Shown: positions 1 to 64,000, numbered from the stretch's first letter. The stretch is 64,000 nt of DNA from Acidimicrobiaceae bacterium (GCA_027451285.1 DAIDJP010000018.1:1-64000); one strand, 5' to 3'. Made by a program: numbers and translations. Notes: a model not told the origin generated them from the letters alone.

Positions 1-655
1 ATCCCGAGACCGAGATCGAGTTCCACTTGGGCATCTCGGCCGCGGTGAAGGCCATGGTGTCGCGCACCAGGCGCATCGACTGGCGCGGGGGGAAGACGAA
101 CTCCTTCTGGGCCTGGTACTCCTTCAAGATGTCGTTCTGCAATGTGCCGCCGAGCGCGGCGCGTGGCACGCCTCTTTCTTCGGCCTGGGCGACGAAGAGC
201 GCGAGCATCACCGCGGCGGGCGAGTTGATGGTCATCGACGTCGTGATGCGCGACAGGTCGATGCCGGCGAAGAGGTCGCGCACGTCGGCGAGGGAGTCAA
301 TGGCCACGCCGCAGCGCCCCACCTCGCCGAGGGACATGGCATCGTCGGAGTCGAGCCCGAGCAGGGTGGGCATGTCAAAGGCCGTCGACAGTCCGGTGCC
401 GCCGGCCGCGATGATCTCGCGAAAGCGCGCGTTGGTGTCGACGGCGGTGCCAAATCCCGCGAACATGCGCATGGTCCAGAGCTTCGAGCGGTACATCGAG
501 GCGTGGATGCCCCGGGTGTAGGGGTAGGCCCCCGGGAACTCGCCATCCTCGGGCCCGTAGACCGGCTCTAAGGGGACTCCCGAGAGGGTCGTGAAGTCGG
601 CGTCGCGCGTGGGCGCCGCGTCGAAGGCCTCGCGCCAGGTCTTGAGGTTACTCAC
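1..655 (-). CDS. acyl-CoA mutase large subunit (methylmalonyl-CoA mutase family), N-terminal part; runs off window start
   Basis: Not in the ORF track because it is open at the window edge. Reverse translation gives [21 protein letters not shown]...[62 protein letters not shown]...[27 protein letters not shown], typical of the mutase family. GTG start at 655 overlaps the stop of the upstream gene (GTGA). Confidence 0.9.
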
Positions 656-1500
656 GTGGACTCCGTTGGCGCGTCCAAACTCTCATCTGCCCTCAAGTCA
701 ACGTCGAGATTAAAGACGGGAGGACGCTTCTCGAGAAATGCATCGATGGCTTCAGAAAGGTCGTGCTGATAGTGCAGAGTCGAAACGGCCCAAAACGACG
801 AGTCCATAGACGCCGTCAGGCTTGACTCCCACGAAGTTGACAGGGCCTTCTTCGTCGCTTCCAGCGCTCGCCAGGGCTTAGCAGCGATCACGCTCGCCAG
901 GCCCACTGCAACATCCAATAATTCCTCGGGTTCGACCGTCCGGCTGACCAGCCCTAAACGAAGAGCCCTCTCTGCTCCGAATACCTCTCCCGTCAGAGCC
1001 ATCTCGGCGGCGACGCCGGAGCCAACCAGGCGGGGTAGGAACCACGTTCCTCCGTTTCCCGGCACCAATCCCATATTGATGTAGGTTTCGCCAAATCTTG
1101 CCGTCGTCGAGGCGATTCGAACGTCGCATGCGAGAGCGAGGTCGAGTCCGCCCGCAGTAGCGCCACCGTTGACAGCGGCGATGAAAACGATCCTTGACGT
1201 CGTGAGTCGACGCGTGATCGGAAATAGGATCCGCGCGTTGAAGGGCTCGCCTGTGCGAATGAGGTCATCACGAAGGTAGTCACGAAAAGCCACGAGGTCG
1301 GCACCCGAACAGAATTGGCGCCCCGCCCCGGTAAGAACAACACACCTAATAGAACGGTCAGGTTCCAGTTCATCAAGAAGTCCTGACAGCATCTCCGCGA
1401 GCTCGGGAACCACTCCATTACCGCGTTCGGGCCGGTTGAGAGTCATCAGTCCAACTCCCGGGGCGACTCGCTCAAAGAGAACAAGGTCTCGCTCGCTCAT
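652..1500 (-). CDS. enoyl-CoA hydratase/isomerase family protein
   Basis: Crotonase fold: [45 protein letters not shown]. Start chosen as [12 protein letters not shown] (ATG at 1500, ATGA overlap with the upstream gene). Confidence 0.88.
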
Positions 1501-3077
1501 GATGACGGCGACGCTCCTCCGGCCATTGTCCGGTCGAAACCCTCCCAGTACCGTGCGCGGACTTCCCGACGAAGCACTTTGCCGTACGCGCTGACGGGCA
1601 ACTCGTTGACAAAGTCGACGACTTTCGGGCACTTGTATCCCGCAAGATGCTCGTGGCAGTACGCGATGAGCTCCTCAGAGGAGACGCTCGACGATTCGTT
1701 GACAACCACGACTGCGCGAACGGCTTCCCCCCAATAGGGATCAGGCACACCGACTACGACTGTTTGGTGCACTTCGGGATGGGTGATCAAGACCGACTCC
1801 ACCTCCGTCGGATAGACGTTGTTCCCTCCAGAGATCACCACGTCTTTTTTCCGGTCGTGGAGGTACAGGAAGCCCGTTGCGTCAAATGCCCCCACGTCTC
1901 CCGTATGTAGCCAGCCATTGTGAAGAGCCTCGTTCGTGGCCACTTCGTCGCGCCAGTACCCGGCCATGACAACGTCGCCCCTCACTAGAACCTCCCCCGA
2001 AACGCCGGGGGCACAGGGAACCCCGTTCTCATCCACGACGACAACCTCGACGTCCGTTCGGGGAATCCCAACCGAACCAAGACGCGGATCATCGGAGTCC
2101 AGGAATCGCGCATGTTGATCGAGAGAGAGAGACGTCGCCGTTATCGGGCACTCACCCTGGCCAAAGATCTGCACAAACACTGATCCAAAGGTCTGAAGCG
2201 CTCGTTTGAGATCGTGCACGTAGATGGGTGCGCCACCGTAGCAAACGGCAACGAGGCTGGTGAGATCCCAGCGGCCGCTCTCAAACTCTTCGATTGAACG
2301 GACTATTTGCGTCGGCGCCATGAAGGCAACGTGAGTCACCCGATGACTCTCGATCAGCTCGAACATGTGTGTTGGTTCGAAACTCAGACGATCCGAGATG
2401 ACGTGCGTCGCCCCTCGAGCAATGCCGGGAAGCGCGACGAGTCCGCTTCCGTGCGAGAGCGGTGCCACGTGGAGAAGGGTGTCATGGGCCTGAATGTTGT
2501 AGACGTCCGCCAAATAGTTCATCGACATCGCCACCAGATTGCGGTGTGTCAGTGTTGCGCCCTTTGGGCGACCGGTCGTCCCGGAGGTGTAGAAAAGCCA
2601 CGCCGGGTCGTCGGGTTCCGGTTCGGCGATGCGTGAGGAGACCTCGGCACTCGCAAGCAAATCTTCGTATTCACTCTGACCACTCGTCAGTGAAATATCA
2701 AAAACTTTCACCGTGGCGTTCTCTAGTGAACTTAAGTGGGCGACTTCGGGATGCGTCGTCGAGTTGTAGACCAGAACTTTCGAGCCCGAATGTTCAACGA
2801 TGTAGTCAACTTCCTTCACGTGCAGCCGGGAGTTCAGGGGGACGACCACGAACCCTCCCAGAAACGCGCCGTGCATGATCTCAAAGACCTCCACGCAGTT
2901 CTGAAGCGTGAAGGCAACTCGGTCGCCTGGGCGCAGTCCCTGGGTGCGGAGGGCGGAAGCGAATCGAAGAGCTCGCTCCGCGAGTTGGCCATACGTCTGA
3001 GACCTAACACCACACGTCAGCGCGATCGAATCCGCTCGCCGTTGAGCTGACTTCAAGAGAAACTGACCAACGTTCAC
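1497..3077 (-). CDS. AMP-dependent acyl-CoA synthetase/ligase
   Basis: LFYTSGTTGRPKGATLTHRN, GWLHTGDVGAFDATGFLYLHDRKKDVVISGGNNVYPTEVE, YGKVLRREVRARY. GTG start at 3077 overlaps the DUF35 stop (GTGA). Confidence 0.92.
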   Translation of the reverse strand: MNVGQFLLKSAQRRADSIALTCGVRSQTYGQLAERALRFASALRTQGLRPGDRVAFTLQNCVEVFEIMHGAFLGGFVVVPLNSRLHVKEVDYIVEHSGSKVLVYNSTTHPEVAHLSSLENATVKVFDISLTSGQSEYEDLLASAEVSSRIAEPEPDDPAWLFYTSGTTGRPKGATLTHRNLVAMSMNYLADVYNIQAHDTLLHVAPLSHGSGLVALPGIARGATHVISDRLSFEPTHMFELIESHRVTHVAFMAPTQIVRSIEEFESGRWDLTSLVAVCYGGAPIYVHDLKRALQTFGSVFVQIFGQGECPITATSLSLDQHARFLDSDDPRLGSVGIPRTDVEVVVVDENGVPCAPGVSGEVLVRGDVVMAGYWRDEVATNEALHNGWLHTGDVGAFDATGFLYLHDRKKDVVISGGNNVYPTEVESVLITHPEVHQTVVVGVPDPYWGEAVRAVVVVNESSSVSSEELIAYCHEHLAGYKCPKVVDFVNELPVSAYGKVLRREVRARYWEGFDRTMAGGASPSS

Positions 3078-3499
3078 GGCTTGGCTCTTTCGTCGTTCGA
3101 TAATGCGACAAACCAGGGCGCCGAACCCTTCGCTCCGGGTGCGGGGGCGGCGAATCGAACCGGAATGTCGCACGCGAAAGAATCCCATTCTCCTTCATCA
3201 TCAGGCGTGAGTCGAACAAGAATTTGCACTCCCTCGCTCAATCGCACAACACCAACCGCGTAAGGGATCTCACCGACGAAGTCACTAGGGCTACCGGCGC
3301 GAATGACCGCGAAACTGGTGAGGACGCCTCTGCCCGATGCGCGAACTAGCGACAGAGAAGAAGATCCGCACTCGGGGCAGCGGTACTTAGGGTACATGAT
3401 GAACGTGTGACACTCCGAACACCTTTGCACGCGCAACTCGCCGCGACTGAGGGCATCGTGCCACTCATGCTCGAATCGTGAATCGAGAATTTCACTCAT
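3074..3499 (-). CDS. Zn-ribbon/OB-fold DUF35 protein
   Basis: CSECHTFIMYPKYRCPECGSSSL zinc ribbon (CxxC-x11-CxxC) followed by an OB-like region; next to a thiolase-fold gene as usual for DUF35. Confidence 0.88.
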   Translation of the reverse strand: MSEILDSRFEHEWHDALSRGELRVQRCSECHTFIMYPKYRCPECGSSSLSLVRASGRGVLTSFAVIRAGSPSDFVGEIPYAVGVVRLSEGVQILVRLTPDDEGEWDSFACDIPVRFAAPAPGAKGSAPWFVALSNDERAKP

Positions 3500-4680
3500 C
3501 AGGTCCTCCGCTCTAGAAGCATGACCTGCGAATCCATGTAACTTCCTCCCGAACCGCCCACCACGGCGCGTTGAATTTCGCGCACTTGGCGCAGCGGTTC
3601 TGCGCGATGCAACAGCTGGCGTATCGCTTCGACCAGCAGTGCGGTCCCTCCACCGACGCCGGTGTGCCCGGCCGAAAGCAGGCCCCCGTTGGTGTTGACT
3701 GGTAGGCGCCCCCCCGGAGAGAACGTACCTGCGGCGAATAGACGCGCAGCTTCACCTACGGGCGCTAGCCCGATTCCCTCGAGGGCGATCGCCAGCACCG
3801 CAGCGTAGGAATCGTAGACCTCGGCGAGTTGAACGTCCTGTGGCTCCCAGCCCGCTTGGTCAAACGCGAGGCGAGCGGCCTCGGGCCAACCCAACACCGC
3901 GAGTTCGGCCTCCTGACCGATGCTGTAGTGCGAGACGACGCCACCCGAACCAGCGAGGGCCACCCATGGTTCACCTCGCATTCGCGCATCGGACTCGCTG
4001 GTCACGACGAAGGCCGCAGCGCCGTCGGCGAGCATCGGACACTCGTACGCGTGCAGTGGATCGGTGACCTTCCGTGACGCGAGAACGGCTTCGACGGTTA
4101 GCGAGCGATCTCGATACATCGCGTTGGGATTGAGGTTCGCCCAATCACGGAGTGCGACGCACACGGCGGCCATCTCTTCTGCGCTCGATCCGCTCTCGTG
4201 CATATAGCGACGCGTGATGAGTGCCCCAATCGCGTTGAAGGTCAAACCAACGGGACGTTCCCACTCACGTGGAATCCCGTAGCCGCTTAGCATGTCAATC
4301 ATCTCCTCGACCGGCGCCGAGCCCCAACGATCGGCCTGCGCGACCAGCACATTGCGGGCGTGGCCCGTAGCCACGAGGCTGGCCGCAATCCGAGCAGCGT
4401 TGTCACTGGTGGAACCGCCGGAGTGGACCATGAAATTGAAATGAGCTCGACGATTGAGACCCAACTCCTCCACCACCCGCGAAAAAATGAGATCCGCTTG
4501 ATCATCGCTCGAATGCAGGCACGGGATCAGTACAACTGCGTCAATGTCTTCCGGGCGAAGTTGGGCGTCACGAATTGCCCGATGCGAGACTTCGACTAGC
4601 GCTCCCATGAATGTGCGATCCGCGAACCGACCCGACGGAATCTCTCCAACGCCGACAAATGCGGCCTGAAGGTCACTCAT
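3499..4680 (-). CDS. thiolase-fold/lipid-transfer (Ltp-like) protein lacking canonical catalytic Cys
   Basis: LPVNTNGGLLSAGHTGVGGGTALLVEAIRQL and FMVHSGGSTSDNAARIAASLVATG place it in the thiolase/Ltp family; positions normally holding Cys are Ser/Gly. Confidence 0.82.
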   Translation of the reverse strand: MSDLQAAFVGVGEIPSGRFADRTFMGALVEVSHRAIRDAQLRPEDIDAVVLIPCLHSSDDQADLIFSRVVEELGLNRRAHFNFMVHSGGSTSDNAARIAASLVATGHARNVLVAQADRWGSAPVEEMIDMLSGYGIPREWERPVGLTFNAIGALITRRYMHESGSSAEEMAAVCVALRDWANLNPNAMYRDRSLTVEAVLASRKVTDPLHAYECPMLADGAAAFVVTSESDARMRGEPWVALAGSGGVVSHYSIGQEAELAVLGWPEAARLAFDQAGWEPQDVQLAEVYDSYAAVLAIALEGIGLAPVGEAARLFAAGTFSPGGRLPVNTNGGLLSAGHTGVGGGTALLVEAIRQLLHRAEPLRQVREIQRAVVGGSGGSYMDSQVMLLERRT

Positions 4681-5144
4681 GATTCCTCACTCTTCGCATT
4701 TCGACGAACCAGTACCTTCCACGTGAACGTCATTACGGACTCCCCCCTTTGATTCACGACGTTGTAAGCGAGGCTGATCTTGCCGAACTCCGGCTTCGAA
4801 CTCGCCTGTGCGTCAATGATCTCCACATTGACGTGCACGGTGTCGCCGGGGCGAACCGGCCTCAGCGCGCGCAGATCATCACATCCGAGAAGTGCCTCGA
4901 CCGAGGTGCCGTACGTACCCGACAACGCGACCAAACCTACGGCCATCGAGAACGTAAGGGGGCCATGAGCAATGCGGCCATTGAACTGAGTTTTACGGGC
5001 GTACTCTTCGTCGACGTGCAATGGGTAGTGGTCGCCAGTGAGCCCTGCAAAAGTGAGAATGTCCGCGACCTCAATCGTGCGACCCGACGTCGTAAATCGA
5101 TCTCCGATCTCATAGTCCTCGAAGTACTCGTGGCTTGCGGTCAC
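4677..5144 (-). CDS. MaoC-like hotdog dehydratase
   Basis: YFEDYEIGDRFTTSGRTIEVADILTFAGLTGDHYPLHVDEEYARKTQFNGRIAHGPLTFSMAVGL is the MaoC hydratase signature. Confidence 0.9.
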   Translation of the reverse strand: MTASHEYFEDYEIGDRFTTSGRTIEVADILTFAGLTGDHYPLHVDEEYARKTQFNGRIAHGPLTFSMAVGLVALSGTYGTSVEALLGCDDLRALRPVRPGDTVHVNVEIIDAQASSKPEFGKISLAYNVVNQRGESVMTFTWKVLVRRNAKSEES

Positions 5145-6277
5145 AGCCCCATCTCCCGAGCGATGATTGTTCGCTGAATCTCGTTAGTACCACCGCCAAC
5201 CATGCCGTGCTTCGCTTCGCGAAAGTAGCGCTCCATGTCATAGACCGGGAGTTGGGCGTATCCCCCAAGTGCCTGCATTCCGTTGAACGCGATCTTGAAC
5301 GCGACATCAGCTGCGAACACTTTGGCCATCGAAACTTCCTTGATAGCGCGTTCGCCACGTGCCATCTTGTCGGCTGCCGCGTAGACAAGCAGACGGGCGG
5401 CCGACAACTCGGTCTCATTCTCGGCCATGCGATGCTTGAGAACCTGGAATGAGGAGAGGGAGCGACCGAACTGTTCGCGTTCTTTCGTGTACTTGATCGT
5501 GTCATCCAGCGCGGTTCTCGCGTTTCCGACGTACGAGGCGGCAAGACCCAGACGCTCGTACTCGAGATGCTCGCCAATGTACTCCCATCCTCGATTGGGT
5601 TCGCCGATAATGTTGCCCTCCGGAACGCGTACGTCGGTCATGAAGAACTCGGTGGTGCCAAGACTCCGACGAACGATTGTCGGCATCTTATGAATTTCCA
5701 GTCCTGGAGTGTCATTGGGCACCAGAATTAGGCTCAGTCCCCGGTGTCGATCTTCTGAAGTTCGCGCCAATATCGTGATGACGGCGCCAGGTAGATGCGC
5801 ACCGGAGCACCAGATCTTGTTCCCGTTGAGGACCCAGTGACCGTCAACGAGCTCGGCCCTGGTTCTCACTGCGGCGGCGTCGGAGCCAGCCTGAGGCTCG
5901 CTGATCGACACGCTGAACTTGCGCCGTCCAGTCAAGTAGTCACTCAAGTAATCCGACTTTTGTTGGTCGGTGCCGTGGTTGACAATGTTCTTCGCCGTAA
6001 ACATCGAGGTCATTACGCACGCGGCGGTATCTAGACTGAACTTTGCCATAGCTTCACAGAAGATCGCGTACATAATCGGGTTTGCCTCTAGTCCCCCAAG
6101 GGACTCAGGGATCAAGAGGCCGAGCCAACCGTTATCTGCAATCTTCTGATAGGCCTCGTCAGGGAACTCTCGGTTCTCATCATGCTCCCGGGTGTACTCG
6201 CGTCCGACCTCTTTATCCATGAAGGAGTGCAGGGTGTCGTGCCATGCCCGTTCTTCATCCGAATGGCGAAAATCCAT
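5141..6277 (-). CDS. acyl-CoA dehydrogenase
   Basis: FSVSISEPQAGSDAAAVRTRAEL, QALGGYAQLPVYDMERYFREAKHGMVGGGTNEIQRTIIAREMGL. Confidence 0.95.
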   Translation of the reverse strand: MDFRHSDEERAWHDTLHSFMDKEVGREYTREHDENREFPDEAYQKIADNGWLGLLIPESLGGLEANPIMYAIFCEAMAKFSLDTAACVMTSMFTAKNIVNHGTDQQKSDYLSDYLTGRRKFSVSISEPQAGSDAAAVRTRAELVDGHWVLNGNKIWCSGAHLPGAVITILARTSEDRHRGLSLILVPNDTPGLEIHKMPTIVRRSLGTTEFFMTDVRVPEGNIIGEPNRGWEYIGEHLEYERLGLAASYVGNARTALDDTIKYTKEREQFGRSLSSFQVLKHRMAENETELSAARLLVYAAADKMARGERAIKEVSMAKVFAADVAFKIAFNGMQALGGYAQLPVYDMERYFREAKHGMVGGGTNEIQRTIIAREMGL

Positions 6278-6321
6278 TTCTTCTCCCTATCGATCCATCA
6301 CCATGCTGGTGCTTGCCAACA

Positions 6322-7545
6322 TCAATGAGTGCGCTCCAAAATCGTTACGCTCACGGTTGCTTCATCGCGTTCGAGCACGCCCCCTCCGTTCTGAGCCAAG
6401 CCAAGGCGTGCCTCCGGAACTTGACGCTGCCCAGCCGATCCTCGCAGCTGTTCAGTGAGCTCGACTATCTGCGCGCAACCCGTCGCACCTATTGGATGCC
6501 CTCGGGACAACAAGCCCCCGCTCGAATTGATTGGCATCGTCCCGCCCGGAAGCGTCTGCTCGCGTCGCAAGAGTTCGAACGCACTCCCCGGCGAAGCCAA
6601 TCCCAACTCCTCCATGATGATCAATTCCGCTGGTGCTGCGGCATCGTGCACTTCGGCGAAGTCAATGTCCCCTGGTTCGACACTCGCAAAGGCGTACGCC
6701 CGCTCTCCCGCCACCATCGTGGGCGACACGCCGCCGTCGGGGTTATTGGACGTAACTGTCACAGCCCGTACCCGAATATCAGCTCGAGCCAGTCGTCGTG
6801 CCACGTCTCTCGATGCGACAACAACGGCCGCCGCCCCATCACTGAGTGCCGAACACATCGCGATAGTGAGAGGCGCAGAAATCAGACGGCCGCCCAACAC
6901 CTCTTCGATCGACAGTTCCTTTTGGAACTGTGCTCGAGGATTATGAGATCCGAGGGAGCGACTCTTGACAACGACTCGAGCCAGATCCTCAATCGTGGCT
7001 CCCGTTTGTTCAAGGTACTCGCGTCCCTTCAAGGAATAGTGATCCATGAGTGGCGAGGCGGGGATCATTCCGTCATCTAGCAGTCCCCCGAACGCGTAAC
7101 GTTCAACATACTCATGCATTTCTGGACGTCGCAGGGTGTCTGTTGCAGACGCCAACGCCGCAAACGATCTAGCTTTCTGAGCAATTCTGAGTTGTTCCAC
7201 GCCGATGGCCATTGCAATATCGGCAAAGCCACTCTTGACCGCCATCACCGCAAGGAAGAAGGCAGTGGACGATGACGAGCACGCATTTTCGACGTTTACG
7301 ACAGCAGATCCCAGAAGACCAGTGTTGCGAAGAAGAATCTGGCCGCGAATCATCTCTTGGCCCTGAAGTAGCCCCGCCGCGGCGTTGCCGACATACGCGT
7401 GTTGAATCTCAGTTTTGCCAACGCCGGCATCTAGGAGGGCCAGGGCCACGACCTCCTCAGTCAACTCCACAATTCCGACTCCTCTGCCACTGAAGTTCGT
7501 CATCGCCGTGCCAATCACGTACGCGTCGGTCACATCCAACTCCAA
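6322..7545 (-). CDS. thiolase (SCPx/acetyl-CoA acetyltransferase-like), nucleophilic Cys present
   Basis: VVNVENACSSSSTAFFLAVMAV (Cys nucleophile), MPINSSGGLLSRGHPIGATGCAQIVELTEQLRG. Confidence 0.9.
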   Translation of the reverse strand: MELDVTDAYVIGTAMTNFSGRGVGIVELTEEVVALALLDAGVGKTEIQHAYVGNAAAGLLQGQEMIRGQILLRNTGLLGSAVVNVENACSSSSTAFFLAVMAVKSGFADIAMAIGVEQLRIAQKARSFAALASATDTLRRPEMHEYVERYAFGGLLDDGMIPASPLMDHYSLKGREYLEQTGATIEDLARVVVKSRSLGSHNPRAQFQKELSIEEVLGGRLISAPLTIAMCSALSDGAAAVVVASRDVARRLARADIRVRAVTVTSNNPDGGVSPTMVAGERAYAFASVEPGDIDFAEVHDAAAPAELIIMEELGLASPGSAFELLRREQTLPGGTMPINSSGGLLSRGHPIGATGCAQIVELTEQLRGSAGQRQVPEARLGLAQNGGGVLERDEATVSVTILERTH

Positions 7546-7609
7546 CGTGGGGTCGAGCGAGTGGTCGTCAGAAGCTGAGTGTCACGAAAGTTCAGGTGCT
7601 GAATGGACG

Positions 7610-8239
7610 TCATCGTGTGACCAAGCCATTGAGAACTGTGTCGGCGAAGAGATCACAAATGACGTCGAGTCGTGGGTCATTGGGCGACAGCCACTCTGCA
7701 GACCAGTTGAGGCTTCCCAATAACACCAGAATCGTCACGTGCTGATCGAGATTCTCGCTGAAATCTCCTGATTGAACTCCTTCACTTATGACGTCGGCAA
7801 AGTACTTCTCGTAGTTGCGACGCTTCTTTCGTACGAGCGTCTGGCTATCTGTGCTCAGGTAGCGCCATTGATGAAAGACCACTTGCGCCCACTGCGGATT
7901 GGCAGCAACGACCCTCAGATGCTCCCTAATCATCGAGCGAAGTCTCTCGCGAGGAGCCAGATTTCGGGGTACCGAATCCACCATCTCAACGAAACGATCA
8001 ATGCCGCTAGAGACGATTTCGAGCAGCATCTCCTCTTTGCCGCCAATGTGCGCGTAGAGGCTGCCCGGAAGGATGCCGACCTGTGTGGCGATGTCGCGCA
8101 CAGTGGTACCGGAATAGCCACGTTCGCCAAAGAGCCGAGTAGCGACCTCGATCATCATTGCCCTAGTGCCGTTCGATGTTCTCTCATCTGAGTTGTGGCT
8201 ACGTCCCGCGTTGCTCGCACCCTTGACGACATCGGTCAC
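7610..8239 (-). CDS. TetR-family transcriptional regulator
   Basis: N-terminal HTH: MIEVATRLFGERGYSGTTVRDIATQVGILPGSLYAHIGGKEEMLLEIV. Confidence 0.93.
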   Translation of the reverse strand: MTDVVKGASNAGRSHNSDERTSNGTRAMMIEVATRLFGERGYSGTTVRDIATQVGILPGSLYAHIGGKEEMLLEIVSSGIDRFVEMVDSVPRNLAPRERLRSMIREHLRVVAANPQWAQVVFHQWRYLSTDSQTLVRKKRRNYEKYFADVISEGVQSGDFSENLDQHVTILVLLGSLNWSAEWLSPNDPRLDVICDLFADTVLNGLVTR

Positions 8240-9420
8240 TGTGCGTGCCCTTCTACTCTGGCGCCCATGGGGTCACCGTCTTCCACTTCGCCCGTCAAGG
8301 TGTGCAACAAGCGCGAGTTGGACGATCCAAGAGTTGGCGGTTTCTGCGTCTTGATCTCCGGTGTCTCAATGGGTAAGCGAACGACGGCGCTCGCGGCCGA
8401 TTCTGAGTTCAAAAGGATTCTGCGTTCTCGCACAAGTGGATGATCCAGCGCTCGATCGAGAGAATTCACGGATGAGGCGGGTATCTCCGCCCGAGTGAGC
8501 ACTTGCTCCAACTCCTCCGAGTTAAATGTTGACGTCACATTCTCCAGCAGTGAGTGAAGTTCGTCACGATGCTGGACCCTGAGGGGCACGCCAAGAAACC
8601 GTTCGTCGACAATGAGCCCCTCGAGACCCAGCGCGCCGCAGAGTCGTTCGAAGATTCGTTGGTTACCCGCTGCGACCATGACCCAGCCGTCGCGCGTACG
8701 AAAGGCCTCGTACGGAGCTGCCATCTCGAATGCCGAACCTTGGGGCTGCGGGACCACGTCGGTGGCCAGCAAATTCAGGATCTGATTCGTCTGGAAGACG
8801 ATGCCCGTATCAATCAGAGCGACTTCAGAAAAGTCACCGACACCTGTCTCACGTCGACGCTGCAACCCGCCGAGAATTGAAATCGCCGCCCACATTCCCG
8901 TGGTCATGTCGATGATGGAGACGGGAACCCTTGACGGCGCCTCTCCTGGCTGGCCGTTTGCGAACATGATTCCGCTGAGCGCCTGAATTACTGGGTCGTA
9001 ACCAGGAAGGTTACGTCCGAGCGGGCCCGAACCAAATGCTGAAATCGAGCAGTAGACCAGGGCCGGATTTACCGCGTGTACATCCTCAAAGCCAAAGCCG
9101 AGGCTTGACAACTTCCCCGGACGCCAACTCTCCACGAGGACATCGGCGGACTTTAGTAACGCCCACATCGCCTCTTGATCAGCAGGCGACTTCATGTCGA
9201 GAACTACGCTGCTCTTTCCTCGATTGTAGGAACGAAACACGGCACCAACACCGTCGATGAGCGGAGGTAATTGGCGACTATCGTCACCAATTGGCGGGCG
9301 CTCGACTTTGATGACGGTCGCACCCAACGTCGCCAGAATTTGAGTGGCGAAGGGTCCAGCCACAACGCTTGTCAGGTCGACAACCATTACGCCGTTCAAC
9401 GTGCTTGCGACGTCACTCAT
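8236..9420 (-). CDS. CaiB/BaiF family CoA-transferase (type III)
   Basis: VMVVDLTSVVAGPFATQILATLGATVIKVERPPIGDDSR, GYDPVIQALSGIM. Start chosen as MSDVASTLNG. Confidence 0.92.
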   Translation of the reverse strand: MSDVASTLNGVMVVDLTSVVAGPFATQILATLGATVIKVERPPIGDDSRQLPPLIDGVGAVFRSYNRGKSSVVLDMKSPADQEAMWALLKSADVLVESWRPGKLSSLGFGFEDVHAVNPALVYCSISAFGSGPLGRNLPGYDPVIQALSGIMFANGQPGEAPSRVPVSIIDMTTGMWAAISILGGLQRRRETGVGDFSEVALIDTGIVFQTNQILNLLATDVVPQPQGSAFEMAAPYEAFRTRDGWVMVAAGNQRIFERLCGALGLEGLIVDERFLGVPLRVQHRDELHSLLENVTSTFNSEELEQVLTRAEIPASSVNSLDRALDHPLVRERRILLNSESAASAVVRLPIETPEIKTQKPPTLGSSNSRLLHTLTGEVEDGDPMGARVEGHAQ

Positions 9421-10528
9421 AGTGTCCCTTGTCGCTCGGACCAGCCCCAACTTCTTCGGTCGGCGGACGAAGATCTCCTTTCGGCCCCCCTCCGCCATCG
9501 ATTAGTAAGTGTCGTTCGCCCTCGGCCAGCTCTTCGTCATAGGAGTTCTCACCGTCAATCGCTCTACGTCGAACCTTCTTGGCGCTCTCCTGACGCCAGA
9601 CTGCGAAACTGACCGCTCCGATCAGGGCGACTCCGTTGAACATTTCATTAATCCACTGTTGACCGGTAACCAATTGAAGTCCCGAAACTCCAATTGCGAG
9701 AACGTATACCGCTAGCACTGATCCCCATACATTGAAGCGTCCCGGACGAAGTTGGGTGGCGCCGAGAAAACAGGCGGCGAATGCAGGTAGTAGGAGAGAC
9801 GGACCGAAGGTCAGTGCGGGACCGCTCGCAGAGCAATACAACACCCCGGCGACGCCGCTTATCGTGGCGGACATCACCATGGACATCCAAACCCACCGGT
9901 CGACCCGAACTCCCGCTAGCTTTGACGCCTCCTTATTCGCACCAATGGCATAGAGATAGCGCCCGAACGGCGTGTGGTCCAAGACCCACCACACGATGAA
10001 GGCACAGATGAATGCGTAGAACACATATGCCTCGAAGCCGCCAACTTGAAACGTGGCGAGGTTATTCCACAAGTGCGACGAGGGGATCAGGGGTTGGCTG
10101 TTGGCGGTGACTATGTCGAGCAGAGCCGCGAGCAGGGTGCTCATGCCCAAAGTGACGATGAAGGAATTCACGTGCCACTTCACGATGAGAAAGCCATTAA
10201 CCATTCCGATGAAGATCGACGATACGAGTGCAAGAGCGATCGACTCGCCCACAGACCAGTGATGGTTGTTTTGCATGACGACCGCAAGGATTCCCGATAA
10301 GTTCGCCACCGCACCAACGGAGAGGTCGAAGTTCCCGCCTATCAACGGAATCAACACCCCAAGTCCGAGCATCATTGTGACCGGCTCTTCATCGGCAATC
10401 GTATGGAGGGTAGACGTCGTGAGAAAAAGATGAGGGATCCAAATCCCAAACACGACGATCAAAAGTCCCGCAAGGTAGAGACCGCTCAAGCGATCCACAC
10501 CAAAGGAAAAACGTCGGATCGTCGTCAC
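9413..10528 (-). CDS. ABC transporter permease, ribose/simple-sugar (RbsC) type
   Basis: Multi-TM; GGNFDLSVGAVANLSGILAVVMQ, FIVTLGMSTLL, PFGRYLYAIGANKEASKLAGVRV are RbsC-like motifs. Confidence 0.9.
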   Translation of the reverse strand: MTTIRRFSFGVDRLSGLYLAGLLIVVFGIWIPHLFLTTSTLHTIADEEPVTMMLGLGVLIPLIGGNFDLSVGAVANLSGILAVVMQNNHHWSVGESIALALVSSIFIGMVNGFLIVKWHVNSFIVTLGMSTLLAALLDIVTANSQPLIPSSHLWNNLATFQVGGFEAYVFYAFICAFIVWWVLDHTPFGRYLYAIGANKEASKLAGVRVDRWVWMSMVMSATISGVAGVLYCSASGPALTFGPSLLLPAFAACFLGATQLRPGRFNVWGSVLAVYVLAIGVSGLQLVTGQQWINEMFNGVALIGAVSFAVWRQESAKKVRRRAIDGENSYDEELAEGERHLLIDGGGGPKGDLRPPTEEVGAGPSDKGHYE

Positions 10529-12096
10529 TGGGCCGCCGCCATCGAATCGTCCACTCCTAGAACCAAGTTCGTAAGAATATCCATTGAAACCTGAGAATGA
10601 TTTACTTCACAGACAATTTGCCCTTCATGCAAGACCAGAACTCGATGACACACCGCGGTGATCTCCTCAAGATCACTAGAACAAATCAATACCGCGGACC
10701 CAGACTTCGCGATATCCAGAATCAACTGATGAATTTCCTCTTTGGCACTCACATCCACACCCTGCGTCGGCTCATCGAGAAGAAAGATCTTCGGGCGGCA
10801 ACGCAACCATTTTGCGAACATCAGCTTCTGTTGGTTGCCTCCGCTAAAGGTAGCAAGTGGTCTTTCCAATCCATCGCGAGGGTGCACGTCAAGACGCTCC
10901 AACCAGACTCGCGCCTCCGCTCGTTCTGTGCGAAGACTGAGCCAGCCCCTTCGCCAGAAGGGGCCAAGGTTCGCCAGAGTCAGGTTCTCTCGTGCTGACA
11001 GATCCATGACTCCACCGTGAACTTTGCGATCAGCAGGGAGAAATGCCATGCCCCGTGCCACGGAAAGGTCAGTACGAGATTGGGGCAGTGTCCGGCCCTC
11101 AATATTGACGTGACCGGCGGTCCTAACCGCCGCACCAAAAATCGAGGCCAGCAGTGCCTCGCGTCCTGATCCAGTGATGCCAACCACTCCAACAATCTCG
11201 CCGGCAGCCACTTGGAGCGAGACCTCGCGGATGGGACCCGCCACCAACTTTCTAACGGTGAGCAGGGCGTTGGCCTCCGATGCAGGCGCCGCGTTACGAA
11301 CGCTCACTTTTCGAATCTCGTGGCCCGAGATGAGCTCCGCAAGGGAGCGCTCGGTCTGATGTCGCACGTCTGATGTCACCACTATGCGACCATCCCTAAT
11401 GACGGTTACTTGATCCGCTACCGCAAAGATTTCCTGCAACCGATGGCTTACGTAGAGAACCCCGACGCCCTGGGCCGCCACGCGTCGCACAATCTTCGCG
11501 AGGTGATCGACGTCTTGACTCGGCATCGTTGCTGTTGGCTCATCCAGAATCAAGAATTTCGCGGGATAGCGTTCGTCACGTTGAAGTGCACGCACCAGCG
11601 CAACGCCCGTTCTCTCGGCCATCGTGAGATCGCCCACTCGATCCGAGGGCTTGAACTTGAGGTCGAGTCGCTCAATCTCCTGCGCGGCGAGAGCCTCTGC
11701 GTAGCGCCTGCGCACCGTTCCCCACCGCGAGGGATAGCCCGATGTCAAACATAGATTGTCGAACACCGTCAAATCACTAATCAGATCCCCGTCTTGTTGG
11801 ATGACTCGACATCCGAGACGATACGACGACTGCTTCGAACCAAGCCGAAGAGGCCTTCCGCCAATCTCCACTGTCCCACCTGGCTCGGGACGATGGTAAC
11901 CCGAAATGATTTTGATGAGCGTCGACTTTCCGGAACCGTTGCCACCGAGAAAAGCACGAACTTCCCCCGGTGCAACCTTGAGATCAACGTTGAAGAGCAC
12001 GCGAACGCCAACAAAATCCTTCGAGAGTCCCTGCACGTCGAGGCTCCATTCGGAGACTCGACGTGCAGGGCCCTGACCAGGCGAGTAGTTATCCAA
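10525..12096 (-). CDS. ABC transporter ATP-binding protein with two NBDs (RbsA type)
   Basis: GGNGSGKSTLIKIISGYHRPEPGG, ILDEPTATMPSQDVDHL, second NBD FSGGNQQKLMFAKWLRCRPKIFLLDEPTQGVDVSAKEEIHQLI. Start uncertain (TTG at 12096 suggested; the ORF track extends upstream through implausible sequence). Confidence 0.88.
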   Translation of the reverse strand: MDNYSPGQGPARRVSEWSLDVQGLSKDFVGVRVLFNVDLKVAPGEVRAFLGGNGSGKSTLIKIISGYHRPEPGGTVEIGGRPLRLGSKQSSYRLGCRVIQQDGDLISDLTVFDNLCLTSGYPSRWGTVRRRYAEALAAQEIERLDLKFKPSDRVGDLTMAERTGVALVRALQRDERYPAKFLILDEPTATMPSQDVDHLAKIVRRVAAQGVGVLYVSHRLQEIFAVADQVTVIRDGRIVVTSDVRHQTERSLAELISGHEIRKVSVRNAAPASEANALLTVRKLVAGPIREVSLQVAAGEIVGVVGITGSGREALLASIFGAAVRTAGHVNIEGRTLPQSRTDLSVARGMAFLPADRKVHGGVMDLSARENLTLANLGPFWRRGWLSLRTERAEARVWLERLDVHPRDGLERPLATFSGGNQQKLMFAKWLRCRPKIFLLDEPTQGVDVSAKEEIHQLILDIAKSGSAVLICSSDLEEITAVCHRVLVLHEGQIVCEVNHSQVSMDILTNLVLGVDDSMAAAQ

Positions 12097-13204
12097 CGTG
12101 CCAGAGTTTCTTGAAAAGACCCCGGAAGTTAGCGGGAATATTCGCAGACTCCGACGCAGACTTTGTGTTGGTCTTAATGAGAAGCTGCTCTGGCATGCCT
12201 CCACCGTCAGGCGCGATGCCCATTCCCTCAAGGTGGCGGGCCTCGGAGTCGATCGCCAACCAACCCAAGTATTGGAAGTTCGTAGGGACGAAGGCGTTTT
12301 CAGTCCCCGCAATGACATCCTGCTCATTCTCGACGGTGGCATCACCACCGGCGATCTTGACGCCAGTGATTCCTGCAGCTTTCAGCGCGGCTGGCAAGGC
12401 TGGGAATATGACTCCATCAGTGGCAACGATGTAGGTAATCGACGGATCCCTCTGAACTGCAGATACAACGGCGGGAGTGATCTGGTTGTTGCCTTGCTCG
12501 GCGGGCGTAGCGTTAAGGGACGTCACAACGCACGCGGGACACAATGACTTGATTCTCGAGTTGAATCCACTTGCCGACTGAGCCAGAAGGCCGAATGCCG
12601 GAACGTTGACTAGCAGAACATGGGCTTTGCCTTTGGAATCACTAGTCACCCAATCTGCCAGGATCGAGCCTTGCATCGCTCCGTCGTCACCGATCGCGGT
12701 GATAACTGAGCCCTTTAGAGGAGTCGGTCCAGTCTCGATCGGGATAATTGACACCTTCGCAGCGTTGAAGGCGGGAATCTCGCTTGCCCAGGACGCCTCA
12801 GGTATCGCGTTGAATGCCACCGCCACTGGCTTGTACAACAGTGCCTGCTTCATTGCGGTCACCAATGTTGCGGGATTCGTCTCGTCAAACGTGAGCTGCT
12901 TGTACGTCCAGCCAATCGCCTTCGCCGCAGCGGTAACACCGACAGCGACATCCTTGCACTGAGGAAACGCACATTGGATGTACACAAACGTCTTGTGCGT
13001 CGGAGCCTTTCTCCTAAGCGGTGTCGTAACGGCAAGGTTCGTTGGCGCTTTCAAATATGGTGTCAGCGCTTGGGTCGCCGCCTTCACGCCCGAAGTCGAG
13101 CCAGCACTACTTACTGTCGCGGTCGTTGCTAGTGCCACTACTGAGACAAGTGAACCAACCAACGCTGGTCGCCATACGCCCCTACCAATCTTCTTCAATT
13201 TCAA
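12089..13204 (-). CDS. sugar-type ABC transporter substrate-binding protein (secreted)
   Basis: N-terminal signal peptide MKLKKIGRGVWRPALVGSLVSVVALATTATVSSAG; periplasmic-binding fold; TTG start preceded by a GGGGGGAAG Shine-Dalgarno-like run. Confidence 0.85.
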   Translation of the reverse strand: MKLKKIGRGVWRPALVGSLVSVVALATTATVSSAGSTSGVKAATQALTPYLKAPTNLAVTTPLRRKAPTHKTFVYIQCAFPQCKDVAVGVTAAAKAIGWTYKQLTFDETNPATLVTAMKQALLYKPVAVAFNAIPEASWASEIPAFNAAKVSIIPIETGPTPLKGSVITAIGDDGAMQGSILADWVTSDSKGKAHVLLVNVPAFGLLAQSASGFNSRIKSLCPACVVTSLNATPAEQGNNQITPAVVSAVQRDPSITYIVATDGVIFPALPAALKAAGITGVKIAGGDATVENEQDVIAGTENAFVPTNFQYLGWLAIDSEARHLEGMGIAPDGGGMPEQLLIKTNTKSASESANIPANFRGLFKKLWHVG

Positions 13205-13245
13205 CTTCCCCCCTTGGTTTGAAGATTATCCGCCCGGGCCGACCC

Positions 13246-13298
13246 GAACCAAACAATCGTTTGTTCAACTGTCTAGCAGGATGCTCTACCTCTGTCAA
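13246..13298 (-). promoter_or_regulatory. Predicted promoter/operator for the ABC-catabolic operon: -35 TTGACA (13293-13298), 17 nt spacer, -10 TAGACA (13270-13275), imperfect palindrome GAACaAAcgattgtTTgGTTC (13246-13266)
   Basis: Read directly on the - strand upstream of the substrate-binding protein gene; exact -35, ideal spacer and a 21-bp dyad at the expected transcription start. Confidence 0.55.
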
Positions 13299-13325
13299 CG
13301 GCATACGCGACAAAAAAGTTCAAAG

Positions 13326-13415
13326 GGGGCAGGCCGCAACTACGACGCGGTTTCGATGAGACCAGGGATCTGCCCTGCCCTCGGTTGACTCTGTGGCCTG
13401 CCCGCGGCCTGCCCC
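13326..13415. repeat. 12-bp perfect inverted repeat GGGGCAGGCCGC (13326-13337) / GCGGCCTGCCCC (13404-13415)
   Basis: Direct inspection; arms separated by 66 nt in the intergenic region between dnaE2 and the ABC operon. A further GGCCTGCCC copy lies at 13395-13403. Confidence 0.8.
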
Positions 13416-13522
13416 AGAACGGCGTCGGGAAGTCTAGTACTCAAGGATCCATCTTTTGATCAGGTACTTAGTTACTCATTGCCAAGAAAGCTAACTTCCT
13501 TCCCAAGCTGAGAACGACGGGA

Positions 13523-16500
13523 CTAGTGCCAGTCGCGCGACGCCGGCACCGCGTCGAGGGCGAGGGCCTCGACGTAGTCGGCCGCGATCGTCACGCTGCC
13601 GCGGTCGCGCTGCAGCGCCCCGCGCACCAGCAGCGCCGGCGCGCTCGCCACCGACGACCACCGCACCCAAGCGCCGCGCGAGAAGATCACGTTCACGTGG
13701 CCCGTCTCGTCTTCGAGGTTGACGAAGACCGCGCCGTTGGCCGTCTCGGGGTGCTGACGGTGCGTGACGACCCCGGCGACCTGGACCCGCTCGGCCTCGA
13801 CGCTTGAGAGCGTCGCCGCGCTCGCCACCCCGCGCGCGACGAGCGCGTCACGTACGAGAGCCATCGCCGTGGCCTCCGGGGTCAGCCCGAGCGCCCAGAG
13901 GTCATCGGCGACGCGCTCCATCTCACTCGTCGCGGGCAGAAGAGGCGCCGTCAGCCCGCTCACCACCGCGAGGCGCTCCGGCGTCGCCTGGGCCGCCGCG
14001 CCGGCTCCCCAAACCTGCGCACGTCGGCTCTGGCCGAAGCAGTCGAGCGCGCCGGCCGCGGCGAGAGCCTCCAGGTGACGCTCCGCGCAGCCCGCGCGCG
14101 CCGCGAGATCCGTCGTGCTCGCCCAGGGGGCGCCCTCGGCGATGCGCGCCGCCAGCGCCTCGCCGATCCCGCGCACCGAGGAGAGGCCCAGGCGCGCGCT
14201 CGGCCGCTCGGGGTCCCCCTCGAGGCTCGCGAGCACCCCCGAGCGGTTCACGTCGGGGCGCAGCACGCTGACCCCGTGGCGGCGCGCGTCGGCCACCAGG
14301 CTCTGGGGCGACCAGAACCCCAGGGGCTGGGCGTTCAGCAGCGAGACGAGGAAGGCCGCGGGATAGTGCAGCTTGATCCAGGCCGAGCAGTAGACGAGGT
14401 GGGCGAAGGAGACCGAGTGCGACTCGGGGAAGCCGAAGTTGGCGAAGGCGGCCAGCGCCTCGAAGAGCTGGTCGGCGGCCGCGCCGGTGATGCCGTTCTG
14501 CGCCATGCCGGCGTAGAAGCGGCTCTTGAGGCGCAGCATGCGCACCTCGGAGCGCTTGGCCGCCATAGCCTGGCGCAGCTCGTCGGCCTCGGCCGGCGAG
14601 AACCCCGCGACCGCGACGGCCATCTCCATCAGCTGCTCCTGGAAGAGCGGCACCCCGAGGGTGCGCGAGAGGATGGGCTCGAGTCGCGGGTGCAGGTAGG
14701 TCACCGCCTCGTCGCCGCGGCGCCGGCGCAGGTAGGGGTTCACCGCGTGGCCCTGGATCGGGCCCGGGCGGATGAGGGCCACCTCGATCACCAGGTCGTA
14801 GAAGCAGCGCGGCAGCACCCGCGGCAGGGTCGCCATCTGCGCGCGCGACTCGACCTGAAAGACCCCCACGGTGTCGGCCTCGCACAACAGGTCGTAGACC
14901 GCCGGCTCCTGGGCCAGCGCCCCGAGGTCGAGGGTGACCCCGTGGAAGGCCGCCACCGCGTCGACGGCGCGGTGCAACGCCTCGAGCATGCCCAGGCCCA
15001 ACAGGTCGAACTTCACCAGACCGATCGCCGCGCAGTCGTCCTTGTCCCACTGCAGGACGCTGCGCCCGCTCGTGCGCGCCCACTCGACCGGACAGACCTC
15101 GGTCACCGGCCGGTCACACAGCACCATGCCCGCCGAGTGCAATCCGAGGTGGCGCGGGCGGTCGCGCAGTTCGCCGGCCAGGCGCGCGATCATCGGCGGC
15201 ACCGCGCCCTCGACGTGGCGCGCGTCGCGCAGCGCGTTGGCCTCGGCCTCGCTGTAGCCGAAGGCGCGGGCCACGTCGCGCAGCGCCGAGCGCGAGCGGT
15301 ACGTGATCACCGCCGCCACCTGGGCGGCGTGACGGCGTCCGTAGCGCGTGAAGACGTACTGGATCACCTCCTCGCGCCGACCCGACTCGATGTCGACGTC
15401 GATGTCGGGGGGGCCGTCGCGCGCCGGCGAGAGAAAGCGCTCGAAGAAGAGGTTGAGAGACACCGCGTCGGCGTTGGTGATGCCCAGCGAATAGCACACC
15501 GCCGAGTTGGCCGCCGAGCCGCGGCCCTGGCAGTAGATGTTCTCGCGCCGGCAGAACTCGGTGATGTCCCAGACCGTCAGGAAGTACCCGGCGAAGCCCA
15601 GCGCGCCGATCACCGAGAGCTCGTGGTCGATCTGGCGCCACGCCCCCTCGACGCGCTCGGCGTCGCGGCTGCCGTAGCGCCGCGTGGCGCCGATCCTCAC
15701 CAGCTCGGTGAGGTAGGCCTGCTCGTCCATGCCCGCCGGCGTGGGAAAGCGCGGCAGGTTCGGCGCCACCAGGCGCAGGTCGAAGGCGAGCGACGCGCCG
15801 ATCTCGCCGGCGGCGTCGACCACACCGGGCCAGCGCGCGAAGCGCCGGCGCATCTCGGCGTCGCTGTGCAGGTGGGCCGCGCCCGAGGTGGCGAGCCAGC
15901 CGCGCATCTCCTCGAGGCTCGAGCGTGCGCGAATGGCCGCGAGCACGTTCGCGCGCGCCAGCCCCTCGGGGGTGGCGTAGTGGACGTTGCCCGTGGCCAC
16001 CACGTCGACGCCACGCGCGACCGCGAGGTTCGCCAACTCGTCGTTGCGCGCGACGTCCTCGGGCTGGGCGTGGTCCCAGATCTCCACCGCCACGTTCTCG
16101 CGCCCGAACGCCGCGATCAGGCGCTCGAGCGCGCGACCCATCGCGCGCGGCCCCTCGTCGTAGAGGGCGCGCGTCAGGGGCCCCTTGCGACACCCGCTCA
16201 GCACGAGCCAGTCACGCGCGCGAAGCGCGAGATCCTCGAGGGTGAGACGCGGCGCGCCCTTCTCGCCCCGGGCGAGGTGCGCCTCGGCCAGCGTCTCCGA
16301 GAGCGCGCGGTATCCCTCGGGCGAGCGCGCGAGCACCACCACGTGTTCGCCCGAGGGATCGCGCACCCCGGTGCGCTCCTCGCCGTTCAGGGTGATCTCA
16401 CTGCCAAAGACCGTCGCGAGCCCCAGGGCGCGAGCGGCCTCGGCGAAACGCACCACGCCGTAGAGGCCGTGATGGTCGGTCAGGGCGAGGGCGCCCAGCT

Positions 16501-16597
16501 CGAGTCGCGCGGCCTCGGCCGCTAACTCCTCGGGATCGCTCGCCCCGTCGAGGAAGCTGAACCCCGAGTGCGCGTGCAGTTCGGCGTAGGTCGCCAT
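13523..16597 (-). CDS. dnaE2: error-prone DNA polymerase DnaE2 (ImuC)
   Basis: PHP domain MATYAELHAHSGFSFLDGASDPEELAAEAARL...ALTDHHGLYGVV; CQGRGSAANSAVCYSLGIT; DGPPDIDVDIESGRREEVIQYVFTRYGR; downstream of imuB. Start set at MATYAEL (16597). Confidence 0.95.
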   Translation of the reverse strand: MATYAELHAHSGFSFLDGASDPEELAAEAARLELGALALTDHHGLYGVVRFAEAARALGLATVFGSEITLNGEERTGVRDPSGEHVVVLARSPEGYRALSETLAEAHLARGEKGAPRLTLEDLALRARDWLVLSGCRKGPLTRALYDEGPRAMGRALERLIAAFGRENVAVEIWDHAQPEDVARNDELANLAVARGVDVVATGNVHYATPEGLARANVLAAIRARSSLEEMRGWLATSGAAHLHSDAEMRRRFARWPGVVDAAGEIGASLAFDLRLVAPNLPRFPTPAGMDEQAYLTELVRIGATRRYGSRDAERVEGAWRQIDHELSVIGALGFAGYFLTVWDITEFCRRENIYCQGRGSAANSAVCYSLGITNADAVSLNLFFERFLSPARDGPPDIDVDIESGRREEVIQYVFTRYGRRHAAQVAAVITYRSRSALRDVARAFGYSEAEANALRDARHVEGAVPPMIARLAGELRDRPRHLGLHSAGMVLCDRPVTEVCPVEWARTSGRSVLQWDKDDCAAIGLVKFDLLGLGMLEALHRAVDAVAAFHGVTLDLGALAQEPAVYDLLCEADTVGVFQVESRAQMATLPRVLPRCFYDLVIEVALIRPGPIQGHAVNPYLRRRRGDEAVTYLHPRLEPILSRTLGVPLFQEQLMEMAVAVAGFSPAEADELRQAMAAKRSEVRMLRLKSRFYAGMAQNGITGAAADQLFEALAAFANFGFPESHSVSFAHLVYCSAWIKLHYPAAFLVSLLNAQPLGFWSPQSLVADARRHGVSVLRPDVNRSGVLASLEGDPERPSARLGLSSVRGIGEALAARIAEGAPWASTTDLAARAGCAERHLEALAAAGALDCFGQSRRAQVWGAGAAAQATPERLAVVSGLTAPLLPATSEMERVADDLWALGLTPEATAMALVRDALVARGVASAATLSSVEAERVQVAGVVTHRQHPETANGAVFVNLEDETGHVNVIFSRGAWVRWSSVASAPALLVRGALQRDRGSVTIAADYVEALALDAVPASRDWH

Positions 16598-17676
16598 CAG
16601 TCGTAGATCCCCACGAGCCACCACCGGTGCGAGTGGGCGACGAGGAGCACGGCCTCGCCGGTGGTGAGAACGAGCTGGACGTGAGCACGCGGACGTGCCA
16701 GCGTCCACCAGCGCTCGAGGCTGGTCCAGGGCCCCGCGTGCCAGGCCACGTCGCGGCGAATCGCGTGCGAGAACCACAGTGTCGCCGGCTCACCGGTCAG
16801 TCCCCCGCGCGACGCCACGCGCAGCGGCGCCCCGTTGGCGTCGCGCAACTCGACCGGCACCGGGCGCGCGAGAGTGGTCGCGGGACTCGGTGCGCGCAAC
16901 TGTCCCGGCCAGGGCGCGTCATCGCGTTCGGCCTCGGCCGGCGCCCCCCAGGGCACGAGCACGGCGCGGTCCTCGGGGACGCGCCCCGCGCGCAGAGCGG
17001 CGACCACGACGCCCTCGGCCCCGAGGCGCCGACGCACCCGATGCGCGGCGGCCGCGGCCCGCTCGTCGCCGGCCGCGTTCTCGCCGAAGAAGCCCCCCTG
17101 CTCGGACCCGGCCCGCGTCGTCCCGCGCACGGCCGCCAGGTGCTCGTTGATACGCGCGTCGCGTTGGCCGGCGAGCTCGGCGACTTCGCCACGCGCCACC
17201 CGGTGCAGGGCCACCACCGGTGCACTGAAGCGCTCGGCGACTCTCGCGGGGGCGAGGTCGGCGAAGGCTCCGACGCTGCGGATCCCGAGGCGCGCGCACG
17301 TCGCGGCGAGGTCGGCGCGCCCGAGCACGTCGAGGCGCTGGGCGCGGCGGAAGGCCTCGCTCTGTCCCACGGGCACCACCCGGTGTGACTTCGCGGCGAG
17401 CTCGGCGAGGAAGAGCCCGTCGGCCACGCCGAGGGCGGCCTCGCGGCCGGTCACGTCGCGCACCGTGCTGGCCACCGCCGCGAGCACGGCGCCCTCGCCG
17501 CCGAAGAAGCGGCTCGGCCCGCGCACCGGGATCACGCACAGCCCCAGACGCACCGCCTCGGTGAAGGGCGAGAGCACGCTGAGCGCGTCGAAGAGCGCCG
17601 CGAAGTCGCGCCACGTCGAGCCGTCGGGTGACTCGACGGCGAGCGACTCGACCCAGACCGCGAGAAGCCGCTCCAC
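16597..17676 (-). CDS. imuB: ImuB-like Y-family polymerase-related protein
   Basis: GVADGLFLAELAAKSHRVVPVGQSEAFRRAQRLDVLGRADLAATCARLGIRSVGAFADLAPARVAERFS; no catalytic Asp/Glu at Pol Y positions; sits between imuA and dnaE2. GTG start at 17676 (TAGTG junction). Confidence 0.88.
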   Translation of the reverse strand: MERLLAVWVESLAVESPDGSTWRDFAALFDALSVLSPFTEAVRLGLCVIPVRGPSRFFGGEGAVLAAVASTVRDVTGREAALGVADGLFLAELAAKSHRVVPVGQSEAFRRAQRLDVLGRADLAATCARLGIRSVGAFADLAPARVAERFSAPVVALHRVARGEVAELAGQRDARINEHLAAVRGTTRAGSEQGGFFGENAAGDERAAAAAHRVRRRLGAEGVVVAALRAGRVPEDRAVLVPWGAPAEAERDDAPWPGQLRAPSPATTLARPVPVELRDANGAPLRVASRGGLTGEPATLWFSHAIRRDVAWHAGPWTSLERWWTLARPRAHVQLVLTTGEAVLLVAHSHRWWLVGIYD

Positions 17677-18332
17677 TAGCTCTCCGCGCGACCACGCTGG
17701 CCGGGTAGGACGATCACGTGCTCGCCGACACGGCTCGCCTCGCCACGACCGCCCACGCGCACGTTCAGGTAGCGCGCGTCGAGGCGCGACGACGCCTCCC
17801 AGCGCGCCCGGGTGATCGTAAAGGAGAGGTCGGCCGGCGTCGGCCACGCCGCGCGGGTCTCGGCGAGCACGACGAGCACGACGCCGGACTCGCGCACGCG
17901 ATCCACCAGGCGCCGCGCCGAGGACGAGGCGGCACGCCCCGGCGGGCGCACCACCAACAGGTCCACCCCGTCGAGCAGGTCGGCCGCGGACTCGGCCCAG
18001 GCTCCGCGCGGACGCGGGACGAAGAGCACGCGGCGCAGGTCCACGCCGAGCTCGGCCATGGCCATCACCCCGGGGTCGTCCACGCCGACCACCGCCGCCC
18101 AGTGCCCCGCGCGCGAGGCGCCGGTGAGCAGGCTGAGCGCGAGGCTGAGCCCGCCCAGGCCCGGCGCCGCCTCGACGACGACCAGCGAACCGCGGCGCAG
18201 GCTGGCCCCGGGAACGAGACCGGACCAGGGCTCATCCAGGGGTAGGCGGCGCGAGCCGGCGAGGGAGACGGGGCGCACCTTGGCCAGGAGATCGGCCGGC
18301 AACGGGGGTCGTGGAGGGGAAAAAGCGAACAT
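17676..18332 (-). CDS. imuA: ImuA-like RecA-fold protein (mutasome)
   Basis: RPVSLAGSRRLPLDEPWSGLVPGASLRRGSLVVVEAAPGLGGLSLALSLLTGASRAGHWAAVVGVDD; degenerate P-loop; position in the imuA-imuB-dnaE2 operon. Confidence 0.78.
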   Translation of the reverse strand: MFAFSPPRPPLPADLLAKVRPVSLAGSRRLPLDEPWSGLVPGASLRRGSLVVVEAAPGLGGLSLALSLLTGASRAGHWAAVVGVDDPGVMAMAELGVDLRRVLFVPRPRGAWAESAADLLDGVDLLVVRPPGRAASSSARRLVDRVRESGVVLVVLAETRAAWPTPADLSFTITRARWEASSRLDARYLNVRVGGRGEASRVGEHVIVLPGQRGRAES

Positions 18333-18339
18333 ATGTTCG
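18326..18339. promoter_or_regulatory. LexA/SOS box CGAACATATGTTCG (perfect palindrome)
   Basis: Matches the actinobacterial/Gram-positive LexA consensus CGAAC-N4-GTTCG exactly; lies between two DNA damage-related divergent genes. Confidence 0.92.
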
Positions 18340-18403
18340 TAAGAGTAATCAGTCGCCGTGACGTCCGCCAGCGGGCCCTATCGTCAGGGAAAAAGGAGAT
18401 CCC

Positions 18404-19090
18404 GTGTGCGGACGCATCGCCCTCTTCACCCCCCCGACCCGCCTCGCGCGCCTGCTCGAGGCGAGCCTCGCGGCGGGGCTCGAGACGATCGAGCCCAGCT
18501 GGAACATCGGCCCCCTGCGCCACCTGCTCGCCGCCCACGAGTCCGACGCGGGTCGGCTCCTCGAGCGCTACCGCTGGGGCCTCGTGCCCAGCTGGGCGAA
18601 GGACCCCTCCATCGCGAACCGGCTCTTTAACGCGCGCGCCGAGACCGTCACCGAGAAGCCCTCGTTTCGCAGCGCCTTCGCCAAGCGACCCTGCGTGATC
18701 CCCGTCGACGGCTTCTACGAGTGGGACCACCGCCCCGGTCGCGCGAAGGCCGCCCACTACTTTCACCGCGGTGACGACGAGCCGGTCCTGCTCGCGGGGC
18801 TCTTCGAGCACTGGCGCGATCCGGCGAACGAAGTGGTGCTCGCCACCTGCACGGTCATCACGACCACGCCCAACTCCGACATGGACGAGCTGCACGACCG
18901 CATGCCGGTCGTGCTCGCGCGCCACGACGTCGACGAGTGGCTCGACGTCGACAACGCCGATCGCGCGCTCCTGCTGCGTCCGGCGCCGAGCGGCACGCTC
19001 GTGCACCACCCCGTCAGCGCGGCGGTGGGCTCGGTGCGCAACGACGGACCCCAGCTCATCGAGTCGACCGGTCCCGCCGAGCTGTTCTAG
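18404..19090 (+). CDS. SOS response-associated peptidase (SRAP/YedK/HMCES family)
   Basis: MCGRI N-terminus (Cys2), WNIGP, NARAETV, VPVDGFYEWDH (given as IPVDGFYEW), LHDRMPVVL: all SRAP motifs. GTG start with AAAAAGGAGA upstream. Confidence 0.96.
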   Translation: MCGRIALFTPPTRLARLLEASLAAGLETIEPSWNIGPLRHLLAAHESDAGRLLERYRWGLVPSWAKDPSIANRLFNARAETVTEKPSFRSAFAKRPCVIPVDGFYEWDHRPGRAKAAHYFHRGDDEPVLLAGLFEHWRDPANEVVLATCTVITTTPNSDMDELHDRMPVVLARHDVDEWLDVDNADRALLLRPAPSGTLVHHPVSAAVGSVRNDGPQLIESTGPAELF

Positions 19091-19129
19091 CCACCCGCGT
19101 GCAAGCCGCATGACGCGACGAGACCATCG

Positions 19130-19450
19130 CGATTTCGAGACCCGGCATGGTCGTCGTCCGTGCGACAGCCGGAGGTAACCCTCGCGGCTCCGGTAAAAAC
19201 GTCCCCGGACGCCGAAAACCCCGAGTGACCAGTGAGCCGAAACTCCCCAGCCCCTCGGGGTTCCCGAAGGCACGTCGCCCGCTGGCCCGTGTCGGACAGG
19301 CCACCGTTTGACGGCGGGTACTTCACGTCATTCGTCGTGCGAACAGCGAACCGAACTTCGCTGCCCGGTGGAGGCTCCGTCCCTCTTGCGAGGTCCCTCA
19401 CCTCTCCGTCGGCTTCCCCTTTCGGTTCCGCCGATCGTCGACCGGTACTA
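19130..19450 (-). ncRNA. candidate structured RNA of unknown class (boundaries approximate)
   Basis: No convincing CDS in 19091-19639. Stems: 19217-19225/19254-19262 (9 bp), 19284-19290/19296-19302 (7 bp), 19301-19307/19311-19317 (7 bp), 19344-19350/19357-19363 (7 bp), 19169-19174/19188-19193 (6 bp). Two stems contain G-U pairs only if read on the - strand. Confidence 0.35.
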
Positions 19451-19639
19451 CGTGAACTACGAGGATCACTGTGCCAGAGCGCGATGACGGGCGCAAACCG
19501 AAATCATCAAATCACAGACTTTTGCCCAGAAGTTTCGGCCTTATCCACCGATTTACCTGTCCAGAACAGAGATAACAACCGGTTAGGCCCACCTTTTGCA
19601 CAGAGACGGGTTAGGCGGGGTCTCGAAGGGATCTGACAT

Positions 19640-20206
19640 TCAGTCCGCCGCGATCCGGCGCGTCGCGTGCACGAGGAGGACGCCAAAGCTGACACCGGTC
19701 AGGGCCTGAGCGAGGAAGAGCACGTGCAGCAACGCGAACAGATCGATTGTTGCGAGCAGCAGTCCCGCGAGCTCGAGGGTCAGCCAGACGCCGTCACGAC
19801 GAAACCCCCGGACCTGGCGAAAGAGCCAAACGGAGGCGAGCGGTTCAAAGGCCATGACCGTGATCCCCGCCGCCATGTGGATGTGCTTCAGAGTCGCGTT
19901 CACCGTGTACCCGTACGTGCTGAGAAGGGCGAACACGCTCAGAAGCGCGTAGGCGCGAAGGATCGCGCGTAGGACGATCCGCGCTCGCGTATCGGTGGGG
20001 GTGGCGCGAGCCGCCATCACAGCGAAGACGGCGCTACCGGCGAAGGCGAGTGAGTAGGGAACCACGGTACGAATGTGGACCCCGTAGTTGCTCAGCCCCG
20101 CCTCGTTCCAGCGCAGGACCACTCCCGGGTGCAGCGCGAGGCAGACGCCGATGAAGGCGAGCATCGTCACCTGGCTGTACAGCGCGTAGGTGTGCGCACG
20201 TCCCAC
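19640..20206 (-). CDS. integral membrane protein of unknown function
   Basis: 188 aa with several hydrophobic helices; coding composition consistent with the surroundings. Confidence 0.65.
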   Translation of the reverse strand: MGRAHTYALYSQVTMLAFIGVCLALHPGVVLRWNEAGLSNYGVHIRTVVPYSLAFAGSAVFAVMAARATPTDTRARIVLRAILRAYALLSVFALLSTYGYTVNATLKHIHMAAGITVMAFEPLASVWLFRQVRGFRRDGVWLTLELAGLLLATIDLFALLHVLFLAQALTGVSFGVLLVHATRRIAAD

Positions 20207-20350
20207 CCGCCAAGCGTAGGGTCGCTCTTAACTCACGCGGAACGATTGCGGCCGATGCCGTCGCGCGCCAGAAAGACGGGTCGACGGCGACAGCCCGCGC
20301 CGGGCCTCAGCGCCCAGTGCGGCGGCCGAAAGGGACGGCCGACCCCGTGG

Positions 20351-20423
20351 TGGAGGTGATGGGATTCGAACCCACTGCCTCTACATTGCGAACGTAGCGC
20401 TCTACCAATTGAGCTACACCCCC
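20351..20423 (-). tRNA. tRNA-Ala (anticodon CGC)
   Basis: GGGGGTGTAGCTCAATTGGTAGAGCGCTACGTTCGCAATGTAGAGGCAGTGGGTTCGAATCCCATCACCTCCA folds as a cloverleaf; G3:U70 pair (alanine identity); loop TTCGCAA; CCA not encoded. Confidence 0.96.
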
Positions 20424-20437
20424 GAGGGATCACCAGT

Positions 20438-21256
20438 TTATCCCAGGGCGTAGCGGGGCGATGTCGCGTGGGCCCAGCCCGATCCCGCGGCGCGGTCGTA
20501 GTCCTCGTACTGCTCGTACTGCTCGTAGCGCTCGTAACCACCGGCCGCGGGGCCACGCCCGTCCTCGTCGTCGTCGCGATAGAGCGACTCGACCGGAGCG
20601 AGGTGGCGCGAACGTCCCAGTCCCACCGACGCCTCGGACAGGTACCCCTGGGAAAGAGCGAAGAGAGCAAGGGCGAGGTAGCAGACGTCGGCCAGCCAGG
20701 TCACGACGGCGAGGTCGAAGACCAGCGAGATGCCCGACACCAGCGCAGCCGCGGTGATGACAAACGTCGCGAGGGCCAAGCGGGTGATCATGACCCGCCG
20801 ACGCCGGCGCATCGAGCGCGCGGCCCGCACCGGCTCGCGATGGGTCTCGAGTGGCAGCTCGCGCGGCACCGCGGAGTAGGCCGAGGCGTAACGGTTCTCG
20901 CGTATCGGTCGAGACGCTTCGGTGCGGTCGTAGTCGTAGTCCTCGCTCCACTCCTGCCAGGACTGGCGAGATTCCAACGACCGATAAGTGTCGTCGTCCT
21001 TGACGACGGTCAGACGCGGGCGCGCGGGGCGGGCCTCGACGACCGGCGCGCGACGAATGGGCGCGGGCGCGGGCGGTGCGGGGGCGTACTCGTCCAGGCG
21101 GTAGGCGGGCTCGACGGTATATCCCTGACGGCTGAGAACCTCGTGTTCGGCGTGGAAGTGGTCGATCGAGCGATCCGATCCCATGTCACGAATCTTGCGC
21201 ACGACGACGGGGGCGAGGAACGCGATCCACGCGAGAGCGAGGATGACCAGGATCAT
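20438..21256 (-). CDS. actinobacterial membrane protein with Tyr/Glu-rich C-terminal repeats
   Basis: N-terminal TM MILVILALAWIAFLAPVVVRKI, two further TMs near RMRRRRRVMITRLALATFVIT..., C-terminus YERYEQYEQYEDYDR. Start chosen at MILVILAL. Confidence 0.72.
   Translation of the reverse strand: MILVILALAWIAFLAPVVVRKIRDMGSDRSIDHFHAEHEVLSRQGYTVEPAYRLDEYAPAPPAPAPIRRAPVVEARPARPRLTVVKDDDTYRSLESRQSWQEWSEDYDYDRTEASRPIRENRYASAYSAVPRELPLETHREPVRAARSMRRRRRVMITRLALATFVITAAALVSGISLVFDLAVVTWLADVCYLALALFALSQGYLSEASVGLGRSRHLAPVESLYRDDDEDGRGPAAGGYERYEQYEQYEDYDRAAGSGWAHATSPRYALG
20504..20539 (-). repeat. 9-bp tandem repeats (plus strand ctcgtactg/ctcgtactg/ctcgtagcg/ctcgtaacc) encoding YE(Q/R) units
   Basis: Direct inspection of the plus strand. 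Confidence 0.75.
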
Positions 21257-21330
21257 TCGGCGAACTCCCCAAGTAATCCACGTGACATTGCCGTCAAATG
21301 TACTGCCGAAGATTTCGAAAATGGTGGATG

Positions 21331-21993
21331 TTAGGCCTCGTGGAGGCCACATTCCATCGTGGCCGATCCCGCCCAGCGCCCCGAACGTCGATCGCTCGCG
21401 TCGAGGGGCTTCTGGGTGACGGGCGCACAGCCGATTGACGCGTAGCCCTCGCTCCACAGCGGGTGCGTCGGCAGATCGTTCGCCGCGAGGTAGTAGCTCA
21501 CGTCATCATCGCTCCACGTGGCGAGCGGATTGACCTTGACCAATTCGAACTTCTCGTCCCAGGAGACGACGGGCATCTGCGCGCGCGTCACCGCGTCCAC
21601 GCGCTTGACCGCGGTGATCCACGCGTCGCGGCCGGCGAGGGCCGCGCGCAGCGGCTCGACCTTGCGCGCGGCGCAGCAGCCGGCCTCACCGCACACCGGC
21701 GCCGACGCGGGCGCCGTGGTGGCCACGACGTTGAGCGCCCAGTCGCGCTCGAGGCGACGCATGAACTCGAGCGTCTCGGGAAAGTGTCCACCGGTGTCGA
21801 GGAAGACGATCGGGGTGGTGGGGCGCACCTCGCGGACCATGTGCAACAGCGCGACGTCCTCGAAGGAGCAGGCCATGGCCACGTCGGAGTAGTTGACGAA
21901 CACCCAGTCGAGGATCTCGTGAGGACTGGCGAACTCGAGACGCGCCGCGGCCGTCGTCAGGTGCTCTAGTAGTCTGGGGTCTGCTGAAATCAT
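21331..21993 (-). CDS. cysH: phosphoadenylyl/adenylyl-sulfate reductase
   Basis: EAGCCAARKVEPLRAAL, DDVSYYLAANDLPTHPLWSEGYASIGCAPVT, C-terminal ECGLH; the two Cys pairs suggest the Fe-S APS-reductase type. Confidence 0.94.
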   Translation of the reverse strand: MISADPRLLEHLTTAAARLEFASPHEILDWVFVNYSDVAMACSFEDVALLHMVREVRPTTPIVFLDTGGHFPETLEFMRRLERDWALNVVATTAPASAPVCGEAGCCAARKVEPLRAALAGRDAWITAVKRVDAVTRAQMPVVSWDEKFELVKVNPLATWSDDDVSYYLAANDLPTHPLWSEGYASIGCAPVTQKPLDASDRRSGRWAGSATMECGLHEA

Positions 21994-22015
21994 GGGTCTC
22001 CCGAGATGTCTCTAC

Positions 22016-22037
22016 TATAATCTAGTGGATTACTAGA
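22016..22037 (+). promoter_or_regulatory. cysDN promoter element: -10 TATAAT (22016-22021) overlapping inverted repeat TCTAGT-ggatt-ACTAGA (22021-22037)
   Basis: Exact consensus -10 plus a perfect 6-bp dyad in the cysH/cysD divergent intergenic region; an additional inverted half-site CTCTAGTA is at 21964-21971. Confidence 0.55.
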
Positions 22038-22060
22038 GTATCCCGGGAGTTCCCTTAGTC

Positions 22061-22984
22061 ATGACTGTCACCCCTCTGCGCACTCACCCCTCCCTCGACC
22101 ACCTCGACGCCCTCGAATCCCAGGCGATGTTCATCCTGCGCGAGGTGGCGGCCGAGTGCGAGAGGCCGGTGCTGCTCTTTTCCGGTGGCAAGGACTCCGC
22201 CGTCTTGTTGCACCTCGCCGTCAAGGCGTTCAGTCCCCAGCGGCTCCCCTTCCCGGTCATGCACGTCGACACCGGCCAGAACTTCCCCGAGGTCCTCGGA
22301 TTCCGTGACCGCACGGTCGAGCGCCTCGGCGCGCGCCTCGTCGTGGCCAGCGTGCAGGACTCGATCGACAAGGGCCGCGTGGTCGACCCCGGCCCGCTCG
22401 GCAGCCGCAATCGTCTTCAGAGCGTGACGCTGCTCGACGCGATCACCGATCACGGATTCGACGCCGCCTTCGGCGGCGCGCGCCGCGACGAGGACAAGGC
22501 GCGGGCCAAGGAGCGCATCCTCTCCTTTCGCAACAGCTTCGGCCAGTGGGACCCGCGCGCCCAGCGCCCCGAGCTCTGGCAGCTCTACCAGGGCCGCGTG
22601 AACCACGGCGAGCACCTGCGGGCCTTTCCACTCTCGGACTGGACCGAGCTCGACGTCTGGCAGTACATCGAGCGTGAGCACATGGAGCTGCCCTCCATCT
22701 ACTTCGCGCACCGGCGCGAAGTGCTGCGCCGTGACTCGATGTGGCTCGCGGTCGGACCCCACGTGGTGCCGCGCGAGGGCGAGGCGACCGAGTGGAAGAC
22801 CGTTCGCTTTCGCACCGTCGGTGACGCCAACTGCACCGGCGCCGTCGAGTCGAGCGCCGACACGCTGGCGGCGATCGTCCACGAGGTCTCGACCGCCAAC
22901 GTCTCCGAGCGCGGCGCGACGCGCGCCGACGACCGCTTCAGCGAGACCGCGATGGAAGACCGCAAGCGCGAGGGCTACTTCTAA
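22061..22984 (+). CDS. cysD: sulfate adenylyltransferase subunit 2
   Basis: LFSGGKDSAVLLHLAVKAF, PVMHVDTGQNFPEVLGFRD, FGGARRDEDKARAKERILSFRNSFGQWDPRAQRPELWQLYQGRVNHGEHLRAFPLSDWTELDVWQYI. Confidence 0.97.
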   Translation: MTVTPLRTHPSLDHLDALESQAMFILREVAAECERPVLLFSGGKDSAVLLHLAVKAFSPQRLPFPVMHVDTGQNFPEVLGFRDRTVERLGARLVVASVQDSIDKGRVVDPGPLGSRNRLQSVTLLDAITDHGFDAAFGGARRDEDKARAKERILSFRNSFGQWDPRAQRPELWQLYQGRVNHGEHLRAFPLSDWTELDVWQYIEREHMELPSIYFAHRREVLRRDSMWLAVGPHVVPREGEATEWKTVRFRTVGDANCTGAVESSADTLAAIVHEVSTANVSERGATRADDRFSETAMEDRKREGYF

Positions 22985-24241
22985 ATGGGCGTGACCACCA
23001 TGGACCTGCTGCGCCTGGCGACGATCGGTTCGGTCGACGACGGCAAGTCGACCCTGATCGGCCGGTTGCTCGTCGACACCCGCCAGCTCTTCGACGACCA
23101 GCTCGACGCAGTCGTGCACGCCTCGCAAAAGCGCGGCGTCGGCGACCTCGACCTCAGCTTCGTGACCGACGGGCTGCGCGCCGAGCGCGAGCAGGGCATC
23201 ACCATCGACGTCGCCTACCGCTACGCGGCCACGCCCACGCGCAAGTTCATCATCGCGGACTGCCCCGGCCACGTCCAGTACACGAGGAACATGGCGACCG
23301 GCGCCTCGACCGCCGACCTCGCGCTCGTCGTCGTCGACGTCAGCCACGGCCTCAAGGAGCAGACGCGCCGCCACCTGGTGATCGCGGCCCTGCTCGGCGT
23401 GCGCAGCCTCGTCGTCGCGGTGAACAAGATGGACAGCGTCAACTGGTCGCCCACCGCCTACCAGGGCGTGGTCGACGAGGTCGACACCATCGCGGCCGAA
23501 CTGGGATTCTCGAGCCACCTGTGCGTGCCGGTCTCGGCCCTCTACGGCGACAACGTCGTCGACCTCTCCAGCGAGAGCCCGTGGTACGACGGGCCGACGG
23601 TGCTCGCGGCCCTCGAGGCCGCCGACGCCGGCGTCTGGGAGAGCGCCAGCGCCGCGCGCCTGCCGATCCAGTGGGTCCTGCGCCAAGACGGCGGCGGGCG
23701 CACCTACGCCGGCATGATGAACGGCGGCACGCTCAGTGTCGGCGACACCTTGACCCTGCTGCCGGCGGGCGTGACGACGACCGTAACCTCGATCCGCTCG
23801 GGCACCGGAGAGCGCGACGACGCCGTCGCCGGGCTCTCCGTGGACGTAGCCCTCGCGGAGGACACCGACGCCGGACGCGGCGACTTGCTCGCGATCGCTC
23901 CCCTGCCGCGGGTCACCCGCGAGATCGACGCGACCATCTGCTGGTTCGGCGACGCCCCCCTCGAGGCGGGCCACCGCCTTCGGGTCAAGCACACCACCCG
24001 CACCACCCCGGCGCGTGTCGCCTCACTCGACGGAGTGATCGACATCGGCACGCTCAACGTCGAGGCGACCAACGAGCTCTCGACCAACGAGATCGGTCTG
24101 GCGCGGCTGACGACCGCCGACGCGCTCGCGGTCGACGACTACCGCGACAACCGCGTGACCGGCAGCTTCGTCTTGATCGACGAGGTGACCAACGCGACGG
24201 TGGCCGCCGGCATGGTCGGCCGCGCCTCGTTCCTCGCCTAG
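22985..24241 (+). CDS. cysN: sulfate adenylyltransferase subunit 1 (GTPase)
   Basis: GSVDDGKSTLIGRLL, DCPGHVQYTRNMATGAS, VVAVNKMDSVNW; directly follows cysD. Confidence 0.97.
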   Translation: MGVTTMDLLRLATIGSVDDGKSTLIGRLLVDTRQLFDDQLDAVVHASQKRGVGDLDLSFVTDGLRAEREQGITIDVAYRYAATPTRKFIIADCPGHVQYTRNMATGASTADLALVVVDVSHGLKEQTRRHLVIAALLGVRSLVVAVNKMDSVNWSPTAYQGVVDEVDTIAAELGFSSHLCVPVSALYGDNVVDLSSESPWYDGPTVLAALEAADAGVWESASAARLPIQWVLRQDGGGRTYAGMMNGGTLSVGDTLTLLPAGVTTTVTSIRSGTGERDDAVAGLSVDVALAEDTDAGRGDLLAIAPLPRVTREIDATICWFGDAPLEAGHRLRVKHTTRTTPARVASLDGVIDIGTLNVEATNELSTNEIGLARLTTADALAVDDYRDNRVTGSFVLIDEVTNATVAAGMVGRASFLA

Positions 24242-24975
24242 GCCCGCTCGAAGCGCCGGTACCAGTAGACCTCGTCGGTGAAGCCCAGGCGCCGGTAGAG
24301 CTGCTCCGGGCGGCCGCCGTCGAGCGCGTTGATCACGTGCGAGCGCGCCGGCGTCGACGCCACCCAGGCCGCCAGCGCGCCCGAGCCCACGCCGCGGTCG
24401 CGGCGGGTCGGATCGCTCGCGAGCAGGTAAGCCGTCACGTCCTCGCCGCGATAGGCCGCGAGGATGGCCGCCACTTCGCCGTTCACCTCGACGAGGTAGA
24501 AGTCCGCGAGGTCGCGCTCGCCCTCGCGCGTGGCCATCTCGCGCGCCAGGTCGTCCTCGCTCGGGGGCGCGCCGTCGGCGAAATAGGTGAGCTTGCGCCA
24601 GGCGAAGTCCAAAGGATCGCGCGCGGGTTTCAGTACCAGACCCGCGGGCGCTGGCGCGCGCACCTCGCCTACCAGCGCGCGATAGGTCGTCGCGGGACCC
24701 GCCTCGTACCCCGCGCTCGCGAGCCGGGGGGCCAGGCGCTCGGCGCGCGGGCGTTGCTCGACCCACACCTGCGTGGCGTCGTCGGCCAGTAGCGCCGCGA
24801 GGTCGCGGTCGGAGAGATCATCGACGCCGACGATGGCGCGACGGGCGCCACCCAGCGTCGCGAGAACCCCATAGGGACGAGTCGCCACGACGTATCCCAA
24901 CGAGGGCGCGGGCGTCCAGTAGCGGGCGCGAACCGCCGCTGCCACCGCGTCGTGGTCGCGGTGGCGATCCTCCAC
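24238..24975 (-). CDS. GNAT-family N-acetyltransferase
   Basis: Acetyltransferase-type C-terminal half: DFYLVEVNGEVAAILAAYRGEDVTAYLLASDPTRRDRGVGSGALAAWVA...RPEQLYRRLGFTDEVYWYRRFE. Confidence 0.8.
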   Translation of the reverse strand: MEDRHRDHDAVAAAVRARYWTPAPSLGYVVATRPYGVLATLGGARRAIVGVDDLSDRDLAALLADDATQVWVEQRPRAERLAPRLASAGYEAGPATTYRALVGEVRAPAPAGLVLKPARDPLDFAWRKLTYFADGAPPSEDDLAREMATREGERDLADFYLVEVNGEVAAILAAYRGEDVTAYLLASDPTRRDRGVGSGALAAWVASTPARSHVINALDGGRPEQLYRRLGFTDEVYWYRRFERA

Positions 24976-24976
24976 G

Positions 24977-25429
24977 TCAGAACTGGATCAGCATCGCGAG
25001 CAGGGCGACCGCGATGATCGCGAGCAGCGTGTCGAGGGAGCGCACGAGCTGTCGCCCCCGCTCGGGCGAGGCGACGCCGTCGTGATCGATCACCTCGGCG
25101 ACCACCCGCTCGAGCGGCAGGGTGCGCGCCTCGAGGTGGCCGGCCGCGGCGAGGTAGCAGAGTATCCCGACAATGATCCACGGGCGCGTCAGGGACACGT
25201 CGCTGGTGCCCGAGAGCGACATCGCGAGCCCGGTGAGGGGCAGGACGTGCACCAGGCGGGCCGCCCAGTTGCGCCGTCGCGGAAAGCGAGTTCTCTGGGT
25301 CGCGCTGTCGGCGCCGCGCACGATGGCCATGGCGCTCGTACGCATCACGATCAGCACCGTCAGGCTCGCGACCGCGACCACGACGTGAACCAGAAAGAGC
25401 AGGTCGTAGCCGACCGTGACGCCGATCAT
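24977..25429 (-). CDS. small integral membrane protein
   Basis: MIGVTVGYDLLFLVHVVVAVASLTVLIVMRTS..., 4 predicted TM helices; ATG at 25429 overlaps the meaB stop (ATGA). The longer ORF in the track is over-extended through meaB. Confidence 0.75.
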   Translation of the reverse strand: MIGVTVGYDLLFLVHVVVAVASLTVLIVMRTSAMAIVRGADSATQRTRFPRRRNWAARLVHVLPLTGLAMSLSGTSDVSLTRPWIIVGILCYLAAAGHLEARTLPLERVVAEVIDHDGVASPERGRQLVRSLDTLLAIIAVALLAMLIQF

Positions 25430-26385
25430 CCTTCCGACAGTAACTGCTCGGCCGCGTGATACGGGTCGATACGCAGTGCGACGATCTCTTCGAGCGCGTG
25501 CTCGTAGGCCTCGCCGTGGGCCAGGTCGGCCACGCGTGCGCGCAATGACGCGGCAATGACCTGATCGAGTCCGCGCGCCGCCTGACGGCGGCGGTGCTCG
25601 CCCAGGCGACCGTCGGCGAGGAACTGCGCGTGCGAGGAGATCGCCTCGAGCAGACCCTCCACCCCGTCGCCGGTGGTGGCGATGGCCTCGAGGATCGGCG
25701 GGCGCCACTCGTAGGGTCCGCCGAGGTCCAGCATCTGCTCGAGGTCGCGGCGCGTCTCGGCCACCCCGGCGCGGTCGGCCTTGTTGATGACGAAGATGTC
25801 GGCCACTTCGAGCAGGCCCGCCTTGTTCGCCTGCATCGCGTCGCCCCATCCCGGGTTGGTCACCACCACCGTCGTGTCCGCGGCCGAGGCGACGTCGACC
25901 TCCATCTGACCCACGCCGACGGTCTCGACGAGGGCGACCGCAAAGCCCACCGCGCCGAGCACCCGCAGGGCGTCGGGCACCGCGAGGCTGAGCCCGCCCA
26001 GGTTGCCGCGCGTCGCCATCGATCGGATGAAGACGGCGTCGTTGGTCGCGTGGCTCTGCATGCGGATGCGATCGCCCAGGATCGCCCCGCCCGAGAACGG
26101 CGACGACGGGTCCACGCAGAGCACGCCGACCTCCTCGCAGGCAATCGCGCCGAGGCTCCCGCGCGCGAGCAGCGCCGCGATCAACGTGTCGGTCAGCGTC
26201 GACTTGCCCGCGCCGGGCGGGCCGGTGAGGCCGACCACGTAGGGCGCGGCCGTGCGGTAGGCCAGGGCGGCGACCTCGCGCTGGCGCTCGCCGCCCGACT
26301 CGACGTAGGTGATCAGTCGGGCCAGGGCCGTGCGCGAACCCGTCGCGGCGCCGGCCATCAGTTCGGCGGGGTCGCGCGCGATCAC
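25426..26385 (-). CDS. meaB: methylmalonyl-CoA mutase-associated GTPase MeaB
   Basis: VVGLTGPPGAGKSTLTDTLI, CVDPSSPFSGGAILGDRIRMQSHATNDAVFIRSMATRGNLGGLS, VETVGVGQMEVDVA, FVINKADR. Confidence 0.96.
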   Translation of the reverse strand: MIARDPAELMAGAATGSRTALARLITYVESGGERQREVAALAYRTAAPYVVGLTGPPGAGKSTLTDTLIAALLARGSLGAIACEEVGVLCVDPSSPFSGGAILGDRIRMQSHATNDAVFIRSMATRGNLGGLSLAVPDALRVLGAVGFAVALVETVGVGQMEVDVASAADTTVVVTNPGWGDAMQANKAGLLEVADIFVINKADRAGVAETRRDLEQMLDLGGPYEWRPPILEAIATTGDGVEGLLEAISSHAQFLADGRLGEHRRRQAARGLDQVIAASLRARVADLAHGEAYEHALEEIVALRIDPYHAAEQLLSEG

Positions 26386-27641
26386 GCGAGCTCCACCGTC
26401 GCGCCCAGGGCGAGCAGCTGGCCCACGAAGTCCTCGTAGCCGCGCGCGATGTGCTCGTAACCCGCGACGCGCGTCTCGCCCTCGGCGACCAGGCCGGCCA
26501 GGACGAGCGCGGCGCCGGCGCGGATGTCGCTCGCGCGCACGTCGGTGCCCGTGAGGTGGTCGACGCCGCGGATCACCGCGTGGTGCCCGGCCGTCTGGAT
26601 GTCGGCACCGAGGCGAATCAACTCGTCGACGTAGCGAAAGCGCCCGGTGAAGAGGTTCTCGGTCACCACCGAGACGCCGTCGGCGACGGAGAGCACCGTC
26701 GTGATCAGGGGCTTGTAGTCGGTGGCCACGCCGGGATAGGGCAACGTCGCCACGTCACAGGCCAGCGGGCGACGCGCGCCGACGACGCTCACTCCCGGTC
26801 CGGACTCGTCCACCAGAGCGCCCATCGACTCGAGCTTGCGCAGCAGCATCTCCATGTGCTCGGCGCGCGCGTCAACGACGCGCACCTCGCCGCCGGTGAT
26901 CAGCCCGGCCGCCAGATAGGTCGCGGTCACCACGCGGTCGCTGATCACCTCGTGGTCGGTCGGGGTCAGCTCCGCGACGCCGTCGATGGTGAGCCGCGAC
27001 GTGCCCAGGCCCTCGATGCGCGCGCCCATCGCGATGAGCTGGCGGCCCAGGTCCTCGACCTCGGGCTCGCGTGCGGCGTTGTCGATCACCGATCGCCCCT
27101 CGGCGAGCACGCAGGCCATCATCAGGTTGTCGGTCGCGGTGTGGCTCGGATACTCGAGCGTGATGCGCGTCGCGCGCAGGCGCTCTCGCGTGCGGCGCGC
27201 GCGGATCGAGGTGCGGTCGTTCTCGAAGATCGTGCCCATCGCACCGAGGCCCTCGGTGTGAAAGTTGATGGGCCGCTGGCCGAAGTCATCCCCGCCGGGC
27301 AGGGCCATCGACGCCTCCCCGCAGCGTGCGAGCAGCGGCCCGAGCACGACGATCGAGGCGCGCATCGCCTCGAAGAGGTGGGCCGGGGCCACCGGGTGCA
27401 GGTTCGCGGCGTCGGGCACGTCGATCACCAACTCGTGCGGCGCGCTCGTGACCTCACAGCCCAGCGCCACGAGCAGCTCGCTCATCCTCGCGACGTCGGT
27501 GATGTCGGGGACGTTGGTCAGGCGGTGTCGGCCCGAGGCCAGCAGGCAGGCCGCCATCTGCTTGAGGACCGCGTTCTTGGCGCCACGGGCGCGCACCTCG
27601 CCCGCGAGGGGGCCCGCGGCCTTGACCAGGAGAGAACTCAC
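26382..27641 (-). CDS. murA: UDP-N-acetylglucosamine 1-carboxyvinyltransferase
   Basis: GPLAGEVRARGAKNAVLKQMAACLLA, LPYPGVATDYKPL, FTGRFRYVDELIRLGADIQTAGHHAVI, SDIRAGAALVLAGLVAEG. Confidence 0.96.
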   Translation of the reverse strand: MSSLLVKAAGPLAGEVRARGAKNAVLKQMAACLLASGRHRLTNVPDITDVARMSELLVALGCEVTSAPHELVIDVPDAANLHPVAPAHLFEAMRASIVVLGPLLARCGEASMALPGGDDFGQRPINFHTEGLGAMGTIFENDRTSIRARRTRERLRATRITLEYPSHTATDNLMMACVLAEGRSVIDNAAREPEVEDLGRQLIAMGARIEGLGTSRLTIDGVAELTPTDHEVISDRVVTATYLAAGLITGGEVRVVDARAEHMEMLLRKLESMGALVDESGPGVSVVGARRPLACDVATLPYPGVATDYKPLITTVLSVADGVSVVTENLFTGRFRYVDELIRLGADIQTAGHHAVIRGVDHLTGTDVRASDIRAGAALVLAGLVAEGETRVAGYEHIARGYEDFVGQLLALGATVELA

Positions 27642-27679
27642 CCATCAAGTATGGCCGAGGCGCGACGGGCCTCGGTCCG

Positions 27680-28696
27680 ATGAGGTCATCGGGGTATTCT
27701 GCCTACGTGCAACCACCGTCGCGGCCGGACCGCAATATCGCCCTGGAATTGATTCGCGTCACCGAGGCGGCGGCCATCGCCGCGGCCCGCTGGGCCGGAC
27801 GCGGCGACAAGAACGCCGCCGACGGCGCGGCCGTGGACGCCATGAGGTTCGTCCTGGGCGCCGTCGCCATGGACGGCATCGTCGTGATCGGCGAAGGCGA
27901 GAAGGACGAGGCGCCGATGCTCTACAACGGCGAGCACATCGGCGACGGACGTCCGCCGCTGGTGGACGTCGCGGTGGACCCCATCGACGGCACGACACTG
28001 ACCGCGACCGGGCGCAAGGGCGCGCTGAGCGTCATCGCGCTCGCCGAGCGCGGCACGATGTTCAACCCGGGCCCGTGCGTCTACATGAAGAAGGTGGCCG
28101 TCGGCCCGCGCGGGCGCGGCGCCATCGACATCAACGCCACCGCGACCGAGAACCTCCAGGAGCTGTCGCGCCGGCTCAAGAAGCCGATCCAGGAGTTGGG
28201 CGTCGTCATCTTGGACCGACCGCGCCACGACGAGCTGATCGCCGAGGTGCGCGAGGCCGGCGCGCGGATCCTGCTCATCTCCGACGGCGACGTCGCCGGC
28301 GCCATCGCGACGGGCTGGCCCAACTCGGGCGTCGACGTGCTCTTCGGCATCGGGGGCACCCCCGAGGGCGTCATCGCCGCGGCGGCCATCAAGGGACTCG
28401 GTGGCGAGATCCAGGGCGTCCTGCACCCGCGCGACGACGACGAGAGGGCCACCGCCGAGGCGATGGGCTACGACCTGGCGCGCGTGCTCTCCACCGACGA
28501 CCTCGTGGCGAGCGAGGACTGCTTCTTCGCCGCGACCGCGGTGACCGACGGCGACTTCCTGCGCGGCGTGCGCTTCTACGACTTCGGCGCGACCACCCAA
28601 TCCCTAGTCGTGCGTTCGGGTTCGGGCACCGTGCGCACCGTCGAGACCTTCCACCGCCACGACAAGCTCTCCGAGTTCACCAACGCCGGATTCTGA
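27680..28696 (+). CDS. glpX: fructose-1,6-bisphosphatase class II
   Basis: VTEAAAIAAARWAGRGDKNAADGAAVDAMR, VVIGEGEKDEAPMLYNGEHIG, DPIDGTTLTATGRKGALSVIALA. Confidence 0.96.
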   Translation: MRSSGYSAYVQPPSRPDRNIALELIRVTEAAAIAAARWAGRGDKNAADGAAVDAMRFVLGAVAMDGIVVIGEGEKDEAPMLYNGEHIGDGRPPLVDVAVDPIDGTTLTATGRKGALSVIALAERGTMFNPGPCVYMKKVAVGPRGRGAIDINATATENLQELSRRLKKPIQELGVVILDRPRHDELIAEVREAGARILLISDGDVAGAIATGWPNSGVDVLFGIGGTPEGVIAAAAIKGLGGEIQGVLHPRDDDERATAEAMGYDLARVLSTDDLVASEDCFFAATAVTDGDFLRGVRFYDFGATTQSLVVRSGSGTVRTVETFHRHDKLSEFTNAGF

Positions 28697-28701
28697 CCCG
28701 T

Positions 28702-28721
28702 TGCGCGCGTGCTCGCGCGCA
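28702..28721. terminator. GC-only hairpin TGCGCGCG-TGCT-CGCGCGCA after glpX (no U-tract)
   Basis: Perfect 8-bp stem, 4-nt loop, directly after the glpX stop; function uncertain. Confidence 0.4.
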
Positions 28722-28764
28722 CGTAGTCTCCGCGTAGGAGCATCGTCGGACAAGGAGGGTTGTC

Positions 28765-29196
28765 ATGCACGTATCTGACCTACTGGCCGTGAAGGGCCGC
28801 GAGGTCGCCACGATCTCCCAGGAGCGCACCGTGGCCGACGCGCTGGCCGTTCTGCGCGAGCACGGAATCGGCGCGATCGTCGTCACCTCGTCGGTGGCGC
28901 CGCTGTCAGGCATCGTCTCGGAGCGCGACATCGTGCGCGCGCTCGCCGTCCACGGCGCCGCCGCCCTCGACATGGCGGTGGCGGACCTGATGAGCACGAC
29001 GGTCACGACCTGCACCGAGGAGACGTCGGTCGACGAGCTGATGGCGCTGATGACCGAGCGGCGGATCCGCCACGTGCCGGTCGTCGTCGACGCCGCCCTG
29101 GTCGGGCTGGTCTCCATCGGCGACGTCGTCAAGGCGCGCGTCGATGAGCTCGAGCGCGAGCGCCGCGAACTGATCGACTACGTGAACGCCCGCTAG
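28765..29196 (+). CDS. CBS-domain pair protein
   Basis: ERTVADALAVLREHGIGAIVVTSSVAPLSGIVSERDIVRAL ... ETSVDELMALMTERRIRHVPVVVDAALVGLVSIGDVVKARVDELE. Confidence 0.93.
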   Translation: MHVSDLLAVKGREVATISQERTVADALAVLREHGIGAIVVTSSVAPLSGIVSERDIVRALAVHGAAALDMAVADLMSTTVTTCTEETSVDELMALMTERRIRHVPVVVDAALVGLVSIGDVVKARVDELERERRELIDYVNAR

Positions 29197-29625
29197 CTAC
29201 TTGGCGGCCGCTCGCAGGCGCAGTTCCGCGCGCGCGAGCGCCGCGTGCGCGGCCAGGTGCGGCGCGTGGTCGTCGGGATTGGCCGCGGTGTTCGAGGCCA
29301 GTTCGGCCTCGAGGCGATCCTTGGCAGCCTGCGCGCGCGCCACGTCGATGTCGGCGACGTTCTCGGCGACTCCGGCGAGCACGGTGACCAGGGTCACGCC
29401 CTCACCGGCCGAGCCCACCTGGAAGTATCCGCCGTGCACCGCGAAGGCGATCTCGCCCTCGGAGGTCTGCACCCGCACCACGCCGGGCACGACGTCGCCC
29501 ACGGTGGCCGTGTGACCGGGCAGCACCATGAACTCACCGGCGCTCGAACGCGCCACGATGGACGTCGCCTCGCCCGCAAAGAGTGCGGCCTCGGGGGTCA
29601 CGATCTCGACGCGCAGGGTGGCCAC
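29197..29625 (-). CDS. atpC: ATP synthase epsilon subunit
   Basis: VATLRVEIVTPEAALFAGEATSIVARSSAGEFMVLPGHTATVGDVVPGVVRV; follows atpD. GTG start at 29625; the ORF track fused it upstream in a false frame. Confidence 0.94.
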   Translation of the reverse strand: MATLRVEIVTPEAALFAGEATSIVARSSAGEFMVLPGHTATVGDVVPGVVRVQTSEGEIAFAVHGGYFQVGSAGEGVTLVTVLAGVAENVADIDVARAQAAKDRLEAELASNTAANPDDHAPHLAAHAALARAELRLRAAAK

Positions 29626-29627
29626 GA

Positions 29628-31962
<2,335 letters not shown>

Positions 31963-31986
31963 GGCTCCTCCTCTCCTCTTCGAGAC

Positions 31987-33504
<1,518 letters not shown>

Positions 33505-33520
33505 CACAGTGTCCTTTTGG

Positions 33521-34429
33521 TTATTCGTTGCTAGAGAGGGAGTCGTAGAGGTGGCCCTGGGCCAACGCGTCGTGCAGCACGCCGAGGCGTCCGCGCGTCG
33601 TCGCATCGAGGCGCAGGTCGCCCACCTCGACCAGGACGCCGCCGAGCAGCGAGGCGTCGTCGACCTCGAGCAGCTCGACCGAGTGGCCGGTCAGGGTCGA
33701 GAGCGACGTCGACAGCTCGTCGCGGCTCGTCTCGTCGAGGGCGCGCGCGCTGTGCACGCGCGCCACGCGCCAGTCGTGGGCCCGGGCGACGAAGTCGACC
33801 AGGAAGTCGAGCGTGCCCACCAGGTCGCGCGGGCGTCCGCCCTCGACCACGAAGCGCGCCAGGGCGAGAGTCGTGTCGTCGACGCGGCCTTCGAGGAGTT
33901 GGTCAGTCGCCCCCCGTCGTGCCGCGAGGTCGGCGTCGCGGTCCAGGAGGAGCCGGCGCAGGGCGTCGTGGGACTCGACGGCGCGCGCCCAGGCGAAGAG
34001 CTCGTCACCGATGCGCGTGAAGTCCTCGGTCGGGGTGTCCTCGAGCATCGCGTCGGCAAAGCCCGCGACACGCGCGCGGGCGCCCAGCAGTGCGAGGCCG
34101 GCGAGGTCGAGCGCGCCGGTCTCTGAGAGCGTGCGCGCCATCACGGCGAGCTCGGCGAAGGCGTGGGCGACCTCCTGAGCGGGGACCCGGGCCGCCGCGT
34201 AGACGGCGAGGCGGCGCGTCGTCGCCTCCACCTTGTCGACTAAGAGGTCGTTCAACACGTTGGCGCGCGTCACGCCGCTCAGCGAGGTGTCGGCCAGGAA
34301 GCCGCGCAGGTCCGCGCGGGCGAGAACAGTCTGCTCGAGGTTGGTCAGCTCCCCGGCGACGCGGGTGCGCCCCGCGTCGTCGAGCGCACCCAACAGCGCG
34401 CTGGCGAATCCTTCGAGCCGAGGCTGCAT
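33521..34429 (-). CDS. atpH: ATP synthase delta subunit
   Basis: Position between atpF and atpA; C-terminal [57 protein letters not shown]. Confidence 0.93.
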
Positions 34430-34431
34430 GA

Positions 34432-34953
34432 TTAGTCGTCCGTCCCGCGGGTCTGGGCGCCGATGGCCGCCACGGCCTCGCGCACGAGCTCCTGGTGGGC
34501 GCTCTGGTCCACTTCGCGTCCGACGATCGTCGCGACCAGGTCGAAGACGATCTCGCCGATTCGCGCCGAGGCCTCGTCGACGGCGCGCTGGCGCGCGGCG
34601 GCGACTTCGACCTGAGCGGAGGCGACGATGCGGTCGTACTCGGCCTGAGCACGCCCGCCGGCCTCGGCCTTGAGCTGGTCCGCGGTCGCCTGAGCGGCGG
34701 CCACGATCTCACGGGCGTTGTCGCGCGCCTCGTTGAGGATGCGCTGACGCTCGTCGTCGGAGGCGGCGGCCTCGGCCCGCGCGGCGTCGGCGGCCTCGAG
34801 GGCGGTGCGGATCTTCTCCTGGCGCGCCTCGAGCGCCCCGTTGATGGGCGGCACGATGTACTTGGTGACCAGGTACAGGATCACTGCTACCACGAGCAAT
34901 TCGACGAAGAACGTCCCGTTGGGAAGCAGGAACACGGACTCAGCGAACATCAT
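34432..34953 (-). CDS. atpF: ATP synthase b subunit
   Basis: N-terminal TM FFVELLVVAVILYLVTKYIVPPINGALEARQEKIRTALEAADAARAEA coiled coil. Confidence 0.95.
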   Translation of the reverse strand: MMFAESVFLLPNGTFFVELLVVAVILYLVTKYIVPPINGALEARQEKIRTALEAADAARAEAAASDDERQRILNEARDNAREIVAAAQATADQLKAEAGGRAQAEYDRIVASAQVEVAAARQRAVDEASARIGEIVFDLVATIVGREVDQSAHQELVREAVAAIGAQTRGTDD

Positions 34954-34998
34954 CTCTTTCGACCTTCTTTCACGATGCCGTCGGTTGACGGCGCCTGG

Positions 34999-35265
34999 CT
35001 ACTGCGTCTTGAAGACGTAGACGAAGACGACCATGAACAGCAGGTTGATGAAGTACATGGCTTCGACCAGACCAACGGTCAAGAAGAAGTACTGACGGGC
35101 CTTGTTCTCGATCTCGGGCTGGCGGGCGATGGCCGCGATCGTCTGGCTGCCGGCCAGACCGTCACCGATGGCCGCACCGATGGCGCCGCCTCCGAGGGCG
35201 AGTCCACCGCCGACCAGCGCGCCGGCGACGCGTACCGCCGACCCGATGTCTGAAGCATTTGCCAT
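34999..35265 (-). CDS. atpE: ATP synthase c subunit
   Basis: [33 protein letters not shown] ... [21 protein letters not shown]. Confidence 0.97.
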
Positions 35266-35291
35266 TGTGTTATTCCTCCTGGGTTGGGTTA

Positions 35292-36068
35292 CTACGAGGC
35301 CGTCAGGGCCTCGGTCGAGGCCGGTTCATGCTCGTCGGCGTGATCGTTGCTCATCGCCATGCCGAAGTACAGGATCGTCAGCAGCATGAAGATGAACGCC
35401 TGGATGGCGCCGATGAACAGGTCGAAGGGCTTCCAGATGATCTCGCCGAAGGGCACGACGTAGATCGGCAGCAGGGTCGTCATGACGAGGATCATGAGGC
35501 CGCCGGAGAAGATGTTGCCGAAGAGACGGAAGGTCAGCGTGATGGGCTTGGTGATCTCTTCGATGATGTTGATGGGCGCCAGCGCCGTGTACGGCTGGGC
35601 GTAGTGGCGCAGGTAGCCGCGGATGCCGCGCGCGCGCAGCGACTCCACGTGCACCCAGACGATCACGAGCAGCGCCATGGCGAGGGGCAGGTTGACGTCG
35701 CTCGTCGGCGAGGGCAGGATCTCGGCCGAGACGCCCGGATGCAGGGCCGAGGGGATGAAGCCGATCCAGTTCGAGATCAGCACGAACATGAAGACGGTCA
35801 TGCCGATCGGCACGAAGCGACGGCCCTGGGGGCCGATGGCCGAGTCGGCGAGGTCGCTGACCTGCTCATAGAGCAATTCCCAGATCAACTGGAGTTTGCC
35901 CGGCACGCCCGAGGTGACCTTGGCGCGCATGCGAAAGGCCAACGCGAGGAAGATCACTGCCGCGAGGAGGGTGGAGGTCGCGATGTCGGCGTCGATCGCC
36001 AGCCCGAAGATGTGGACCAACGGGTGGACGCCGACGTGGATCTCCTTGGCCGCGTACAGCGTCCTCAC
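35292..36068 (-). CDS. atpB: ATP synthase a subunit
   Basis: [76 protein letters not shown]. Confidence 0.97.
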
Positions 36069-36478
36069 TCGATTCCTCCCTTATCCGCCACCACGCGTAA
36101 CACGTTCATGACGAACACGATCTGATAAAGCACAAGCCCTGACACAATACCGATTCCCAAGGGGGCGCTCAGCCAAACGGCGCCCAAAATGACAATGGTC
36201 ATCACGACGAGTCGAGAGGCGGTCTTTCCCCCCAGCTGGCGGCGCACCGCCTTGTTGGACTGCTCGCCCTTTAACTCGACGCGCGCGGCCTGGCGATCGA
36301 GGAAACGCAGGTTGATCACGGCGAGCGCCACGCCGAGGGCCACGCCGAGCGCGGCCAGGGGCGGAGCCAGGAACGCGGCGACGAGAAAGCCCACGAAACC
36401 CACGAGAATGGCCGACAAGGTGGTGCGACGAAGCAGGCGCGGGAGGGTCTGGGCGGGTAGGTTTTCGAGCACAAGCAA
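36065..36478 (-). CDS. ATP synthase subunit I-like membrane protein
   Basis: Small multi-TM protein directly upstream of and overlapping atpB (ATGA). Confidence 0.75.
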   Translation of the reverse strand: MLVLENLPAQTLPRLLRRTTLSAILVGFVGFLVAAFLAPPLAALGVALGVALAVINLRFLDRQAARVELKGEQSNKAVRRQLGGKTASRLVVMTIVILGAVWLSAPLGIGIVSGLVLYQIVFVMNVLRVVADKGGIE

Positions 36479-36487
36479 TGGGTTTCT

Positions 36488-36745
36488 CTAGAGGAAACGT
36501 CGGACTTGCTTCACTACGCTCAGCACGGCGACGACCGTCCCCAACACTACCCCGAACAACAAACCCCCCGGAGCGATGTTCAGGGCGTGATCGATCCACA
36601 GCCCGAGCGCGACGCCCGCCGCCTCGCACAGGGCGATGGTCATGCCCATGGTGGCGAAGACCGCTACCCCGGGCAGGTCGCGCGTCGGGCGGTGGAACCG
36701 ATCTGGTTCGCCCTGGTCGTGGGGTTCTTCGATCGGCTCGGTCAT
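36488..36745 (-). CDS. AtpZ-like small membrane protein
   Basis: Two TM helices, GVALGLWIDHALNIAPGGLLFGVVLGTVVAVLSVVKQVRRF. Confidence 0.72.
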   Translation of the reverse strand: MTEPIEEPHDQGEPDRFHRPTRDLPGVAVFATMGMTIALCEAAGVALGLWIDHALNIAPGGLLFGVVLGTVVAVLSVVKQVRRFL

Positions 36746-37884
36746 TGGTGGACCCGCTCGGGGCTCTCGTCAGTCTCGGGGCGCCGATGCGCCAAACGCG
36801 CCGCCAGCGGCGAGAACCACGTGAAGAGCGCGACCAGCATCAGCGCGACGCCAATGGGGATGAAGACGTTGATCGCCGGCTCAAAGAGGGGAAAGAGCAC
36901 GAAGGCGCACAGCAGCGCCGTCCACAGCCACAAGATCACGACCGTACGGCGATGACCGTGGCCCAGGCGCATGAGGCGGTGGTGGATGTGGTTCTTGTCC
37001 GGGGTGTGAAAGCCCTGCCCGGAGAGCGTGCGGCGCACGAAGGCCCAGGTCGCGTCGATCAAGGGGACCCCCAGGATGAAGACGGGGATCAGCAGGGGCG
37101 CGAAGAAGAAGAAGGTGACCCCGCTCGCCGGCGGGGTCCGCCCGCCGATGACCATCGTCGAGGCGCTCATCAACAGCCCGAGCATCAGGGCCCCCGCGTC
37201 GCCCATGAAGAGCTTCGCGGGGTGGAAGTTGTCGCGCAGGAATCCCAGGCTGATCCCGCAGGTGATCGCGGCCACTAACGGGCCGATGTTGCTCACCGGC
37301 AGTAGGCCCAGGTCCTCGAGGCGCAGACCGTAGACGCACAGGGTTCCCGAGGCGATCGTGACGATCCCCGCCGCCAGGCCGTCGAGCCCGTCGATGAGAT
37401 TCACGGCGTTAGACAGCGCGAAGACCCACACCGCGGTGATCACCGGCAGGATCGAAGGCCCCAACACCACGAATCCCGCGAAGGGCAGCTTGAGCTGGTA
37501 CATCGTGGCGCCCGAGAAGTACAGCACCGAGGCGGCGAGGAACTGACCGGCCACCTTGGCCGGGGCGCTCATCTCGCGAAAGTCGTCGACGACGCCCACC
37601 ACGAAGATGACCCCCGCGGCGACGAGCACACCGATCATCTCGTGGCTCGAGGAGATCACCGCGCGCAGCGGCGTGATGGCGACGGCGACGATCAGCGCGA
37701 CGCACAGTCCGATGAACATCGCCGCTCCCCCGCCGTAGGGGGTGACCGCCTGGTGGACCTTGCGCTCGTCGGGCTGGGCGGTGTAGCCCACCTTGATCGA
37801 GATCGCGCGCGCGGGCCGGTCCGCGAGCATCGTCACCAGTGCCCCGACGACCATCACCACCGCGTAGGCCGCAAGGTTGTTCAC
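36742..37884 (-). CDS. undecaprenyl-phosphate GlcNAc-1-phosphate transferase-like (WecA/MraY family)
   Basis: YTAQPDERKVHQAVTPYGGGAAMFIG, GVVDDFREMSAPAKV, NAVNLIDGLDGLAAGI, GFLRDNFHPAKLFMGDAGALMLG, HTPDKNHIHHRLMRLGHGHR. Confidence 0.94.
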   Translation of the reverse strand: MNNLAAYAVVMVVGALVTMLADRPARAISIKVGYTAQPDERKVHQAVTPYGGGAAMFIGLCVALIVAVAITPLRAVISSSHEMIGVLVAAGVIFVVGVVDDFREMSAPAKVAGQFLAASVLYFSGATMYQLKLPFAGFVVLGPSILPVITAVWVFALSNAVNLIDGLDGLAAGIVTIASGTLCVYGLRLEDLGLLPVSNIGPLVAAITCGISLGFLRDNFHPAKLFMGDAGALMLGLLMSASTMVIGGRTPPASGVTFFFFAPLLIPVFILGVPLIDATWAFVRRTLSGQGFHTPDKNHIHHRLMRLGHGHRRTVVILWLWTALLCAFVLFPLFEPAINVFIPIGVALMLVALFTWFSPLAARLAHRRPETDESPERVHQ

Positions 37885-37886
37885 GG

Positions 37887-39173
37887 TTAGTTCGTGAAGG
37901 CGCCGTACGGGTTGAAGGCGCGACAGAGCTCGCCCACCTCGGCGCGCACGGCGACGATCTGGGTCTCGTCGGCGCGCCCGCGCAGCGCGCGGGCCATCAG
38001 GGTGGCCACCCGGGCGAACTCCTCCTCGCGCAGTCCGGCCGTCGTCTCGGCGGCGGTGCCCACGCGCAGGCCCGAGGTGATGAAGGCGCTGCGCGGGTCG
38101 TCGGGGATGGTGTTGCGGTTCGTGGTGATGCCAGCGCGATCCAGGACCTCCTGGGCCTCCTTGCCGGTGAGATCCTCGTCGAAGGTGCGCAGGTCCAAAA
38201 GCACCATGTGGTTCTCGGTGCCGCCGGAGACCATGCGGAACCCCTCGGCGGCGAGCGCCGCGCCGAAGGCGACCGAGTTCTTCACGATCTGCTCGGTGTA
38301 GGTCGAGAACGACGGCTGGGCCGCTTCGCGGAAGGCCACGGCCTTGGCCGCGATCGAGTGCTCGAGGGGTCCGCCCTGCTGGCCCGGAAAGACGGCCGAG
38401 TCGATCCTCTTGGCGTGCTCCTCACGGCACAGGATCGCCCCGCCGCGCGGTCCGCGCAGGGTCTTGTGCGTCGTGAAGGCCACCACGTCGGCGTAGGGCA
38501 CGGGGTTGGGGTGCGAGCCGCCGGCGATCAGCCCGGCCACGTGCGCCGAGTCGAACATGAGAAGCGCCCCCACCTCGTCGGCGATCTCACGGAAGGGCGC
38601 CGGATCGATGCGTCGGGCGTAGGCGGTCGCGCCGGCGACGATCAGCTTGGGCCGGTGCGCGAGGGCCAGGTCGCGCACGTTGTCGAAGTCGATGATCTCG
38701 CCCGGCGCGTCGGGGTCGTCCGAGCGCGGCGTCACGCCGTAGGAGACGAAGTGCCAGGCCTTGGACGTCATCGACGCAGGCGACCCGTGCGTGAGGTGAC
38801 CGCCCTGGTCGAGGCGCATCGCGAGGATGGTGTCGCCCGCGTCGAGCAACGCCTGGTAGACGGCGACGTTGGCGTTGGCCCCGCTGTGGGGCTGGACGTT
38901 GGCGTGGTCGGCGCCAAAGAGCGCCGTCAGGCGACGCCGCGCGAGGTCCTCGACCTCGTCGACGATCTGGTTGCCGCCGTAGTAGCGGCGCCCGGGATAG
39001 CCCTCGGCGTACTTGTTCGTCAGGATCGATCCGGTCGCGGCCATCACCGCGGGCGAGGCGAAGTTCTCGCTGGCGATGAGCTGCAGCGTCGTGGTCTGGC
39101 GCTGCCACTCTTGGGCGAGGAGGTCGGACACCTCGTCGTCGTTGGTGATCCAGGCGTCAAAGGGTGAGCTCAC
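37887..39173 (-). CDS. glyA: serine hydroxymethyltransferase
   Basis: LIASENFASPAVMAATGSILTNKYAEGYPGRRYYGGNQIVDEVE, FTTHKTLRGPRGGAILC. Confidence 0.98.
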   Translation of the reverse strand: MSSPFDAWITNDDEVSDLLAQEWQRQTTTLQLIASENFASPAVMAATGSILTNKYAEGYPGRRYYGGNQIVDEVEDLARRRLTALFGADHANVQPHSGANANVAVYQALLDAGDTILAMRLDQGGHLTHGSPASMTSKAWHFVSYGVTPRSDDPDAPGEIIDFDNVRDLALAHRPKLIVAGATAYARRIDPAPFREIADEVGALLMFDSAHVAGLIAGGSHPNPVPYADVVAFTTHKTLRGPRGGAILCREEHAKRIDSAVFPGQQGGPLEHSIAAKAVAFREAAQPSFSTYTEQIVKNSVAFGAALAAEGFRMVSGGTENHMVLLDLRTFDEDLTGKEAQEVLDRAGITTNRNTIPDDPRSAFITSGLRVGTAAETTAGLREEEFARVATLMARALRGRADETQIVAVRAEVGELCRAFNPYGAFTN

Positions 39174-39175
39174 GG

Positions 39176-39640
39176 CTACCTCTCAGTCAGGGCCGCGTCG
39201 AGCGCGGACAGTTTCGCGATGCGTTGAAGGTGACGTCCCTCGCCGGGCACGGCCGCGAGCCAGGCCGCCAGGGCCTCGACCGCTACCGACTCGCCGATCA
39301 GGCGAGCGCCGAGGCAGAGCACGTTGGCGTGGTTGTGCTCGCGCGCGAGATGCGCCGAGGTCACGTCGTGCACGAGGGCCGCACGGATCCCGGGGATCTT
39401 GTTGGCGGCGATCGAGACACCGATCCCCGAACCACAGACGACGACGCCGAGGTCGGCGTCACCCGAGGCCACGGCGCGCGCGGCCGCCGCGGCGAAGTCG
39501 GGGTAGTCCACCGACGTGGTCGACGAATCGGTCCCAAAGTCGAGCACCTCGTGACCCCAGTCGGCCAGCGTCGTCGCCAGCAGGCTCTTCACGTCGTAGC
39601 CGGCGTGGTCGGATCCCAGGGCCACACGCATCGCCCCCAC
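39176..39640 (-). CDS. rpiB: ribose-5-phosphate isomerase B
   Basis: VALGSDHAGYDVKSLL, DYPDFAAAAARAVASGDADLGVVVCGSGIGVSIAANKIPGIRAALV, AREHNHANVLCLGARLIG. Confidence 0.95.
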   Translation of the reverse strand: MGAMRVALGSDHAGYDVKSLLATTLADWGHEVLDFGTDSSTTSVDYPDFAAAAARAVASGDADLGVVVCGSGIGVSIAANKIPGIRAALVHDVTSAHLAREHNHANVLCLGARLIGESVAVEALAAWLAAVPGEGRHLQRIAKLSALDAALTER

Positions 39641-39699
39641 CCTACCCGTCGACCGTTCTCGGTCTTCTGATCGTGAGAGCCTTCACTAGGATCGGGCAA

Positions 39700-41334
39700 A
39701 TGGAGCGTCCCGGAATCGCCCCGCCTCTCGGATCAGCGCTCGACACCACCTCGGAGCGCTTCCTCGCCAACCGCGCGGACATGCTCGAGCAGCTCGCCGT
39801 GATCGACGACCTGCTCGACCAGGCCGAGGCCGGTGGTGGCGAGGCCGCCATGAACCGCATGCGCAGCCGGGGCAAGATGCCCGTGCGCGAGCGCATCGCC
39901 GCGGTGCTCGATCCCGACTCGCCCTTCCTCGAGATCTCCCCGCTCGCCGGCTACGGCTCGGACTACGCCATCGGTGGCGGCATGGTGGTGGGCATCGGCG
40001 TGATCGCCGGCACCGAGTGCGTCATCATGGCGAACGATCCTTCGGTCCTCGGGGGGGCGCTCACGGCGTATTCGGCCAAGAAGTGGATGCGCGCGCTCGA
40101 GATCGCGCGCGACAACGAGATCCCCTACGTCAGCTTCGTCGAGTCCGCTGGCGCCGACCTGCGAGTGGGGGGCGGCAGCGGACGCATGGGCACTGGTCAC
40201 TTCGCCGAGAGCGGTCGCTTCTTCTACGACCTCATCGAACTGTCCAAGATGCGCGTGCCCACGGTGTGCGTCGTCTTCGGCTCATCGACGGCCGGCGGCG
40301 CCTACCAGCCGGGACTCTCGGACTACAACATCGTGGTCAAGGACCAGTCCAAGGTCTTCCTGGCGGGCCCGCCCCTCGTCAAGATGGCCACCGGCGAGCG
40401 GTCCGACGACGAGACCCTCGGCGGCGCGCGCCTGCACGCGGAGGTCTCGGGGCTCGGCGACTACTTCGCCGAGGACGAGATGGACGCGCTGCGGATCTGT
40501 CGCGAGGTGGTGGCCCACCTCAACTGGCGAAAGCGCGGCCCGGGACCGAGCATCGTGAGCGCCCCCCCGCGCTACGACAGCGAGGAGCTGCTGGGCCTAA
40601 TCAGTCGCGACCTGCGCCAGGCCGTCGACGTGCGCGACGTGATCGCGCGCGTGGTCGACGATTCGCGCTTCGAGGAGTTCAAGGCCCGCTACGGCGAGAC
40701 CCTCGTATGCGGGTGGGCCTCGATCCACGGCTATCCGGTGGGGATCCTCGGCAACAACGGGGTCATCCAGCCGCGCGCCGCCGAGAAGGCCGGCCAGTTC
40801 ATCCAGTTGTGCAACCAGATCGACGTTCCCCTCATCTTCTTGCAGAACATCACGGGCTACATGGTGGGCCGCGAGGCCGAGGCCGAGGGGATCATCAAGA
40901 AGGGCTCGCAGATGCTCAACGCGGTGACCAACTCGAGCGTCCCGCACCTCACCGTGATCCTCGGGTCCTCCTACGGCGCCGGAACCTACGGCATGTCGGG
41001 GCGCGCCTTCGGCAACCGCTTCACCTTCCTGTGGCCGACCGCCAAGATCGCCGTCATGGGCCCCAAGCAGATCGCCGGCGTGATGAGCCAGGTCCGGCGC
41101 GCCGCGGCCGAGCGCAAGGGCGAGCCCTTTGACGAGGACGAGGACGCCAAGATCGTCGCGATGGTCGAAGAGAACCAGGAGCAGGGATCCCTCGCCCTGG
41201 TCGCGACGGGTGCGGTGAGTGACGACGGCATCATCGACCCTCGCGACACTCGCACCGTCCTCGGGCTCTGCCTGTCGGTCGTGCGTTCCAAGCCCATCGA
41301 GGGCGCGTCGTCCTTCGGGGTCTTTCGCCTATGA
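39700..41334 (+). CDS. acyl-CoA carboxylase carboxyltransferase (beta) subunit
   Basis: ADMLEQLAVIDDLLDQAEAGGGEAAMNRMRSRGKMPVRERIAAVLDPDSPFLEIS, GGAYQPGLSDYNIVVKDQSKVFLAGPPLVKMATGE, LQNITGYMVGREAEAEGIIKKG. Start set at ATG 39700. Confidence 0.93.
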   Translation: MERPGIAPPLGSALDTTSERFLANRADMLEQLAVIDDLLDQAEAGGGEAAMNRMRSRGKMPVRERIAAVLDPDSPFLEISPLAGYGSDYAIGGGMVVGIGVIAGTECVIMANDPSVLGGALTAYSAKKWMRALEIARDNEIPYVSFVESAGADLRVGGGSGRMGTGHFAESGRFFYDLIELSKMRVPTVCVVFGSSTAGGAYQPGLSDYNIVVKDQSKVFLAGPPLVKMATGERSDDETLGGARLHAEVSGLGDYFAEDEMDALRICREVVAHLNWRKRGPGPSIVSAPPRYDSEELLGLISRDLRQAVDVRDVIARVVDDSRFEEFKARYGETLVCGWASIHGYPVGILGNNGVIQPRAAEKAGQFIQLCNQIDVPLIFLQNITGYMVGREAEAEGIIKKGSQMLNAVTNSSVPHLTVILGSSYGAGTYGMSGRAFGNRFTFLWPTAKIAVMGPKQIAGVMSQVRRAAAERKGEPFDEDEDAKIVAMVEENQEQGSLALVATGAVSDDGIIDPRDTRTVLGLCLSVVRSKPIEGASSFGVFRL

Positions 41335-43256
41335 GTTTCGATACCCTGCTCATCGCCAACCGCGGCGAGATCGCGCGGCGAGTCGCGCGGGCCGGTCGCG
41401 AGATGGGGCTGCGCGTCATCGGCGTCTACGTCGAGGCCGACGCGAACGAGCCCTTCGTCGCCGACTGCGACGAGGCAGTCCTGCTCGAGACCTCCTACCT
41501 CGACGGCGCCGCCATCGTCGCCGCCGCGCGCGCCAGCGGTGCGCAGGCCATCCATCCCGGCTACGGGTTCCTCTCGGAGAACGCCCTCTTCGCCACCATG
41601 GTCGAAGAGGCCGGGCTCACGTGGGTGGGACCGCCGGCGCGCGTCATTCGCGCGATGGGCGACAAGATCGCGGCCAAGGCGCTCGCGCGCGAGGCCGGCG
41701 TCGCGGTGCTGCTCTCGAGCGACGATCCGGCGGCCGCCGAGCAGGTGGGCTATCCCCTCTTGATCAAGGCGGCCGCCGGCGGCGGCGGCAAGGGAATGCG
41801 CGTCGTCACGCGCCGCGAGGACTTCGACGACGCGCTCGCGGCCGCCCAGCGCGAGGCCGCGAGCGCCTTCGGTGACGACCGGGTCTTCGTCGAGCGCTAC
41901 GTCGCCGCGTCGCGCCACGTCGAGATCCAGATCGTCGGCGACCACTTCGGCAACCTGATCCACCTGGGCGAGCGCGAATGCTCGATCCAGCGCCGCCACC
42001 AGAAGCTCGTCGAGGAGTCACCCTCGAGCGCCCTGACCGCGCCGATGCGCGCGGCCATGGGCGAGGCGGCCCTCAACCTCGCACGGGCCATCAACTATCA
42101 CTCGGTGGGCACCGTCGAGTTCCTCGTCGACGACGACACCCGCGAGTTCTTCTTCCTCGAGGTCAACACCCGTCTCCAGGTCGAGCACCCGGTGACCGAG
42201 GAGGTGACCGGCGTCGACCTCGTGCGCACCCAGCTGCGCATCGCGGCCGGCGAAGCGCTCGACATGACCCAAGACGACGTCGTGAGCCGGGGCCACGCCA
42301 TCGAGGTGCGCCTCTGCGCCGAGGATCCGACGAACGGCTTCCTGCCCGCGACGGGGACGATCGCGGCCTTCGAGCCGGCACAGTATCCACCGGTGCGCGT
42401 CGAGTCCGGCGTCAACGTCGGTTCGCGCGTCAGCGTCTCCTTCGACCCCCTGCTGGCCAAGATCATCGCGGTCGCCCCGACACGCGTCGAGGCCGCCACC
42501 ACCCTGGCGCGAGCCCTCGAGGGGCTGCACCTGGGCGGCGTGACGACCAATCGCGACTTCCTCGCCGCCACCCTTCGCAACGAGGGATTTCTCACCGGGG
42601 ACACGACGACGGACTTCATCTCGCGCTACGAACCCGCCCGCGAGCTCGTCCTCGACGAGGAGGAGACCGCCTTCGCCACGACCGCGGCCGCGCTCTGGCT
42701 CGAGGAGAGGAACCGGGTCAACGCGCCCGTGCTGGCCTTCGTGCCCAGCGGCTGGCGCAACGCGCGTCTGCCGCGCCAGAGCGTGACCCTGCGCCGCCAG
42801 GGCGACCACGTCGTGACGTACCGGCGCCGGCGCGACGGCGCCTTCGACGTGGACGCGGGACTCGCGCGCGTGCGCGCCTGGAGCGAGCGGGCCATTGACC
42901 TCGAGTTCAACGGCCGACGCGCCAACGTGCGCGTCACCGCCGACGGCGACCACCTCCACGTCCAGGTGCGCCGCGGCACTGCGACCTTCCAGGTCGTGCC
43001 GCGCTTCGTCGTGCCCGGATCCGAGGAGATCCACGGTGGGCTCGTCGCGCCGATGCCCGGCGTGGTCCTCGCGGTGCGCGCCGAGGTCGGCCAGCGCGTC
43101 CGGGCCGGCGACACCCTGGTGGTGCTCGAGGCCATGAAAATGGAGCACGTGATCACCGCGCCGCACGACTGCGTCGTCACCGACGTGTTCGTCGCGCCCT
43201 CCCAACAGGTGGACCGGGGTACCACGCTGCTCGCCGTGAGCGAGGCCGGCGGGTGA
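41331..43256 (+). CDS. acyl-CoA carboxylase biotin carboxylase/BCCP (alpha) subunit
   Basis: LLIANRGEIARRVARAGREMGLR, HPGYGFLSENALFA, AAAGGGGKGMRVV, C-terminal biotinyl motif VLEAMKMEHVITAP. Confidence 0.97.
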   Translation: MSFDTLLIANRGEIARRVARAGREMGLRVIGVYVEADANEPFVADCDEAVLLETSYLDGAAIVAAARASGAQAIHPGYGFLSENALFATMVEEAGLTWVGPPARVIRAMGDKIAAKALAREAGVAVLLSSDDPAAAEQVGYPLLIKAAAGGGGKGMRVVTRREDFDDALAAAQREAASAFGDDRVFVERYVAASRHVEIQIVGDHFGNLIHLGERECSIQRRHQKLVEESPSSALTAPMRAAMGEAALNLARAINYHSVGTVEFLVDDDTREFFFLEVNTRLQVEHPVTEEVTGVDLVRTQLRIAAGEALDMTQDDVVSRGHAIEVRLCAEDPTNGFLPATGTIAAFEPAQYPPVRVESGVNVGSRVSVSFDPLLAKIIAVAPTRVEAATTLARALEGLHLGGVTTNRDFLAATLRNEGFLTGDTTTDFISRYEPARELVLDEEETAFATTAAALWLEERNRVNAPVLAFVPSGWRNARLPRQSVTLRRQGDHVVTYRRRRDGAFDVDAGLARVRAWSERAIDLEFNGRRANVRVTADGDHLHVQVRRGTATFQVVPRFVVPGSEEIHGGLVAPMPGVVLAVRAEVGQRVRAGDTLVVLEAMKMEHVITAPHDCVVTDVFVAPSQQVDRGTTLLAVSEAGG

Positions 43257-45001
43257 AGGACCCCCTTCGCGTCGCCAACTGCTCGGGCTTCTACGGGGAC
43301 CGGCTGAGCGCGGCGGCCGAGATGGTCGAGGGCGGACCCATCGACGTCTTGACCGGCGACTGGCTGGCCGAACTGACCATGCTCATCCTCGCGCGCACGC
43401 GCGCCAAGCACCCCGGCGCGGGATACGCGCGCAGCTTCCTGACCCAGTTGGAGGGCGTCCTCGGGCCGTGTCTGGAGCGCGGCATCAAGATCGTCTCCAA
43501 CGCCGGCGGCCTGGACCCGGACCGCCTCGCCGAGGAGGTGGCCGCCCTCGCCGCGCGCCTGGGGCTCTCGGCGCGGGTGGCCTACGTAAACGGCGACGAC
43601 CTGCTGGCGCGCCTCGGCGACGAGCCCGCGGTGCCGCTCACCCACTTCGAGACGGGCGGCCCCGTGGCGCGCGACGGCGTCGTCTCGGCCAACGCCTACC
43701 TCGGCTGCTTTGGCATCGTCGAGGCGCTGAACCAGGGCGCCGACGTGGTGGTGACCGGACGGGTCACCGACGCGGCCGTCGTTTGCGGGCCGGCCGCCTG
43801 GCACCACGGATGGGCGCGCGACGACTTCGACGCCCTCGCCGGGGCCGTCGTCGCCGGCCACGTCATCGAATGCGGGGCCCAGGCGACCGGGGGCAACTAC
43901 TCGTTCTTCACCGAGGTCGCCGACATGTCCCACGTGGGTTTTCCCTGGGCCGAGATCGCCGCCGACGGATCGTGCGTCGTGGGCAAGCACGACGGCACCG
44001 GCGGCGAGGTCTCGATCGGCACGGTGACCTCCCAGCTGCTCTACGAGATCAGCGGACCGCGCTACTACGGCCCCGACGTGACGGCGCGCTTCGACACCAT
44101 CCGCCTGGCTCAGGTCGCACCGGACCGCGTGGCGATCTCCGGCGTGCGCGGCGAGGCGCCGCCCTCGACACTCAAGGTCGCGATGAACAAGCTCGGCGGG
44201 TACCGCCAGGACATCACGGTGGGCCTCACGGGGCTCGACATCGAGGAGAAGGCCGCCCTGGTGGAGCGGGCCTTCTGGGAGCAGTCCCCGGTCGCGAGGG
44301 CGGACATCGCGAGCGTGACGACGCGCCTCTCGCGTACCGACAAGGAAGACCCCGCGACCAACGAGGAGGCGGTCGCGCTGTGGCGACTGACCCTGAAGGA
44401 CCCCGACGAGAACAAGGTGGGCCGCGCGGTCGCCAACGCCGCGGTCGAGATCGCGCTGGCCGCCATCCCGGGCTACTTCGGCCTGGGCGCCGCGCCCGGG
44501 CCCGCGCGGCCCTACGGCGTCTACGTGCCCGCCCGCGTGCCGGCCGACCTCGTCCCCCAGTTCGTGCGGGTCCTCGACGGTCCCACCAGCGTCGTGGACT
44601 CGGTCGCCCCGCCCGGACCCGATGAGATCACCGTCGACGTGCCCGCGCCCGCGGCTCCGCCCACCGGCGCCACGCGCCGCGTGCCCCTGGGACGACTCGT
44701 GGGCGCGCGATCGGGTGACAAGGGCGGACACGCCAACCTGGGCGTCTTCGCGCGACGCGACGACGCGTTCAACTGGCTCGACGACTTTCTTAGTGTCGAG
44801 CGCCTGCGCGAACTGCTCCCTGAGACCCGCGAGCTCGACGTCGAGCGTTTCCGCTTCCCGGCCCTACGCTCGCTGAACTTCGTGATCCACGATCTGCTCG
44901 ACGAGGGCGTCGCCGCCGCCTCACGCCAGGATGCCCAAGCCAAGGGGCTCGGCGAGTGGCTGCGCGCCCGCGTGGTCGACGTACCCGAGGTCCTGCTGTG
45001 A
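43253..45001 (+). CDS. acyclic terpene utilisation AtuA-like protein (DUF1446 family)
   Basis: VANCSGFYGDRLSAAAEMVEGGPIDVLTGDWLAELTMLILAR, GADVVVTGRVTDAAVV, GARSGDKGGHANLGVFAR. GTG start overlapping the upstream stop (GTGA). Confidence 0.9.
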   Translation: MKDPLRVANCSGFYGDRLSAAAEMVEGGPIDVLTGDWLAELTMLILARTRAKHPGAGYARSFLTQLEGVLGPCLERGIKIVSNAGGLDPDRLAEEVAALAARLGLSARVAYVNGDDLLARLGDEPAVPLTHFETGGPVARDGVVSANAYLGCFGIVEALNQGADVVVTGRVTDAAVVCGPAAWHHGWARDDFDALAGAVVAGHVIECGAQATGGNYSFFTEVADMSHVGFPWAEIAADGSCVVGKHDGTGGEVSIGTVTSQLLYEISGPRYYGPDVTARFDTIRLAQVAPDRVAISGVRGEAPPSTLKVAMNKLGGYRQDITVGLTGLDIEEKAALVERAFWEQSPVARADIASVTTRLSRTDKEDPATNEEAVALWRLTLKDPDENKVGRAVANAAVEIALAAIPGYFGLGAAPGPARPYGVYVPARVPADLVPQFVRVLDGPTSVVDSVAPPGPDEITVDVPAPAAPPTGATRRVPLGRLVGARSGDKGGHANLGVFARRDDAFNWLDDFLSVERLRELLPETRELDVERFRFPALRSLNFVIHDLLDEGVAAASRQDAQAKGLGEWLRARVVDVPEVLL

Positions 45002-45786
45002 ACGAGCTCGACGCACTCGCGCGCGACCTGGCCGACGAGCAGGGGGCCCTCGACCGGCTCGTGGCCGGACTCGTAGAGGCCGACTGGTTCCGCGACACGC
45101 CCGCGCGCGGCTGGTGCGTGCGCGACCAGATCGCCCACCTCGCCTTCTTCGACGCGGCCGCCGCGCAGGCCATCACCGACCCGACGGCCTTCTTGGTGGC
45201 CCGCGACGAGCTGGTGCGCGCCGCCTTCGCCGACGGCGTCGACGAGTTCACCCTTCACGCGTTTCGCGAGATGGCGCCCGCGCTCGTCCTCGCCACCTGG
45301 CGCGAGAACCGCGCGACGCTCGAGGCGGCCGCCCGTCGTCTCACGCGAGAGTCGCGCGTCCCCTGGTACGGGCCGGACATGAGCGGTCGATCCTTTCTCA
45401 CCGCCCGTCTCATGGAGACCTGGGCCCACGGCGTGGACGTCGCCGACGCCCTCGGCGTCGCCCCGAGCGACTCGGCGAGACTCGCGCACATCGTGCGACT
45501 CGGCGTGATCACGCGCGACTGGTCCTATCGGGTGCGCGCCGAGACCCCGCCCGAGGTCTCGATCGCGGTTCGCCTCGACGGAGCGGGTGGAACCTACGAG
45601 CACGGCCCGAGCGACGCCGACGAGGTCATCACCGGCCCGGCGCTCGACTTCTGCCTGGTCGTCACCCAGCGACGACACGTCGACGACACCTCCCTCGTCA
45701 CGGGCGAGTGGGGACGGCACTGGATGCTGCGCGCCCAGGCCTTCGCCGGTGCGGCGACCACGGGCCCGGCGCCGAGGTCGACGTGA
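44998..45786 (+). CDS. DinB/maleylpyruvate isomerase-like putative metal-binding protein (TIGR03084-like)
   Basis: ARDLADEQGALDRLVAGLVEADWFRDTPARGWCVRDQIAHLAFFDAAAAQAI ... METWAHGVDVADALG; GTG start at 44998. Confidence 0.82.
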   Translation: MNELDALARDLADEQGALDRLVAGLVEADWFRDTPARGWCVRDQIAHLAFFDAAAAQAITDPTAFLVARDELVRAAFADGVDEFTLHAFREMAPALVLATWRENRATLEAAARRLTRESRVPWYGPDMSGRSFLTARLMETWAHGVDVADALGVAPSDSARLAHIVRLGVITRDWSYRVRAETPPEVSIAVRLDGAGGTYEHGPSDADEVITGPALDFCLVVTQRRHVDDTSLVTGEWGRHWMLRAQAFAGAATTGPAPRST

Positions 45787-46544
45787 GCGTGCTCGAGGTC
45801 TCCCACGAGCGCGGGGTCACCACCCTTCGCCTGGTCGACATCGAGCGGCGCAACGCGCTGAGTGCGGCCATGCTGCGCGAGCTGGTCGGCGCCATCGACG
45901 CGGCCGAGGCCGACGCGGCGAGCCGCGTGGTCGTGATCACCAACGCGGGCAACACGTTCTGTGCCGGGGCGGACCTGCGTGAACGCGTCGACGGCCTTCC
46001 CACCCCGCGCCTCGACGAGCTCTTCACGCGCATCGCGCGCTCACGCCTGGTCTTCGTGGGACGCATCGACGGACACTGCGTGGCCGGCGGCGTTGGGCTG
46101 GCCGCGGCGCTCGACATTTCGATCGCGCGCGAGGACGTGACCTTCGGCTTCTCGGAGGTTCGCCTCGGGCTCGCGCCGGCCATCATCTCGGTCGTGTGCC
46201 TGGCCAAGATGCGCGACGCCGACGCGCGCAGCGCCATGCTGCGCGGCAACCGCTTCGACGCGCGCGAGGCCGCGCGTATGGGCCTCGTGACGAGCGCGGT
46301 GCCCGCCGGCGATCTCGACGCGGCCTTGGACGACGTCGTGGCGGACCTGCTCGCCGGTGAGCCGAACGCGCTGGCCGAGACCAAGGAGTTGCTGCGTCGC
46401 GTGCCGAGCATGGACACCGACGACGCGTTTCGCCACGCGAGCGAAGTCTCCGCGCGGCTCTTCGCCTCCGACGCAGCCCGCGAGGGCATGACGGCCTTTC
46501 TCGAGAAGCGCCCGGCGCGCTGGACCAGCGACGCGAGTGACTGA
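45783..46544 (+). CDS. enoyl-CoA hydratase family (AtuE/LiuC-like context)
   Basis: NTFCAGADLRERVDG, GRIDGHCVAGGVGLAAALDISIAREDVTFGFSEVRLGLAPA; GTG start at 45783. Confidence 0.88.
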   Translation: MSVLEVSHERGVTTLRLVDIERRNALSAAMLRELVGAIDAAEADAASRVVVITNAGNTFCAGADLRERVDGLPTPRLDELFTRIARSRLVFVGRIDGHCVAGGVGLAAALDISIAREDVTFGFSEVRLGLAPAIISVVCLAKMRDADARSAMLRGNRFDAREAARMGLVTSAVPAGDLDAALDDVVADLLAGEPNALAETKELLRRVPSMDTDDAFRHASEVSARLFASDAAREGMTAFLEKRPARWTSDASD

Positions 46545-46570
46545 ACCGCGGACGGTCCCCGGGGACGTCG

Positions 46571-47182
46571 CTAGCGCAGACTTTCTTCGATCTCGCCCAG
46601 AGTCTCGCGGCTGATCGCCCCTTCGCGCAGGACCCGCCACGGCCTCGACGTGACGTCGACGACGCTGGACACGCTCGCGCGACGCTCGCCCCCGTCGACC
46701 ACCCCGGCCAGGTCGCTGCGTCCCGCGAAGACTGCGTCGACCTGTTCGGCACTCTCACACGGCTCACCGCCGTGCACGTTGGCGCTCGTCACGGCGAGCG
46801 GCCCGCAGCGCGCCAGGAGGTCGCGCAGCGCGCGGTCGTCGGGCACGCGCACGCCCGCCGTGGACTCGCGCGCACCCAAGCGCCGCGCGAGCTCCGTCGG
46901 CGCGGCCACCACGATCGTGAGAGCTCCCGGCCACAGCGTCGCGGCCAGGCGCGCCAAATCATCCGTCACGACGACGCCCGCGGAGGCCACCTGTTCGAGC
47001 GAGGCCGCCATCATCGGCAGGGCGACGTCGGCCGGGCGGTCCTTCAGAGCGAAGAGCCGCGCCACCGCCGCGGGGTGCGCCACCGAGGCGGCCACGCCGT
47101 AGACGGTGTCGGTGGGCAGGGCGACCACCTCGCCGGCGGCGAGCAGATCCGCCGCCTCGTCGTAGGTCACGCGGCGGATCAC
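46571..47182 (-). CDS. L-threonylcarbamoyladenylate synthase (Sua5/YciO/YrdC)
   Basis: LLAAGEVVALPTDTVYGVAASVAHPAAVARLFALKDRPADVALPMM, VRVPDDRALRDLLARCGPLAVTSANVHGGEP. GTG start at 47182. Confidence 0.93.
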   Translation of the reverse strand: MIRRVTYDEAADLLAAGEVVALPTDTVYGVAASVAHPAAVARLFALKDRPADVALPMMAASLEQVASAGVVVTDDLARLAATLWPGALTIVVAAPTELARRLGARESTAGVRVPDDRALRDLLARCGPLAVTSANVHGGEPCESAEQVDAVFAGRSDLAGVVDGGERRASVSSVVDVTSRPWRVLREGAISRETLGEIEESLR

Positions 47183-47982
47183 GAGCGCCTCGCCACCAGG
47201 ATCCGCGCGTGACCGGCCATGTCGAGATGGTCCTCGACCTCGGAGAATCCGGCGGCCCGGGCCGCGGCCAGGGCGGCCTCGCCCTGGTGCATTCCGTGCT
47301 CGACCACGAGCGCGGACGAGACGCTCATCCACTCGCGCACCTCGGCGATGATGACCGCGAGGTCCCCAAAGCCCGGCGCGGCCGCGGTGTCGGGAGCGAC
47401 GAGTGCCGCGCGCGGCTCGTAGGCGAGGACCGGATCGAGACTCTCCATCTCGCCCGCCGCGACGTAGGGCGGGTTGGCGACCACGAGGTCAAATCCCGCT
47501 CGCAACGAGGCATCGAGGCCGTCGAACCACGAGGACTGCACGAAGGAGACGCGAGAGAGCCCGTGGGCCAACGCGTTGCGTCGCGCCACGGCGAGGGCGG
47601 CCGGTGATGCGTCGAGGGCGACCAGCGTCGCGAGGATCCCTCGCTCCTCGAGCTCGGCGAGGAGGGCCAGGCCGATCGCCCCCGACCCGCAGCCCAGGTC
47701 GAGGATCCGCGGGGCCGCCACGCCACTCGCCGCGAGTTCGACGAGCGCCACGTCGACCAGCTCTTCGGTCTCGGGGCGCGGGATCAGCACGTTCTCGTCG
47801 ACCACGAGGTCCAACGAACGAAAGGGCCAGTGTCCGATCACGTACTGCAGGGGCTCGCCCGCGAGACGTCGAGCGACGGCGGTCTCGAGGGCCGACGGGT
47901 CGGTGAACTCCTCGCTCAGCCAGCGTGCCTCGTGGGGGGCCAGGCCGCGCGCGACGAGGGCGGCGAGATCAGTGCTGGCCAC
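47179..47982 (-). CDS. prmC: release factor glutamine methyltransferase
   Basis: LIPRPETEELVDVAL, ILDLGCGSGAIGLALLAE, DLVVANPPYVAAGEM (NPPY motif). Confidence 0.95.
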   Translation of the reverse strand: MASTDLAALVARGLAPHEARWLSEEFTDPSALETAVARRLAGEPLQYVIGHWPFRSLDLVVDENVLIPRPETEELVDVALVELAASGVAAPRILDLGCGSGAIGLALLAELEERGILATLVALDASPAALAVARRNALAHGLSRVSFVQSSWFDGLDASLRAGFDLVVANPPYVAAGEMESLDPVLAYEPRAALVAPDTAAAPGFGDLAVIIAEVREWMSVSSALVVEHGMHQGEAALAAARAAGFSEVEDHLDMAGHARILVARRS

Positions 47983-49048
47983 TCGCGGCGAGCTGACGCG
48001 CGCGCTGCTCGGCCAGCAGCGCGTCGACGTAGGGGTCGAGGTTGCCCGCGAGGACCGAGTCGAGCGAGTACGTCGTCAGGTTGATCCGGTGGTCGGTGAC
48101 CCGGTTCTCCTTGAAGTTGTAGGTGCGGATCTTCTCGCTGCGCCCGCCACTGCCCAGCTGGGCGCGCTTGAGGTCACCGAGCTCACTCGCCTGGGCTTCC
48201 TGGGCCGCCTTCAGGAGGCGCGAGCGTAGGACGATGAGGGCCTTCGCGCGGTTCTGGATCTGGCTCTTCTCGTCCTGCATCGCGACCACGATGCCGGTCG
48301 GCAGGTGGGTGATGCGAACGGCCGAGTCGGTCGTGTTGACGCTCTGGCCCCCAGGTCCCGAGGAGCGGTAGACGTCGATCTTGAGGTCGTTGGGGTCGAT
48401 GTCGACATCGACCTCCTCGGCCTCGGGCAGGATCGAGACCGTGGCCGAGGACGTGTGCACCCGGCCCTTGGCCTCGGTGACCGGCACGCGCTGGACCCGG
48501 TGCACGCCCGCCTCGTTGGCCAGGCGCGTCCAGGCGTCGTCGCCCTTGATCAGATAGATCGCCTCGTCGAGACCGCCCTGCTCGGACTGGCTCTCCTCGA
48601 CGACCTCGAGCTTCCAGCCGCGCAGGGCGGCGTAGCGCCGGTACATCTCGGCCAGGTCGCCGGCGAAGAGGTTCGCCTCCTCGCCGCCCTCGGCGCCGCG
48701 GATCTCGATGATGACGTTGCGCCCCTCGTTGGGGTCGCGCGGCAGCAGCAGGGTCTCGAGGTGCTCTTCGAGCGCGGGCAGCTTGGCCTCGGACTCGGCG
48801 AGCTCCTGGCGCCAAAGCTCGCGCTCGTCGCCCGAGGTGTCGTTGAACATCTCGCGCGCGGCGGCGATGTCCTCGCGCAGCGAGGTGAGCGCCGTCCAGG
48901 CCGCGTTGATCTCGGCGAGCACCTTGTGGCGGCGCGACAGGTCGCGCAGGCGCGCGAGATCGTTGGCGACGTCGGGTTCGCTTAAGGCTGCCTCGACCGA
49001 CTTGAGCTCGTCGGCGAGGACGAGCATGGTGTCGTCGAGGGTGGCCAC
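47969..49048 (-). CDS. prfA: peptide chain release factor 1
   Basis: IEIRGAEGGEEANLFAGDLAEMYRRYA, YRSSGPGGQSVNTTDSAVRITHLPTG (GGQ motif). Confidence 0.98.
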   Translation of the reverse strand: MATLDDTMLVLADELKSVEAALSEPDVANDLARLRDLSRRHKVLAEINAAWTALTSLREDIAAAREMFNDTSGDERELWRQELAESEAKLPALEEHLETLLLPRDPNEGRNVIIEIRGAEGGEEANLFAGDLAEMYRRYAALRGWKLEVVEESQSEQGGLDEAIYLIKGDDAWTRLANEAGVHRVQRVPVTEAKGRVHTSSATVSILPEAEEVDVDIDPNDLKIDVYRSSGPGGQSVNTTDSAVRITHLPTGIVVAMQDEKSQIQNRAKALIVLRSRLLKAAQEAQASELGDLKRAQLGSGGRSEKIRTYNFKENRVTDHRINLTTYSLDSVLAGNLDPYVDALLAEQRARQLAASGQH

Positions 49049-49060
49049 GAAGGGGTGGGC

Positions 49061-49285
49061 CTAGGCCCGGGTGCGACCCTTGGCCGTCTTCTGGGCGTAG
49101 CGGCGCTGGAAGCGCTCAACGCGCCCACCGGTGTCGACGAGCTTCTGCTTGCCGGTGAAGAAGGGGTGGCACTCGTTGCACAGTTCGACGCGCAGCACGG
49201 CCTTGGTCGAACGGGTCTCGAAGGTGTTGCCGCACGAGCAGGTGACGCTGGCGTCAACGTACGTGGGGTGAATATCGGTCTTCAT
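49061..49285 (-). CDS. rpmE: 50S ribosomal protein L31 (zinc-binding type)
   Basis: [27 protein letters not shown]...[30 protein letters not shown]. Confidence 0.98.
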
Positions 49286-49323
49286 GAGGACTCCTTGGTG
49301 CGAAGAGACAGTGTAGTGGACGA

Positions 49324-51021
<1,698 letters not shown>

Positions 51022-51177
51022 GAATTTCCTTTCTCGCCGCACGAGAAAGTACGCACGGAACGAAAAAACGAGAAGTGCCGTCTTGGAAAGAATTTCCGCA
51101 CGTCGGCAAGTGGCCGAGTCGCGGACGACGGTTTCAGTGTAGCCGAAGTCTCCCCCGGCGCAACCATCCCGCCAAAC

Positions 51178-52098
51178 TCAGCGTTCGCTGCTCGCGTCAT
51201 GGATCTGGGCGAGCACTCGCTTGGCCGCCGGGCTAAGCGGCGAGGTGGCCGACCACAGGGCGCGGATCGTGCGCGTCGGTCCGCCGCCGACGATGGGCAC
51301 GGCGACCAGGCGGCCGTCGCGCACGTCGCCGCTAACCGCGAGGCGGCTCAAGACGGCCGGGGCCGCCCCGGACTCGACCGCGCGCTTGATCGCCGTCGTC
51401 GAGCCAAGCTCGACGAGCGCGGTCGCCGTCAGGCCGCCCTCTCCCAGCCACTCCTCGAGGACCTCGCGGGTGCCCGAACCCGCTTCGCGCAGCACTTGGG
51501 GGGTGGCGGCGAGCTCGGCGGGGGTGACGGGGCGGCGCCGGTTCGCCCAGGGATGATGCGCCGCGACCACCAGGACCAACTCGTCGTCGAGCAGCACCTG
51601 ACTGCGCAGGCCGACCAGTTTCGAAGCACCCTCGACAAAGCCGAGGTCAACACGGCCCTCGCGCACCAGCTCGGCCACCTGCTCGGAGTTGGCCATGTCG
51701 AGGGCCACGTGCAGATCGGGGTCGAGGGTGGCCACGCGCACCAGCCACTCGGGCGCGAGGTACTCAGCCACCGTCATCGAAGCGGCCACGTGCACCGACG
51801 TTCGCCGCTCGCGACGCAACGCCGCCGTCGCGGTGAGCAAAGAGTGGATGTCACCGAGGACTTGCTCGGACCAGCCCACCACGACGCGCCCGGCCGGGGT
51901 CAGCTGGGCGCCGCCCGAGGACCGGTGCAGGAGTTCGACGCCGAGGACGCCCTCAAGGATCTTCAGGCGCGTGCTCGCCGCGGGCTGGCTCATCCCGTGG
52001 GCCATCGCCGCCTGGCGTATCGAGCCGAGTGCGGCGACGCTCGCGAGCAGGTCGAGCGAGATCAGGTCCGGTACCGGCTGAGGCAAGGGCATAAGCAA
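51178..52098 (-). CDS. LysR-family transcriptional regulator
   Basis: LDLLASVAALGSIRQAAMAHGMSQPAASTRLKILEGVLGVELLHRSSGGAQLTPAG. Confidence 0.95.
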   Translation of the reverse strand: MLMPLPQPVPDLISLDLLASVAALGSIRQAAMAHGMSQPAASTRLKILEGVLGVELLHRSSGGAQLTPAGRVVVGWSEQVLGDIHSLLTATAALRRERRTSVHVAASMTVAEYLAPEWLVRVATLDPDLHVALDMANSEQVAELVREGRVDLGFVEGASKLVGLRSQVLLDDELVLVVAAHHPWANRRRPVTPAELAATPQVLREAGSGTREVLEEWLGEGGLTATALVELGSTTAIKRAVESGAAPAVLSRLAVSGDVRDGRLVAVPIVGGGPTRTIRALWSATSPLSPAAKRVLAQIHDASSER

Positions 52099-52162
52099 AC
52101 CTTATAACGCCATCACCAAGTGCCCACTTCCCGCAAGCGGCGCCGCTGTCGAGACTGGTGCC

Positions 52163-53209
52163 ATGGGTCACCCCACCACCTCGGTCTCCACCGGCGAGCG
52201 ACGCGCGGCGATGCGCGGCGAAAGGCGCGGTTCTGGTCTCGCGGCCAGCGTGGCGCTCGCACTCGTGGCGAGCGTCCTCGGCCACCTCGTGCCCGTGGTC
52301 GGTGCGCCGGTCTTTGCGATCGTCGGTGGCATCCTGCTCGTGCTCGTCCGGCCACTGCCCGACGCCTGGCGCCCGGGAGTCCACGTCGCGGCCAAGAGCG
52401 TCCTGCAGGGCTCAATCGTCGTGCTCGGCACGGCGCTCTCCTTTGGTCAGGTGCTCGCCACCGGGGCCCGAAGCCTGCCGGTCATGGTGGGCTCTCTCGC
52501 CGTCGCACTGGTGGGTGCGGCACTGGTCGGTCGCGCCCTCGGGATCGAGCGGGACCTTCGCACGTTGATCGGCGTGGGCACAGGGATCTGTGGCGCGTCG
52601 GCCATCGCGGCGACCGACGCGGTGATCGACGCACCCGAGGCCGACGTCACCTACGCGGTCGCCACGATCTTTCTCTTCAACGTGGCGGCGGTCCTGACGT
52701 TCCCGACGCTGGGTCACCTCTTGCACATGACGCCAGGGTCCTTTGGCCTGTGGGCCGGCACCGCGGTCAACGACATGTCCTCGGTGGTGGCGGCCGCGTC
52801 CATCTTCGGACACGGGGCGACCTCGAGCGCCGTGGTGGTGAAGCTGACGCGCACGCTCATGATCATCCCGATCACCCTGGTCCTCGCGTTCTGGCGCGCC
52901 CGGGAGACGCCCGCCGGCGAGCGGCGTTCGCTCCTCGGCCACGTGCGACGCACGTTCCCCGTATTCATCGCCTGGTTCCTGCTCGCCACGACCCTCAACA
53001 CGCTCGGCCTGGTGCCGCGGGCCTGGCACGCCGGACTCGGCGACCTCGCCCAGTTCATGATCACGATGGCCCTGGGGGCGATCGGGCTGTCCACTCGGGT
53101 GCGCGACATAGCGCGCGCGGGTCTGCGCCCGCTCCTGCTCGGCGCAGTCCTGTGGATCCTCGTCGGATCGGTGAGTCTGGGACTACAAGGCCTGAGCGGC
53201 CTGCACTGA
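52163..53209 (+). CDS. YeiH/UPF0324 family (putative sulfate exporter) membrane protein
   Basis: GVGTGICGASAIAATDAVIDAPEADVTYAVATIFLFNVAAVLTFPTLGHLLHM, multi-TM; divergent from a LysR gene as in yeiE-yeiH. Confidence 0.88.
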   Translation: MGHPTTSVSTGERRAAMRGERRGSGLAASVALALVASVLGHLVPVVGAPVFAIVGGILLVLVRPLPDAWRPGVHVAAKSVLQGSIVVLGTALSFGQVLATGARSLPVMVGSLAVALVGAALVGRALGIERDLRTLIGVGTGICGASAIAATDAVIDAPEADVTYAVATIFLFNVAAVLTFPTLGHLLHMTPGSFGLWAGTAVNDMSSVVAAASIFGHGATSSAVVVKLTRTLMIIPITLVLAFWRARETPAGERRSLLGHVRRTFPVFIAWFLLATTLNTLGLVPRAWHAGLGDLAQFMITMALGAIGLSTRVRDIARAGLRPLLLGAVLWILVGSVSLGLQGLSGLH

Positions 53210-53210
53210 C

Positions 53211-54248
53211 CTAGGCGAGAGCGTCGAGCAGCGACGAGATCGTCGCGTCGACCACGGGGGGAAGTCCGCTCAAAGAGACCGCCGTGTCGGGGTCCTTCAG
53301 CCCGTTGCCGGTCAGCACGCACACCACGGTCGAGCCCTCGGGCACCCCGTACTTGAGGATCCCGGCGACCGAGGCGGCCGAAGCCGGTTCGCAGAACACC
53401 GACTCGTAGCGCGCGACGTAGGAGTAGGCGTCGAGGATCTCCTCGTCGGTGACGGCGCGGATGTCGCCCAGGGACTCGTGGATCACCTCAAGGGCCGGCA
53501 CCCAGCTCGCCGGGTTGCCGATGCGAATCGCAGTGGCGATCGTCTCGGGGTTGGCAACGGGATGACCGAGCACGATCGGCGCGGCGCCGGCCGCCTGGAA
53601 ACCCCACATCTTGGGCAGGGTCGCCGCACGGCCCCCCACGTGGTACTGAGTAAAGCCCCGCCAGTAGGCCGTGATGTTGCCCGCGTTGCCCACGGGGATC
53701 GACAGGATGTCGGGCGCCTTGCCCAGCACGTCGATGATCTCGAAGGCGCCGGTCTTTTGGCCCTCGATGCGATCGGGGTTGATCGAGTTGACGATGGTGA
53801 TCGGCAGGTGCTGGGTCAGCTCGCGCGCGAGGTCGAGGGCCTGGTCGAAGTTGCCACGGATCTGAAAGACCTTGGCGCCGTAGACCATGGCCTGGGCCAG
53901 CTTGCCCAGGGCGATCTTGCCCTCGGGCACGAGCACCACGCAGTCGAGTCCCGCCTTGGCCGCGTAGGCGGCCGCCGCGGCCGACGTGTTGCCCGTCGAG
54001 CCGCAGATGACGGTCTTCGCGCCGTTGGCCTTGGCCTTGGTGATCGCCATGGTCATGCCGCGGTCCTTGAAGGAACCCGAGGGATTCAGCCCCTCGAACT
54101 TGAGCCAGACGTCGGCCTGGAGGCGCTCACTCAAGCGGTCGGCGTGCAGTAGGGGCGTGTTGCCCTCCTGGAGCGTGACGATCTCCGTGACGCCCTCCAA
54201 GTTGAACCACTCGGCGTACTCCGCCAACAAACCACGCCAACCGGTCAC
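53211..54248 (-). CDS. thrC: threonine synthase
   Basis: [65 protein letters not shown]. Confidence 0.96.
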
Positions 54249-55546
54249 CGGTCACCTCCGTCGATCACGCGAATGCAGGCCCCGATCGAGTCCACCGACG
54301 CGAGGTGGGCCAGGTCCTCGAGGGTCGCCAGCACGTCGCCGGTGCGCGCGACGTGGGTCACGAAGGACAGGCGCGCCTCGTCGGCGACGCCCGACTGCTC
54401 CATCGACTGGATGGAGACGCCGTGGTCGCCGAAGACCCCGGCGACGGCCGCCAGCACGCCGGGCTGGTCGAGGACGTCGAGGCTGAGATAAAAGACGCTG
54501 GCGATGTCGTTGGTGTCCACGGCGTGGAGCGTCTCGTCGATGGAGAAGGGCACGTCGTGGCGCCCGCTCACGCGATTGCGCGCCGCGTCGAGGACGTCGC
54601 CGAGCACCGCGGTGGCCGTCGGATACCCCCCGGCGCCGGGTCCGAGCCACATCAGTGGTCCGCTCTTGGCGCCTTCGACGAAGACGGCGTTCATCGCCCC
54701 GTGCACCGCGGCCAGAGGGTGCTCGAGGGGCACCATCGCCGGGTGCACCCGTCGCGAGATCCCAGATTCCCCGACACGCTCGGCGACGCCGAGAAGCTTG
54801 ATCACGTAGCCGGCGCGCCGGGCGAACTCGACGTCGATGGCGCGCACGCCGGTGATGCCCTCGCGGGTAATGACCTCGCCGAAAAGGCGCGTGCCGAAGG
54901 CGAGCGAGGAGATGATCTGGACCTTGGCCGCGGCGTCGTATCCCTCGACGTCGGCGGTCGGGTCGGCCTCGGCGTAGCCGAGCGCCTGGGCCTCGGCCAG
55001 CGCCGGCGCGTAGTCGCTGGCCTCACTGGTCATCTTGGAGAGGATGAAGTTGGTGGTGCCGTTCACGATGCCCATGACCCGCTCGATGCGCTCGCCGGCG
55101 AGCGAGCTGCGCAGCGCGCGCAGGATCGGGATCGCCCCGCCGACCGCGGCCTCGTAGAAGAGGTCGGCGCCGTGCTCGTGGGCGAGCAGAGCCAGCTCGG
55201 TGCCGGCCTCGGCCATCAGGGCCTTGTTAGCCGTCACCACCGACGTGCCGTGCGAGAGGGCGGTCTGGATGTATGTCCTCGCCGGCTCGATCCCGCCGAT
55301 CACCTCGACCAGGATGTCGAGGTCCTCGCGCGCAGCGAGACCCGCGGCGTCGCTGGTGATCAGGTCGCCCGGGATGCCGGGGCGCGCCCGAGTGGCGTCG
55401 CGCACTGCGACGCCAACGAGTTCGAGGGTGGCGGTGGCCGCGTCAACCAACGCGACGTGACGCGCCGGGTCGCTCAGCAGTTCGACCAGGGCCCCACCGA
55501 CGTTTCCCGCGCCAATGACGCCGACACGCAAGACCGGTGCGTCCAT
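54245..55546 (-). CDS. hom: homoserine dehydrogenase
   Basis: [72 protein letters not shown]-terminal ACT-like region. Confidence 0.97.
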
Positions 55547-55574
55547 TGGACAAGGCTAACCGGTGACAAAACGC

Positions 55575-56840
55575 CTACGCCTCGAGTCGCGCGAGGTCCT
55601 CGAAGGTCTCACGACGCAGCACCTCGCGCGCGACGCCGTCGGCCACGAAGACCACCGCCGGACGCGGCACCCGGTTGTAGTTCGAGGCCATGGAGTACCC
55701 GTAGGCCCCGGTCACCGGGGTGGCGACGAGGTCGCCCACGCCGGTCGCCTCCGGCAGCCACGCCTCGTCGATGATCACGTCGCCGCTCTCGCAGTGCTTG
55801 CCCACCAGGCGCAACGACCGGGAACGCTCCGCCAAGGGACGAGCCACGTCGAAGGCCTCGTAGCCCGATCCGTAGAGCACGGGACGCGGGTTGTCGCTCA
55901 TACCGCCGTCGACGGCCATGTACGTGCGTGCCGCAACGGGCTTGACGGTGCCGACTCGATAAAGGGTGAGAGCTGCCGACGCCACGATCGATCGTCCGGG
56001 CTCGGCGAGCAGTCGCGTCGTGGCCAGTCCCGCCTCGGCCGCCGCGGCGCGCAGCGTCCGGCCCCACTCGGTGAGACTTGGTGCGCTCTCGCCCTCGACG
56101 TAGGCGACGCCGAGCCCGCCGCCGATGCAGACCTCATCGAAGCTGTCACCACGGGTGAAGTCGGCGAGGATCCGCAGCGTCGCCACGAAGCCGTCGAGCT
56201 CGAAGATCTGCGAACCGATGTGCGCGTGCACCCCGTGCAAGGTCACGCCGGGTATCGAGCGCAACTCTTCGATCGCGCGCCGCGCGTCGCCCGAGGACAG
56301 TGAGAAGCCGAACTTCGAATCCTCTTGACCGGTGCGGATGAACTCGTGGGTGTGCGCCTCGACCCCCGGGGTCACCCGAACGAGACACGACACAGGCCGC
56401 GTTGCCGACACGAGACCCCTCAATCGGGCGATCTCGTCAAAGTTGTCGACGACGAGCCGGTGCACGTGCGCGTCGATCGCGGCCACCAGTTCCGCTTCGC
56501 TCTTGTTGTTGCCGTGGACGATCACGCGAGAGGCCGGCACACCGGCCCGGCGTACCAGGTCGAACTCGCCCCCGGTCGCCACGTCGACGCACAGCCCTTC
56601 CTCGTGGGCGAGACGAGCCATCGCCCCGCACAGGAAAGACTTCGTGGCGAAGGCGACCCCGTCGTCGAAGGCCGCGGCGGCCTCGGCGGCCCGCGCGCGC
56701 AGGGTCGCCTCGTCATAGACGAACAGCGGCGTGCCGTAGGTCGCGGCGAGCTCGGTCAGTGAGACTCCGCCCACCACCACGTCGCCCTCGAGCACCTGCG
56801 CGGTGTCGGGCAGCAGCGTCGGCAAAAGGGGCCCGGCCAT
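55575..56840 (-). CDS. lysA: diaminopimelate decarboxylase
   Basis: YGTPLFVYDEATLRARAAEAAAAF, FATKSFLCGAMARLAHEEGLCVDVATGGE, HAHIGSQIFE, GKHCESGDVIIDEAWLPE. Confidence 0.96.
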   Translation of the reverse strand: MAGPLLPTLLPDTAQVLEGDVVVGGVSLTELAATYGTPLFVYDEATLRARAAEAAAAFDDGVAFATKSFLCGAMARLAHEEGLCVDVATGGEFDLVRRAGVPASRVIVHGNNKSEAELVAAIDAHVHRLVVDNFDEIARLRGLVSATRPVSCLVRVTPGVEAHTHEFIRTGQEDSKFGFSLSSGDARRAIEELRSIPGVTLHGVHAHIGSQIFELDGFVATLRILADFTRGDSFDEVCIGGGLGVAYVEGESAPSLTEWGRTLRAAAAEAGLATTRLLAEPGRSIVASAALTLYRVGTVKPVAARTYMAVDGGMSDNPRPVLYGSGYEAFDVARPLAERSRSLRLVGKHCESGDVIIDEAWLPEATGVGDLVATPVTGAYGYSMASNYNRVPRPAVVFVADGVAREVLRRETFEDLARLEA

Positions 56841-56900
56841 GGATCAACACTACGGGCTGGCCCCGGGAGGCGAAGACTACGACCAGTAGTCTGGAAGTGC

Positions 56901-56975
56901 GCCCTCGTAGCTCAGGGGATAGAGCATTGGCCTCCGAAGCCATGTGCGCAGGTTCGAATCCTGCCGGGGGCACCA
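56901..56975 (+). tRNA. tRNA-Arg (anticodon CCG)
   Basis: GCCCTCGTAGCTCAGGGGATAGAGCATTGGCCTCCGAAGCCATGTGCGCAGGTTCGAATCCTGCCGGGGGCACCA folds as a cloverleaf; anticodon loop CTCCGAA; encoded CCA. Confidence 0.93.
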
Positions 56976-57320
56976 CCACTGATGACGATAAATGGAGAGT
57001 CGGCGCTGCGGCACTTGAACGTTCAGCAGTCTTCGAGCCAAGTCCGCACCCACGGAGAAATTACACCAGAGCGAACTCCGCGCCCCCTGTGACTTCAAAT
57101 CCGAGTGACCAGCGAGCTGACCACCCCGCGTCACCACTCCCCGACACGGCCATCGATGACGTCATAACAGCACCAGGCGGAGGTGGGGGATTCCAAGGAC
57201 AAGGCCGTGGACCCTAAGCGGACATTGCCTGCGACACTGAGATTGCGAGAACTCCGCCCTTGGCACCTCCACCGGGTGTCCCGGTCTGTCGCCACATGCG
57301 AGAGACCTACGAGTTCATGT

Positions 57321-58667
57321 TCACAGCCCGCGGACGGTCCTGCGCGGCCCAGCAGCGCGCGATCGAAGATACGCGAGCACCATTGTTTCGCCGTCGGCGG
57401 TTAAGGCAATCGTGTGAGGCGTTGACTCCCGTGAGGTGCCAAACTCCCACGTCGCCTGCACCTCATCAATGACAGTGAACAACCGCCACCAGCGAAGCGG
57501 GCGATGGACGGCGAATGAGACATCGGCCACCGTGATGAGGCTGCCCGCCGTCGACCAACCCTGCGCAATGAGTATCGGTGCGACATCAGCTACGAGTTGT
57601 CGCGTCTCAACACGACCCTGGAGGAGACGTAGACCCACCAACTCGGTCACCGCACCAGTGAACTCTTCCCCGTCCTCGGTCTCAGACGCAACCTGCTCCC
57701 ACAGACGATCCGCAGAGGCGAGGAGCTCGACGCCGCGGGCCGTGGCATACAACCGTCGACCGCGGCGCCGAAGCAGCCGAAGGCGGTTCGCCGCGTCGCG
57801 CAGCGTCGAGAGCTCGTATACATCGGCCTCTGACCGTGGCGGCTTCTCCCAGTTCCACCAACCAAAACGTTCCACCGCGGCCAGTACTGTCTCTCGCGCG
57901 AGATAGTGGTTCTGAGTCAACTCAGCACCACCAGGCTGCGCGGCGAGCTCCAGCAGCCAGCGCACCGGGGCCACCGCATCGCCTGGATTGGAGGGTGGAT
58001 GGATGGGATTCAATAGGCTGTTCGCCACCTTTGATCGCCACGCGTGGTGCTGAGGGTGACGCGCAGCGCTGATCCAGGTCCCGACCCGTTCAGTCGTGAC
58101 GAGGCCGGCGAGGGTCTGACCAGGCGGCAGGTCGAGCGGCCGGCTGAGCACCGCCTTGGTAATGGCAACAGCCTTGGCCTGCCAGCGTGGCGCGCCGGGG
58201 ACCAGATTCCCAGCGGCGACGGAGTCGCCCAGTGCACGCTCGACTGTCTCTAGGGCACGCGCCTCATCTAAACCCATGATCGACCCCCACGCGAGCATCG
58301 CCGTGTCTGGCGGTTCCACCCCGGATTTTTTCTGTGCAGACCGGAAGGCGGCGACACCCTTTGCGTGACTTTGAACCCACGCGGTGAGTACCGCACTTGT
58401 CGTCGCAGAGCGCGCCACCTCCGCCAGGTGCTTCAGACCCAGCTCGTCCATCAGCAGCGCCGTGGCCTCGATCAACTCTGGCCACTCGTCGTCCGGGTAG
58501 TCGCGAGGCAGACGCCACCAGAGGAATTCCTGGAGTGCCGCCTGATAGATCATGTCCACGCCTTCGCCCGCGGTCAGACTTCCCGCGGCCGCCCGCGCAG
58601 CCATGTTCAGATCGGGACGGTGAACCGTTATCCGGCGCACGGCGCGATCGACCTCTTCACCGCTCAT
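57321..58667 (-). CDS. hypothetical protein (448 aa), internal winged-helix-like segment
   Basis: Long ORF with protein-like composition; ELSTLRDAANRLRLLRRRGRRLYATARGVELLA reads like a wHTH-type segment; family not identified. Confidence 0.78.
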   Translation of the reverse strand: MSGEEVDRAVRRITVHRPDLNMAARAAAGSLTAGEGVDMIYQAALQEFLWWRLPRDYPDDEWPELIEATALLMDELGLKHLAEVARSATTSAVLTAWVQSHAKGVAAFRSAQKKSGVEPPDTAMLAWGSIMGLDEARALETVERALGDSVAAGNLVPGAPRWQAKAVAITKAVLSRPLDLPPGQTLAGLVTTERVGTWISAARHPQHHAWRSKVANSLLNPIHPPSNPGDAVAPVRWLLELAAQPGGAELTQNHYLARETVLAAVERFGWWNWEKPPRSEADVYELSTLRDAANRLRLLRRRGRRLYATARGVELLASADRLWEQVASETEDGEEFTGAVTELVGLRLLQGRVETRQLVADVAPILIAQGWSTAGSLITVADVSFAVHRPLRWWRLFTVIDEVQATWEFGTSRESTPHTIALTADGETMVLAYLRSRAAGPRRTVRGL

Positions 58668-59866
58668 GAGTTACCACCGCCCGGTCTCTCGATGACGCGC
58701 CTCAGCGTCGGGACCATCTGCTCGTCGCTGATGTCGACGCCAGTGAGCATCTGGCATCGTCGGCGCAAGTGTGACTGATAAATACCAGGGCGATCCGCCG
58801 CCAGAAAGACATCGAGCGCCAGCTCCCGACGTCCCGTGCGAAGCGCGGAGTCGGCCATGGCCACGACGGGTATCCAGTGTTCACTGCCGAGCCGAGTCGC
58901 CACCTCGACGTACCGGGAGATCCGCTGGCTTGCGACGGCGAGCCAGGCGAGCTGCTGGCGTGCTTCGTCTGCCTGGTAGTCGAGGTGGTGGGATGCACAC
59001 TCAGCGGCCAAACTAGCGAGACATCCCTCGACGACTTCAATATGGTCACCCGGAATGTTTCGCCAGGGACGCGTCTCATCCTCGTAGTCCAACGCGTAGG
59101 GCTCGAAAACAACGAGGTCGCAGAGGTCAGCCCAGTAGTCCTCACTCCGTATTTCCGCCGCCGACCAGTCGATCCCCAGGTAGGTTTGCCACGCGTCAAC
59201 CCGCAATTCGCTTATGTTGCCGTGAGAGTCATCGCTGCGGTCGGCCAGCTCTAATCCTGCGGTGTGAAAAGCCCGGTACAGCGCCAGTCGCTGCGCCACG
59301 CTCAGCGAAGGCTGGTCGAGTTTGCACAATCGTTCGTGCACGCGGTCAACAGCGGCGAAACTCTTGTATTTGGAGATGACGTCCCTTACTTCGACGTGGC
59401 GGCGAAAGGACCTGTAGTAGAGACCTGGATCGACTGGGAAAGTGTTCCAATGGCCGTAACGGGAGCGCCGCACAAGCCGCATCCTCGGTGTCTCGACCAT
59501 GGCGGGTGTCATGGCCCGTCCCTCCACCCAACGTTCGCTCACCTTCTTCCTCGCCTTAACCAGCACTCGTGTATCAGCAAGCATCTCTGACGTGGCGAGG
59601 TCGGCCGGCCCAAGACCAGCCTCTTCAAACCTGGAGCGCAGATCGTCAAGATGGCTCAGCTTCGACTCCGCATCTCGCCGACCGCCGATGTGACTCCGCA
59701 TCTCGCCCAAAAAATAATCTTCGAGATTGTCCAGACTCTCGGCGTGGTCAGCGACAGCAACGGCGGCGAACCAGAGATCCCAGTAACTCCAGGAACGCCC
59801 TCCTAACTCTTTCCACGGCTCCGGTCCGAACACGGGCGGCTTCCGAGGCGTGCCGGTACTCACCAC
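58664..59866 (-). CDS. hypothetical protein (400 aa), no recognised domain
   Basis: Long ORF with a 4-bp overlap to the downstream gene; Trp/Tyr-rich N-terminus (WKELGGRSWSYWDLWFAAVAVADH). Confidence 0.78.
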   Translation of the reverse strand: MVSTGTPRKPPVFGPEPWKELGGRSWSYWDLWFAAVAVADHAESLDNLEDYFLGEMRSHIGGRRDAESKLSHLDDLRSRFEEAGLGPADLATSEMLADTRVLVKARKKVSERWVEGRAMTPAMVETPRMRLVRRSRYGHWNTFPVDPGLYYRSFRRHVEVRDVISKYKSFAAVDRVHERLCKLDQPSLSVAQRLALYRAFHTAGLELADRSDDSHGNISELRVDAWQTYLGIDWSAAEIRSEDYWADLCDLVVFEPYALDYEDETRPWRNIPGDHIEVVEGCLASLAAECASHHLDYQADEARQQLAWLAVASQRISRYVEVATRLGSEHWIPVVAMADSALRTGRRELALDVFLAADRPGIYQSHLRRRCQMLTGVDISDEQMVPTLRRVIERPGGGNS

Positions 59867-60150
59867 CCGTCTCCTATACGCTCAATCCGCAAACCCGATT
59901 CTTCGCCAAGATGAAAAAAGGGGTGGCGTTGAAGTGTGCCCTCGTCTTCGGCGTTCGTCCACCCCCACCCATTTGCGGGGTCCCCTTCGTTGAAACTCTC
60001 CGAATATAGAGGCACACCGGAGGGACCGTCGCCAGGTGTGCCGCACCAACGGATTCCACCGTGAAGCGCGACGAACATGATGTCGCCCGTGTGATCCCCT
60101 TCAAATTGGATGTACCCAGACATCTCGAGGTCGACTCTGCCTCGTACCAC
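59860..60150 (-). CDS. small hypothetical protein (87-96 aa), first gene of the cassette
   Basis: MSGYIQFEGDHTGDIMFVALHGGIRWCGTPGDGPSGVPLYSESFNEGDPANGWGWTNAEDEG; its stop overlaps the downstream GTG start (GTGGTGA). Start could be GTG 60150 or ATG 60123. Confidence 0.6.
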   Translation of the reverse strand: MVRGRVDLEMSGYIQFEGDHTGDIMFVALHGGIRWCGTPGDGPSGVPLYSESFNEGDPANGWGWTNAEDEGTLQRHPFFHLGEESGLRIERIGDGW

Positions 60151-60369
60151 GTAGACCCTCTAAACCTTCCGTCACCTCGCCACGAGGATTCATTCGACTC
60201 GGCGCCTCTTTTCTAGCATCGGACCGTTTCAGGGAGTGAGGCGAGGAACTCAGCGCCCATCCCTCGTCGAAAGATCCCGCCCTCGGGCTTCGCGCCTCGC
60301 ACGCATTCTCACGACGGGTACCCGAACCACTCACTACGGCCGGTTCTGTCGGCGCGCCTCGTCCACGAG

Positions 60370-60942
60370 TCAGGGGGTGAGCGAGGAATCGTTGCCGTCG
60401 GTGGACGGATGGCGCCCACGAGCGGCCATCGCTACGGGGATGACGTCGGCGAGACCCACCACCAGCGGTGTGGGCAACGCGTCGGGAGCGAACCACCCGA
60501 GCTCGTAGATCTCGCCGTTCGCCACGAAAGTGGGAGCGGTGTCATCTGACTGTGCGGCGAAGCACACGTCAAGATGCGCCATAGGCGCATCCACCGTGCG
60601 ACAGGTGTAGGACGACAGGTTGGCCTCGACGGGACGTGACGCGAAACGCGCCGCGAGCGACGTCTCCTCGAACAACTCCCGTGTGGCGGCCTCGAGCAGG
60701 CTGGCGTCCACGGCGTCGACGTGCCCGCCGAGCGGGCCCCACTGCTCGTAGCGGCGATGGCGCGCGAGCAACACCATCCCCGACGCATCGACGACGAGGA
60801 CGCTGGCCACGAGATGAAGGTCGTGACGGTCGTCTGATTCGAGAAGACATCGAGCGACTGCCCACGTCGACTCGCGGCCGGCGGGCGCAGGCATGGCGCC
60901 GAGCAGGGCCGCCGCGAACTCCCACTGGTCAGTCTGGCGCAC
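60370..60942 (-). CDS. Nudix hydrolase
   Basis: GPLGGHVDAVDASLLEAATRELFEETSLAARF Nudix box. GTG at 60942 preferred because the longer ORF runs into the upstream flavin reductase gene. Confidence 0.85.
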   Translation of the reverse strand: MRQTDQWEFAAALLGAMPAPAGRESTWAVARCLLESDDRHDLHLVASVLVVDASGMVLLARHRRYEQWGPLGGHVDAVDASLLEAATRELFEETSLAARFASRPVEANLSSYTCRTVDAPMAHLDVCFAAQSDDTAPTFVANGEIYELGWFAPDALPTPLVVGLADVIPVAMAARGRHPSTDGNDSSLTP

Positions 60943-60961
60943 GTCCTGATGGTACGCAGTG

Positions 60962-61519
60962 TCACTGCTGCACGCGTCGCACCGGCCCGAGGCCGGAGAA
61001 GGTTCCTCCCTCGAGGAAGAAGACGGGGGCCAGTCGGCCGTATTGATCGAGTGGCGTTCCCTCCGTGCAGCGCGGGTCAATCAACGCCGCCACAACGCGG
61101 CCGAAGATGAACACCTCGTCGCCGTAGACCTTCACGTCATCGAGCGTGCATTCGAGATGCGCCGGGCACTCCTCGATCAGCGGCGCGGCCACGTTGCTCG
61201 CGGCAACCACCGTGAGGCCGCTCTCGCGAAGGCGCTGGTCACCGTGCAGGTCTGACAATGCCCAGGCCCGCGCCGCGAGAGACTCGGAGAGCACGTTGAT
61301 CACGAACTCCCCGGTCTCTCGCACGTTGGCGTACGTCACGTGAGTGACGTTGCAGCCAAAGGCGACGATGGGTCCGGTGAAAGCGACCATCGTCACCCAG
61401 CTCTTGGGAGCCACGTTGGGGTACCCCTGCGCGTCGTGGGTGGAGACAAGGACGATTTGACCGGCCAGCATCGAGGGATGCCACTCGTACTTGTCGAGGG
61501 GCAGCGCTACCTTCACCAT
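60962..61519 (-). CDS. flavin reductase-like (FMN-binding split barrel) protein
   Basis: LVSTHDAQGYPNVAPKSWVTMVAFTGPIVAFGCNVTHVTYANVRETGEFVINVLSESLA. Confidence 0.85.
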   Translation of the reverse strand: MVKVALPLDKYEWHPSMLAGQIVLVSTHDAQGYPNVAPKSWVTMVAFTGPIVAFGCNVTHVTYANVRETGEFVINVLSESLAARAWALSDLHGDQRLRESGLTVVAASNVAAPLIEECPAHLECTLDDVKVYGDEVFIFGRVVAALIDPRCTEGTPLDQYGRLAPVFFLEGGTFSGLGPVRRVQQ

Positions 61520-61622
61520 GCGTAGTCAAGCACCGAAACGCAGCCCCAGTCGGGTCCAACGTCACTGGGCGCCGGGGGCTCGCGCGGGGGTACGGTGAGG
61601 GCAACTTGCTACATGAATCGAG

Positions 61623-63653
61623 GTGTCCATGAACTCGATACTCCGCCACCCCAAGGCGCGTACCGTCGCAATCGTCGGCCGAGGAGGAGTGGGCAAGACC
61701 TCACTGCTCGACGCCCTCGTCGTGGCGACCGGAGGACTCAACAAGGCCGGCAGAGTCGAGGATGGCTCGACCATCGCTGGCAATGATCCGGAAGAGCGAC
61801 GCCACCACACGTCGCTCGGCATCGCGATGGCCCCGGTGTGGGTAGGCGAGGACAAGCTCACTCTCCTCGACACACCCGGCTTCATCGACTTCTACGCCGA
61901 AGTCGAACGCGCGCTCGACGTCGCCGACGTGGCGCTGCTCGTAGTGGGCGCGGTGAACGGCGTGACGAATGACACCGCGGTCCTCTGGGACCTGTGCCGT
62001 GACGCTGGCGTGCCGGTCGTCGTGTTCATCAACATGCTCGACGCCGAGCGCGCCGACTTCGAGTCCACCCTCTCAGCGCTCGAACGACTGATCGGCCCGA
62101 CCCTCGCACCCCTCGAGCTGCCCATCGGCCTCGGCACCACGTTCAGCGGCGTGGTCGACCTGCTCGCCGATGAGGCCATCACCTACTCCTCGGCGGGCAC
62201 CAGCCACGGACCCGTGCCCGTCGAGCTCGCCGAGCTCGAGTCCCGCGTGCGCGCGAGCCTGCTCGAGGCCATCGTCGTGGGCGACGACTCGCTCACCGAG
62301 CGCTACCTCGAGGGCGAAACGCCCGAGATGGGCGAGCTCGAATCGGTCCTCGGGCACCTCATGGTCGAGGGCCGCATCGTGCCGGTCACCTGCGGGTCGG
62401 TCACGGCCTCGATCGGCGTCGACCGCCTGATCACCCTGCTCGACGAGATCGCGGAGAGCCGGCCGATCCCCATGTTCGAGCACGGCGAACTCGTCCACCT
62501 CGACCGCTCCCCCGACGCCGACCTGGTGTTGCGCACCTTCAAGGTCATCGTCGACCCTTACGTCGGGCGCATCGTCGTCTGCGAGGTCGTCACGGGCACC
62601 ATCACCGGCGACGTCACCGTCACGAACGCGCGCACGCGCGGCGAAGAGAGGCTGCACTCACTTAGCTACCTCGTCGGCTCGAAGCTCCAGCCGACCGAAC
62701 GCGCCGTGGCCGGCGACGTGGTGGCCTTCGCCAAGTTGAACAACGTGCGCGTCGGCGACATCCTGGCCCGCCCGGCACGCGACCTGGTGGCCGTGACGGG
62801 CGCACGACGCGCCCACGCGCTGTCGGCAGCCGTAGTCGCGGCCCCGAGTGACGACGAGAAAGTCTCCACCGCCCTGCACCGCCTGGTCGAAGAGGACCCC
62901 TCCCTGGAAGTGCGACACGATCCCGTATCGCGCTCGCTCGTCGTCGACGCGATGGGCGAGATGCACCTCCAGGTCATCCAAGAGAGGCTCAAGCGCCGCT
63001 ACGGCGTCGACGTCGCCTGGGCGCCACCACCCGTGGCCTACTTCGAGACCATCAAGGCAACGGCCGACGTCGAGGGACGACTCAAGAAGCAGACCGGGGG
63101 CCACGGTCAGTTCGCGGTCGTGAACGTCAAGATCGAGCCGCTCGCACCCACCGAGCCCTTCGAGTTCGTCGACGCCGTCGTTGGCGGCGCGGTACCGCGC
63201 CAGTACATCGGCGCGGTGAAGAACGGGATCGAGAAGGCGATGTCCCACGGCGGGCCGGCGGGTCAGCCGGTGATCGGCGTGCGCGCGACCCTCTACGACG
63301 GCAAGGCCCACAGCGTGGACTCCTCTGAGGCGGCCTTCGAGACGGCGGGTTCGATGGCCCTGCGCGCGGCGCTCGAAAAGTCGGGCACTGCGCTGCTCGA
63401 GCGCATCATGGCCGTCGACGTGACGGTGCCCAGCGAGCACCTCGGCGACGTGTTGACCGATCTCTCAGGACGGCGCGGGCGCGTTATCGGCACCGACCAG
63501 GACGAGCGCGGCGACACGGTGATCTCCGCTCACGTCCCCGAGGGCGAGTTGACGCGCTACGGCCTCGAGTTGCGCGCACTCACGGGCGGGCGCGGGCGCT
63601 TCAGCGCCAGCCACCACCACTTCGCCGAGGCCCCGAAAGTGGCGTCGAAGTAA
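61623..63653 (+). CDS. elongation factor G-like translational GTPase (FusA2-like)
   Basis: VAIVGRGGVGKTSLLDALV, LTLLDTPGFIDFYAEVERALDVADVALLVVGAVNGV, EF-G domains IV/V: GGHGQFAVVNVKIEPL, RRGRVIGTDQDERGDTVISAHVPEGELTRYGLELRALTGGRGRFS. Start GTG 61623 or ATG 61629. Confidence 0.93.
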   Translation: MSMNSILRHPKARTVAIVGRGGVGKTSLLDALVVATGGLNKAGRVEDGSTIAGNDPEERRHHTSLGIAMAPVWVGEDKLTLLDTPGFIDFYAEVERALDVADVALLVVGAVNGVTNDTAVLWDLCRDAGVPVVVFINMLDAERADFESTLSALERLIGPTLAPLELPIGLGTTFSGVVDLLADEAITYSSAGTSHGPVPVELAELESRVRASLLEAIVVGDDSLTERYLEGETPEMGELESVLGHLMVEGRIVPVTCGSVTASIGVDRLITLLDEIAESRPIPMFEHGELVHLDRSPDADLVLRTFKVIVDPYVGRIVVCEVVTGTITGDVTVTNARTRGEERLHSLSYLVGSKLQPTERAVAGDVVAFAKLNNVRVGDILARPARDLVAVTGARRAHALSAAVVAAPSDDEKVSTALHRLVEEDPSLEVRHDPVSRSLVVDAMGEMHLQVIQERLKRRYGVDVAWAPPPVAYFETIKATADVEGRLKKQTGGHGQFAVVNVKIEPLAPTEPFEFVDAVVGGAVPRQYIGAVKNGIEKAMSHGGPAGQPVIGVRATLYDGKAHSVDSSEAAFETAGSMALRAALEKSGTALLERIMAVDVTVPSEHLGDVLTDLSGRRGRVIGTDQDERGDTVISAHVPEGELTRYGLELRALTGGRGRFSASHHHFAEAPKVASK

Positions 63654-64000
63654 CTAGGTGACGATGACTAGTCGCACCGTGTCGGTGATCTGGGCGCCAC
63701 CCGAGGTGGAGCCCGCCATCACGATCACGGTGTCGCCGACCTTGGCCGTACCCGAGACCTTGAGCTGGCTGACCGCGAAATCGCAGAGGTCGTCGATGTC
63801 GGTGTAGGGCGACAGGTAGGTCTCCTGGACGCCCCAGGAGCTGCGCAGCTGGCGCGCGGTGCCCTCGCTCGGCGTGATCGCGACGATGGGCATCGGCGGG
63901 CGAAAGCGCGAGATGGCCCTCGCGGTCATGCCCGAACGGGTGCAGGCCACAATGGCGACGGCCTTCTCCTCCATCGCCGCGCGCCAGGCCGCGCCGGTGA
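63654..64000 (-). CDS. pyk: pyruvate kinase C-terminal domain; gene continues beyond the window
   Basis: AIVACTRSGMTARAISRFRPPMPIVAITPSEGTARQLRSSWGVQ...VGDTVIVMAGSTSGGAQITDTVRLVIV. Confidence 0.9.
   Translation of the reverse strand, partial: TGAAWRAAMEEKAVAIVACTRSGMTARAISRFRPPMPIVAITPSEGTARQLRSSWGVQETYLSPYTDIDDLCDFAVSQLKVSGTAKVGDTVIVMAGSTSGGAQITDTVRLVIVT

Follow-up and report, generated by a model that had tools for sequence, protein, structure and literature searches.

A Cys-less thiolase-fold protein encoded between MaoC and DUF35 genes in a bacterial catabolic operon: a candidate retro-aldolase

Two solutions for turning a thiolase into an aldolase have been described, a Tyr-Tyr type in Ltp2 and a Tyr-Cys type in Sal. 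TcLtp2 has Tyr294 as base and Tyr344 as acid, together with His296, and the bile acid aldolase CtSal has Tyr302 as base and Cys304 as acid, together with Gln352 (PMC12329534). In CtSal the substitution Y302F abolished activity, C304S and C304H were both dead, and a hydrogen-bond interaction was proposed among residues 302, 304 and 352 (PMC12329534). The single-domain MaoC protein of the Shy system hydrates alone and hands its product to the aldolase, and coupling of hydratase and aldolase is a known logic for tertiary beta-hydroxy acyl-CoAs (PMC11321319). The pair IpfD/IpfE from ibuprofen degradation (pIBU218) is thought to free propionyl-CoA (PMC9195938). An aldolase and a free-standing DUF35 protein are encoded in one operon in Mycolicibacterium neoaurum (Atf1/ChsH4, PMC10398937).

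The window, i.e., the whole stretch of 64,000 nucleotides that was analysed, carries a catabolic operon on the minus strand from 9498 down to the window start. The genes follow in the order CaiB, TetR, Cys thiolase, ACAD, MaoC, LTP, DUF35, AMP ligase, crotonase and the 5' part of MCM, and a ribose-type ABC importer lies upstream:

9413..13204, minus strand: ribose-type ABC importer, with binding protein, ATPase and permease (Peripla_BP_4)
8236..9498, minus strand: class III (CaiB-type) CoA transferase (PF02515, 356.7 bits)
7610..8239, minus strand: TetR-family regulator (PF00440, PF17932)
6322..7545, minus strand: second thiolase (P0004), nucleophile Cys present (ENACSSSS); groups with Cys thiolases of related clusters
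5141..6277, minus strand: acyl-CoA dehydrogenase (ACAD), Pfam ACAD domains; 72-84% identical in three related clusters
4677..5144, minus strand: single-domain MaoC enoyl-CoA hydratase, 155 aa, proposed maker of the beta-hydroxyacyl-CoA substrate (PF01575, 86.6 bits)
3499..4680, minus strand: Cys-less thiolase-fold protein (LTP), 393 aa, candidate retro-aldolase; PDB matches nearly full length
3074..3499, minus strand: free-standing DUF35 protein, 141 aa, proposed aldolase partner (zf-ChsH2 and OB_ChsH2_C above cut-off)
1497..3077, minus strand: AMP-forming acyl-CoA ligase (PF00501, 275.9 bits)
652..1500, minus strand: enoyl-CoA hydratase/isomerase of the crotonase family (ECH; PF00378, 178.8 bits)
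2..655, minus strand: methylmalonyl-CoA mutase (MCM), 5' part of a gene that runs off the contig end; its start codon overlaps the ECH stop

Stop and start codons overlap by 1-4 nt at every junction from ACAD through MaoC, LTP, DUF35, ligase and ECH to MCM, and the set is therefore translationally coupled. An ORF check confirmed the ORFs, coordinates and gene order of the preliminary description (LTP, DUF35, ligase, with MaoC just upstream), including its reading of DUF35 as a free-standing protein not fused to MaoC, since the two are separate ORFs at 3074-3499 and 4677-5144. The three importer genes were found also by the Aeromicrobium cluster (29/40/42%), and the MCM fragment is near-duplicated on another contig (C27; 97.4% nucleotide identity over 644 bp).

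LTP was compared with its relatives in an alignment of 61 proteins. The column table uses 58 of them, 46 Cys-less proteins and 12 Cys thiolases, with the row of Sal in its own column. Four positions carry the comparison:

4414..4416, minus strand: codon of Gly89, which fills the place of the thiolase nucleophile Cys; Gly in all Cys-less rows (46/46), where the thiolases have Cys (12/12)
3814..3816, minus strand: codon of Tyr289 in the YDSY motif, proposed catalytic base, equivalent to TcLtp2 Tyr294 and CtSal Tyr302; Tyr in every Cys-less row (46/46), against His in the thiolases (12/12)
3808..3810, minus strand: codon of Ser291, at the position of CtSal Cys304 and TcLtp2 His296; Ser in 10/10 close homologues
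3664..3666, minus strand: codon of His339 in the GHTG motif, proposed to act as general acid or as oxyanion residue, at the position of TcLtp2 Tyr344 and CtSal Gln352; His in 21/21 query-clade rows

In the alignment the segment FMVHSGGSTSDN falls on the nucleophile loop of thiolases and Gly89 on their Cys, and no Cys was found at the true nucleophile position, which SCP2-type thiolases fill with Cys. Residues 86-93 (HSGGSTSD) are invariant throughout the close clade, and this, taken with the clean division of Gly and Cys between the two groups, excludes a sequencing error or a misalignment. The His of the thiolase HDxF motif is replaced by Tyr289, as in the Cys-less DUF35-partnered group, and the double swap is perfect: each Cys-less relative has both Gly89 and Tyr289, each Cys thiolase both Cys and His. 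The preliminary description had found neither catalytic Cys in LTP. For the nucleophile this was upheld, but the absence of the C-terminal Cys is not diagnostic and was rejected as evidence, because P0004, the operon's own Cys thiolase, shows QNGGG there, and the Cys is likewise absent from 7YVY, which was deposited as thiolase. P0004 further reads HDAA where SCP2 thiolases have HDCF. Judged from the alignment, loss of the nucleophile alone suffices for the conclusion that LTP cannot work as a classical thiolase.

A maximum-likelihood tree of 61 rows placed all Cys-less proteins on one side, against the Cys thiolases, in a branch of 46 rows (100/100). The query and nine close relatives formed one branch (100/100) within a 21-row clade (100/100), which stood apart from both the Ltp2/IpfD clade (100/93) and the Sal/4U4E clade (96/87). 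Identity to Ltp2, Sal and 4U4E was 29-31%; with this low identity and a clade of its own, LTP is therefore no orthologue of Ltp2 or Sal. Close homologues (59-72%) were found in Pseudonocardia, Sporichthya, Aeromicrobium, on a Rhodococcus plasmid and in Brucella. Among 36 other genomes of the genus searched, one (G027, 44%) had a homologue of more than 40% identity. The island has a GC content of 0.56-0.58 vs 0.69 in the rest of the window, and a GC-poor cluster of such patchy distribution is what one expects of an accessory module moved horizontally. A search of the phage collection gave no match.

The PDB matches of LTP were 4u4e (2.9e-40), CtSal (9myr, 1.3e-37) and TcLtp2 (6ok1, 1e-32), and the closest solved structures thus include both proven aldolases. 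A first structure model from 8 close sequences reached only pLDDT 54 and was discarded; the AlphaFold2 model used here is the second, with 12 sequences (pLDDT 77.9, pTM 0.86). A complete thiolase fold is securely predicted by this model. Foldseek returned 7YVY (TM 0.83), CtSal (9myr_A, 0.81), 4U4E (0.78) and TcLtp2 (0.74-0.77), and since thiolases and aldolases rank alike the fold cannot decide the reaction. Loops 86-89 and 334-343, which bear Gly89 and His339, have pLDDT below 50 and their geometry is unreadable.

The active-site columns separate LTP from both described types. TcLtp2-ChsH2 (6OK1) resembles the locus in the thiolase fold, Gly for Cys, the base Tyr in a YDxx motif, a DUF35 partner with a C4 zinc ribbon and a MaoC hydratase acting earlier in the reaction order. 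It differs in having YDHF with His296 and the acid Tyr344 where LTP has Ser291 and His339, in a DUF35 domain fused to the MaoC-like ChsH2, and in falling into a separate clade at 29% identity. CtSal-CtShy (9MYR) has likewise Gly for Cys, the base Tyr (YDCY in Sal, YDSY in LTP), a single-domain catalytic MaoC and an ungapped loop bearing His339/Gln352; unlike LTP, it needs Cys304 and has Gln352, its DUF35 zinc site is C3H1 and not C4, and it too is 29% identical and in another clade. The best PDB sequence match, 4U4E, is an uncharacterised putative thiolase of Sphaerobacter thermophilus with the same YDS and His set, but its loop is THPGM-YG where LTP has GHTGVGGG, and at 31% identity it stands in the clade with Sal. 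The likeness to Ltp2 claimed in the preliminary description, with conservation of the catalytic Tyr residues as its check, therefore came out divided: the equivalent of Tyr294 is kept as Tyr289, but His339 stands for Tyr344 and Ser291 for His296, outside the Ltp2 clade.

Tyr289, Ser291 and His339 are invariant in the close set (10/10). Throughout the query clade Tyr and His are both kept (21/21), column 291 is Ser or Ala in the wider clade, and the 339 column has His in 13 of the 14 rows of the 4u4e group. As aligned, the second catalytic position in the query clade is the retained thiolase His, neither the Tyr of Ltp2 nor the Cys/Gln of Sal. By analogy with the hydrogen bonds proposed in CtSal, Tyr289, Ser291 and His339 are plausibly neighbours in the active site of LTP. 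As C304S and C304H are dead in CtSal, the acid role must have moved if LTP is an aldolase, and our guess is His339, the sole invariant acid candidate that can be named at an equivalent site. The residues point to a third solution in the query clade, with the base Tyr gained and the thiolase His kept, and the 4U4E group probably shares it.

The partner genes are as constant as the residues. LTP is followed by a DUF35 gene in each of the 10 close loci and in 7/7 wider loci inspected, so that the DUF35 pairing proposed earlier holds at the gene level, with adjacency in every close locus. The order MaoC-LTP-DUF35 was found in 8 of the 9 close loci whose sequence extends upstream, the query counted, in Actinomycetota and Brucella; the exception (G544) has no MaoC adjoining, and one locus cut by a contig end (L035) was left out. 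The MaoC motif TGDxxPLH is present in all 8 close loci having the gene; two more relatives show TxDxxPLH. The assignment of the window's MaoC as a hydratase was borne out by its PF01575 match and intact Asp/His dyad. The DUF35 protein consists of a C4 zinc ribbon (C-x2-C-x10-C-x2-C) and an OB fold, and matches DUF35 of Shy (4.5e-15) and of ChsH2 (2.2e-11); its zinc ligands are conserved, in the pattern of ChsH2 and not the C3H1 of Shy. Gene adjacency predicts an LTP-DUF35 complex.

A free-standing DUF35 partner is already known from Atf1/ChsH4 (PMC10398937) and IpfE, and is not new. Atf1 is 56% identical to Sal1, hence Sal-type and steroid-acting, and its operon is described with four genes and without a MaoC gene (PMC10398937). 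The Ipf cluster has a Cys-less thiolase, a free-standing DUF35-like protein and a ligase, but IpfD has YDAF with Tyr at position 339 and its long branch joins Ltp2, the zinc cysteines are missing from IpfE, and the cluster takes an aryl acid as starting compound and includes a ring dioxygenase. Benzoylsuccinyl-CoA thiolase BbsAB (7PXP) also joins a thiolase fold to a separate DUF35 subunit, but it keeps the nucleophile Cys and is 25% identical to LTP.

With the nucleophile lost, a DUF35 partner, MaoC, and the base Tyr of Ltp2 and Sal in place, retro-aldol cleavage is the leading reading, and LTP is likely a retro-aldolase acting on beta-hydroxyacyl-CoA. The residue roles are less certain than this function: C304S is dead in CtSal, and some of the wider relatives have Ala in place of Ser291. 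The operon is best read as encoding a predicted hydratase and retro-aldolase set for branched acyl-CoAs. A branched carboxylic acid would be converted to its CoA ester by the ligase or CaiB, desaturated by ACAD and hydrated at the beta carbon by MaoC, and the LTP-DUF35 complex would then split the beta-hydroxyacyl-CoA by retro-aldol cleavage into acetyl- or propionyl-CoA and an aldehyde or ketone. In this scheme the beta-hydroxyl group would be deprotonated by Tyr289, His339 would either reprotonate the enolate or hold its oxygen, and Ser291 would lie between these two residues; no acyl-enzyme is expected, since the nucleophile position is Gly. Such a route would suit a tertiary or crowded beta carbon, and is sensible because this carbon makes 3-ketoacyl thiolysis impossible.

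Loss of the nucleophile would fit also a dead pseudo-thiolase, serving MaoC, DUF35 or the operon's Cys thiolase only as scaffold or regulator, and literature searches turned up no assay of this clade. A scaffold, however, would not need Tyr289, Ser291, His339, Arg178 and the glycine loops, which stay unchanged across the close set, whose identity goes down to 59%, nor does it sit well with Tyr289 and His339 being among only 44 of 393 positions invariant across 15 diverse members of the 21-row clade, and we regard it as quite unlikely. Some other Cys-free chemistry, namely forward aldol condensation, retro-Claisen hydrolysis of a beta-keto acid or malonyl-type CoA decarboxylation, is likewise unlikely. 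Thiolase folds support several reactions, the Trypanosoma relative TbSLP (T. brucei) slowly decarboxylates malonyl-CoA (quoted in PMC12329534), and the retained thiolase His is compatible; against this, the neighbouring genes would serve to activate, desaturate and hydrate an acid, i.e., to degrade it, and CtSal did not decarboxylate malonyl-CoA (PMC12329534).

It is very improbable that LTP cleaves steroid side chains as a genuine orthologue of Ltp2 or Sal in a steroid-degrading host. Fold, Tyr base and DUF35 partner are in common, and the close homologues are mostly in Actinomycetota, but the clade is separate (100/100), the second catalytic residue is unlike both and identity to each is 29%. 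The steroid (cholesterol-type) side-chain setting of the preliminary description found no support: no pointer to steroids turned up in the genome, and a search of this small host genome (2.03 Mb, 93.4% complete) with the HsaA model yielded nothing above its cut-off, which leaves a steroid pathway in the host unsupported. We give hardly any credence to a thiolase using a different Cys as nucleophile; LTP has cysteines 54, 174 and 214, and Cys214 is frequent also in true thiolases, but none of the three aligns with the thiolase catalytic position.

For retro-aldol cleavage by LTP, a substrate lead came from a Baeyer-Villiger monooxygenase present in some relatives' clusters, whose best solved match, at 600 bits and 48% identity, was OTEMO of the camphor pathway, with phenylacetone monooxygenase at 480 bits. 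After OTEMO, trimethylpimelyl-CoA is converted to isobutyryl-CoA by poorly characterised steps (PMC6027186), for which such a hydratase-aldolase pair is a testable candidate. A beta-methyl beside a quaternary carbon would block ordinary thiolysis, and hydration with retro-aldol cleavage would get round this block. The host genome contained no Baeyer-Villiger homologue, so a full camphor-like route cannot be claimed for it. Two other OTEMO-like neighbourhoods have a thiolase-DUF35 pair, one with YDCF and Tyr (L106), the other with YDSF and His, closest to the 4u4e group (L108); the Sphingobium one (L107) has no Cys-less protein within 18 kb. As the first two carry other Cys-less kinds, the third none, and the host lacks the monooxygenase, the camphor link is a lead only. 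A luciferase-family protein of Pseudonocardia was rejected as 3,6-diketocamphane monooxygenase, the match being weak (2.9e-19) and below other luciferase-like proteins. Literature searches on terpenes, retro-aldol and DUF35 returned steroid and ibuprofen systems only.

We put forward tentatively, as a possibility with the odds against it, that the Tyr-His pair marks a further catalytic type of thiolase-fold retro-aldolase, carried on a horizontally moved catabolic module. It would cut the tertiary 3-hydroxy-3-methyl acyl-CoAs that arise from branched or alicyclic compounds, and could account for the unexplained lower steps of camphor-like pathways that follow an OTEMO-type Baeyer-Villiger step. 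The interest of the locus lies in the hint that thiolases have become aldolases by yet another route, with a use outside steroids. If true, many proteins annotated as thiolase or acetyl-CoA acetyltransferase would be aldolases, and chain cleavage at blocked beta positions would extend beyond steroids. The operon's mutase and a methylmalonyl-CoA-epimerase-like gene of the Rhodococcus cluster, which scores below the family cut-off, fit a product ending as propionyl- or methylmalonyl-CoA. The same Rhodococcus cluster holds in addition P450, ferredoxin, ferredoxin reductase, SMP-30, NTF2-like and SDR genes.

The monooxygenase OTEMO of the camphor pathway has counterparts in two relatives of the window cluster, and the two enzymes share 88% identity with each other. 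Another OTEMO-like protein lies in a gene row of Sphingobium xenophagum which looks like a camphor-type degradation cluster.

L041 (Rhodococcus sp. 008) 30621-32258, OTEMO-like type I Baeyer-Villiger monooxygenase
L071 (Aeromicrobium) 2335-4068, OTEMO-like type I Baeyer-Villiger monooxygenase
L107 (Sphingobium xenophagum pSH1) 17986-22433, OTEMO-like monooxygenase, LLM-class flavin monooxygenase, P450 and ferredoxin

Further Cys-less thiolase-DUF35 pairs were found near OTEMO-like monooxygenases, with thiolase residue sets other than that of the window protein. Judged from these two sequences, the second catalytic residue may be broadly variable across the family. IpfE, the DUF35-like protein that accompanies IpfD in ibuprofen degradation, is without the zinc-binding cysteines that other DUF35 partners retain.

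L108 8955-10103, pair with residue set YDSF and His
L106 20840-22006, pair with residue set YDCF and Tyr
L058 (pIBU218) 23229-23627, IpfE

The Cys thiolase of the window operon (6322-7545) carries HDAA at the site of HDCF in SCP2 thiolases and its C-terminal Cys site reads QNGGG; the second catalytic Cys is therefore absent there too.

The 5' end of a methylmalonyl-CoA mutase gene is present twice, at window 2-655 and at 2-646 of G000 contig C27 (L095), in both cases at a contig start. The copies are near-identical (97.4% over 644 bp), and the start codon marks where they part ways. A GTGA overlap couples the one in the window to the apparently imported operon. The twin ends stem either from a duplication or from an assembly that mixes strains.
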